This document shows, one piece after another, positions 1-64,000 of a stretch of 64,000 nucleotides of DNA (positions are counted from its first letter, which is position 1; each line of letters opens with the position of its first letter). The DNA is from Tubulanus polymorphus. Lineage: Eukaryota; Nemertea; Palaeonemertea; Tubulaniformes; Tubulanidae. The stretch spans positions 23,392,650 to 23,456,649 of the forward strand of contig NC_134026.1 of NCBI RefSeq assembly GCF_964204645.1. Direction: 5' to 3'. The position numbers and the translations under genes are program-made. Below the pieces are notes generated by a model. That model was not told the origin of the DNA. It saw only the letters and a list, made by a program, of their open reading frames with translations, and searched no databases.

Positions 1-235
1 TAAGTCACGACTCATGTTGAACGCTTGAAATACGAAGAAAAGTGTCGCGAAGCAACGACTAAAACGTACGATTTCCTCTCACGATTGCGCGCAATTTCTT
101 TTAACGATATCAATCAATTACATGCATGCCTAAGGAGAACTGCTCGTCCTTTAGAAGGTAAATTTCTAAACGAATTATCTATGTTTAGTCAAGAGAGGAT
201 GAAAATAGCTGGGTTTGGCTGATTAGATCACCTAC

Positions 236-2634
236 CCTCTAAAAGGTTTATACCAAGAACAAGAGCAGGTCCTACACTCGGTGACGAGGTAGTATAAAGA
301 GTATGCGATCCACCGTTGACCTGAGCCTTTATCGGATCTCGCCAAACAGCTTTGTAGTTTTCCAAGTCTTTTCTTGTAATATTGCCACCTGCATGGAAAA
401 AATCCACCATAACTATCATATCATCTGCCGTAAAAAAAGCTTTGATTAATAATCATCACCACAGTGCTTGGCGATATTCTAGTCTGGCGCCAAATAATGA
501 TCGATGAGCGAATTAATTCAACAAAATGTTATGTTCTTTTATCACTCGGCAGCAGTCGAAACAATATAGGCTGAATAGAAAAATTACAAAATAAAAATGG
601 ATGCTTCATTGTACAAATTATCGGCTGTATCCAGAAATGCATTCCTGGCCAATGGTCGTTGGCCGACGATAGACTACAAATCAATATGTGGCGGTAGCTT
701 ATCATAATCCCAAACTTAAAAATGTCATAATCAAATTTTTATTTCGATGATACGTACAGGATGTACGTATCCATCGGACCAACAATTCAACAATCTTTGA
801 TATTATGTATCAGCATCATAAAGTATAGTCTACCAGAAAACTCCTTACCTGCGGAATTCACGTCGTCGACAATATCGTCTGTTAATGGCCCATCATAGAA
901 TACCGAATCTCCGGCATTCGCAATTGTTCTCAACGTGTTCAGGAAACGATTCCTCAGCAATCTGTCGCCTTCTTCTCTCAGACGACCAGTCATTGGATTG
1001 ATGAAGTCGATGCTTTACAGAAATAGGATCTCAGATGTTATCACAACCATATATATTTTTAAACAATGTTGAAACAACAAGATTTCGTGCAAAGAAAACA
1101 AAAACATATACTAAACTTAACTTTGAACTCCAAACTTTTTTCGATTGAAATATCGATCTTACCCAAATGATGGATTTTGTTCGATGGCGCATTGGACATC
1201 TTTCATAGATTTGTACAAATGGGCGCCGATTTTAATTCCTTCTTCGGCAATTTTCAGCACAGGATTGAACAGTTCTTTCCAGGTCAAACGCCCGAAGCGT
1301 TCGTGCGCCTGGCGGTAACCTCTCAGTTCACCGGGTACCCCGATTGACATACCACCTATAAACAAATATTTCCGTTAAGCCGGTCCTAGAACGTGTGTTG
1401 AAATCGCCGCTATGAGTTTAGTACCTGTTGATAGAATCCTCGGATTGGAAAGCAGTAGACTTCGGTTCAAAACAGATGCCGTTTCTCTAGCGTCAAGCGT
1501 GTATACTTTGTTGTCCGATCTCCATGAAATAAAAAAAAGAATCAGACAACCGTTATGTTGTTGTTATTCTTTCAAATGTGAAATACGTAAACACCTTTCA
1601 AGGGCTTACTTTCTGTAATAAGTCATTAGAAATCCGGCGCCAATACCAGAACTCTGTGGGTTCGCTATTCCCAAACATAACAACGTTGCTATAGCTGCGT
1701 CTATGGCAGACCCGCGTTTTCTGGCCATTATTTCACTAGAAAGTATAGATATGGATTATGTCAGATACCACGGGGTGATATCAAAAATTCAAAAATAATA
1801 TCTTGGGTAAATGGATTTGGAAATATAGGTATGAGTTCGGAGAGAGATACCCAAAGCAAGATTTGTATATGATAATAATAACTAAAAGAAACCGAATGAT
1901 AACGAACAAACAGAAGACATAATTTATGCTATTTATCTGCTGTGTTTGTCTATAGAACAAGTGCGAGGTACATTGATATCAATCAGTCACAATTATTTTC
2001 GAATTGAGAAGAGTTTAATGACCGAACTCATTTCATATAGGCTTCTAAACATTTGTGTTTGAGATATCTTTTTGTTACCCCAATAGCAATCAGAGAATTC
2101 ACCACATCGTTCTGTAATTGATTTCCTGATGTATGTCTTCCGAATGTGTTCAATTCAAATTAAAAGCCTATTAGTGTCTAAACGAATAGTGGTGTCCAAC
2201 ACTATGTTTATCGCTTTCCTGGCAATTAATTATACGCTGCAACCAACGCTTGTAAATTAAATGTAACCATAGAGCCAACACCAGACAACCGACGGCACAG
2301 GGTTTCTATCATTATAATGTATATTACTTACGTTCCAACTGTTGAACAGATTTTTGAGTTAGTCGAAACAATTGCAAATCTATAATTGACCGTCCCGTCT
2401 TGACAAGTTCGCGATTCTGCGTATCGATGTAACTCATCCTGGTAACTGAAAGAATCCCCAACATCTGTGGCATTGCTCGCTCCGAATTCATCTGACGGTC
2501 CGATGCCGAATACGAGCCCGACGGTGATGATGAGGGCGCCCACGATGAAGGCCCCTAGACCGACCAATTGAGGCACTCGACGACTGCGACTATAAGAGGA
2601 AGTTGTACTAGGTTGTATGGCGTATGATATTTTC
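236..2634 (-). CDS. GGT1: Gamma-glutamyltransferase, N-terminal half (partial)
   Basis: This is the large-subunit half of a membrane gamma-glutamyltransferase, the ectoenzyme that cleaves or transfers the gamma-glutamyl group of glutathione. Six exons are readable on the minus strand: 2332-2634, 1610-1735, 1425-1519, 1163-1355, 849-1012 and about 236-388. All have GT/AG borders and compatible phases. The first carries an Arg/Ser-rich cytosolic stretch and one hydrophobic helix (LVGLGAFIVGALIITVGLVF), as expected of a type II membrane protein. Then come family motifs: RGSAIDAAIATLLCLGI, LDARETAS (the Arg that binds the glutamyl carboxylate in characterised GGTs), GGMSIGVPGELRGY and GNITRKDLENY. 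About 344 of the usual ~570 residues are present. The small subunit with the catalytic Thr lies beyond the left edge. Exon 2332-2634 has no in-frame ATG and begins in phase 2, so a further 5' exon is needed; 3990-4030 is a candidate. Which GGT paralogue this is cannot be decided. Confidence 0.93.
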
Positions 2635-3989
2635 CTACAAGACACAACGATGGAAACACAATAGGCAACATGTATCGTGAATATGCGTGAAGAGAATGGA
2701 ATTGTGATTTCAATTCGTGCGAAACACAGAAAAACAACACGAGTTCGGAATAAATGAAATACCGAATGCTTTGATTGAAGTCGATTTCTTGAATTGAATT
2801 TCTGATCTAATGTTTATTCAGTTTTTCTAACCTAGGGTCTTGTGATTTGTACCAAGCGGGAAGGAGCTTCACGATCGAGATGAAAAGGTTTCTATGAAAC
2901 GGTATTTAGAAACAAGACAATTGCCGTTCGAGTTTTTAAAAATCCAGTATCAGAGAGCATTAATTTCGTCAAGAATCGAAGCGTTTTCACACAAATGTCA
3001 AATGATGTTTCCCCGAAAGAACAGGGACAAAAAAGTACAGACGATTGACATGCTCGCTTGACGACATGGTAGAATGGATTTTAATTGAAAGTTTCTGTGT
3101 CAAAATGATATCGATAGCAATGCGTGAATACATTTCAATTTGATTAATGTTTTGAAGGGTTTTAAGATTTTTAACTTGGTGCCAAGCTATATCAGGATCT
3201 TGGATTATTTGATTTACAGACGACAGCAAGATTTATTACCCATAGGCTGATAGTGGGATTGAAATTGAATTATGCTGTATTGAAATTGAACGGAAACATA
3301 TAAGAGATAAGGATACATGTTGACATGTGCGAGAGCGAATTCAATGATTATAAAAGTTAAAGTGACGTGCTCAACTTGGGCGATAACGTCGAATCCATTG
3401 CCGATGTATTCATCATTCATACTTTCGGCCCGAACACCGAATCCTATCACAGAACATACATGAAATGCGGATCCGACTAAACTTAAAAAATATATAGGCC
3501 TATTAAATATATGTGTTGCGTCCTGCACAGTTATTGTTTATCTAGAACCTACACGTATAATAATCACATAGGCTTTTACATGATGTGTTGATATAATTCC
3601 ACTCGATCGTTACAATATTTGATTAAGAAAACCATCAGTATTATGACACTTATGAATACGCATATACGGTCGGTTTGGTGCAATTTTCGTAGTACTCGGA
3701 TAATTCATTTTATCATCGAATACTTGGTAAATGGTATATATGTTAATTGCATGTCGTATCACAACATACGATGAGCTTTTTGACACTAAATTTACTATTA
3801 ACGAATGTGTTACTTTGTTAAATAGAAAACATGTATGATGTGATGAATATGGTAGATGTCTGGGTAGCTTTAACTTTATGATATAGATGGCTTCATAATT
3901 TCCTCCCATAATGTCAAAGTTTCCTTTCCCAGATGAATGGTATCATCGGATATTCCCGCCTCTCGTTTGTACGAATGAATACAATATAC

Positions 3990-4030
3990 ATGGTTTGTTC
4001 AAGCCATGGACTCTGGGTGTACTCATTCAT
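3990..4030 (-). CDS. Candidate first coding exon of GGT
   Basis: On the minus strand an ATG at 4030 opens 13 codons (MNEYTQSPWLEQT) plus two bases before a weak GTATAT donor. The two spare bases plus the first G of the exon at 2634 make an ATG codon and keep the GGT frame, giving a cytosolic tail in front of the membrane helix. The E-box and CCAAT elements at 4070-4083 lie directly upstream. The phase fit is real but the donor is weak, and one in three random ORFs would fit, so this is a suggestion only. Confidence 0.25.
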
Positions 4031-4066
4031 TAAACCGGAGATTCCGTTTGCCTCCAATCGTACTCT

Positions 4067-4083
4067 TTTATTGGTCACGTGAC
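4067..4083 (-). promoter_or_regulatory. Palindromic E-box beside an inverted CCAAT box
   Basis: The perfect palindrome GTCACGTGAC (4074-4083) is followed on the minus strand by CCAAT. GTCACGTGAC is the binding form for USF/TFE-type bHLH-zip factors, and CCAAT is a core promoter element of NF-Y. The surrounding 4.03-4.35 kb is less AT-rich and richer in CpG than its flanks. This fits a promoter driving leftward transcription, most simply that of GGT. No transcription start can be seen. Confidence 0.3.
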
Positions 4084-4653
4084 TTTTTGGAGATTCCAAA
4101 ACCTCCTTTCTGTCGAGGTGGTGTGATTCGGATTTTGTGTGGAGCCAACCGGAGATATCGGATGGACATGTCCTCGGAGGTCATAAAAGAGTACACCCGT
4201 AGAGTCCATGGTCGAGCGCAACATTGTTCAATCCGGTCAGCGTGGCTGACTTAGCAGGGTGATCGTCTCGAGACAGGTTTTGAGATCGAATCGTCGCGAG
4301 TGTGACTGCCTCACCCACCGGTGTCCGAAGTCACCCGTAAGCGCATTTTGTCATACCAAGGACTGTGGTCCAAAATCTTCGACCGTACCGACAGCAAATT
4401 TTCATCGTCTGCAGAAGTGCCGTGACAAGGCATTGTTGAAATGTAATCGTCATCCATGCGTTCACAAATGAAAGCATCGATCACTGTAGCAAATAGCTCG
4501 GGGTTATGACGTATAAGTATTATTCTAGTGATAAATGGATTCTGTTTTGAATTAATCTCATTTGTCAAGTGCTTACTCCAAGAATTAATACGAAGTCACA
4601 CCCATCAGTTTTAAGATACATTGCGCACGTCGATTTAGCTCACATGCATGTAC

Positions 4654-4686
4654 CTTGGAGTAATCATTTCAAATGATTACTCCAAG
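4654..4686. repeat. Perfect 16 bp inverted repeat
   Basis: The arms CTTGGAGTAATCATTT and AAATGATTACTCCAAG are exact reverse complements separated by one base. The same short word catgtac lies just outside each arm in direct orientation. No gene is nearby. Confidence 0.9.
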
Positions 4687-5146
4687 CATGTACATAGCCA
4701 AGAAATCAAGGGAGTCTTTGATTACATTCATGTTCGAGTTTCAATATCGATACCAGTGAAGTGATTAAGTCACTGAATGAAACCTCAAATAGTAATTACA
4801 CCGAAACCGACCAAGTGAGGAAACCATAATTGTGATAATTTATATATATTCACGATCCAGAAATGTAAAGTCAGTAATGCATCCTTTCTTAATAAAGGGG
4901 AGTTGCAACAGTATGAACTTCTTCGTGATATCTAATAGATCACGACAAGAGAATTATTCCTGACATTTATGATATCAATGATTAATCAATTTACCAACGA
5001 GATCGCTGATTGTCTGTCATTATGATGGTTAATGGTTAATTCGCAACGTATTCGCGGAAAGCTTTATCTCACGTTCGACGCGGGTTTGTGTTTGATTTTT
5101 TTTCGAGCCGTACATGTAACAACTGAACACGAACGATGCCATAATC

Positions 5147-5179
5147 CCCCTCTCTCTTTCTTTCTCTCTCTCTTTCTCT
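5147..5179. repeat. CT-rich simple repeat
   Basis: A pyrimidine tract of CT and CTTT units, about 33 bp, with no coding content. Confidence 0.85.
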
Positions 5180-5951
5180 AGTCGCAGATAAAGAAAGAAA
5201 TTGGATGCATACGCGCGCAATATGATACTAAAATCGAAGAGAAACTAGTAGCGATTGATGTATCAATGAAAATAAATGAAGCCGTGATGGAACAATGTGC
5301 TATGCATTTCTTAAAATGCTTCATCATATTTAGTCGAATAGTCAATAAGTATAGATCATCTTAGATTTCCGATGATGGAACAACCAAAATCTAATTCATT
5401 GCTAGCTAGGTGTTGCGTGTTGAAGTTAGTACTACGAACGCATGAAAATTAAAGTGTGATTTGCCATAACTTTGATAAGCTCCGCTGGCCATTACGCGAT
5501 GAAAGGTCCTAAATCATAACTACACGTATTTGTAATTCCCACAATATGAATGTTAAATGTCGCCTGATACGTAGGAGCAACAATGATCGACTAACATCGA
5601 TGAATAAAGCTCGGTGAAGGTTGAGATCTGATTCAAGTCCGCATCTGTCTGATTATGCAGAATGTTATGAATCAAAGACTCAATTGTTTTTCCACCCACG
5701 TAATTATAACTACCGGTATAACAGTTCATAAATCACTAATAATGCGGATAGACTGAGATGAGGGATCCCATATTGATCCAGAAACACCCTGAACCTTTAC
5801 CGATGGTTAATCAAACATGATTTGTATAACATTACATGAAACAGATAAAAAACGGAATAAAAAATATATAGCCCGCCGATTTCAATTATCATATACATGG
5901 TCTCTGAAGAATGAGAGACTCAGAAATAATATCGTGCGCAAAAAACCGCTT

Positions 5952-6633
5952 TCACGTAGATAATTTTGTCTTTATTAAATCGTAAATTATTCCAGTGTTA
6001 TCGTCATTTCTCGTCGTTCGTGGGACATACGTTTTCTCAGGGGTAATCTTTTTCCATTCAGCGAGCTGTGGACCTTTGATTAGCTGCGGTCGTCCATTAT
6101 TTACCGAGAATAGATGCGGGCAGTGCGGTGACATTGCCTGTGACAAACATGCATAATATTTGATACAAGAAAGAAATACATAAGGAAATATGATGTTGAC
6201 ATATCAGTTCAAGTGTAATCGTATAAAACATTCAAGGCATGAAAGGGAACGGGCAGCAACAGAATTTAAATCTTTTCGGATAATACAGACAACAATCCTT
6301 TGCCATAATGAACCTCATTATTTCGAGATGCAGTTGATTCAAAGCGGTATCCCCCAGGTGTACGACTTCGTTTCCATGTAAGACATGTTCTCCTAATTGC
6401 CTCCTAAACGGGATTCCCGTACGTGGCACTGCACTTCCAATTTTAATTGGGTTCCTGTCTTCAGAATTTGGCTCGAAATGAAATCCTTTGTGTATTCTGG
6501 GTTTTTTTTATGTTAACAGGTGCTCGCGAATGATAAGACACTTTTTCCAAATTAACGGGTTAACCATCCGTGAATCTTTGGTCGTGTGTTTCTCCGGGTT
6601 TTTGAACGTGCACGAATGTATTCTCCAGTCATC
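5952..6633 (-). other. Unrecognised protein-like ORF cluster, possibly a gene remnant
   Basis: Two open stretches on the minus strand read like protein but match no family I recognise. The first runs from an acceptor-like CTACAG at 6634 down to 6232 in one frame, broken by a single TAA at 6508-6510; after the stop it contains GFHFEPNSEDRNPIKIG and GEHVLHGNEVVHLGD. The second starts after CACAG at 6137 and ends at a TGA at 5952, including GRPQLIKGPQLAEWKKI. The single stop inside otherwise continuous sequence could mark a decayed gene or simply chance. The amino-acid make-up is mixed rather than low complexity. I assign no function. Confidence 0.25.
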
Positions 6634-8255
6634 CTGTAGAAAACCTAATCTATCGACGGCAAAAGCAATTTAGAGGAATATTTTAGACACAGAACGATTG
6701 TAATTGTATAACCTTCTGAATTATTTAAGAAAAAACATTAAAACAAACTACTCTCCCAGTCGCGGTGTCAAACAAATTCCTATACTTTGCTGTAAAATCT
6801 TATTTGTTCTTGCGACGCATGGATATTACCTGTCTCGTCCGTTATACCGGCATATATAGCGACAAGAATTGTGAATGTGAGAAAGCGAATCAACAATCTT
6901 ACTGGAATGATGAAGTGAATAATATCATCGCTGATGATGGTAGCAGTAATAGGGACGACTGATGGTGATAACAATCATATAATCAGCGATGGTTTTCTTT
7001 TGGTAGACATTTTCTTATCGAAGACATGTCGACCAAGTGCGGCATAAAATCGCAAAACCGGAACCTATGAACCTGCACATTTTTTTCGTCATAAGTCACA
7101 CATGATCTTCAGAAAGTCTCGCGATTTGGGTGCTTACAATTCAACGTGAAAAATGATAATCATGGCGTTAAACACGAAAACCGTATCAAATACACGTAGA
7201 ATTTCGATTCTGGTTGAATTGCTAATCACAAGTCCGTGACTTATCTTTTTCAGTTACCACCATAAGAACTCAAAGATAAATGCACAGAGCTATTAACTTT
7301 TCTTCAATTTCAACATGAAATTATCGATCAGAATTGGAAATCACCAACATATAGATTATAGAGATCCCAACATGGTTTCTGTTTGATTATTTACCACCAT
7401 TACATTTGTCTGTGGTTATTTGATGGCAGTATCATAATTGATAACTGATATATTTACATAAACCTCAAGCATACACTCAATTCACTTTATGAATGGCTGT
7501 TAATTCGGTGTAAAACCATTTTACAGAATCAATAAAATGATGCTTTTTGTAAACTATTTTGACACGAGCTTTTGTCGTTACAATTTTTCAGAGCTCATGG
7601 ACAAATCGAAATGAAAAACGAGTTTACCGAGTATCGTGCTGAATTTCGAGTCCGAAATCTACACTCACTAGTCAAACGTAAAAAAAAGATTTCTGCACAA
7701 AACGCGATCCTTGCATATATGTAACATTTTGACGGCATTCGTTTCTGAATTACGTTTTGTTGACGAGGTAATTAATAGAGCTGACAGACATATCGGCAAA
7801 ACCATTATCAAAGAGCGCCAAGATTACCGGAAATCATTGCGGTTTGTCATGCGATCATCCGGAGAGACGTGAACGGTGGAACTTACAGTATTTTCAATGA
7901 CAGTTCACAAGCAAAAGTATGCTTTCTTAATGACACGCTAGCAGTCATTATTACAGTGATGATTCTTATCATTTATGATATACGATAATAGTGGAGGCCT
8001 ATGTATTTCATACGTACATCAGATATGGCTTGAATCCGCCGTCAAATTCATAATGAGCTAGGTCTACGAGCTGACACATGACTTCAATCGTGATATACAC
8101 ACCGATAGAATCATGAATACTCACAAGACTTCAGAAAAAAATGTGTTTAATTCGAAATATTATGATTTGACAAGTAATTTTTGTTTCAGATACAATGGGA
8201 GGCAATGTGAAATCGAAAGCAATAGTTCGTACGACAAGCATAACCGATATCTTAC

Positions 8256-8696
8256 CACATTTCAAAACGCCCAACTCCGTTAGAAAATGGAGAGATCCTC
8301 TTTTAGCATACGAACATATATCTATAATTCGAACAACTCCCATGTTCTCCATCACAATGCGTATATTTTCAACAATCTATATACGTTCGTTATGAAAGAT
8401 CACCTCAGGTTGTCAGTCTATTTTCATTGATTTGTTATACAAATACGTGGCTGCCATATTATCTTAATTCAAAGGACAATAAGGCAGATGAAAACCATGT
8501 CCTCCGTTTTATTTCTATATCGTTAAATTTATTTTTTCATTCTGCCAATAGCTTTTGTGACAAAAATGAATTCTTACTTGGCTCGGTTCAATGTCAAAAA
8601 TCAATGCCGCCTTGCATTTAATCGATTCAGAATCTAAACTTCCCTTCTTATCGCTTTTCAACATAACGCAACCGATAATATGTTTACATACAAATC
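8256..8696 (-). other. Two possible exons of an unknown minus-strand gene
   Basis: Two minus-strand intervals combine an acceptor, an open frame and a good donor: 8578-8696 (TACGTAG before it, GTAAGA after, reading KKGSLDSESIKCKAALIFDI) and 8256-8376 (TATATAG before, GTAAGA after, reading CSYAKRGSLHFLTELGVL). They could belong with the ORFs at 5952-6633. The plus strand of 8184-8395 is also open, after TTTCAG, so at most one reading is real. No family was recognised. Confidence 0.2.
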
Positions 8697-9237
8697 CTAC
8701 GTAAGTACGTACGCATTTGGCTTTCATGTCATAAAATTAAAAATAGATGATGGGTAATATTTTTGAAATGGCAGTGCTATCGACTGGTTTGTATATATAG
8801 AATATTTAACGTCAGAAAAACATTTCTGGTGATAGTTTTTCATCATAACAATATGGTTCGAAAATGCGAAAAGGCCTTTAGAAGCGACAAGAATTCAAAT
8901 ACGGCTCCTACATCTATTTTCAGTCTAGTTTATAAACAACTTAGAATTGATGTTTACTTTCATCCTTAACTTAAAATCTTACCTTTTAGGTCCATCCCTC
9001 GGCATTTCTTCGGCAACTAATAAGCTTTGTTGTAAAGCTTTGCAATAAACGACATATTATTATCACCTGTGGATGCTTAGAGGCTTACGGCAGTTTTCTG
9101 ATGTCAAACTATTAAACGTGGCGATGAGGACTGTGATACTCAGCAGTGTTCGGTGGCATCGCTACATAAAACCGTAAACGCGTGTACCCGTTTCCGCAGT
9201 AACCACCCCATCTTTTATTGTATTTTGGCATACATGT

Positions 9238-9444
9238 CAGGGGCGGATCCAAGGGAAGGAAAATGTCAAGTTTCCCTGAAATTCCACGTATGTAAATGAT
9301 ACCTCAAAAAGTTTAAATACATATGCTTGTCCTCTGAAATGATGAGTTTACGATTTCCGATGAGCTTTCTTCCGAGATGCCCTTTTGTATGACCCTATTT
9401 TAGGGGTGCACTCCACTTTGATTCAGACCCGAGATCCGTCCCTG
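9238..9444. mobile_element. hAT-like miniature inverted-repeat element
   Basis: A 207 bp non-coding element begins CAGGGGCGGATC and ends with the reverse complement of CAGGGACGGATC. Termini of the type CAGGGGCGGATC are common on non-autonomous hAT elements in animal genomes. The eight bases on either side do not match, so the target-site duplication has decayed or the boundary is slightly off. It encodes nothing. Confidence 0.55.
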
Positions 9445-10032
9445 ATATTAGCATGATTTTTTTCATGGAAGATAACTAAGTATCGAATAGGAGGCATCTT
9501 GGCTTATTACTGATATGTAATTGAATTGTTAAAAGAATTCCCATAATTAACATTAGCCCTTTCATACAGTCGTTTCTTTTTGAAAGTACATACAATACAG
9601 TTAAAATTCACATAAACTGTTTCGGTGTATTTTTTCATCACTCGTCATTATCATGTTCAATATCATCATTAATAAGACTAAAAATATCATTTTGACATGA
9701 GAAAACTCGGTCTGCAGCAGATGTCGATAAGCTATCAGCGTTAAAACATGGAGATTTGCATTTAAGGCGCCTAATTCTTAACTCACATTTCATATCATTG
9801 CAAATCGGAGGAATATTCTTAAAAAGGTTACTCTTGTTAACTGTTGAAATTCATTTCTTACCATGGGAAAAGGCCACGTATAACATATGAAATCTTAGAG
9901 TAATCATTGAATGAATCTTGCTACTGCTGCTGCTTAACCAGCATTTCAGCTATTCTCTAAAACTTTGAAGTTCTCATGTATATATGTTTTGTCAGTTTTT
10001 CTCTCTTGTTTATACAGCTTCTTTGATAAAAA

Positions 10033-11417
10033 ATGATCGGAATTTTTCCGTTCGTCTGTGCAACGATACTTGCCGTTACTGTCGATGGTCAAGTCAACGT
10101 AAACATTTGTCCAAGTAAGTACGATTCATTCTTAAGCTCTGATATTGAGATCCTTGCATTGAGCCGTTTCCCGTATACCTGGGATTCCATTAATATCTTA
10201 CAGACCGGGGTAAAAGATTTTTCGTAAAAGATGTCGAGAATGCGTTTAACAAAGTGAAAGACGTTTTCGAAGGTCCCGTTAAGAGCTGGTTTGAGGAATT
10301 TTTTGAGATTGATATCAAGAACGTCAAAAAATCATTTACGTGTCAAGAATACTGGATGACCAACCTACCAGAGCACATTCGACGGCGCCCATTAAAGAAT
10401 TTAGTAATACCGGGTAAATCTATAGCGGTAACAATATTGTTGTATTGACTGGAATTTCCTAAGTGATCTATTACGAAAAAAGAATCTTTGATATCGATCA
10501 AATCGCTTTTTTATCGAAGACAATTAGCTATTGATGCAATTGACGCCGAGATTTGTCCCAAGTCGGCTGAATTTAGCCTATTTACCGCTTCTCTTCCAGG
10601 GTCCCACAATTCGTTCACAATCGATCATGAAGTAAAATCCGGAAATAATTTTGTACCAGGTGAATACGGAGCTGCGGAAAGATGGATGAAGCTTGTTAGA
10701 CCGATCGTCAGGGATATGTCGGTAACGCAAGATATGAATGTGATGCAACAGCTACAGCTAGGAATACGGTATTTCGATATCAGGACCATTTTTGGAAAAC
10801 CGCGCGACAATGCGCCCTTGGATTTCTATGCCGCCCACGGTCTGTACGGCGGCCCATCTATACAAAAGCTCCATCACGTGAAAAACTTTCTCGATACGCA
10901 CCCGCGAGAAGTGGTAATTCTTTTTTACCAAAGGTTCCACGAGATATCTCCTCAGAGGCATGAGGAACATGTTTCTTTGATAAATGGTGTGTTAGGTGAC
11001 AAAATCGTCCCGTGCAACATATTCGACCCAAATAGGTCTTCTTTGGAAGATATCTTGGCAGCTGGGAGACAAGTTCTCGTCATCTATATGGGCAGATTCT
11101 GTCACCCGAGATTATACTTGGACAATCCGTTCAAAAGTATCAATAAACCGGGAGATTTGGTAAAATTTATGGACCAATCGTTACAAACGAGAACCAACCA
11201 GCGGTTGCACGTCCTTCAAGCGGTTATGCAGTTCAAACCGGATGCAATTGCTACATGTCTGAAGTTTAAATGTGCATCCTTGAAGACGTACGGTAAACGG
11301 TCGAATGCTCTTCTTGCGCAGTGGCTCAATGGAAAAAAGAACTTGAACATCGTAATGGTTGATTACGTCGAATACGCTGGTATTGTTAATGTCATTATTG
11401 CTAAAAATTACGAATAA
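10033..11417 (+). CDS. Secreted PI-PLC X-domain protein (PLCXD-like)
   Basis: Three exons, 10033-10114, 10204-10413 and 10600-11417, give a 369-residue protein. It opens with a hydrophobic signal peptide (MIGIFPFVCATILAVTVDG), so the product should enter the secretory pathway. Residues ~95 to the end form a phosphatidylinositol-phospholipase C X domain. Both catalytic histidines are visible: His100 in PGSHNSF and His177 in FYAAHGLYGG, with GIRYFDIR between them as in this fold. There is no Y, C2 or EF-hand domain, so it belongs to the X-domain-only group and not to the canonical PLC-beta, gamma or delta enzymes. The ~75 residues between signal and X domain match nothing I know. The stop codon overlaps an AATAAA at 11413-11418, so the 3' UTR may be very short. 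It converges on the minus-strand TTC38 copy 331 bp away. Substrate is inferred from the family only. Confidence 0.93.
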
Positions 11418-11748
11418 AGTAGTAAATCAATGTGTATATCATAAGTTCAAATTTAACAAGATGCGGATTCCAGCATTCAGAACCTTAGAGATGGTCATAT
11501 ATATATATGTATTTGAAAATATCAAGTTAACAAACAAATTCAGTAAAAACACAACAAAATGCTAATAGAATGTATATATATTTTTAGTGCGAAGCTGAAA
11601 ATATTAATTCTCAACAAATCGATGCTGATATTTCATAAATCAGATGCTGATATTTCATATCATAAAGGTACAAATGTGTCTAGAAAAAAAACAATAGTGT
11701 AAATATTTTGCTAAAAGCTTGATAAATATTCTCTCTACGGTATATCTT

Positions 11749-14839
<3,091 letters not shown>

Positions 14840-15033
14840 ATTATGAGAGGCGATAGAGTACCGACTATCTGGAAATTCGCTCAAACAAGAAACACGGAAG
14901 TGTTCTGAAAACTTGGGAAAACCCAAAAACCAGGAAGTCAGTCGACCCGCGCCGGACCTAGCTACGACTGCCGACTGCAGCAAGTTTTTTAAAAGTTCTT
15001 TTGTTTTTTTCTGCAGATTTCCTTAATTTGACT
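14840..15033. promoter_or_regulatory. Shared bidirectional promoter of the two TTC38 genes
   Basis: Only 194 bp separate the two TTC38 start codons, so both promoters and 5' UTRs must lie here. The interval holds an ETS-type site, CACGGAAGTG (14893-14902), and a second GGAAGT (14933-14938), plus a CpG-bearing stretch around 14942-14955. ETS/GABP sites are typical of bidirectional promoters. I see no TATA box. Start sites are unknown. Confidence 0.65.
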
Positions 15034-18000
15034 ATGTTGAGCCACTATAGAAATTGTGCGGTAAGTAAGCTGTTAACCTATTATCTGACAAAGACAAAGT
15101 AGTTCGAGGCAGGCAGAGCAGGGCCTAATAATATAGTAGTTACCTAGTCGTTGGTGGTAAGTTTTTTATAATCGGATGGGCTTGAGGTTTGTGAAAATAT
15201 CCGATCGTGAAACTAAACCACAGACAGGTTACTGACTAGGCAGGGCCAATCAGCCAATAATGCAATGTCGAATGGTCAAAGACAAAATGTAACTTTTTTC
15301 GACAATGTCGTTTTTTATCACTTTTAGGCGTGGAGAGACCAAGGTATCATTCTTTCAACAACCAATGATGAAGTTGCGAAGCTTTATGATGCTTGTATTG
15401 CTCAGGTAAACTCACAATGAAATGATAGTCTACCCCGGCCCCTCGATACCTGAATTCAATAAATCCCTTTTCACATTAGTTCTGTGCTCAGGGGCTTGTT
15501 ACGATAGTTGGGGTTCAAAATCAAAGATTGACCATTAGGGCCTACCACCTATAAACTTTAAGAGAATAACATTATTTAGTATTCCAATCCAAGAATTGGC
15601 ATTCTTATACTTCACTCTTCTTCGTGACCCGGCCATCACTCCAGTTAGCTCCCTTTTCTTTTTTTATAGGTACCTAGGATACTGGGTCGAATCGTTGATT
15701 CGGACCCCCTGCTATCGTGACAAACCCATGGTTCTGGGCTTTGCCATTAGAAGAAAAGTCTGTAATTCATTGGAAATGTTATATTTTTCAGTCAGTTGGA
15801 TCATATGATGATCCTATTATGGGTGATTTTCCAACGTGTTTGAAGAAGATGAAAGAAGCAGATCCAAATTTTGGTATTGTATGAAATTTTTAAATATCAT
15901 ACATGCTGTTTTATTATGGTGAATGGCACAATGAATGCATTATTTAGGCTTCTTTCAGTTTTGACCTATGTACTGGAGAATGCATCAGACTGTTTGGGAA
16001 CTGGAAGATCAGCTAAAGTTGATCCTGTGATGAAGTCGAACATTGAGTATATGGTTTCACTGGCTGCTAAATCCCCTAACATCACAGATAGAGAAAGAAA
16101 ACATGTAAATGCTGTAAAACTGTGGTCAGAAGGGTGAGATTTTTATTGGTATAAAAGTCCTATCGTAAGCTAAATAATTGAGAAATCTAAGAGAAATGAA
16201 CACAACTCAGATACTTTTAGTGCTTATCATGATTCCTAATACAATCAATGCAATTGGTTTTGAACAGTTATATAGAAAATGCGACAACTGTATGGGATGA
16301 TATCCTTATCGACCATCCAACTGATGTTCTAGCAATTAAGCTGAATCATGCTTCATATTTCTACCTGGGTAAATCTGTGGAAATGAGAGACAACACTGCT
16401 CGTGTTTTACCTCACTGGAATGATACAATGCCTTTATATTCGTAAGTTGGTCTATTAAGTACAAAATATATATCTTATCATGATGGGACTCTATGCTCTT
16501 ATCTTGGCTCTATGCTGATAAACTTAGTCATGGGTCTAGTTCTTGTATATGGTTCTGGCTTAGGATTGATTTTCGTCAAGGATTTTGAACTTTGTGTAAA
16601 AAATTTCATGTCCGCTGTTTAATAATTTCATTGCACTTCAATATTTTAATCTATTTCTTAGATACCGGTACTTTTTTATTACCGGTACACATTTTTTGCA
16701 ATGTTTGAAATGACATTCTATAATAAACCCGTGACATTTCAGTAATTTGTTGGGCTATTATGCATTTGGGCTTGCTGAGACAAATCGCTTTGCAGAAGCA
16801 GAAATATTATCAAAGAAAGCCTTGTCATACAATCGCTTTGATGGCTGGTCGACTCATGCATTGATACATACCTATGAAAATGATTCACGCACTGAAGATG
16901 GCATCAATGCATTAAGTGGTACAGTGGATGACTGGACTGTAAGTACAAATTGGATGATGATCTGGACTTGAGAGTGTTGGTTACAAAGTTTTGTTAAGAT
17001 ACAAATTCCTTCAATTTGTAGGCATATTGTGGACTGGCAACTCACCTCTACTGGCACTGGGCTGTGTTCTGTATTGAAAAGGTTTGTTTTTGATTAATCT
17101 TGAATCATATTACCTTCACTAAAAACAATTCATGATTCTTCAAAAATTCTTCTTGTCTTGAAAGACTGAAGACAGCTTGGAAAATTGAAACTCAAACTTT
17201 TTTTTTAGAAAGACTATGAGGGGGCACTTGGAATATTTGATCTACAGGTACCGGTAACTGAGAATAAAAGTCATGTTTGGTATCATAACCAATTATTGTG
17301 TGTTAGAGATGCATGTTCAATGTTTCTGTAATCTCTGAGGCAATGACATTTTTTTAAGGTTTCTAAAAGGGCCACAGCTGATTCAATGTTGGACATGTTG
17401 GATGCTACATCTTTACTCTTTAGGCTAGAAATGGAAGGTGAATGGTTTGGCTTTTGCTTTTTTCATTCATGTCACACACATATTCATATAATATCAACTG
17501 TTTTGATTTACTTGTTATCACAATTAGGTGTAAATGTTGGTGATCGATGGGAAACAGCTTATGAACTCTGTCGTCCACATTTAGATGACCATGTGATAGT
17601 TTTCAATGATTTCCATCTGTTGATGGGATGTATAGGAGCCAAAAAACCAGATGTAGCTGAAAAATTCATGAAATCTGTGCATGACTATCTAAGGTAACGT
17701 ATGAGTAAATATGTTCATTTTCATACACACACATTGATATACTGGTATTTGATTTTAAGGTTAATGAACTTTGTTATTTTCAGCAATGAATCATTAGAGA
17801 CAACGCAACGTTTAACCAACGAAATAGGACTACCACTTTATAAAGCACTACTTGCCTATGATCAAGGGGACTATGCTACTGCTGTTGATTTAATCTACCC
17901 CATTAGATACAAATTTCATGGTGCAGGGGCCAGTCGTGCTCAAGTAAATTTTAGTTCCTGCAATATATGATGCAAAAACTTGAGTTTTCTGTCTATTGAT

Positions 18001-18267
18001 AAAAATGATTTTTCATTTTAGCGAGATGTTTTGCCTCTGTTTTTGATTCATGCAAGCTTAAGATCTAAAGAACCTAAACACCAAAGGATTGCTAGGTAAG
18101 TTGTAGACGTGTTATCATGTATAAAAAACACCATCATGTATCTGTCATTTCTTCCTCTTGTTTGAAGGTCACTGTTGATGGAGAGAAAAGCAATAAGAAC
18201 TAATTGCCAAATGACAGAAAATCTTCTGCAGAAGAGTTTAAGTCACCACATTGTCAATGAGCATTGA
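15034..18267 (+). CDS. TTC38: Tetratricopeptide repeat protein 38, copy B
   Basis: A complete second TTC38 gene, divergent from copy A, with 13 exons: 15034-15060, 15328-15405, 15792-15873, 15959-16133, 16268-16441, 16743-16938, 17022-17081, 17209-17247, 17359-17437, 17528-17693, 17784-17943, 18022-18095 and 18168-18267. It encodes 469 residues. Eleven of the 13 exon lengths equal those of copy A; exon 4 differs by one codon and exon 13 by nine bases. The start is MLSHYRNCA, then AWRDQGIILSTTNDEVAKLY. Shared signatures include ERKHVNAVKLWSEG, HPTDVLAIKLNHASYFYLG, YWHWAVFCIEK, DHVIVFNDFHLLMGCIGA and YPIRYKFHGAGASRAQRD. It is the more divergent copy: VMGH is VLTY, and the C-terminal PNSPMTERL is replaced. 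An AATAAA lies at 18381-18386. It appears intact, not a pseudogene. Confidence 0.96.
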
Positions 18268-18544
18268 AGAAATCATGCCAAGACCAATATTAATAGCCAC
18301 TTTATTAGTCACCTAATTCATAGTCACAGTTTATTTTGAGGATTATGATGAAATTGATAAGCTTTATTATATTCGATTAAAATAAAAATTTATATTTTTT
18401 TCCTGAAAGAATAAATTATCTCTAAAAAAAGAATTGGTATTTCGTTATTTGTGATCTGGATTTGTCAATGTTGTCATGAAAACAAAATTTGTAGGGTGGA
18501 AGTTATGCGGAATAGTCTTTTTACAGCAGTTATATTTCATTATG

Positions 18545-18632
18545 TCAATAATTGGGGCTCGAACCTAGCTGTTAGTGAACACGTTACGACAGTAAATAGG
18601 TTAATTCGTTACAGCGTGCTCTCAACATCGTA
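18545..18632 (-). repeat. Degenerate tRNA-like / SINE fragment
   Basis: Read on the minus strand, AGAGCACGCTG (18612-18622) resembles the end of a pol III A box and GGTTCGAGCCCC (18554-18565) is a good B box at tRNA-like spacing. The anticodon stem does not pair, so this is not a functional tRNA. A tRNA-derived SINE head or tRNA pseudogene is likely. It lies between the TTC38 copy B 3' end and the ARFGAP1 promoter. Confidence 0.35.
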
Positions 18633-18639
18633 ATCCAAT

Positions 18640-18750
18640 TCAGTCACTGACAACTCATTTCCGGGTCGAAAAATTGAAAAATCGTTACGATCTGTCATTT
18701 TAAAATCTCACTTTGCTGGACAATCCCTGGAAAATTAGATTAATTTCAGA
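18640..18750 (+). promoter_or_regulatory. ARFGAP1 promoter / 5' UTR
   Basis: The 110 bp before the ARFGAP1 start contain ATTTCCGGG (18657-18665), an ETS-type core. The identical nine bases occur in the presumed ARMC1 promoter at 42078-42086. TTC38 copy B ends 483 bp before the ATG, so the promoter must be close. No TATA box is evident. Confidence 0.4.
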
Positions 18751-21700
18751 ATGGCCAGCCCAAGAACTAGGAGAGTCATGAAGGATCTACGGGTCAAAGA
18801 CGAAAATAATGTGAGAATTCTTCGATTCAAACACGATTTTGATGAGTCTAAAGTTGAAGAAATATTGGCGGTCTTTGGATGACTCTTTTTTGATGGATCA
18901 GTCTTAGGAGTGAATTGTGGTTGGGTTCACGTATTAGATTTCCTTTGATTTTTGGAAAATAGTAGTATGTTGAGTGATATAGGCCTACTTGATAGAGATC
19001 TAATTAACAGGCCCTCCTCTCCTGTCTATTCAGACAACAACAATAATGCTGACGACCGTACGTAACATCCGTCCGTATTGTTGTGGCCAAGTTAAATCAG
19101 TCAAGAATGTTGTTGTTTGTCTCAGGTTAAGCCTATACTATGAAGGCTACCCCATAAAGAGTCTACACTAGGCTTAGATGCTTATGAATAACAGTTTTAT
19201 GAATTGGCCTTAGGCCCCTATTGGCCAAATATTTTGCTTAAAACCAATTGTCGTCAATTTTGAAGCCAATAAAATTGATAACTTTATTGCTTATCTCATA
19301 GAACTGTTTTGAGTGTGGCGGGCATAATCCCCAGTGGGTCAGCGTTACTTATGGCGTCTGGATTTGTCTTGAATGTTCAGGAAAACACAGAGGATTAGGC
19401 GTACATCTAAGGTAGAGTTGAAAGATTCTTTAAAAAATGATCTTTTATCACTCCATCAATAAATGTAAAAAGACTGTAAACTGCCCTATATACTGTATGA
19501 ATTTCACATTCTTTAATTATAATGATTTTGTCTCAGTTTTGTTCGATCTGTAACGATGGATAAGTGGAAGGATATCGAACTCGAGAAAATGAAAGTTGGA
19601 GGAAATAGAAATGCCCGAGAGTTCTTTGAATCGCAATCAGATTTTGAAGAAAACTGGACATTGCAAGAAAAGTACAACTCGAAAGCAGCGGCTTTATATA
19701 AAGATAAGGTAGCGAAATAAAACTTCTAGAAAAGATGGATGGATTTGTTTAAATCGATCTGATTTTATAACTGAGGCTTCATTTAATGTCTTGGTAGATT
19801 TCCACCGAAGCTCAGGGAAAACCATGGAGTATACAAACATCTTCTGCTAGAAACCATAAACCATTCCAGCCACGTAGATCTTCAAATAGTAGCAATAAAA
19901 TGAGTATAAGTTCGGCGAGTTATAATGGAACAAATACTGCAGGCGGAAACGGAGGTGGATATCAGTCTTACCAAAGCAGTGGTTCTGAAGCGGCATCCAT
20001 AGAAGATTATACTGGATTATCAAAGTAAGAATGATGTTAATCAATGATGGAAATCATAAAAGAATTATCAATACAAAGATTTTAATTTACTAATCTTTTA
20101 GGCCTATGTATATAATTCCCAAATCATCAAACAGATGAAATCAAAATTAGTTAGACATAATTTCTTCAAAATGGCCTTAGAAATTGTCATTAAAATCTTA
20201 CGTTATTCCAAATATTACGGGTGTCCGTAAGTGCTTTGAATTTCATTCCATGTGGCTTTATTCTCTTTTAACAGAGAAGAAATACGCAGTAGGAATGAAG
20301 ATTTCTTTAGCCGTCAGATGCAAGCTAATGCTGCTCGTTCAGCGTAAGTAGGAAATATATCAATTATATATGATTAGTTTCAATCACCTTAAAGACTGGA
20401 ATGTCTTTCTGGAATAGATTTCTGTAGCCGTCAGATGGAAGCTAATGCTGCTCGTTCAGCGTAAGTAGGAAATATATCAATTATATATGATTAGTTTCAA
20501 TCACTTTAAAGACTGGAATGTTTAATAAATGTAAAAAATCTGAGAATAATAAATCTTCTAATCTGATAATAATCTGATAAGATTTTTATCATATTTTGCA
20601 ATTATCTCATTTTAGTGATTTACCACCCAGTCAAGGGGGGCGTTACCAGGGCTTTGGAAATACAGTAGATCCACCAAAAAATGAAGATAGTTGGGACTTG
20701 TCATCTTTATCCAGTGTAAGTATCACAGACTATAGATCACTAATCAGAATATCTATAGAATCTACATTTCTGTACAAGACATAGCTTTCTAAATGTTGTT
20801 TGTTCACAATTGTGTGATATTCGGTGTATTCAAATTTTTTTCAGGGTTGGTCCACATTTGCTACTGGTGCCACAAAATTTGCATCTGCTGCCACTAAACA
20901 GGTTAGCCTAACATTATTATGACTTGCTCATCCTTCCCTCTGATATTTCTTTTAGGTAATTGTTCGTTACTCTACATTTTTGTTGTCAACGCATACTTTG
21001 TATGGACTTACTGTTCTCATATCTCGACTATAATTACGACATTGGGTATTTTACTATTCTTATCAGCTACCTGTGGTAGGATTTTATGATAACATTCATA
21101 CCATTTTCCTGAATGTGTTTATTTACGTAAGAATTGATTGCGCAATGCACAATATCATATAGCAGCATTTCGCTAGAACGCAATCGCAAGGTAGGTGCTG
21201 CAGTAAACCCATTGAAATTTGAACAAAATTGAAATGGTTCAGATTTTTTGAAAACCGTCTATATCTGTGTCATCTGTAGATTCTATGTATTTGTTGGGGT
21301 TATTTTTATTGCGTCTATCTCAACAAAGAAAACAAAGCAAATGTTAAATAGTGACAGCTTTGGTATCTCATTATAAAACTTTACATTGAATATATGGAAA
21401 TTTACCGGTACATCTCATATATATCATACGTGTATACTATTGCGAAGTAGTTTCTAGCCGTTCGGTGTATTGTCAGCTTCATACTTACTTCGTCTTTGGA
21501 ATAATGTCGCCCGACTCTGAACTTATCAGAATTTGCCGCAATCGACGGTTCGATGGGTTATATTTCAAAGTTTTTCTGCGTCGATTCGTAAGTGTTTCAT
21601 TTCATTTGGAAGAAGAGTTTTCTGAAATTGTTTAATTTCTTTTTTTCAAGATATCGTATAGATTCAAAAGTCGAGAGAGTCATATTATTTTTGATAACTT

Positions 21701-24700
21701 CGCAGAAATTCTTAAGCATGAATCATCCTTATCTCAATCATGTGTAGAGTAGTTTTATTATCAAGTAGTGAGTATTTGTATTCAGCATAAGAAGGCGCTT
21801 TAAAACTCATTTTAGGAAGGCGAGAATTAATCTGCCATCATCTTAGCAATGCTTATATAGACAACTGTAAATGAATAAACGCTGTGACATACCAGCTTCA
21901 TACATTTGACCATGACTTTGTCTTTACCCAATGTTCCAGTTCCACTTTCTCAAAAAAATGAACTCCGTACAGATAGTCCTGGCTATCCCCCTCCCCCCGA
22001 TGGCTCTGGCTTCATAGGTATTCATTCGGTTGATAATGGGTTTTAAATCTTGAGGGGAAGTTCATGTAAAAAGAATTATGTTTTGATATGATACCTTAGT
22101 CGAGGTTGAGCGGTACGATTTTTAATTTGTTTGTATTGTCAATTACTCATTAGATGAAGAAGTCTCCTGCCAGTGATGGTGATAATGATGATACATTCGG
22201 GCGTGTTTTCATCGAAGTCGATTGTTTCATTTTCTCGGTATTGATCGTTCGCGCCGTTTCACAATCTGTGGCATGTATTCAAATTAATATACCGGTGGGA
22301 TTGCATGTGTGCACAGATGTGTGCGGCATCGTTGTTTAAAGCTTACTTCGGGAGTGCGCAGGCATACGTGCGCAGATAGATCTCACTTGAGTGCTCCTCG
22401 CTTGTCACAAAGGATGTCCTGATATGTTTATATGTCTTTACGCTATCGATTGCATCTCATTCTTGGTCACAGTGGATTAAGGACCATTAGATACGGGTTT
22501 GTATAACATCGGTGCGTTATTTCAATCTATTGTTTGGTCTGTGGCTTTTGTGTTCTGTCGTGCTCAGTATATATGAGTCAATATTGAAAATATTGACGAT
22601 TTGCTTCGTTTAAATGGAAATCCATTCTATTTTTAATGTACATGCGTACATTTTTGGTATTTTGTGTTATTGTATATATTGGCTGGCAGATTCCAAAACA
22701 GTTTATGTGATGACACAATGCATTATGTAATATGCATGTTGTTTACTGTATGTGATTTATCAATGATGACCGACTTAAGAACTGATGGTGAAACTACCTG
22801 ACTGTTTTATTTACAAAAATTCATTCAAGAGCCTTTTGAATAGCATTATGTATAATGTCCTGAATAAAAGTCGTAGAATGACTACGTCTGCTCAGAGACG
22901 AATGTCATCATCAAGCGGAGACATGAATTGAGCGATCATTAAAAATTACCAGTGATGGTTGATGCAAGACTGTCCTGGATTGCTTATTCGAGGCAGGTGC
23001 CAAGTTTGCTACGAACAAAGCAATTTATTTAAGCCGTGATCACGCGGAGAGGATTTGGCTCAGGTCAAACTGGCCTAGACCAGATCCAAGTCAAATTTGC
23101 TCTATTAGTGCATTTAGAAGTATAACTCATCCAATTGTTACTAAAGCACTGTCAAAACGATGCTAAGGCAAGCAAGGTGAGTCATTCCCAGAACTAGATA
23201 GCGTTTACATGGAATATTTCGACCCATACTTATGAGCAATCATGTTGAGATGATTGCTCATAGCCCATACTAAGATTTTTCCTGTGTCAAACAAGCACAG
23301 ACCCATTTTGTATCAGGGTGAATAGTTGACCTGGCTCTTATATGGCCAGGCCAATTTGGCCCAGCCCCAGGTCAAATATTGCTCACATGATTGCTTCAAG
23401 TGAAGAGTATTTCATTCTTTTAGCTAAGTCTTAGCTGCCAACTGTCCCTGTTTGTCAGGACTGTCCCTGAAACAATTTGTGCCATCCCCTCTAAAGATTG
23501 TTTTGTGTCCCTGAAAATTTCCTGTTATTTGTCCCTGATGTGGTTAGTGATTGCTAAGGATTCAGTTCTCTGATTGAAACATAACTGAATTATACAAAAT
23601 GATGTTCTATGGATGAGATCTTGGATGGAAAGTTATCATCTAAATCCATATGCCTAGCTGATCTTGATAAGCACTTGTCCAATTTTAGGCAACCCAATAG
23701 TTCACATAGTCTCACAGACTGACTGTATGACAGTACGGACTACCTCCATATTGATTTTTATGGATCCATCGATGACTGCTTTAACTGATGATTGATATCT
23801 GTGGATCCATTTTACATATTAGATAACACAGTGATGTATGTCAATGAAATTCTGTGTAATCCGTAACTGAATTTTGCAATATGAAAGTCCATACGCAAAT
23901 GTGAAAATATGTATTATGCAGATGCTTTTTATTGGATGTAGGTTTTTGGCATGTCATTTTTCTCTTTTTATCCAGAAAAATATTTCCAAATGTGATATGA
24001 TACATGTGATATCAGATATCACGTGTGATAAATTTGATATCAGATACGATACGCCCAAAAGTCACCTGAGTTTGAATCTTGATTCCGTTAAGTATTTTTT
24101 CTGATAAGGGAAATGACTCATCAGGGTTATTTTTTCAAGCGCCAGGAATATCATTGAACCCGATAATGTATAACTGAAACCCAATGAATAGCCTGTATTC
24201 ATATGAGCAATTGATCGGAAAATCTAATAAAGCAATGACTTATTGGATAAAAAACTAAATAGTTCATGTATGAAACCCGTTTGCAACCAGATATAACAAC
24301 AGCTTGCATAGTGTGGCTTAATCAGAAAACAGTATACCTGGTAATATTTATTATATACTGATTTCGACTGAATACCATTATAATCCCTGCTGCTGGAGGT
24401 TTACATATTATGCATTGACGGTTTTGTAGATTATGAAAATGCGTACATGGCAGCAATAGATTTTCAATGATCTTCATGTTTGGTGTATTCGAAGGCAGTT
24501 TTTTTGTAGGTTACGTAGCTCGTAGATGGAATATAGTTGGAAATTAATAGGTGTTCAAATAATTTCGATAGTAACCATGATTCTGGACGCTTATTGCTTC
24601 ATTAGCAAAGCTTTTTGATAACTTCCATCTAGCAGCAGATGCAATTTCAGTGTATTATCTGATAAACTCGGGGGGGTAGATTCAATTTATTTGGTGACAA

Positions 24701-27700
24701 AATCAATGGCTCATACCCCTCGGAGTATTTCATCTTAGTATTATTATAGCGTTGGATTGTTTGTTTACCTCGTGTTATTTATAACTGACGCGTTTAAGGC
24801 GTGTGCAGAAAATACGTGAAACGTTAACTTATACATAGCTGTATCTTCCTCGAAGTTATAGGAAATGAATATTCTCAGAATGCTTTTATTTAGAATTTTC
24901 GGTGTTTGATTCGGAGTAATTGCTTCAGTCATCGTATACCCAGTAACCGTTTTTTAAAAACCAGGAATAACAATAATAATCGATTGAATATGAAAATGTG
25001 TTTGTTAACAATCACTGTCATTCATTTATGATACGCTCCTTTAAACCTTACTATTCTACTATTATGGTTTATCGAATCTCACATTTCATTCAGTTTCCTA
25101 GAAGTTAAGCATTTGTGATGCAAGGTATTATCGTTTTGTAATCATGGAATTTCTATCAATACTGTTGTCAACATGTTATCAACATGATTGTGTGTAGTGT
25201 TACTTGCTGTCTTTACCATCCGCATTCAGGAGGAAGGTAAGCGACTCTGACTACCGGATTAGACATGCACTTGAGAGAGTTATTTATTGAGTTAATATGG
25301 GACCGATGCTTATAGATCGAGGCTTAGTTGTCGATCAATGCGGGATCAAGCGAACTATCCCGTGTCACTGTGCGTCGTAAGTAATACAGCGATCGAAAAT
25401 GGTGGCGAGCCAGTCTCGTGCAAATGACAGAAATGCAGTCGTTCGTTTGACCGCTGGCAATGCCGGATGTTATGCGGAATATCTGATGATGAACGGAGCT
25501 GTAAGATTTAGATGAGGACAGTAACTATACAGCATACATTCATTAGGCCCGATCACCAGTATGAGCTCACTTAACAATTAGGCCTATGTTACACATCCAG
25601 ATTTTGTTAATTACCCTCTCGCGTGGTGACTTGAATTCTGAAATTTAGAGGTTGCATTATCAACACATTAAAGAGAGATCTTCCTTGAAAATAGTTCCAT
25701 TATGTGAACGTTGAAGTCGTCAAGTGAAACAGGCACATCATATCGAATAAGTAATCCTCGGAGTGCATCATTTATTTATAATCATCCCACCTTTATTTCT
25801 ATTCTCTGCAAGATGTTGGATATAATTTCCTCCTCAGTGCATAGCATATATAATCAGTCAATATTGATCATCGGACTTAAAGATAATTGCATATCACCAA
25901 TTATATTACTGAAGGACTGAAGAATCGTCCCTTCATTGGTCATTACTCAATTTGTATGTCGTAAAAGCTGATGCGTTGGTAAACTGATCTGAACATGTGT
26001 GTTCGCAACATTAGTCAGAAGTTCATTTTCCATTTTCACCAAATTAGTTGGTTGCTTGCCATAATACGGCGATGATGAAGAAATATATATTCTTCGATTA
26101 TGGGAACTTTACTGTTCACATCGAGAAATTATATCTTATTTCCAACTGCAGGAACGTGAAATTGATGATCATTATCTCCTGCTGTAGATTTTCAGTTTCA
26201 AGTAATCAGGTTGATGTTTGATACGTAAAAAAGTAATCTAGATTGATATAAAGCGGCTCGTCACAAAAAACAACCATTAATAGATCCTGCGATTGTATGC
26301 CTCATGCGCATCAATATTTCGATGACACTGATAAATGTGTAAGCGGCCGCTAGAATTCTGCGGGCGTTTGTTAAAAAACGATTCGCCGTGTGCGCGGTTA
26401 CCGCGGCGAAATTGGCTCCGTCTGCTGAAAATGTCTTGATTCAATTTCATTTTTTAATTCACTTTGGTGACGAGTCTACATCAATAGAGTGCAAACTGTT
26501 TTTGATTTAACTCGGAGGCGGCGGCAGTGGCAGCGTGAATATTTTGTTGATTAAGCGAACAAGATGTTCAGCGAGCTCGCTTGTGGGTTTCGTTCATTTG
26601 GATGGATGAATTGTGCGTGTTGGTGAATATTGCCGGTGAAGTCAACGTTCTTCTCTTCACGCATCCCGAGGCTCTCTCTCCTCTCTCTCGAAAAGTAAAT
26701 TCTTCTGATGGCGAATTTCGTTTTCGCTTAACTCAATAACGATACACCGCGTATAATCTCATTCCATTTCATCACGGGCAACAAGGGCAAACTTTATCGC
26801 GAAAAAATTTTTTGAAAATTTGCATCTTTCGAAAAATGGCATCGCTGTCTGCTTGTTTACCGGCGAGATATCTTAGAAATAACGCTTCGGGGTTTTTTTT
26901 GAAACAGCTTTCCCGCTGCAATGCGAATTATAGATAAAGAGGGTAAATTTATCACTGAATTCACTGAGGACATGAAAATGTTATATATATATATATATAT
27001 ATACGTAAAGCTGGATTGAGGCTGGCTGAATATAATTGATTGTGAATGATCAGTAGACCGAGTGAGATCAATACATCATTGAAGGGTATATTACGGACTG
27101 CAAGAAGCAAATATTTTTCTGATGCACTTACAGATGGAATCTGCAGTATTTTCTATGCTGAGCTTAAATGAATTATTTCAATATTGGTTACGATTATGGT
27201 AATCGCGCTCTTTCAATTCTCTGTTTCGATTTGGTCATTTTCGTAGGCTCTGTATGGAGCCAGAGAGGGAGAGGGAGAGGGAGAGGGAGAGGGAGAGGGA
27301 GAGGGAGAGGGAGAGAGGGAGAGGGACAGGGAGAGAGACACTGGTCCTTGTGATAAGAATAGCATGGTGGAGATAATGTCATGATCAAATTACATCTGAC
27401 ATTGAAACTTAACATCGCATCCTGTGAGAATATTTCTTGTCATGTCTTCTTCGCATCTTAATGTCTTTAATCGGTAGATAAAAGCATTAAGGTTCCTTTT
27501 CCTCCTTTTATTTTATGATGAGCTAATGAATAGTCATCCCGGGAGAATACGTGATCCACAATTTGGCGCAGTGTTTGATATTTTTTTCAAGTCTCACCAT
27601 ACTGGTATTATATTGTCTCTCCGTATTTCAAATCGTTCCACTTACGACTAAGGATATCAATGCAGTGACAATTTTACATTTGCTCATGTAAAATTCTGGG

Positions 27701-30700
27701 TCATAAAACAAAGGAATATTTGTCCTGCATAATTCATCAGATTTTTATAAATGCAGATAAAGAGTGGTCTTTTTTCTATTAGATCTTACAGACACTCCGG
27801 TTCGTGCTACTTATACCTTGTAGTTGCGAAATGTTATCAAATTTTTCTACCAGTTGGGTCTAGCAGAAATAGCATTATCTGGTCGATCCCGTGTTGGCTA
27901 CAAAAAAAGAGAATATTCCGTCTCGATGAATAGGATAATCCATGGATGTGCAAACTAATCAGATGCGAGGGCGAAGATCAGATATAGCTTAGGGTCTCGC
28001 GTCGCATTTTGCCTTAACTACCACTCAGCCACTTAACAGGTAATTTATTGCGAAACATTCATCTATTTGGGGGCTCGATAATGTACAACCGCGGACAAGA
28101 CCTCATTGCATGGATCTTGGTTATAGCGTCAGTGCTACTGGTCATAAGTATCTTGTATCGAGCTGATCATTTGCCATCTTTATTTATGAAGGTAAATTGT
28201 AGAAGTTCGAGCACTCCGATAACTATCCTGTAAATGCGGGCTAAAGATTGGCTTGCGACTGCTTGCAATGCGACGTGGCTGGTTGCGAATAGGTGCTTAG
28301 ATTGGGAGCTTAGGTCGATGGGTCTGTGTCAGGATTGCTGGTGCCGTTTTTCTGAGGCTCACCTAAAGCCCGCAACAATTTTCTCTTCTCCAGTTCATGG
28401 GTTATTGGTTATGCATTGACATAATGATATCAAGGAACTGGTTAGGATAGCTTCCTTAGCCAGGATGTTGCAAGTATGAAACCTGATAATTTCCTTGATA
28501 TACAATTAACACGACTTATGTACGTATCAACTGGTGATAACAAATAGAATAGAACGCATAGCATTTCTTAAACTTTGTTGAAGAACTGTTTTGACATTTG
28601 TTATTTCTAATGCCTCTTGACAGCGTTTTACATCAATTTCTCGCTGTCAAATAATTTATGTTTATTACAACTCGAGCAGTAGCTGTCGAAACAACGAGGC
28701 ATCAAAGCACCAGTTAATGTCTGAAAATGCCGGATATTTGCCGATATGCGAAAAGCATTTTTCCCGGGACATCGATCTGGTACGTCTGACCTAGTCCGAA
28801 ATTACATTAAGCGATGTTTGAAAACAAATCATCGAGCGTAGAAAACGTTTACACAACGCCATCATCGGGTGGTGGCGACATTTCGATATATCGCTCGATA
28901 GTCGTCGCGTTCGTGTGAAGTTGAAATCCCGGTGGGAATGAAATATGACATAAACATCGACGATAACTACCAGAAACATGGCGAAATTGGAATTTTCTGA
29001 AAGTCGGCGCTGTAATGAGACGATGTTAGTCTTTGCGTTCTCCCCCGATGATCGTAGGTACCCCGAGGTGTTGAGATATATATCAAATTGAATGCGTATT
29101 TATTGATCGACCACGCTTACAAGTGGCGCCGCCAAATATGGAAGCTTTCCTATAATTTTCATTGTGGTGAAATAGCATTCGCGATCTTCCCATTCAAAGA
29201 TCTGACTCTGGTGAAAAATTTAACATCCATCCATCTATCAACTATTAAAGAAATCAGTATGAATCGTCTTCAGACAACCTATCTCCACATCTAACCCCTC
29301 TATGATAAAACTGTGACAGAAATGATGAATTAAGAATTTTTGAACCAGCAACTCTTCAGTCAGTAGACATTTATCATATCATATCGATCAAACTCGCAGG
29401 GACCTATCTCAAATCGAGAAAAGAATCAATCTGAATTTATTTTTTTCGAGACGCGATCATCAGAGAATGCCCTGCTTAGTTGATTGTCATCACGGATAAA
29501 AACTTAGGGGGCGATATTTCGATGCCTTAACCTGATTCTGAGTAGATGCAATTGAATTTTACTGTTGCGCTTCCTTGTTAATTAGACATTCTTTCCTGTT
29601 CACTAACTAGAAAAATTAAGCTTTAAGGGCTCGTACGTCTGATTGGTATCTGCAACGACTACTTACTTATTACATGGAAATTACTGGGAAAACATTCAGC
29701 AGCTGTACAAATTGAAGTTTGTGCTCTATTTGTTCCAATGATCTCCAGTTGTGGCGTTTGTCCGCTGTCCGAGGTATGCAATATCTTCTATCAGAAAATT
29801 TGATCGTTATCAGACGGGCTATTTTTTCTCTGGATATCAAAGCGAATGTTCGTCACATTGGTGATGATGGGATGATGAAACAACCAAACTAGCGGTCAAT
29901 TCAATAAAAAAAATCGTATGTTGCTGGGTATATTCTTTACGGGTTACGTCTCGGATCAGATGCTTTGATTATCGGAAAATCGGTCAAGCAGAAAAGATCC
30001 AAATGAGTGTCAAGTCTGGTGACATTTCATCGGAGAAAGAATCTTATCCAAGATTGGTCATCTGTGGTGTCTTCAATGTTTTTTCACATGAAGCAAATGA
30101 AGGTTGGACAATTAAATCCTCGATCAAAGACACAGCTTTCATTATGTAAAGAGCACATTGTTCAATCTTTGTAGTTGATTTTTCAATTGATTGGTTAGTG
30201 TCGCCGCGATATCTATTTTCGTTCATCATTACTGTTCAACTGATGGAGTCAAAGTCAGCAAGTTTGGATATGATTTGATCTTCTGAGCTTCGTGAAAATT
30301 GGACATGAAGATGAAGCCAGTAGAAATGTGATTGCGAGTCCCATTACGAGAATGTGTCAGTCACATCAGCAGAACTTAATAAACTAGGCAATGATTGAAT
30401 CATTGTTCATATAGATTTGCACCGGTTATTGAAAAAGTCTCTTAGTATATCCGTCCATCACGCATACTTCCTCGTGGCAACTTCGATGCATTTAGGTATA
30501 GAAAATCTGTCCAGTAGATATAAAAGCAACGCTTCTGATGACAAATTTGCGAGACAATCTTTGGTAGCAATTTCTTTGGAATCTACCCGCTGGCTGTATC
30601 TGATGCATTGTAAATCATAATTGGACGTAGTTGCCAGTCAATTTATACAGTTTCCGTTTATCATTGCCACTGGTATCTGGCGTAGGCTTCCTGTTACATT

Positions 30701-33700
30701 TTGCAGGTACATTTAAAGAGCCAAATTGATGCTTTTGCTGAATCAGATGAACCTCAAATTATATGAATCTAAGGGTAGATGTGATGGGCTCAGTGTAGTT
30801 ACCATAGCTGTTTTATATAAGCATATATATTATTTCATTCTAATTGACCAATCTCTTTATGTATTTTCAGGCTAGTAAAATCGCGACTACAGCAACGCAG
30901 AAAACTAAAGAAATCGGCCTATCAGTAAACAACGCAGTTATTAAGCCAACTAAGGAAAAGGTTTGTATCGGCAAGTTTCATATTTTTTGTAAAAGCATTG
31001 CTATTCTTATCCTTGAAACAATGTTTCTGCAAATGTTCTCTTCATGTTTTAGGCCTTACTCAGCATTTTGTATGTGTGGTTGCTTTAGAATTTTCTCTAA
31101 AGGCAGGGTGTTGGGTCTCTGTAAAATGTTGAAATGAATAGCAATGACTATTTCTGATATTGATATGAAAATCAATGGTCACGAGTCGACGCATTTGATT
31201 TGAATTTCGTTTTCTTGAATTATATCGATGATGACGTGTAAGATTAGATAGCTCGAATGGAATTCATTTTTAATGATATCATTGATAAACCGCTATTAAT
31301 AAATATGGTGCAATAGAATCTATCAAGCCCGTTTTGAAATGAAAAATTATGAATCATCGTATTTACTTTGAAACTGTTGTTACGCATACTTAAAAAGTGT
31401 GAGATGCCATTGTTCTTGTTAATGCTATTGTATGTCGGTATACTGAGAAAAATGATCTTGTTTCTTGTTCTCAAGACGATATCAAATGTCGGATTTCTTG
31501 TCGTGGAAAAAACATAATCAACACACAACGTGTCCTTGAAGCCTCAATTTACAAGGGTGAATTTGCTAACAATGCCCAGTTTCCAACTCCTTTAAGAGGA
31601 AATAAGCAAAACTTATATACGATATTCTTTTGGAAATTCATGCAATTTAAAAGAATTTTTCTAAATGGAATTTTCATCAAAATAGTTAGTTTCGTGTTTC
31701 CAAACTAGAAACTATTATTCAAATGGAAGACTTGGAAATGCAGATGTATTTCTTTTTTTCGTTATAAATTCATGTGACTAGAACTCTTTTTAGATTACGA
31801 CTCTTAAATTTTTGAAAGTTTCAAAAGTTCCATTCACCAATCTCACACTAGATTTGATACTATTTTACCTACGTACCATTCAGAGGTGGATAGCCTACCT
31901 ATTTGCGATGGCTGCGAAAAGTATGCGGCATGTGGTTAGCAAATTTTGCGATGAGCTTTTTTCCCCCAGAGGAGCGACTGAGCCGTGTGCAAATTTACAG
32001 AAAGATGAGAATCGTGCTGTCATCAATAACGCAACGCCATACTTGTACCTTCCCGACAACCGCTGTACTCTCGTTGTGATAACACTTTTTAAAGGTGTTC
32101 CATCGTTGAAGTCCGTGAAGTCCATTGATTTTAGATAAACTATTCGCAGATAGCACATCCCACCTCACTTTCGTAACGTAATTCAATGATTGAGCGCAGC
32201 GAGGTCGATAGAATCCGTGAAATGCAAGTAATCGCAAACTGAAATGAATCATGTTGACATGAGAATTTCGTTTTAAAAATGTGTCCCCTGTGAGCTTTAA
32301 ATCTACTAATCTAAGGATTACATAATGTCTGTGATTTATATATTACTCATAATGGAAAATGTAAGCAAAAGTAATCGAATATATTCTGATGCGATCGATC
32401 AATAGTTTAATTGGATGTCTGTTCAAATCAATAGATCTTTCAGAATGACAGTAATTAATCATTTGGAAATACCTTAGGAACGTCTCGGGCAGTTAGCTTT
32501 ACTTTTCATTGCTATTCATTTCTAAAGCATGTCCCACTGTTTAGTTTTTTCATGCGTGTCTGTCATACATGTTATACTTTCATTTTTTTTCTTTTGGTTT
32601 ATAGACCTATAGTTATGCAATGCAAAGCAGAATAAACTGACATTCAAACCCTTCTGTGTATAATGTCACTGTTCAATTTATATTTATGATAATCGATGAT
32701 ATGTTGAAAGTTATTTCTGCTCTGTAAAAGTTTGCACCTGGCCAGCTGGTTGCTCTCTCTCTCTCTCTCTTAGCCCTTTAGAATGTTACTTTTTAGTTTG
32801 CATGTTTTACCGCTAGGTGGCTGAAGGCAAACTATTCGAAGGTGTAACAAATAATATGTCTGAATTGGCGGTTAAGGTGAGTATATTTGATGCCTTTATG
32901 TTTATTCAGTTTTTATGTATGCACAGCCTTTCAAATATAGGGATTATATTTTACCTAGGCAGCTCAATTATTCGTTCTAATTATCCTAGATTTAAACAGA
33001 AATGTATAATGATGTATTAATATTAATGATCTAAAAAAGATATATCCTATCAAATATCCGCAATATGGAATGCACTAGAGCCAATGTTCGAATGGCAGGT
33101 AGATAGCAAAGTGATAGAACGTCTCGTTTTCACTTTGGAAAATGTCTCTAAATTTCTCCTTTCCACTTTCCAAAAAGGCAGCAGAATGTGTATTGCATAT
33201 TCTTCAGTGGCGATGATCAATCAGCTACAATACAGTGGACCTTATGAACCTTATCTCTGCTGCATATAACGCGTATTTACATATTGAATTCACAATTTCC
33301 TGAGGACATCGGCGAGATACCAATTGCCCACAGATCTACTGATGCGTGCTAAAAATAATCTAGAAAATCCATTGGCCGATGGATGAACTTGTATTATGAA
33401 GGCTCTAGGCTGATAGGATTTTCCATATTAGCATTTGGTTTGGTCACTGATCACTGGTGCTTGATTGATTCTTGCTATCTGTAACTCGCGTTGATATTAC
33501 GCTATGAATGGTCACTGACCGTTTGTATACACCCCTTTCTCCGGCTCTCTAGATCATTATGATTCTTATATCTCACCGCACTAACATTGTTTATTGGCAA
33601 TCGTCACTAGCTGAAATATATAAATTGCTTTTTTATCATCTCACATTGTATAATGGCTCAGTGATTGGCTCATTTGATTCCTGTAATGATGATGGCCCTT

Positions 33701-36700
33701 AGTAAATAATTATTGGTTATTGGAACGATTTGGTGCTTTTACAATGATCTACAATTAAACTTGTACCAATACTTGAACACCAAGTCCTTAATTTGATTTC
33801 TTTCATGAAGTTATTGATTTCTGGTTCTTGGTTTCACAGAAATTTAGCTCGCTATATTCGCATTTTCTTCCAATTAGAATCAGCAGTAGAATCATCTTTT
33901 GTGAAACCGTGCTCATTATTAATGCACAATAAATGTTATTTAGTTTTGTGCATTGTTGTATTAGAGTAGATTTTAGTTCTGAATCTTCATTTTCAGGTTA
34001 AAGATGGCACATTGCTAAATGATGTGTCTTACCAAATGAACAATTTAGCTACAAAGGTATATATTCACTTATATGGTATGCCTAATATATCATATTTCTT
34101 AGTTACTTATTTGCCTTATATTCATGCACTTGACTTCCTGGGAATCGGTTGTGTTAATAAAGATAACGTTTTTACCGAAGCATACATTAAGTCGTCATAA
34201 TATTTTGATCTATAACACTATTTATTATGTGGCAACAACCTATGACAGTTTCTCTGATATATCTAGCCAATACATTAAGCTCCTATGACTTTGCTGATGC
34301 TCCGGTAAAAACCAGTCTCCTGATTGCTGCATCTCTCTAATGCTACCCCAGTCTCCCTGTCTCATTTGATTTTCCTTATCCAAATACGCACAATTTATGT
34401 CCAATAATGATGTTATGTTTATCGATTGATGGCTTGATGAGTTATTATAGAGATTATCTGTTTTCTAGTGTGTGTTTTTTGCCATGTCACATTACTTATT
34501 GATACATACGATAGTCATAGGTTAATATGGTTAAAAAGGGGTTACATTCTCTGGAAATTACAATCTGTTAGTGTACCGTCAATGTGAGTTTGAGCCAATA
34601 AATCGCAATATGATGAGATCATCGTATCAGATATGTTTTTGATCATGAATTCACTCATAGTCATGAAAAGTTAATAATGATAATGGTAACGTTTCACTTG
34701 CTATCCTGTATAGTCATCAGAGAAAATACCTGATTAATGAAGCCTGAAGCAATTGTGGTTTAACACAAGCGGCAAACACTTATTGGTATTTTGTAGCCAT
34801 AAAAATGCTTCGGCATGTTGGAAGCTGGTTGATTAAAAAAGCTGTGTAACCTTTCAATCACACCTGCTTTTTTATTGTGTTCTGTTTTTCGTAATGCAAT
34901 CAACACTCGAAGCTGTGTGTCATAGTTGATCAGGATTTGCCACAATTTGTTTGATTCAATTAATCAAGCATTGATTCTGTCGAAACACTAAAGCATACCT
35001 ACCACACAACCATAATATGGCGAACAGGGCAGTGTGTATTTTTCTCATTCTATTTACATACATTATCTATCGCCAGTTTCGAGTAGTTTCAAGTCATAAA
35101 AGGGTCTAAATTTGATCTAATTTCATAATAAAATCCTCGGACTTCCATGCTGTTTACATGCCTGAAGGAATATCTGCTTTCTTTTTGTGTAGAATGTTCT
35201 AATCATTATTCTGAGTCCAGTTTTCATCGCAGTTTTAAAAGATTTACTTTTAAATTTTTGTATCTATTGAATGTATTTCATATCCATGAATTTCTTGAAT
35301 GTTTTAAACTCTGAATCATTTGAATAAGTTGCCTAGGTGACAAGAGATTAAAGTGTCTCTTATTCTACCACCAATGGATTTCAGCTGTCAAAAGCAATCA
35401 GATACAAAAAACAAGTGACTCCACTTTCTTTTGAATTAAAAGTAACGTAAGGGACTAAGCAAACAAATTGATAGTCAGGCAGTGTAGAGAGCGTAACTGC
35501 TAACAGCTTTTTCAAATCTAAACTGTCACTGAACAAACTTACACTTCGCAGTTGGTTTCCAGTAAGCTTCATGAGAACTTGAAAATGTAATGGGTTTCTC
35601 TCTATTTTGTGATCGATTTTTCAGATGTCGTCGGCGAGTTTGAAAGGCTGGCGTGACATCTCATCTCTATGGAGTGATCCCAAGACAACATTGGCGACCG
35701 CTGACACATCTCCTGGCGAGGGAACATCTCTGCTCGGTGGCTCTGGACGTAGAAACATGTAAGTATGCAAGATCATACAAGCCAATTCCATTTGTACATA
35801 ATAACAGAAGTAGCTAAACATTTCTCACTTAAGTAGAGGTTGCAAATATTCCATTAACGGAATTTATGTTTAAAGCCCTGCTGTGAATGAAATTGGTCAT
35901 TCGATTTCACAGTTCATATCTCCCGCAGCTGCTGCTAACGTGGATTTCTGATGGGGATTTCTCATACCAGTACATACTGATGTTGGGTGCTATTAATTGT
36001 TCATTACAAATGAAATGCTTATAAGAAGGATTATATTTGAATTTTTATTGTTTCATTAAATCTTTTATTGACATTGTTTATCCTTGTTAACTTAAAATCA
36101 GTAAAAGCAGATTGTGACTGATTATTGAAACTGTTTCATATGTCAGTAGTTATATTGCATAGCAGCAGGAAAATCAGAAAAGGGAATATCAGTATTTAAT
36201 TGCAAGTTTAACTGCCCCATGGACTTCCATCAATATGCCTTTCTTGATATACTGCTCAGAAGTTTCGATATATTGTTGGAATTTATATTGCATTTTCTAG
36301 GGGAAGCAATAACCGTGATGAACCATTGCTGAATGAATTCAGCCCAGACCGAGACACGGATGATGCTTGGAATAACTGGACAGATGATTGGAATGACGAC
36401 CATCATAACACCAACAAAACGACATCTACTCTGAAAGACGAAGAAGGATGGGGACAACTTGATTGGTCGGACGTTGATAATTCACCTACTACTGGCTCTT
36501 CCAATAAAGAAAACAAGACAAAAAAGAACTCTCGAGATGACAAAAACTCATTCAAATCTTCACCAAATCGTAATCAGAAAAATCTACGGAACAACTCACC
36601 TAGGAACTCGGAGCCAGAGGTTGGAAATTTGTTGGACTTCAGCGAAGATAAACCGAATATGACAGTTACACAACAAAGCCACAATAATGACGGTTGGGAC

Positions 36701-36808
36701 AATGATAAATGGGCAGATGATTCGGATGATGAATGGGAAGCTTTAGAATTAGAGCGCAGTAGTCTTACTAGTCAACAGCTCAAAGCGGCTAAAGCAACAG
36801 CGAAATAA
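18751..36808 (+). CDS. ARFGAP1: ADP-ribosylation factor GTPase-activating protein 1
   Basis: Twelve exons encode 548 residues: 18751-18810, 19302-19411, 19537-19708, 19798-20024, 20275-20343, 20616-20715, 20845-20901, 30871-30960, 32817-32876, 33997-34056, 35625-35758 and 36301-36808. Residues 1-~135 are the ArfGAP domain, with the C4 zinc finger at Cys22, Cys25, Cys42 and Cys45 and the arginine finger Arg50 in HRGLGVH, then [13 protein letters not shown]. The central part carries [16 protein letters not shown] and the Ser/Thr/Ala-rich [19 protein letters not shown], matching the curvature-sensing ALPS region. Exons 8-10 are short amphipathic units. The acidic C-terminus has repeated Trp motifs ([37 protein letters not shown]) like those that bind the COPI coat. 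It should hydrolyse Arf1-GTP on Golgi membranes. Intron 7 is about 10 kb, all others under 2.1 kb. A decayed partial copy of exon 5 sits in intron 5. Confidence 0.96.
20300..20521 (+). repeat. 117 bp tandem duplication covering the end of ARFGAP1 exon 5
   Basis: The last 44 bp of exon 5, its GT donor and ~70 bp of intron (20300-20416) are repeated immediately at 20417-20521. The copies differ at only a few bases. In the second copy the exon frame would change Phe to Cys and Gln to Glu. It lacks a proper acceptor and, if spliced in the phase left by exon 4 or 5, meets a stop, so it is most likely a dead exon. Confidence 0.9.
23020..23375 (+). repeat. Dispersed repeat, copy 1
   Basis: Parts of this stretch align with the reverse complement of 57530-57800: the word GGTCAAACTG followed by a tAGACCAGA block, GTGAGTCA..CCAGAACTA, and a segment ending AAGCACAGACCCATTT. 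Similarity is patchy, so the copies are old. A 13 bp perfect hairpin at 23231-23262 is unique to this copy. Nothing is encoded. Confidence 0.65.
23231..23262. repeat. Perfect 13 bp inverted repeat
   Basis: TATGAGCAATCAT and ATGATTGCTCATA flank a six-base loop, with the word CCCATACT on both outer sides. It lies inside the dispersed repeat in ARFGAP1 intron 7. Confidence 0.9.
25399..25500 (+). CDS. Possible alternative first exon of ARFGAP1
   Basis: An ATG opens 34 codons (ending in AEYLMMNGA) directly before a GTAAGA donor, in phase 0. The next ARFGAP1 exon (30871) also starts in phase 0, so splicing would join it in frame to [14 protein letters not shown] and make a product without the ArfGAP domain. 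The 100 bp upstream contain several CpGs. No homology supports the peptide, so this rests on frame and splice site only. Confidence 0.25.
26340..26900. promoter_or_regulatory. CpG-rich block in ARFGAP1 intron 7
   Basis: This stretch has clearly more CpG and GC than its AT-rich surroundings, including GCGGCCGC near 26343 and TTACCGCGGCGAAATT near 26398. Such blocks in invertebrate introns often mark promoters or enhancers. No coding sequence of note was found. Confidence 0.3.
26982..27003. repeat. TA dinucleotide microsatellite
   Basis: About eleven TA units in ARFGAP1 intron 7. Confidence 0.95.
27262..27338. repeat. GAGAGG hexanucleotide repeat
   Basis: About 75 bp of purine-only GAGAGG-type units on the plus strand, in ARFGAP1 intron 7. 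The apparent Arg-Gly open frame is a product of the repeat. Confidence 0.95.
32750..32771. repeat. CT dinucleotide microsatellite
   Basis: A run of CT units in ARFGAP1 intron 8, about 46 bp before the exon 9 acceptor. Confidence 0.9.
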
Positions 36809-38152
36809 ACTTTCTCATAAAAACTGAACTATTTTTCTTAGAAATATCCCAATAGACAGTGGTCTTCATTTTCAGAGTACCTGATAACTGTATATGTATA
36901 GTAATGCTACCTAGGGACAAGATCATATGGTTTGGAGCTTCAATTCTCAGATTAGAATTATTAATTGCTCAAAAATGAACATATACGTATGTATACGTAT
37001 TGTGAGTAGATTATACACAGTTTTCACTGAAATCGTTTCATTCAAGCCTCAGACCCAGTTATTGCCCGGTTCGGTGGTAGTGATACTCTTGCAAGATATG
37101 CATGATGTTGTGTCCTCTCTTTCTGGATATTCTCTGTAGAGGCATGCCGAAAACATTCCTCTATATCCAAAATACTCAATTTTATTTTTGCTTCTAGTCT
37201 TGAATGGTTGGTATTGACGGATATCATCTGGAGCCCACATTTAGTACAGAGCTATAATATAAAGTGATATATCGAGGACACATTAGAGAACTTATTTCAC
37301 TCTTGGAGAACAACAAAATCCAAATCAGATACATTGCAGCGTTAGTCAACAGACTTCCTAAAAAAGATGACAGTATGAATTTTCAAAAGCATTGAAAAAT
37401 TTTTGTATTTTGCTGTAATGCAACTCATCATTTGTAGTAGTAAAAGGTCATGTGAAAGTGCTGATACAAAATATCCTGTTATAATTAGGAAATAGTAAGT
37501 AATTATATGAATTACACTCTTTATGTCTAGATATTCTTCATAGTAATTTAGAATGTCATTATTTTGTAGTTCGATTGATTTTTTGCTTGAAATTTTATAA
37601 GCAAATTACCTACTTTGAAATAACATTAACCTGGCCTCTCAGAAAAAAGGTTGGTTAACAAAATCAAGCTCTTCCTTTGCGTGTAGATGTAATGTAATAA
37701 TGGAAAAGAAATTTGCATCTTAAATTTTTAAAAGAAATATTACCATATTGTTCTCGTTGTCATATTGACCCCTGTGTAGATATATTGTCCGCATAAAAGG
37801 AAAAAGATATTTTTATGTAACAATGAATGAAAGGTATTTACAACTTTTCAGAATGTGATATATGGAAGCATTGAGTTTTGAACTCCAACTAATACAATTC
37901 ATTCTGGTTACTTTAAGCTCATTTACTATTTGCCAGTAGTTGAAGATGATCGTCAGATATAATTTAAGATTTATCATTGTGTCTTATGGTGTCACTGGTA
38001 GTCTTATTTTGAAAAGAAACGACTTTCAATTTTCAGTTTATCTAATGGTCAGAATTACAAGTGCAATAAACTCATTGTGATCATGGATAAACTAGACTGT
38101 AGTTTACATCCATGCTTCGTAATCCTTATTTACCTTATTACCCGGTAGAGTA

Positions 38153-38319
38153 CAGTAGAATCGGCTTAATTCGGATTGTTTGGGGCCTACGAAATTGATC
38201 CAGTTTACGATTAAAAGCCATTTTCTTGTACATAGATGAAAAATGAGAATACAAATATTGTCAGGATTAGACCGAAATCTGGATTAAGCCAATCCGTATT
38301 AACAAGCCGGGTTTGACTG
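38153..38319. mobile_element. Tc1/mariner (pogo/Tigger)-like MITE
   Basis: A 167 bp non-coding element is flanked by TA on both sides (38151-38152 and 38320-38321). The 5' end begins CAGTAGAATCGGCTTAAT and the 3' end, read in reverse complement, CAGTCAAACCCGGCTTGTTA; both then reach CGGATTG. TA target duplication with CAGT termini is typical of pogo/Tigger non-autonomous elements. No transposase is present. Confidence 0.6.
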
Positions 38320-39293
38320 TAGATTCTATCTTGCTTTGAATCCACTCTATGCTCATTGATGGTACAGTATTAAGCTTTTGTTACAGGCTGAGTTGTTTAT
38401 CAAGATATTTGATCCTTTAGTTAATTATTTCAGAAACTGTTCCCTGTAATATGAATGAAGTTTATTTAGACACAAAAGACCAGTACAGAGGCCCTGTAAT
38501 AGGTTGAGGAATAAGTAGCTTTTGGTTACTCGTTGTATGTCATATCAAGTTTTTGGTTCCTTGGTAATAACCAGTGCACCATGGTAGTAAAAATGATGTG
38601 TAGAAAAACTTCGAATAGATGAAAAAAATATGTCATCCAGAAATCAGATTATCCCTTTCATGATTACTTGTGAAGTATTTGTTTCTAAGTGTAAGATATA
38701 AAGTAGAAAAAAATCAAATACTTAATCAGTTAGGGTAAAATGACTACATTTTGTGAATGTGTAATTTATTGTGTAAACTATGTGATTGTTTGTGGATTCG
38801 ATACTGTCAAATTTAAAATCAAGATCTTCTGAATGGCTGGTGAAGGCTTGAATGAACTGTTAATGAAATCTGACAAGATGTAGTATATATTGGAATGCGC
38901 AGGATTCAAAGTTCATGATATGTCCAGTTTATAAATTGCTACGGATGTGTTTAGGGCAAATCTGAATATTTCGCCGCATTTATTTTGTCCAAAGTTTTAG
39001 AAGTTGACGATGTGGTGCTGGAGTTATTGTATAGACTGCAGATGATGATGAATAACATGTATTAATGAGCGATACCTGTACACATTGGACTTGTTTTTGA
39101 TGTGACTTTTAAAATGTTTAAAAAAGCCAGCATGTAAAATATATACATAACGATAACGATTAAGTTTATTTCTTTTAATATTTCTGACTGTTTACACTAG
39201 ATGGATCAACATTTCGATTATCCCAGGTTTGAAACCCTGGTCTGCCAGTGTAGATTTGTAATATTGTTCACAGAAATAACACCAGGGGTTCGT

Positions 39294-39392
39294 TGGCAGC
39301 ACCATTCCCCTGGTGGAATTTATGCGAATTGATGCAATTGTCGGGTAAATCAGTTCACAGAAATTCCGCTAGGGAACCGTATGGTGCTGCCA
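39294..39392. repeat. Imperfect inverted repeat with perfect 12 bp ends
   Basis: TGGCAGCACCAT (39294-39305) and ATGGTGCTGCCA (39381-39392) are exact reverse complements, and the inner sequence keeps partial symmetry around TGGAATTT and AAATTCCG. Probably an old foldback element. Similar words (CACCATCTAGCGGAATTA) occur at 42105-42122. Confidence 0.7.
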
Positions 39393-39911
39393 TCTTCCTC
39401 CATATACTACGGGAATGGTTAGAGTGTAATGAATATTCGTATTCGTTGTTCTGAATATACGTATTCGAATAAAATCTCTGCTATCTCAGTATGATCCAGA
39501 TCCTGGAGACATATTGGATGAAGTTCTAAGCTTGCGCCATACATATATTTTACAACCAACAGAATTGAGAGAAACAAAGCTTTCATTTCGTAAAATATTG
39601 ATTTATTCGTATTTACAATGTACATGCATAAAAATCTATACATGTAAAAGCATGAAAAAAAGAAAGCATCATACATCTTGACGGACTAATCAAAAACAAT
39701 TAGACCTTTCACGGCATGATATCTAAAAACAATTATTTACAAAGTTGAGAGTCAAATCGAAGCACAGAAAGAGTTAAAAACATTTGTTGTTAAAAACTAC
39801 AAAACTGAAAGTTACTCCCGCCACATCTGGCAACCATCATAATAATCTTCCTAGTGACAAATGAAATGCAATAATAATAACAGATTCTTTATATTGTACA
39901 ACACCAACCAA

Positions 39912-41582
39912 TCACCAATAGAATGAAGTAGAAAGGAAACTGGCAGCCTTTGAAAGCCAGCTAGATGACTGCTCTTCATGAGGCCCACGTCTGGCCAGCG
40001 GTTGATCTCCTTCTCTCACAGGACTTGGTTCATCTGGTAAATATTGAGGCATGTCAGCTTCATTATGTTCATCATCTTCCGTCAGGTCTGCCCCAAATGC
40101 TAAAAAAATCTGAAACCAGATACAGAAATATTCACTTTCCCTGACAAAATAGATGAGCGGCGATTTTTTTTCTCATCGAGTAGAACTCAATTACAGGATG
40201 AGTAGGGAATGCTCATATATTCCTGAATTATGAATAAAAATGCAAATGGCTCCTAATTAAATATGGACTTTTTGGTTTACAAGTAAATGTATTACATAAT
40301 ATATCAGATGTTAAAGACAGAATTCAACTACACAGTTTTTAAGAAAATCATTTCGCTTACCTCATTTCCATCATCACCTTTTAACACTTGCTCTGCCGAC
40401 ATTAATTCACTCATGGCTATAGCGTGAGCTAAAACCTACAAATAGTTTCCGAAATGATTAGGGTACCCGTTGAAGATAACTAAGGCTGCATACGAACATA
40501 ATGAACCCACTGCAAACGATTACCTCTGGCTTCAAGTCAAGACGTGTCCGTATGATTGCTCTTTTCTTGGCAAAGTTAAAAGTGATGCTGATTACACCTC
40601 GAACATGGATGATATTATTTCGACAAATGTCCATATCTGCTTTATCTTTCAGTCCCTTTATTTGCAACACAATAGTTTTACCCTTACCGGCGTGTCCACC
40701 TAAAAAGAAATTCTTCTTACGTCTGTGCGCTCTTTTTGGCGTGATACACCTAATAAGGAATGAAAGAACTATTTCTCAGTGACAAATAGCAGGTTAACAA
40801 GAAAATTTTGACCAACCTCCCTCTAGCCCTAAACAACAGTCATAGTCTAAGAAAGATCTTTGCTGATAATTTACCCTTCAATTGAAGTATTGCTGGTGTC
40901 CTTAACTAAAACCGCTTTGTTACATTCTTGACTAAATATGGACAGTAGTTTTTCAGCCATGTTCTTCACTTGATTATCTGCAGTTCCACTGAAACAGATA
41001 TCACTATATAAGGGTTCAGATGAAGATAACGAAGTGAATTAATTATAATAAATACACACAAAACTAAAAATAAGAATAGATAGAAAAGAAATGTATTACC
41101 AGTAATAATACATATCAACTATGACGTTAACGTGGCATTTTAATCTACTTACTTAGCAACAAGGTTTTGAAGCTGTGTTTTCATGCCCATAAATGTTGCC
41201 AGAAATTCAACTTCACCTTTGCATTCGGTCAAAAGTAAAAGCGTCTGAAATAAAAATGGAGGAAAGTCTTTATCCATCAATTCATAAAAAGACTTACAAC
41301 TCAATCGACACCGAAACATTTTAAATACCTCTAGAGCAGATTTCACAATTTGGACATCCGAATTTGACAACACCATCACTAATCCACCGATACATGTTGG
41401 GTCCTGAATCGAAAAATTCACAATTAATTGAAAAATTATGTTATATTATTGGTAGCTTCTCCGAATCCATTCCAGATACTTACCCGAGCGAGAGCCAACC
41501 TTTTCAAAGGGTCAGATGCCATTACTTTGAATGCAGCAATAGCCAATGATCCATCAGTGCCAGAATTATTATCATTCATCAT
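39912..41582 (-). CDS. ARMC1: Armadillo repeat-containing protein 1
   Basis: Seven coding exons (41484-41582, 41329-41403, 41153-41244, 40875-40988, 40524-40749, 40361-40435, 39912-40109) encode 292 residues; human ARMC1 is about 282. The N-terminal half is an armadillo-type repeat (MASDPLKRLALARDPTCIGG, then VMVLSNSDVQIVKSALE). The middle has the family block RRKKNFFLGGHAGKGKTIVL followed by a heavy-metal-associated-like fold (CRNNIIHVRGVISITFNFAK). The C-terminus SSWLSKAASFLSTSFYW is almost identical to the vertebrate tail, an amphipathic segment needed for mitochondrial association. ARMC1 is known to bind the MIB/MICOS complexes and to affect mitochondrial distribution. An ACCEPTOR-like TTAG just before the ATG suggests a non-coding 5' exon, near 42010-42060. 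MTFR lies directly upstream in the same orientation. Confidence 0.96.
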
Positions 41583-42059
41583 ATTGCTAAAAATTAAAAT
41601 CTCAAAATTTTTACAGGTTTAAAGTTAGGAAAGTTAATGATTGGTATCTATTTATTTATACTATAGACTACTACAATCCCTAGCTAGCGACCTCCCTGAT
41701 AACGCCCTCTCTAAAGTTTGCTCTATTATCACAGGAATGATTCTTTCTGTTGTATGCCCATATATCATGGCATGGCTGGCAAGAATTGGCAAGGCAGAAA
41801 TATTTTTTCGGGAATATAAAATCTACTAACGAAGAAGAAGAAAGAAAAGTGTCAAAAAAAAGAGAGAATGCCAATAACTAACGTTAACATGGCCAATAAT
41901 GACGAATGTTACTTCTTCACCCATCAACAAACGACCTCCATCTGATATACAGTAGGCCCTACAATACCTAAATGACAAAGAAATTGAAGTTTTGCCATAA
42001 CAATTTTACCAAAGTAAGTAATGGTTCTGCAAGCGTATTGTAGTTGTTTAAATCTAGTC

Positions 42060-42110
42060 GCGTGTGACGTAGTACTTATTTCCGGGTGAGCCCCACCATC
42101 TAGCGGAATT
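42060..42110 (-). promoter_or_regulatory. Presumed ARMC1 promoter
   Basis: On the minus strand an ETS site (CCCGGAAAT, 42078-42086) precedes a CRE-like TACGTCA (42065-42071), followed by a possible non-coding exon with a GTAAAA donor near 42012. This is a common housekeeping promoter arrangement and lies ~480 bp before the ARMC1 ATG. Confidence 0.45.
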
Positions 42111-42124
42111 AATTGTAAAAATTA

Positions 42125-42170
42125 AAATACGGAAATGGACTGATATGAATATCAATCCAATTCCGTATTT
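42125..42170. repeat. 46 bp near-perfect palindrome
   Basis: Two 22 bp arms around a two-base centre, AAATACGGAAATGGACTGAT... pairing with ...ATCAATCCAATTCCGTATTT, with two mismatches. It sits just upstream of the ARMC1 promoter elements and could be a small foldback element or hairpin. Confidence 0.85.
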
Positions 42171-43189
42171 AGATACCGCTTCTCTGCATGGCATAGGCAC
42201 ACATTCTGTATAGATCGTGATCAAACATTAGTCTACTAGTACCTAGCCGTCGTTCCGCAAACGGTTGTTGGGAACCGGTAACAACGACTGGTATTCAGAC
42301 TAGGTCACACATTTGCATTAAGAATGTCAAAAACTGGATAGCTCAAATACATGTAGTTCGATACACACGCGCAATGATGCCTCAGTTGAAAGAATTTCTT
42401 CAGCAGAGATCCGTAAAATCATTTCAAAAGGGTTCTTAGAATAACTTCTTTTATTTACAAAAATATCATAACAAATCATTAGACAAACATTTTCATCGGC
42501 TGGTGCTTAAAAAAACAGAATCTTCTTCACAATGGAAGAATTAATGTTTTTATTTTACCCTCGAAATTCTAAAAACTAACAAAACATTCCACAAATGAGT
42601 CACACATGTTTTCATATCTTCGATGATTAAGTTTCCATATAAATGGCTCCATTCAAAATTCAACTATTTGCTGGAAACATTAGACCAAGTTTACATGATA
42701 ATAACTTTGTAGGCAGACATTCTCTAAATAATAATAATCTATAATCTTATTACAGTCTAGACAAATAAGTGATCATTGAAATCAGAGAAAAAGTTTTTGA
42801 TTTAGTTTCCACATTTCTCAATTCATTTGAATTTCATTCTGAAATACTTCATCAACCATACACACACTTAATGCTTCACTTAAATCCATTCCATAAAAAT
42901 ATCTCTAGCCATTGAAAGGATTTTCTTTTCAAAAGGCGCCCTTGTAGTAGACAGCCACCAAAAAATTAAAATTGATCAAACTCACACTTCATCACAGACA
43001 AATGCTATTTTCCATAGTGCATTAGTAATTTCTATTCTCTAAAGGCTTATTAAACAAGCTGAAACATCATCTGAAAAGCTCAAACTTTCAAAAATTCATG
43101 TAGATGTTTACAATGTATGTTGCAGTATAAAATTTTAACCTTAAATAAAAGAAAAGCTAAAATAGGGCCAGGGCAGATCTATAAACCGG
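42171..43189. other. Short MTFR-ARMC1 spacer
   Basis: About 1 kb between the ARMC1 promoter region and the MTFR stop. It should hold the MTFR 3' UTR; a minus-strand AATAAA lies near 42450. No coding sequence was found. Confidence 0.5.
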
Positions 43190-45362
43190 TCAGCAATTTC
43201 TCTCAGCTAACGGTGAAAGTAGTGATCGAACAGTCTGATTTGATTTTCGACGAAAACTACTCGGCTTTACCAAAGACGGTTTCTCCTGAAAAATTAAAAA
43301 ACATTCACATTTTCAACATGTATGTTTTTTGCATTGTTATTTACTCAATGACTTATGAAATCCACATTGTTTCAGTTCCACATAGTTTAAGTCTTAGAGA
43401 ATCACATGTACATGTAGTTGATATGGAGAGATAGTCGTTACCAAGGTACACAATTTTCCAGCTATTATCAAGTTCATTTCTGTGTTGTGTTTATACTTAC
43501 AATTCCGGATTGGACATCGTTCGGAGAACATGGACTAGCTGGATTATTGATATTCTCTTTATCAGGACTGTAAACTCGTGCATTAGCAAACTTTTTCTTC
43601 AACGCAAATGCAATCATATTAGCGGGATCATCGGACAGCTTCGGAGCTTGTCGTAATGGAGTTCCACCTGGCGATCTGAAATATCAAAATTGCGGGTAAA
43701 AGTACAAATCAGTTTAAAATGATGAGTGAATCGCAGATCACTAACCTTGCTATTGAACGCAACTTCACTGTTCCAAGCCCCTTCAGCACTTCTCCCATGT
43801 TTGGCGTAGACTTATTTCTACCTGGTATGTCTATCGGTTCAGAAGTGCCCGCTTTTTTAGCCTTATTCTGCAAATACATGTAATATAAACATCAGGCCTA
43901 AATATTACCAAGTGTTACAAATAGGTTAATGACAATCGACATCAGTCGTCCTGTAGAACTAATTGTTTTAAAACTGACCAACTTCATAGAAGTCCCGATC
44001 ATTTATGATTGAAGCTCACCTGTTTAATGATATCAGCTACTGTCGTTTTTGTTCGATTAACTGGTATTGGTGGAGGTGGGGGTGGAGGTGGTGGAGGAGG
44101 TGCCATAGTACGACCAATGACAGCTGGAGGTGGTACTGGTATCGCAGGTGGTGGATCCGTCACTGTTATCGATGGAATAGGTAGTGGTGTGCTTGTAAAA
44201 ACTGGAAGTAAAGTACAGAAAAATATTAATTCAAGATGTATAAAGGGATTCAGCTCTTTCAAGAAAAATCTTGACACATTTTCCAATAGCTCTTTACGAA
44301 TTAACAAACACCTTCTTGTTGATCCAGTGCAGATTTATCCGTCATTTGCATTGTAACGATACTTGCTATCTGTTGTCTCATTTTCTCGAGCTCGTCCTGC
44401 AGTTCTGAAATGCGCTGTAGCGATACCGGATCCGGCGTGGAAAAACTTTGGTATGAACTCTTCTCACTGGGAGGCGTTATGGGTATATCAATATCACTGC
44501 TGCATGCACTTTCTCCAATTTGTATCCTTGAAGAAAGGAAAAGATGATTGGTCCAAAATAGCATTTAGGCAGAAGTATATTATCCAGACTAAAAATCAAG
44601 ATAAGGTCATAAAGATTTAAGCCCAGTTTTTGGTGACTTGAGTCGTGCTCTGGGACTAGCATCAGTAACACTTACTTATGTCGAATTCCATTACAAAATG
44701 ATTGCTCATCTAACCAAACTACATCCCCGAAATTAGCGCAAGACGGAAGAGATGACAGAGAGACAGAATCATTTGACTGTTCACCCAAAGATCTCCTACG
44801 CAATATCTGCTTATCTCTTACCATACTGGTCTAAAATGATAAAATTCATTCTATCTTGTTCAGAATGAAATAAACCTTGACAACAGGTAATACCGCTGAG
44901 GGTCATATCCTGAATTTACCTGAATGCGTATACGTCTTGCTGGATGAATCGGTATTGCGCTACCAATTCTACGAATCAAACTCCTTCTCTTTATTTGTCT
45001 TTCACCATCTGGGTCATCTACCAACCAATCCGGTATTGGCTAAATAAATCCACATCAAAAATAAAATATATCATGACACTGGAACAACAGAGACCACTTA
45101 AACTTAAATCCTTTCAGGCTGAATAATTGCTGAACTGCATCAAAATTCAACAGAGAGAAAGCTATCGATTTTCTAATGAAACTTGGAGTATGACAGATAA
45201 TCCGGACTAAAAATTACCACCTTAATTAGTATTTTAACCGACTTACACGTAAGGCTTACTCTACAATACATGAGAAAAATTTTGGTGAACTACCTGAAAC
45301 AGATCGAATCCCAAAAAATCAAGGACAGTTCTTATAACACCAAAGAATCCAAACACGTCCAT
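43190..45362 (-). CDS. MTFR1: Mitochondrial fission regulator (MTFR1/FAM54 family)
   Basis: Eight exons (45294-45362, 44920-45039, 44676-44830, 44312-44526, 44020-44201, 43746-43867, 43501-43675, 43190-43285) encode 377 residues. The N-terminus MDVFGFFGVIRTVLDFLGF and the basic SLIRRIGSAIP match the family. Then come SMVRDKQILRRRSLGEQ, a coiled coil (LQRISELQDELEKMRQQIAS), a proline-rich tract with eleven Pro in a row, and the conserved C-terminal block TVADIIKQ ... MGEVLKGLGTVKLRSIARSP ... MIAFALKKKFANAR. Vertebrate MTFR1, MTFR1L and MTFR2 promote mitochondrial fission and respiration; this appears to be the single ancestral type. The last exon (EKPSLVKPSSFRRKSNQTVR..) has a good acceptor but no homology I can recall; reading through the seventh exon's donor would end eight codons later instead. 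Confidence 0.92.
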
Positions 45363-48300
45363 CCAGTTTGACTAAATCAAAACTTCCAATTCTTCCAGGG
45401 ACAGAGAGATGGAGGAATATGAACCGACAATAGTAGTTAGGTCGAGATTTTTCTTAATCATCCACAAATAAAACCTAAAAAAATAAAAAAGATAGTTATT
45501 CGTTTATAAGCTGAAAGAATCCGTTTAGGTCGACCTGACCATTTTTTTACTGATTCGATTTGATATTAAATTGCATTATTGGATTGAATTTTTTTCTACT
45601 ACATCATTCTAAATCTAATCGTCTGAACGTCGACGGAGCCGTGTCGCGAGGATCGATGACGATAGGACGACGATGTGTAAGATATATATTCAATTACAGA
45701 AAAATATCAAGAGAAATTCACGGATTACTAGTGTTATTTCGACAAGTCTACTGTCTTACTCAGTGCTTAAAAATGATGAAAGTAAAATAGTGTGTGAACG
45801 AAAACTTTCAAAGCTTCCGCATTTCCCTCAGAGTCGGGGGCTAGTACTCGAGTTCGAATCCCATAAATTACAATTCAATTCAATTCAAATCTTTATTCAG
45901 CATAAACTGTGTCGTAAAAAATCCCTTTAATCATTCATTGCACTAACGTTACTTGGGAAATTGTAAATGTGATTGTTTGTTTTTTTATCTCCTTTTTTAA
46001 TCTCTGTATATAGCCCATCATGCTTTCCATGAAATGAATTTGTACCGTAATACTTTTGGCACGGCGGTATATATTGTATTCTGATAGATGGCACCTTTGA
46101 AGTTTCAAGACCAAGTTGCTGTAGCATTAATTTTGTAAAAAAAATCCTTGAAGGTAGCATAATACATATAAGGTCCGTCCAAGAATTTCATTTTGTACAC
46201 AAGAGCATTCTACTAGTAGCCGAAATCAGACTTTACCATGGCAGCCTACGGTGAAATGAAAAACGAAGAAACGTTTTATCTAATTCCATTTTATTCATTA
46301 AAAAATTTAAGTTCACTAGTAGCTTTTAGATCTTAACTTTACAAATATGATTTTATTTTACATGATTCATAACACTTCGTAAAACACATTAGATTTGATG
46401 GAAATGGACAATAAGATTTTGACAATTGGCTGCTGAGCAAAGAAATTCCCTGCACAGTCTCTGATGGCACTATTTGTACATAGAAATAATAGAAGCACAA
46501 AAATAATTTATTGCTAAGGTATAATTCATAAATAAATATGTCTTTTAAAAGATAAACACTTATTGACGACAATTGTGTGTACAGAGCATTCATAAGGCAG
46601 TGCAGAAAATTTCATTCATTTTGTACCAAACTATTTAAGTCCACTAATAATAGGCCTATGATTTCAGCATGTTGGTGCTGTATAAAAAGATTGGCGATGA
46701 GCCTGAAATCTTTTCCGAACAATAACTAATAGGATGCACATTCCCTGTTTATCCGGATGAAATACTACTGTATATGGTAGCCGCCAGACCTATCATAGCT
46801 CCTTGGCTTAGATAATTTTTTTTCTGTTACTTCTTTTGTACAAGACAAGTAGGCTTTAAAAAATCCATCAATACGCTAACATTAGTGTAGTAGAAGTTGC
46901 ATAAAGAAAAAGCTTGTTCAGAAATCATCATCTTTCATGTTCAGGTACTATCAATGTCAAACCAAAATTTTAAGCCCTTTTGACCCTGACGTTTAATCAA
47001 TCGTTGCTTGGTATGATAAATTAGACAACCCTGGTACCGGGTATGGAGATATCAATTAAGACATCTGAACAGTGCTAAAATTTCAGAATACAACTTCAAC
47101 CATAAACAACATATGATCAACTAATTCTAAAGATCTAAGTATTTTAAAAGTTTCTGAAAATACGTGTACACAGTTTACAATACGTGGCATTTTCTGTACA
47201 GCATCTTTTTCATTAAACAATACATCATCATGATCAGCATCTATTCACAAATAGGAGGTATATTACAATAACTTAAATCATGATAAACGTTTTTTGCCAT
47301 ATTTACAATTATTAGCATTATGTAAAATGACAATGGGTCTGGAACTATGGAAACAAGTGCTTTTAATTTTCAAAATGGAACTGAGCAAACCATTGAGCAA
47401 TGAGAATAGGACTGACTCAAGTGTTTTAGAACTTCAATTACGATGTACTACAAATAAAGCTTATCTTACATGAACTGCAGTTAAAGCATTACTCTAATTA
47501 AACTTAATTGATTTTTCACCTAGTGACCAATAGAATATCAGTAATGGAATGTCAAATCAGTAGCTTCAGCGCATGAAATTCAGCAAATAAAAAATTTTGA
47601 AGTAGGGCCTACACTATGAAAAGATTTTCATCAGGATTCACTCAAAATTCCAGTAAGCAATAGTAGGGAATAGTGTGTGCTTTTTCATTGGATTTATCGA
47701 TATAATGTTATCATACACCCAACAATAATCATTAATAGCTTATAATCGTGAAAGTAGTCAAATTACAGCAGATATAGGTTTGAACATCAGTTGATGATAG
47801 AGTTAATGGAATTCTTTGAACCTATCATGAACAGCTGGTCTAATACATCCATACGGTAAATATGGTATAATATCGAAGCACTAGTTTCCTGTATATGAAT
47901 TATTCCATGAAAGCTAGTCAACAGACATTTTGCCATCTGCGCAGTTGAAATGATGATGACAACGAAATCAACAGTTCTCTTCCATGTGGAGAATGACACA
48001 GTTCGTTTGTTAGATGATGTCCTAGAACGAATTGTGCAATGAGAACAAGTGCTTTAAATTTGGATTAATCCTATCAATTCAAAATGCATTCAAACCACAA
48101 ATCATCTCTAGATGGATGAACACTAACATACACAGAACACATGGTTTTTACATATCGGAGAATGAAAGGAAAAATAATATACGATACAGATTAAATTTCG
48201 GTCTACTTATATAAATAGATGCTCTTCTACAGTGGTACATATTTTCTGGTTAAATATTTGTTGCATATTGAAGATTCCATAAATTGACATGTACTACAAT

Positions 48301-49832
48301 ATACCAGCAAGTGGCAAGTTGAAAATTCCTCTGTGTATGGAACCATCACGTTGATCGAAATGATGATCAACGCTTAGCAAATTTCGACTCAGAAATTGTG
48401 AAGATGTAAATGAGTTAGACTGTATTTTGAACCAATGATATTATGCAACTGATCTGCAACCACTTCACTGTTTTTTGTTTTCATTTGCGAAAGATATCCT
48501 CAGTTACCCCAAAGAAGAATGAATTCACCCCGGTCATCACAAAACCAATAAGAACACTATCGTATTTACAGAGATTTCAGCCACCGAAATTGATAATGGG
48601 AATCAATATAATAATACATATGTTAGTTAAAAGTTTAGATGACAACCAATTACGATAAAAATTGAATTTCAACTAATATCAATTATATTTGTTTATAATA
48701 TGATCAATATATAGCTATATTTTCAGTATATAAAACCCTATGCTCGTTTTTTTTTGCTATTAATTACATATCCTTTTTAATCATAACTTGAGCTGCACTA
48801 CTTTGGTATCAATTATTTATTCAATTTTATGAAACGAGTACCTTATCCACAATATATCATGATATCATTTCATACACTTTACATAAATGAAATGATACAT
48901 GATTATAGATCAATGTTAAAAAACCATTCAAAAATGAAAAGCGAACATCAAAATGCTCAATATATCCACTTGCATTTGCAAATTAAAATTACTTTCATAT
49001 AAAGAAGCTGCCAATAATACAGACAATTTCTCAACATTCTAATGGATGAAAAATCAGTATTTGCGCAAACAATGTCACATTATTTGTATTGATCTTCCAT
49101 CAGAATGATAGATAGATGAAATCAGAAAATATTGGCTATATTTGCACATGTACCTTTTAGAAACATAACAATCAAACATTCAGCGACAACATATTCACTA
49201 AATTTAACTATGAAAGCTTTATGATGAAAATAAAACTGTTACATTGCCATCTTGAAATATGCAATTTTAAAATACACAATTTCCATCAGTAATGTAAACG
49301 AAAACAATGAATTCACTCGTAAAAAATGACCATAACAACTTGATATTTGTGACCATTTCTCATATGCATGTAGGCCCACATTTGCAGAAAGGTACATTAA
49401 CTGTGAGTGTTCACAGTTTTTAGATATAAGCTTGCATGCACTTGAAATCGCTGTTTGGTATTTTCATTGAATATACAGTGCATCAGCTTACAATACATTT
49501 CAGTTGTTCAGGAAAATACGAGAGAAAATGAAAATACGAAATTGTGAAATAGCTAGTGACATTCACCAACAATAAAATATAGCCCACACAATGCAGCAAG
49601 TATCACCAATATATCACAAAACGACATTACTGACTGTATAGTAGGATATACAACATGCTTCTTACACATTCTTATAAAAAAATATGACATGACATCCATT
49701 ATTTCCTTACAAGATATTAACAATAATTAGAATCAGGAGACAATTAAAAAAACTATTTGAGCACAAAGAATCCAGTGAATACCGGTATATGATTCTGTAC
49801 ATACATGTATCTGAAGTTTTGTTAAGATATTC
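45363..49832. other. Gene-poor interval between MTFR and PDE7
   Basis: No coding region was recognised in this AT-rich stretch. A CpG-bearing patch near 45625-45680 could be the MTFR promoter. A lone pol III B-box-like GAGTTCGAATCCC lies at 45850-45862 without an A box. Part of the interval may be PDE7 3' UTR. Confidence 0.4.
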
Positions 49833-51073
49833 TGTTGAAGTTTCACTATTTTCAAGCCAAAGATGAGCCAAATGTACCGAGTGTGCCCCTACCGGGATTG
49901 AAAGCAACCTAGTTTACCCAGTGGTACCGCATAATCTTCAGGAATTGGCTTAATTAGAATACCGGTAATGACAATTGACCCGTATGTTGAATTTAAGTTT
50001 TTCGACTTCTTGGATGCTTTACACCAAAATATTCATTGTTCATTCAATATATTCAGCAAGGTTTTTTCACATATTGACAACACCGTTTACAATATAGTTC
50101 TTAAAGAGGAATTTCACAACAAATTGCAGTCTAGTTGGTCAAGCAAACCAAAATATTCACTTCTCAAGCAAAGAAAGCACCATACACGAGATTGGAAACA
50201 TAATTTGTAACTGTCCAGTAACAAGTAAAGTTACAAATAATGGCTTATTCATGAACTGTTTATTGTTTGTGGTGTTAGCCAGTGCTGCTTGATCTGAGAG
50301 TTGCACTAAAAATGGCTATAATACCACCGACTGTAAATGATGGGTGTTTTCTTTTTCAGCAATGTCATTTTCCCTCGCAATAGATCTGTTGAAGTTTTAC
50401 TATTTTCAAGCCAAAGATGAGCCAAATGTACCGAGTGTGCCCCTACCGGGATTGAAAGCAACCTAGTTTACCCAGTGGTACCGCATAATCTTCTGAAATG
50501 ATGATATAGTTCCGACTGTAAATGATGGGTGTTTTCTTTTTCAGCAATGTCATTTTCCCTCGCAATAGATCTGTTGAAGTTTCACTATTTTCAAGCCAAA
50601 GATGAGCCAAATGTACCGAGTGTGCCCCTACCGGGATTGAAAGCAACCTAGTTTACCCAGTGGTACCGCATAATCTTCAGGAATTGGCTTAATTAGAATA
50701 CCGGTAATGACAATTGACCCGTATGTTGAATTTAAGTTTTTCGACTTCTTGGATGCTTTACACCAAAATATTCATTGTTCATTCAATGTATTCAGCAAGG
50801 TTTTTTTCACATATTGACAACACCGTTTACAATATAGTTCTTAAAGAGGAATTTCACAACAAATTGCAGTCTAGTTGGTCAAGCAAACCAAAATATTCAC
50901 TTCTCAAGCAAAGAAAGCACCATACACGAGATTGGAAACATAATTTGTAACTGTCCAGTAACAAGTAAAGTTACAAATAATGGCTTATTCATGAACTGTT
51001 TATTGTTTGTGGTGTAAGCCAGTGCTGCTTGATCTGAGAGTTGCACTAAAAATGGCTATAATACCACCGACTG
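49833..51073. repeat. Tandem duplication downstream of PDE7 with captured PDE7 exon fragments
   Basis: Unit A (49833-50332, about 500 bp) and unit C (50573-51073) are nearly identical. Between them is unit B (50388-50517), the same sequence with its middle deleted. Each junction carries a 55 bp segment (50333-50387 and 50518-50572) that matches PDE7 coding bases 52529-52583 in the same orientation with one mismatch. The few differences between A and C (for example one extra T in a T run) imply a young event. Confidence 0.93.
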
Positions 51074-51458
51074 AAATGGTATAATAAATACATATATGCA
51101 TTGATTTTTTTGTACTTTACAAAGTTTAAGTAAATAGAAAAGACAATGTTTCTTTGTACACTAATCAGTGCCAGTGGCTGCGTGACAATTAAGGCAATTT
51201 CACTGGACCCAATATGTAGTATTCCTAGTTAAATATGCAACCCTGCTTCAGTTTTATATCTTGTGAGACGCTTTATATTAAACAATCAAAAATGAATACT
51301 CCCTATGAGACAAAATATTCAGTCTAGTTCCGTGAGCATGATCTCTCTAAAAGATTTGAATCCCATCTTGTATTGAATACGTGGGCGAAAGCAGACATTG
51401 AAAAACTGAGATGATAGACCAAGAGAGAGGCGCCAGCCGGCTGTGACATAAGTCAGAA

Positions 51459-51491
51459 CATGGACGTATAATCTAGATTATAACGTCCATG
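51459..51491. repeat. 33 bp near-perfect palindrome
   Basis: CATGGACGT and ACGTCCATG flank a central ATAATCTAGATTAT with a single extra base on one side. An AACAAC simple repeat (51496-51515) follows directly. It lies 220-250 bp past the PDE7 stop codon, so it may be in the 3' UTR as a hairpin. Confidence 0.85.
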
Positions 51492-51495
51492 GTCA

Positions 51496-51515
51496 GAACA
51501 ACAACAACAACAACA
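51496..51515. repeat. CAA trinucleotide repeat
   Basis: Six to seven CAA units immediately after the palindrome downstream of PDE7. Confidence 0.9.
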
Positions 51516-51707
51516 GTGAGGTGTGTAGTAGAGTAGTCGATAATATCACAGGTATGCTTGAATATGAGGATGTAGATGGTTGAATCCTATAGAGCTCTGG
51601 CGAATCCCTGAAAAAACATTGAAAACAAAAAGGTTAGAATGATGCGTTCCTCATGGTCTGTATGAGGCAGATATTTTCATCAATCACCTGAGTTTATTGC
51701 TTTATGT

Positions 51708-54700
51708 TTATTGTAGTTGGATTGGGCGAAATAGCCTCGAATCCAAGTTGTCTTCTACTGGTCCTTCAGATGCTATATCGGGATGAGCATGCATGTGAAT
51801 GGTTGATGGAATCGAAGCACCCGGATCAGACATTCGCTTGTGACGCAATCGCTCTGGCAAACTAGTCAACATCTCCTTACGTTTTATACCACCGTCATGA
51901 TGTCGCCCTCCTCGATTGTGGAATGCCTGCTGAGGCAACCTGTTAGAATCACCATCTACAGGAATTGAAGCCAGTGGCTCCCGTGAAGTCCGTGAAGACA
52001 ACTTAGTTGATGTATAAGTTGTCTTGCTTAGCATTTTTTGTACAAATGGAAATGATGCCCTTCGATTTTGCAAATACTTCTGGGCCTCCTCAGGGGTTGG
52101 TGATAGGCTGGTTAAGCGGCTTAATTCGATGCTCGGACTTAAAGTAGTGATCCGCGGTCGCTGCGATAAAAGACCTTCTAAACTATGACTACGATTGTTC
52201 CCGGAGATTTTGTCCAACGATGCAGCTTTGTCTCGTATATGTTGATATGAGGTAGACTGATTCAGGTTCATGCGTGGTGAAATTTTCAACACATGCGGAA
52301 AACTTTGCCGGCGAACCAAATAGCTTGGGGTCTCGATTTTCGGCACGCTCGGAGGTAAACTATGTCTACGTAATTGCAATCTAATAGGCAACTCGGCTTC
52401 TACCTCATCAGGGTCTAATTTGTATCTTGTTTCGGTAACTATTTCTGTTTCACTAATTGACACTCCATCTGCTGTTACTAATGTCTCTGTCGAAATCACC
52501 GGGGAAAAATTTGATAAACATTCATCCAGTAAATGATGGGTGTTTTCTTTTTCAGCAATATCATTTTCCCTCGCAATAGATCTTTGTTTTTCTACCTCAG
52601 CTTCTTTTAGGACGTTTTGCCAACTCTCACGGTTTTGAAGCAAGTTATTCATCATCATCTCTCCCAGCAGCGTTGGTAGAAAACGGAACCATTCTTGAAA
52701 CAGAGGTCCTACGACGAACTGTATAAATCCTAAAAAGCAAAAAAAAGACAGTTTTAAGTAAATGCTCCAATTTTCCTCAGTAATAAAACAGCAACTGCTG
52801 TTGCTAAAGCCTGGTTATGATCATTGAATTTCAACACAAAATATGTATCAACCGACTCGATGAGTCACATATTGTTTGATAATGTGACCCATAAGACTAA
52901 ATATATAGTACAATCATACTATGCCCGAATACACTCAAATTAAGTTGTACAATGCCGGGTAATAAATTTTTCCCCAAACTATCTCTCTAAAATTTAGATG
53001 AAATTGCGGTGTAGATAGAAACGAGGATTTTTAGGCTAACATGATGGAAGATACACAATGAGCTGGTTAGATGTTAATAAAAACAATTCAAAAACGCCCA
53101 AGGTGAATTTTTCCATTGTTTGAATAGTTCTAGTTTGAATAGTTGAAACCCAAGCCCCTGTCATCGGACATGCAGAATATAATCGTTCGAATGAATATGA
53201 TTGATGAATCGTGAAATCGGATCAACTTCTCAAGCAAAAACATCATATCACTAACGACATTCATCAACATCAGGCAGTGGTGTTGGTAGATGCTGTGATG
53301 ATGGTGAATGTATGATCTGTTTCCACCATCGTTGACTCACTATTGATTTATGCAGCTCTTTTACCCTGTCTAAATCAGTTTAGGCTGTTATGACAATTTT
53401 GCGACAATACAGACGAAATTGAAGCTGTTTTTAGGACAATTTATGTCGCACCGAATATGATGTATTATAACCAATATGGACTATAAGAACAACAGTCAAT
53501 AGTCCAAATCAACGCCAGGGTGTAAATCATACTGCTTCAATTCTTTATCAATTAATCGATCAGACACAACCAACATTTTTGCCAAGATCTTTAATCTATC
53601 TAATAACACTTGGCTGTACACCAGCAGCAGCTTATGGCATTTGAAAACCAAGCTATTTTTAATAACTCGGGTAAAAGTTCAAAAACAGAATCAGATCAAG
53701 TGGCTGCAGGGAATTAGCCTGAGAAAATGTATACAGCATAGGAAAAATGAAAAAGATATATTTCATCTCATTAATGATGCTCATTAGTGAAAATCTGGCT
53801 AATCTTTTCATAGGAAGCAATGTATTTTGAAATTCCCTTCAGGTTCTAAGACACATGACACATCTGAAATTTGAGATATAACCTTAAGCTAGCAGTATCA
53901 GTTTCAAATAATCTGAAAACTGTTCATTATAACTAATCCTTTGGGAGATACATTTGAACAACACAAATGTTAACATTCTGAACGGTTAAGCTGTAGAGAA
54001 TTACAGAGAAGACATTTAGTATTACACATAGACCAGTAACCTAGAAGTATCAATCAATGATAAGAAGTAACACTTGGAAATGTTCACTTATTCATCCATC
54101 GAAACAAAGCATTCACCTTCATTCAGCGATATTTAAAGAAAGTAATTAGTGAAATCAGGGCAGGAGAGCACCTGTAGAGCATCAGATAGTGCAATAATAG
54201 AGGTATGAATTGGTAAAGAGCTCAATGCAAATTCAAGATCTGAACTGACTGATGCTTTTCAACTCCCCGGTGTAAACGTGGCCAGTTCGCAACCAAATAA
54301 GAATGTAATTCTTACCAGATTGAATTTTGGCAACTGTGGTATTATTTCTATCACAATTAGGTGTAACCGGAATACCTAACTTCTTCTCAAACTTTCCTAC
54401 AATGTGAAGAAGATTGAAATAGAAATATCAAGTCAAACAATGAATATGACCCTATGGGTAAAATAATGGAAACTTAGATCGCGTACAGTTTGATTCTAAA
54501 AATCCAAATTTACCTTGTCTGAAGAACTCATCGCAAACACTATAACTCCATTTCTTACTGAGTTCCCAATGGCGACACACATTGCAAATGTCAGCACATT
54601 TTAGCGCAATCTGAAATTCAGTTACATTTAGAAAATGATTAGATTTATGCGGTTAACTGATAAATGTGTACGCTTAAGGTTGTCAGAATTGATTGCTGAT

Positions 54701-57700
54701 GGTAAAGTTTTGCCAATGAAAATGCGTTCGAGTCACATCTGGTTACCGTCAATTTATTTTGTAAATGCATTGAAAAAGAAATCCTGCTCTGATAGATCAA
54801 TTTACATGATGACAATCTGATCAATTCAACACTGAAGGTGAACGGATTCAAATGAATACAAAATTCAATCTATCTTGCCTCCAACAAATTTTATCATTAA
54901 AACTTTATCGTTTCAATCGATAAACAGCATAAACATGTTGACATTTGATCAGAAGAACACGGAATCGGTGCACAAGGCAGCCGGTAAATCTGTTGTGCAA
55001 TGTATTTGAGATTATTCCAGGGAATATTTTCATGACAGTTGAAATCCCTGAAACATTTGTTGCCAAGGTAACTAACAGCATAGTGCAGCACAAAAAGAAA
55101 TTCCACATTGAACTAAACTACGAGGTACAAACCTGCATAACAAAATGCCTGTGGTCATCACGGGCTTTCAGATCGAAATCTTGATTGTCTAAATGCCTCT
55201 GAAAATACACAAATGAGAAAATATCAAAGGTGTGAGATTCAATGGTTATTTGAAAGCATCACTTTCACATAATAAGATAACATTAAAACCAACTTCATTA
55301 TTAGGCTTTAGGGGATTTGGATTACAATTATGAGGAAAATAGCTTGATAAATGCTTATATAGTACATGTATCAACATCAATCTGCTGAAGCCTCATTTTT
55401 CCAATTAATTCAATGAACATATCAATTAGACCGCTTAGATAGTACACTGAGTATTCCTAATTAATCGGATAGGAACTTTTCATCCCGAGTACAAGTGCAT
55501 GACCAAAGACCGATTTTGCAAGGATCTGAGAACAATTTGGTAATAACATGAGTTATCAACAGCATATCAGCGTGCAGACATAATGACTGAGTCGGAGGAT
55601 CCCAGGCAAAGATTCCATGTTGTTGATTGTTGCCATGGCGACCAGTATATCATTCTCGGCAGACAAGACTAATGGCAATTTTTCGTTCATGGCAAAAACT
55701 GTTATTACCGTCAAACCACGTATAGGAAAATATCATGACCTTTCAATAGGGGATGCCCCAAGTTATCTTCAGGCGACAAGTCGAAGAGTCCTTACAAGCG
55801 CAATTAGTTTTATTTAAATTTTACGATGCACACATTCAGAAACAGCTTTAGCATTCTAGCCCAATCAAAATTGCTATTCCAGGAAATAGACTCACTAAGA
55901 TTTTGAGATAGTAATGCAATAGCCATCGTGACAGAAATTCTGAGACTCGATAAGAGAGTTATGCACTTATCTAATGCAAATGCTTTCTCAGATGGTCAAT
56001 TGCAAATGAAAAAAAAAGGTATTATCAGTTCAACGCATCAAATTTCTGCAATTGTTTTCATGTATGGAAGAATTTTTCCACTGCATTATGGTGGCATTTT
56101 TGGTATTGTTTCTAATAATCATTTTCATATATACTAGCTCGAGGTCAGATTGATATATTGATAGTGTAGTGCAAATACTTGTGAATATTCCATTGGGTAG
56201 TTGATACTGTCTGGGAAGTTACAATAGAATTACATTTAATTTGTACTTCATTGAACATGATTCCTTAACTCCTAATCCAATTTTTTTTTCACAGACACCA
56301 TCAAGGTTTAGTGCAATACCTTGAACTGAGACAAGAATTCCTGCTGCCTGGTGATATCAGTAGCCAATATGAGTGACCGTAGTTGACATTCAAGTTTCTC
56401 CCTGAAGCGAAAAAAAGTGTCATTGATCATTATAGGAGTACACCTGAAATAACATTCTATATCTGGTAACATGTCACATATAAACGATAAACAAACAGTA
56501 TTTTGACTTGAAATATCATTTCATGCAGCGGGCTTAGTGATAATGCATGAGGGAACAGTTAACGGAGATTATTAAGTAAAGCCAGTATCGCATCGGTGCA
56601 GGCTTTTTCAAAAACAGTGCCATTAATACGCTAATGCAAGTTATGATGTTCACAGGTAGCCATTTCATATAGCGGTACCGATGCTCCCATCTATTAACCA
56701 AGATAAGACGCATTACATATAGCATTAGAACAGTTAGATGTGTTCAGCGTATTTCTGAGACTACACAGCATTTAAACCCGTATCCCAATTTGGGTCAAAA
56801 GAATAGTAAACAAGAAGAGTTATACAGTATTCATTGAGTACAGTAGAAACAGACACAGATATCGGTCTCACTCGGATATCGGAGCAAGAAATTCAGCGAA
56901 AGAATCCACTGAATTCCGATGAGCAGTATCTACATCTCGGAATAAATTATGTTAGATTACATGGAAGAAAAATAAATTGACTGGACATAGCTATATGATA
57001 GCATACAGCCTATTCAACCTTGCAAATAGCAACTGTCATTACGCACAGATTCATGACAAGTATTTGTAACTTCTAGTTTTTTTATCAATGATCTGCATAG
57101 CTATTTAGCCTAAATGACGATACTTCAATGTCATTTCCGCCCAAGATTTCACGAAAGCTTCTTATCTTATTTCATCATATCCGGGACAACAGTAATACAC
57201 GACAGTGCGCACACGGCATGGTTATTATACATATACATACCACTGTTTGGAGGTAAAATGATCGAATACGCATGACTCCTTTATTATACCTAATGCGGTT
57301 CTCCAGTGATGGTTTTCTAGCACCGATGTATTCTACAATAAAACAACACATAGCCGATTAGAAATTTACAAATTTACAGTACGACACACTTGTGTACAAC
57401 ATCCTTATTCATGAATTCCACTCCATAAAGCACATTCAATGACTAAATAGGGAGAAAAGCATCCAATAGCAATAGAAATATACAATCATATTTCTCTGAT
57501 CCTACAAGATAGAGATGATATTAGCTGCGACCCGGGACAATATCTTCCCCATATCGATAAAGCCAGATCCAACAGTCCAGGCTTGTGCCAAATGGGTCTG
57601 TGCCTGTTTGACATGGGGCAAATTTGAGTGACCAAAAATTTTCAACCAGGCCCCGTGCCTAATTCAAGCACAGGTCAAAATGATTCTATGTGAATGCTTA

Positions 57701-60700
57701 TTAGTTCTGGAAGTGACTCACAAGATGTGGTCCAAATTTGACTCTGGTCTAGTCCAGGTCAGTTTGACCCTGGCAAAATCCCCTCCATGGGGCTATGATC
57801 ATCAAGCAACACATTAATCTATGATTCAGGGACATTAATTTTGTGTATAACCCGTACCTGATATAAATTTGCCAAGTGGTTGTTGGTTGCAATTAGAAAG
57901 GCTTGGTTAACTCCAGGATGGTCGATGTCATGAGTCGCTGCTGACAACAATGCCAGCATAGTCTCCATCGGTGTGACGCACAGCTTAAGCTGAAATAAAT
58001 GAGAGAAAAATACATTTCAATGCAATATTTGGGATGAGAAACAGTGATAAATGATAAATGATCTTAATCATTTACTTATAATCAGTTGTCAGATGATATC
58101 GAATGCTAAACTTTTCAGAGTTTTCAGAAAAATAGATATGGCCCAATCGCGGCTGCGTTCCGTGCATTGTCGTCATCGCTGAACTATCTCTGTGTTAACG
58201 CATACTAATTTGAAAGTAATTTGTGACACAGTAGCGATGACGCCAGCTGTCACCTACGGCCTTCTATGATAGCGGAGAGTAGATGAAATTATCACCAGAC
58301 AGAAAAACGTGCGTTAAACGGATGAGTTGATAGTAATTTTCTACAATGTAACAGACACCACGCCGTCCCTGATAAATTCAAGTTAGATTAGTTCCCAGAC
58401 ACTGGCTTGATGACCAATGAATACCGCTATTGTTGGTGGAATAATTTCAGTAGGTTTGCCGAGTACACATTAACGTCTCCTGTGTGTCGACCATGCGCTG
58501 AAAATCTGTACAGAGACGGATAGATAGTTTCACCGAAGATGCTTTGACCGAGGAAAGTATCAGTCAGTCAGTACATTACACCATACTTAAACCGCTGTGA
58601 CATTAAAAGCATGTGAATATACATGCATGCTCCCTTCATACGAAGGACTTTTAAAAGAAGCTAAGTTTGTATGAATACAAAATATTGTGACTGTGAATGT
58701 TAGAATTTCTTGTTGAAGCAATTATTAGCCATCTATGTCTACGTAAAACTGAATACGTGATAATTTCTGACCATTGATGCAATTGTAAAAACCCAAAAAT
58801 ATCCCACACCCAGTTCTACAGTTATTGCTGAAAAATTTGATTTTGTTGAAATAAGAAATTTCGAACCTTTAACTGTGGAACTGGCTCCAAATGTTCAAGC
58901 ACATCATTTTGTTATTCAGTACACCATATTATCACCTACATATTACATTATTACTTTTTTCATCAACTTAAAAAATTTTAGTCTCATAGCAACAGTGACA
59001 ATGCCATGCATTCAAAAAGAATAATGTATCCGCAAAGTCATATGATAGATATGCAAAAACAAAAACTATGAAATTGGATAGAACAGATTTTGATTCTCAT
59101 TAAAAATTTCAGCTATTCAGATGCAGAAATTATTTCGACGTACCAATATGTTCCTCTTTTTTACAACATATTTTTCACCATGAATTGTTATTATCTTCAC
59201 AGGCCGCAAAAGCTTTTTTCTAAGCAATAGCTATGCCGAGATTTAACCAGGCACTTTACATTAAGTGTTTCTTTACAGACTTCAGCACCACAAGGAAAAT
59301 ATAATACTCCCTATTTCATAGCCGGCTTTTAGATCTGACAGGCATGTGCTCCCATGTAAATCCCTTTACAGGCAACAATGTGGATCTAATGTTGCAAACG
59401 CTAAATCAGACCCATCAAACCTCTCTACCTTTGAAGAGCTTAGGGGCTTAATTTTCTGAGTGACTAGTGACTAGCTATTATCAATGGGCAGACTCACCAC
59501 CGGAATTTTTGCACCATTTTAGTGAATTTAGTCTAAATGCAGCAAGCCATGTTTAAGCGTGATTTATCTGATCATTTCTCAGTGGAAATAAATAGGCTTG
59601 TATTATATTTTCAATCGTTCACGTTGTCATTGACAAACATTACAATTGTAATTATATAGAACTAAGGGTTCACTTTACATGTACATAAAAAACCTAGGTT
59701 CTTAAGTCTTTATTTTTTGTTCTGAAGTCTTTCATGGCTATTGAGGCTGTTCAAGATATTATTGGAATTAGTGTAGCTCAGCTTACTTTTAAAAAGTGGG
59801 CTCTAAGTTTCACGAAAAAGTTAAACTAAGCTCAGCTTCCCGTTTTCAATAAGCGAACTACTAACTTTTAACTTTTTCGTGATACTGGACCCCGGGCTTC
59901 TGAAGTCATTCATATAAATATATATTTATGAACATGGTTTAGAATAGAAATATATCTAGGAATGTCTTGCCTTCTGCATCCGATTTGTACGTTTATGCAG
60001 CACCTGATAATGAACAGATTAGAAAAATATATGATAAATGAATGGCAAATAGTTTTTCATCAGAAAATAACTACAAAATGGGGCCAAAGTATTCATATAC
60101 TGTGGATTTGATTTGGTAGCTCAGCCAAATATTTGATGAAAGAAAGGTTTTGTCACCATAGAGTTTTGTCAAATGTTTTTAGTAGATTGACAAAAATATA
60201 CGTAAGCAAACCCATCTTTTAACTACCGGTATCCACGGCATATGTAATTCTAATTTTCGATAATCAATATACTCATTCATAAAAATGACATAAAATGTGG
60301 ATAGGTCTTTATCCCAAATGTGTTGAGATTGGTGAAGATCAGTAAAGGAAGCCTTACTTTCAAACTTCAATCAAAAGCCAAACAACATACCCTAAAGAGA
60401 TTGACATGGCGAACCAATAAACCATAAATCAATCAAAGTAATACGCATTGGCATCAAATCAAACAGAATTCATTCTCAATATTTACCTGTGTATGTTCAT
60501 CCATATCAAAGAAATGAATGAAATTGTATATATTCATAAGAACAGAGAGACAAATAGAAATTTCATCAACCATCTTTCAGTTGATTGTTGCTTGCCATCA
60601 AAGACATGTCAGTGATGTTATACTGATGATTGAAAAGTTATCGTTTTTGATTATGATTAGCTTCTCTTTATCAGGTAGGAGGCAAAAACGAACACGTTCA

Positions 60701-61864
60701 ACCTTCATCTCAGCTGTCAATGGTAGCGTTCAATTCAGTGTGGTGCTACCTGAATATCAAAAATTGAAATATCCATTGAACGCTCTTTATAGAAGGTAAA
60801 ACGAAAAAACGTGTTCATTTCAGCTGTCGCCAAGAGCTTTCAATCATGATCAAAGGTGAATTTCGATTCTACGTCGTCTTACGATTACGGAGGGGGAATG
60901 AATTCCGCTGCATCTGCATGTATGTAATCACCAATAAATCATGAGATAATAACAAAGGCCGGCTAATCGTCAGCATGGTTGCGCTGCTGATAAATATCTC
61001 GGATCTAATCGCCACCAAACGATGAATTGACGCCGAATCACACGCGAAATTGCGGATGAACAATGCGGGTACAGCGCCGCAGGGGCGAAATTAACAACCG
61101 AAATGATGATGTATACCGGTCAATAATTAATGAGTCACGTAATTGTGAAAGTGCTCATATTTTCATTGGACCAAAGACACAAAAATGTCACCTGCATATT
61201 CATATATTGATTGAATTCGGGTTTTGTATGATCTGAACATAAGCTACAACAGTTTAATACGATCTGAGCTATGTACTGGTAAGTCACAATGATCTACTTT
61301 TTGTCTAGGCCGAAAAAAAGAAAAGAAATCATTAACACGTTGAATCAACAGGTGCTCATTTCTTAGAATGGCCGACAAAACTCGTTGAGTGCCAGAACAG
61401 GTGAAACTGCTGCATTATATTACAGACTCAGTGCAGAAAGAGAGAGGTGTTTTTTGAGAAAAAGAATCGCATGTTTTCACCATCTCAACATCCAGGCACC
61501 AATATATGAAGAGCACGTGAATACAATCTGATTTATGGTAGTTGCTTCCAATTTCATATTGCGCATTGTTCTCGTCATAAATTGTATAATAATAGGGAAA
61601 GCGTTACAAAAAGTATGTATGGATTTTGCATTTGAAAGGACTCATTTTCGCAGCATGAAAGCTTGCTTTGATAAGAATCAATAAAATGTCAGACTTTTCC
61701 TGCAGGTAAATTTATTACGCACAACTGGCCGACCTAGGCTATTATTTGCGCGAAATAAATTTCTCTTTGATTAGACGAAACGAAATAATGACAGCGACGG
61801 GCGGTGACTGTGGCTGGCTACAGCGGCTCAGATCACTGCACCGATAAACCCCAGATATCACTCC

Positions 61865-61895
<31 letters not shown>

Positions 61896-62103
61896 CTGTA
61901 GTAGTAGTAGTGGTCGCATGGCGTCATCGGTCAAATTAAATCAGCAATGGACTGACAGCGTAACATACAATTAATTCAAATATACACGATGAAAGTACAT
62001 ACCTGACTTTCTTGCAGATAGCAGTGCATAGCTTGTGTAACGTCTGCAGCATGTACGGCATGGTGGTAAGGATTATTACTATGGTAACTGTCTTCAATCA
62101 ATG
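51708..62103 (-). CDS. PDE7: cAMP phosphodiesterase 7, 5' end missing
   Basis: Eight 3' exons are readable: 62003-62103, 57858-57989, 57241-57332, 56320-56401, 55133-55198, 54514-54610, 54316-54396 and 51708-52729. All phases join. They cover most of the class I PDE catalytic domain: [20 protein letters not shown] (proton-donor and metal-binding His), [13 protein letters not shown] (metal-binding His and Asp), [42 protein letters not shown] (metal-binding Asp) and the invariant Gln in [24 protein letters not shown] is diagnostic of PDE7 rather than PDE8 or PDE4. The enzyme hydrolyses cAMP. The last exon continues for ~300 residues beyond the catalytic core, far more than the short vertebrate tail; it is low-complexity and carries RRHSLP, RRQSFP, RRASFP and KRMSDP. 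The stop codon overlaps a minus-strand AATAAA. N-terminal exons lie right of 62103, probably outside the window. Confidence 0.95.
57530..57800 (-). repeat. Dispersed repeat, copy 2
   Basis: In PDE7 intron between exons 57858 and 57332. Its reverse complement shares blocks with 23020-23375: GGTCAAACTG with a following TAGACCAGA word, GTGAGTCA with CCAGAACTA, and GTCAAACAGGCACAGACCCA. The two copies are diverged and in opposite orientation. Confidence 0.65.
59810..59882. repeat. Inverted repeat with perfect 16 bp core
   Basis: TCACGAAAAAGTTAAA (59810-59825) and TTTAACTTTTTCGTGA (59867-59882) are exact reverse complements around a 41 bp loop; weaker symmetry continues outward to a CCCGGG-like end near 59893. 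This looks like a foldback MITE in a PDE7 intron. Confidence 0.8.
60487..60573 (-). CDS. Possible alternative first exon of PDE7
   Basis: Within the intron between exons 62003 and 57989 an ATG opens 29 codons (ending [11 protein letters not shown]) to a CAG/GTAAAT donor in phase 0. The next exon (57989) begins in phase 0, so in-frame joining is possible. A CpG-rich block at 60865-61080 lies upstream on this strand. The product would lack the first metal-binding His of the catalytic domain. No homology supports it. Confidence 0.2.
60865..61080. promoter_or_regulatory. CpG-rich block in PDE7 intron
   Basis: Unusually many CpGs for this AT-rich window (for example ATTGACGCCGAATCACACGC and GTACAGCGCCGCAGGGGCG). 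It may be an internal promoter or enhancer of PDE7. No coding sequence was seen. Confidence 0.3.
61865..61911. repeat. GTA trinucleotide microsatellite
   Basis: About fifteen GTA units with one interruption (GTAGCTGTAG), in the PDE7 intron just downstream of exon 62003-62103. Confidence 0.95.
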
Positions 62104-64000
62104 CTGCAAAACAGGATCAATAGGTATATTACAGGGCTGCTAAAATTACGAGAGTGAGTTCCCCCCTCCTACCCAACTGCACTGATGCCACTCATCAGAT
62201 TGTTCCATGGGATTATGTACATGGCAGATTCCTTTTGTTGTCAGTGGATATCGAGTTCTATGGGGAATTTACTGTGAGCATTCAGATGATTCATGTACTA
62301 ACTGACAAGAACAGGACAGGAATGGCTTATAAATGCATGAACTTTTGCGAGTCCAAATTGGCATTCACAATGTACATTCAATAAACATTTGAATGCAATT
62401 AATATGAATTCAAATAGTAAAATTCATCAATTGATTCAACTTCAATCAAGTTAACATGCCGAGAGTTTATGTGAATTTATGCGGAGAACGAATGGCGCTA
62501 AGGAGTAGCATTATTCAACAGTGTTGCTAGTTTATCGCATTAAATAAGTGACATCATGATACGAGTTAAAGTCCCCTAAGATCTCTACAGAGCTGACAAA
62601 GTATTTTATGGAAATAAGTATATGCTGCGTATATGCAATGAGTACACTGACTTCATTAGCCGTGTCTAATTTTGCATAGCCGATCACTACATGGAGTAAT
62701 ATCTATATCATAAAATATAAAACATACAACTTTATAGTTCCAGTGGGTAACATTATCCTAATGACATGTTTGCATATCCCAATGAAGAACTAACTTTTCC
62801 ATCCATCCATCTATATATCAATTCTATAAGGGCTATAGTTCTTTATTTGAATCTGGTGACATAAGATAAGATTCATACAACTTTTAAGTGTTTTTCTAAA
62901 GCAGATTTGATTATGCTGCTAGAAAAAAAGCGATGGTTCATTAGTGAAACTCGTCATAAAACATCGATCAAAACTCAGTTCTTCATGGAGTAGCATTAGC
63001 AACATCTGCCAGGCAAAAATCGATCAAATATATCGACAAAATTTTCTATATCAAAAAAAATTGAAAGCAAACAGATAACCGGTTGTATCAATTTTCTATA
63101 GATTGTACATCGGTTCACACAGTACCGGCATATCATTATGCATGCTGCTAGTCGAAGTCAATTAACCTGTATTCCACGACCAGTGACCGTCACCAAAGTG
63201 ACCCAACATTTAGCAATGCCATTACACAGTACTGAAAACAAAGAGCAGCATCTGCAATTGCAGCATCAATTGATGTGTGACCATCGAACTAATGCACTTT
63301 TATTATTAATTTCCATCATAAGCATCAATGTTTTCATGGACAATTCCATCGCAAACACATACCGTAATACAATAGAACATGTAGAGAAGAAGGTCTTGGA
63401 TGTAGCTACCCACAAACGAGCTAATGACCAGATTCAAACTACTCCTTTCATCCCATTTATTAGCCATAAGTGTTGGCAAATTTGTCATTCATAGTTTCAG
63501 GCCTTGAATATCTAATTCTGTATCCACCTTTTCCAGGTGAATATCAAACATGGTAACTGGCATAATGTTTTTCATTATCATTTGACGTACTAATTCCATA
63601 CATCTTTTTCCACGTACAAATTTTCTATCATCCGTAATAGTGTAAGATTTTAGGATGAATAGTACACAAGCCCAAATATGTGCTCAACAAAGGAGCTGTG
63701 GCAAGCGCAAAAGCATCATAATGACCATATTGACATCTGCAGCATTCGCAAGCATTTTTTCACCTTGTTACATTCATTTGAATATAAAGGAATTCTTCAT
63801 CGCAAAAAATCCAGACCGAGGATCTTGTGAGGGGAAAATTATTATTTAGCTAGTGAGAAATAGTGAATGAAGCCGTTTTCCAAGAACATATCTGACACTG
63901 AACTTATGGTTTGATATTCTCAGTCGAGTGAACAAATCATTAAATATCGGATAGCCAAGGGTAATTTGGTCACTGATGAATGCTGCAGTCTCCCATAACT
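62104..64000. other. PDE7 intron or upstream region
   Basis: The exon ending at 62103 starts in mid-codon, so this stretch must contain PDE7 intron sequence. I searched it for the expected upstream PDE7 peptide (the region before YHSNNPYHH) and found none. Nothing else could be supported. Confidence 0.5.

Follow-up and report, generated by a model that had tools for sequence, protein, structure and literature searches.

ARMC1, MTFR, and PDE7 are three consecutive genes on the minus strand of the window, a 64-kb stretch within a 31.9-Mb contig of a nemertean genome assembly (267.8 Mb in 77 contigs). Their models were assembled manually from splice borders and read as follows:

39912..41582, minus strand: ARMC1 coding region, in-frame splice model of 7 exons, 292 aa, complete (exons 41582-41484, 41403-41329, 41244-41153, 40988-40875, 40749-40524, 40435-40361, and 40109-39912)
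43190..45362, minus strand: MTFR coding region, in-frame splice model supported by PF05308, 8 exons, 377 aa, complete (exons 45362-45294, 45039-44920, 44830-44676, 44526-44312, 44201-44020, 43867-43746, 43675-43501, and 43285-43190)
51708..62103, minus strand: in-window part of PDE7, 8 exons in one open spliced frame, catalytic domain and C-terminal tail (exons 62103-62003, 57989-57858, 57332-57241, 56401-56320, 55198-55133, 54610-54514, 54396-54316, and 52729-51708)

The ARMC1 exons are bounded by GT/AG borders and splice into a single frame of 292 aa (41582-39912), while the start exon of MTFR is placed at 45362. PDE7 has a long C-terminal tail, and a further PDE7-like exon (DWNFNIFTLDKLTNG) lies ~5 kb outside the window. 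A reading made earlier from the sequence only had proposed that the three genes are consecutive and transcribed in the same direction, and both points are confirmed by the splice models, the Pfam PF05308 match, and the PDB matches. It had delimited the block at 39912 and 62103. The first edge is exactly the final base of the ARMC1 stop codon; the second has to be given up, since the exon past the window edge means that 62103 is not the end of the PDE7 gene.

As NCBIfam and Pfam contain no usable ARMC1 model, the predicted ARMC1 protein was aligned with human ARMC1. This alignment yields 37% identity (101/270) and a score of 477, as compared with a maximum of 50 in 300 shuffles. The human sequence used has the correct residue at all 7 of the 7 positions numbered in PMC11980836, and can therefore be trusted. 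In the same comparison, the C-terminal targeting segment (residues 268-282) is nearly unchanged (SWLSKAASFLSTSFYW versus SWLSTAANFLSRSFYW). Residues 151-210 return a weak match with PacS HMA domains (E 0.044) and are devoid of the metal-binding CxxC motif, and the single-sequence fold of this HMA-like exon is poor (pLDDT 65). A genome search with the ARMC1 protein did not find a second copy. MTFR is assigned to Pfam PF05308 (Mito_fiss_reg; E 4.5e-32, model positions 12-244 out of 244 in total) with 112.6 bits versus a gathering score of 26.3, and is the sole match genome-wide; vertebrates possess three MTFR genes, and the single copy thus speaks against a vertebrate. Searches for COX1 and for an annelid linker globin were negative, and those for 18S yielded at most a fragment. 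Lastly, the best PDB matches of PDE7 are human PDE7A chains (302 bits), the predicted catalytic domain scoring 168 bits with PDE4, 140 with PDE1, 134 with PDE8, and 125 with PDE9. Judged by these scores, it is nearer to PDE7 than to any other PDE family tested.

The gaps between the coding regions measure 1.6 kb (ARMC1-MTFR) and 6.3 kb (MTFR-PDE7). They contain the following features:

41582-41590, minus strand: splice acceptor TTTTTAG, 5 bases before the ARMC1 ATG
41583..42429, minus strand: ARMC1 5' region, with a CpG-rich stretch at 42000-42499 (observed/expected 1.2)
42430..43189, minus strand: MTFR 3' region, two AATAAA signals (42554, 42455)
45363..46099, minus strand: MTFR 5' region, CpG observed/expected 1.42-1.44, putative promoter of its own
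49831..51076, no strand assigned: tandem duplication in the PDE7-MTFR gap, unit of ~740 bases, copies 99-100% identical

On the minus strand, Pfam scans covered every frame between 39 and 64 kb; on the plus strand, they covered 36.8-39.9 kb and 45.0-51.7 kb. In these intervals they report no other Pfam family above the cut-offs. The earlier statement that nothing recognisable separates them thus holds for protein families, but the gap between PDE7 and MTFR does contain the tandem duplication, which includes a 55-base scrap that matches positions 52529-52583 of the PDE7 last exon at 98% identity. This duplication is either recent or an effect of the assembly. Against an overall CpG observed/expected ratio of 0.81, the CpG peaks of ARMC1 and MTFR, along with the separate poly-A signals, argue for separate promoters. 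The acceptor preceding the ARMC1 ATG may reflect leader splicing or an intron in the 5' UTR, and the latter would account for it equally well. Positions 60600-61999, inside a PDE7 intron, reach CpG observed/expected values of 1.2-1.36 versus 0.81, and might be an internal promoter or a control element.

On the left, the trio adjoins an ARFGAP1-like gene that is convergent with ARMC1 across a gap of 3.1 kb. This gene spans 19526-36808 on the plus strand; its ArfGap domain (E 4.1e-11) was detected in one exon and its C-terminal exon was assigned by eye. Beyond it, two TTC38-like genes, also recognised by eye (13614-14676, minus strand, and 15699-17970, plus strand), are inverted relative to each other, apparently by local duplication. 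The right neighbours, by eye, are a PDZ protein, a serine dehydratase, a glutamate receptor, a GPCR, and an ankyrin-type protein. RRS1, ADHFE1, and COPS5 accompany the trio at 8q13 in cattle and human (gene list of PMC7601430). Here, RRS1 is found on contig C10, ADHFE1 on C8, and COPS5 on C2 at a distance of 4.2 Mb. The trio is an island within a rearranged landscape, and the conserved sharing is limited to ARMC1, MTFR, and PDE7.

The conservation with vertebrates proposed by the earlier reading is borne out by two printed gene orders. On cattle BTA14, an association study gives CYP7B1, ARMC1, MTFR1, PDE7A, DNAJC5B, TRIM55, and has nothing but uncharacterised LOC entries between ARMC1, MTFR1, and PDE7A (PMC7601430). 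The three genes, their order, and the absence of any named gene between them are therefore common to both loci, whereas the flanks differ, CYP7B1 and DNAJC5B there being replaced by the ARFGAP1-like and PDZ genes here. At human 6q23, a deletion study gives SGK1, ALDH8A1, HBS1L, MYB, AHI1, PDE7B, MTFR2, BCLAF1, MAP7 (PMC7809258): PDE7 again adjoins MTFR, but ARMC1 is missing and BCLAF1 stands beside MTFR2. From the pairs PDE7A/B, MTFR1/2, SGK1/3, and MYB/MYBL1, we infer that the 8q13 and 6q23 regions are products of the vertebrate genome duplications. Since PDE7 and MTFR adjoin in both duplicates, their adjacency is older than these duplications, and the nemertean locus pushes the age of the whole trio further back. 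A literature search found no published report of the trio in an invertebrate, and scans of viral contigs with PDE7 and ARMC1 were negative.

Orientation is another matter. Human MTFR1 is presumably inverted relative to ARMC1 and PDE7A, and each of the two vertebrate regions would have MTFR and PDE7 tail to tail. In the nemertean they are head to tail, so that a single MTFR inversion would separate the two states. If orthologues are assumed to be reordered at random within each conserved linkage group, chance alone would yield 0.05-0.16 conserved exact trios per genome. It is thus very probable that the ARMC1-MTFR-PDE7 block was present in the common ancestor with vertebrates and has been retained in both lineages.

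Two of the three products are known partners. ARMC1 binds MTFR directly, the D37R substitution in ARMC1 abolishes this binding, MTFR is degraded without ARMC1, and the copy numbers of the two proteins are closely matched (PMC11980836). Compared with the human sequences (numbering cross-checked with PMC11980836), two of the three MTFR-contact residues of ARMC1 are kept (D27 as D24 and D37 as D34; D49 is replaced by S46). In MTFR, three of the four residues contacting MIRO or TMEM11 are kept, namely the MIRO contact F76 (F97 here) and the TMEM11 contacts R35 (R42) and R39 (R46), K29 being replaced by E36. These largely kept contact residues suggest that the ARMC1-MTFR complex is probably present in this animal. 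MIRO, TMEM11, and DNAJC11, the other known members of the complex, were not recognised beside the block. Furthermore, ARMC1 and the MTFR family both belong to the 30 genes common to the honey bee and vertebrates that are missing from three dipterans (flies and mosquitoes), Tribolium, Bombyx, and C. elegans (PMC2656531, Table 1). For a given partner, the probability of being listed as well is ~0.4-1%. Their shared listing is consistent with joint loss, with the qualification that fast-evolving short proteins may escape the cut-off used there, and suggests that ARMC1 and MTFR were lost together, as a unit, by several insects and nematodes. The two had been listed together there 16 years before the interaction of their products was shown.

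Taken as a whole, the best explanation is an ancestral block held together by shared cis-regulation, to which we assign a probability of about 45%. The property kept appears to be proximity rather than orientation, since every member of the trio starts from a 5' end of its own and MTFR is apparently flipped as compared with vertebrates. The genes would be interspersed with distal control elements, most plausibly located in the large PDE7 introns, that serve more than one of them, and breaks within the block would be selected against. A matched output of ARMC1 and MTFR, as subunits of one complex, may contribute to the retention. Taken alone, the mechanism through distal shared elements is a tentative proposal, somewhat less secure than the reading as a whole. 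PDE7B and MTFR2 adjoin without ARMC1, which hints at a tie between MTFR and PDE7 for which protein partnership does not account. The sequence-only reading had likewise invoked a regulatory reason, which is not borne out at the level of the upstream regions: short words common to those of ARMC1 and MTFR are no more numerous than in random region pairs. Its other suggestion, a joint control of two mitochondrial proteins, fares better in that the ARMC1 and MTFR proteins belong to a single complex, but it leaves the membership of PDE7 unexplained and is at most plausible.

The closest competitor is neutral inertia, according to which the ancestral block survives because few breaks fell inside it and the adjacency has no function. 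Animal genomes are known to contain many adjacencies of ancient origin, and those that rearrange slowly keep many adjacencies without selection. Three neighbouring genes present a small target, and the short gaps offer few break sites. On the other hand, the flanks have been replaced on both sides and the other 8q13 genes dispersed, so rearrangement is active in this neighbourhood; the local inversion of MTFR, if its vertebrate orientation is as presumed, further implies breaks inside the block, and the order was still kept. We consider inertia rather unlikely as the sole cause, and place shared cis-regulation slightly ahead of it.

Less probable is a retention due to dosage, with ARMC1 and MTFR side by side for the sake of a mitochondrial complex of fixed ratio and PDE7 as a passenger. 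The direct binding, the degradation of MTFR without ARMC1, the matched copy numbers, the kept contact residues, and the presence of both genes on the 30-gene list all speak for it. Conversely, the words upstream of the two genes are at background, the remaining complex members are not recognised next to the block, and protein partners are seldom linked in animal genomes. Moreover, the pairing of MTFR2 with PDE7B in the absence of ARMC1 indicates that co-dosage is not the whole reason for the retention, and the MTFR-PDE7 part must be left to shared control elements around PDE7 or to plain inertia. A fuller version, in which dosage matching has kept these two genes of a mitochondrial positioning complex adjacent since early animals, with PDE7, which acts in cAMP breakdown, in the same control region and the pair being lost together, is slightly less likely still.

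An operon or read-through unit with trans-splicing might be suggested by the common strand and by the ARMC1 coding exon opening with an acceptor 5 bases before the ATG. We rejected it as highly improbable in view of the gaps of 1.6 and 6.3 kb, the poly-A signals proper to MTFR, and the CpG-rich 5' regions proper to MTFR and ARMC1; the presumed vertebrate orientation also differs, and the acceptor is accounted for equally well by a 5' UTR intron. A secondary adjacency of independent origin, for which there is room insofar as the comparison covered vertebrates alone, is just as improbable, given that three vertebrate adjacencies are matched in two duplicated regions and given the low chance expectation per genome.

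If the block is general in animals, a protein interaction that was not discovered until 2025 could have been predicted from conserved gene order, and the trio would offer a defined three-gene locus at which shared enhancers, dosage matching, and the absence of any cause can be set against one another. It is a conserved block of an ordinary kind, to which the ARMC1-MTFR partnership adds a testable twist. It resembles the genomic regulatory blocks and their bystander genes in that unrelated genes have long been adjacent, one of them with large introns. However, PDE7 does not encode a developmental transcription factor, and the control elements are putative here. The nearest parallel to the partnership is the conserved microsynteny of PDI and RhoGDI (PMC5722932), in which a conserved neighbourhood likewise served as a pointer to an interaction between the products, whereas in the present case the interaction of ARMC1 with MTFR was already known biochemically and it is the neighbourhood that is newly seen.
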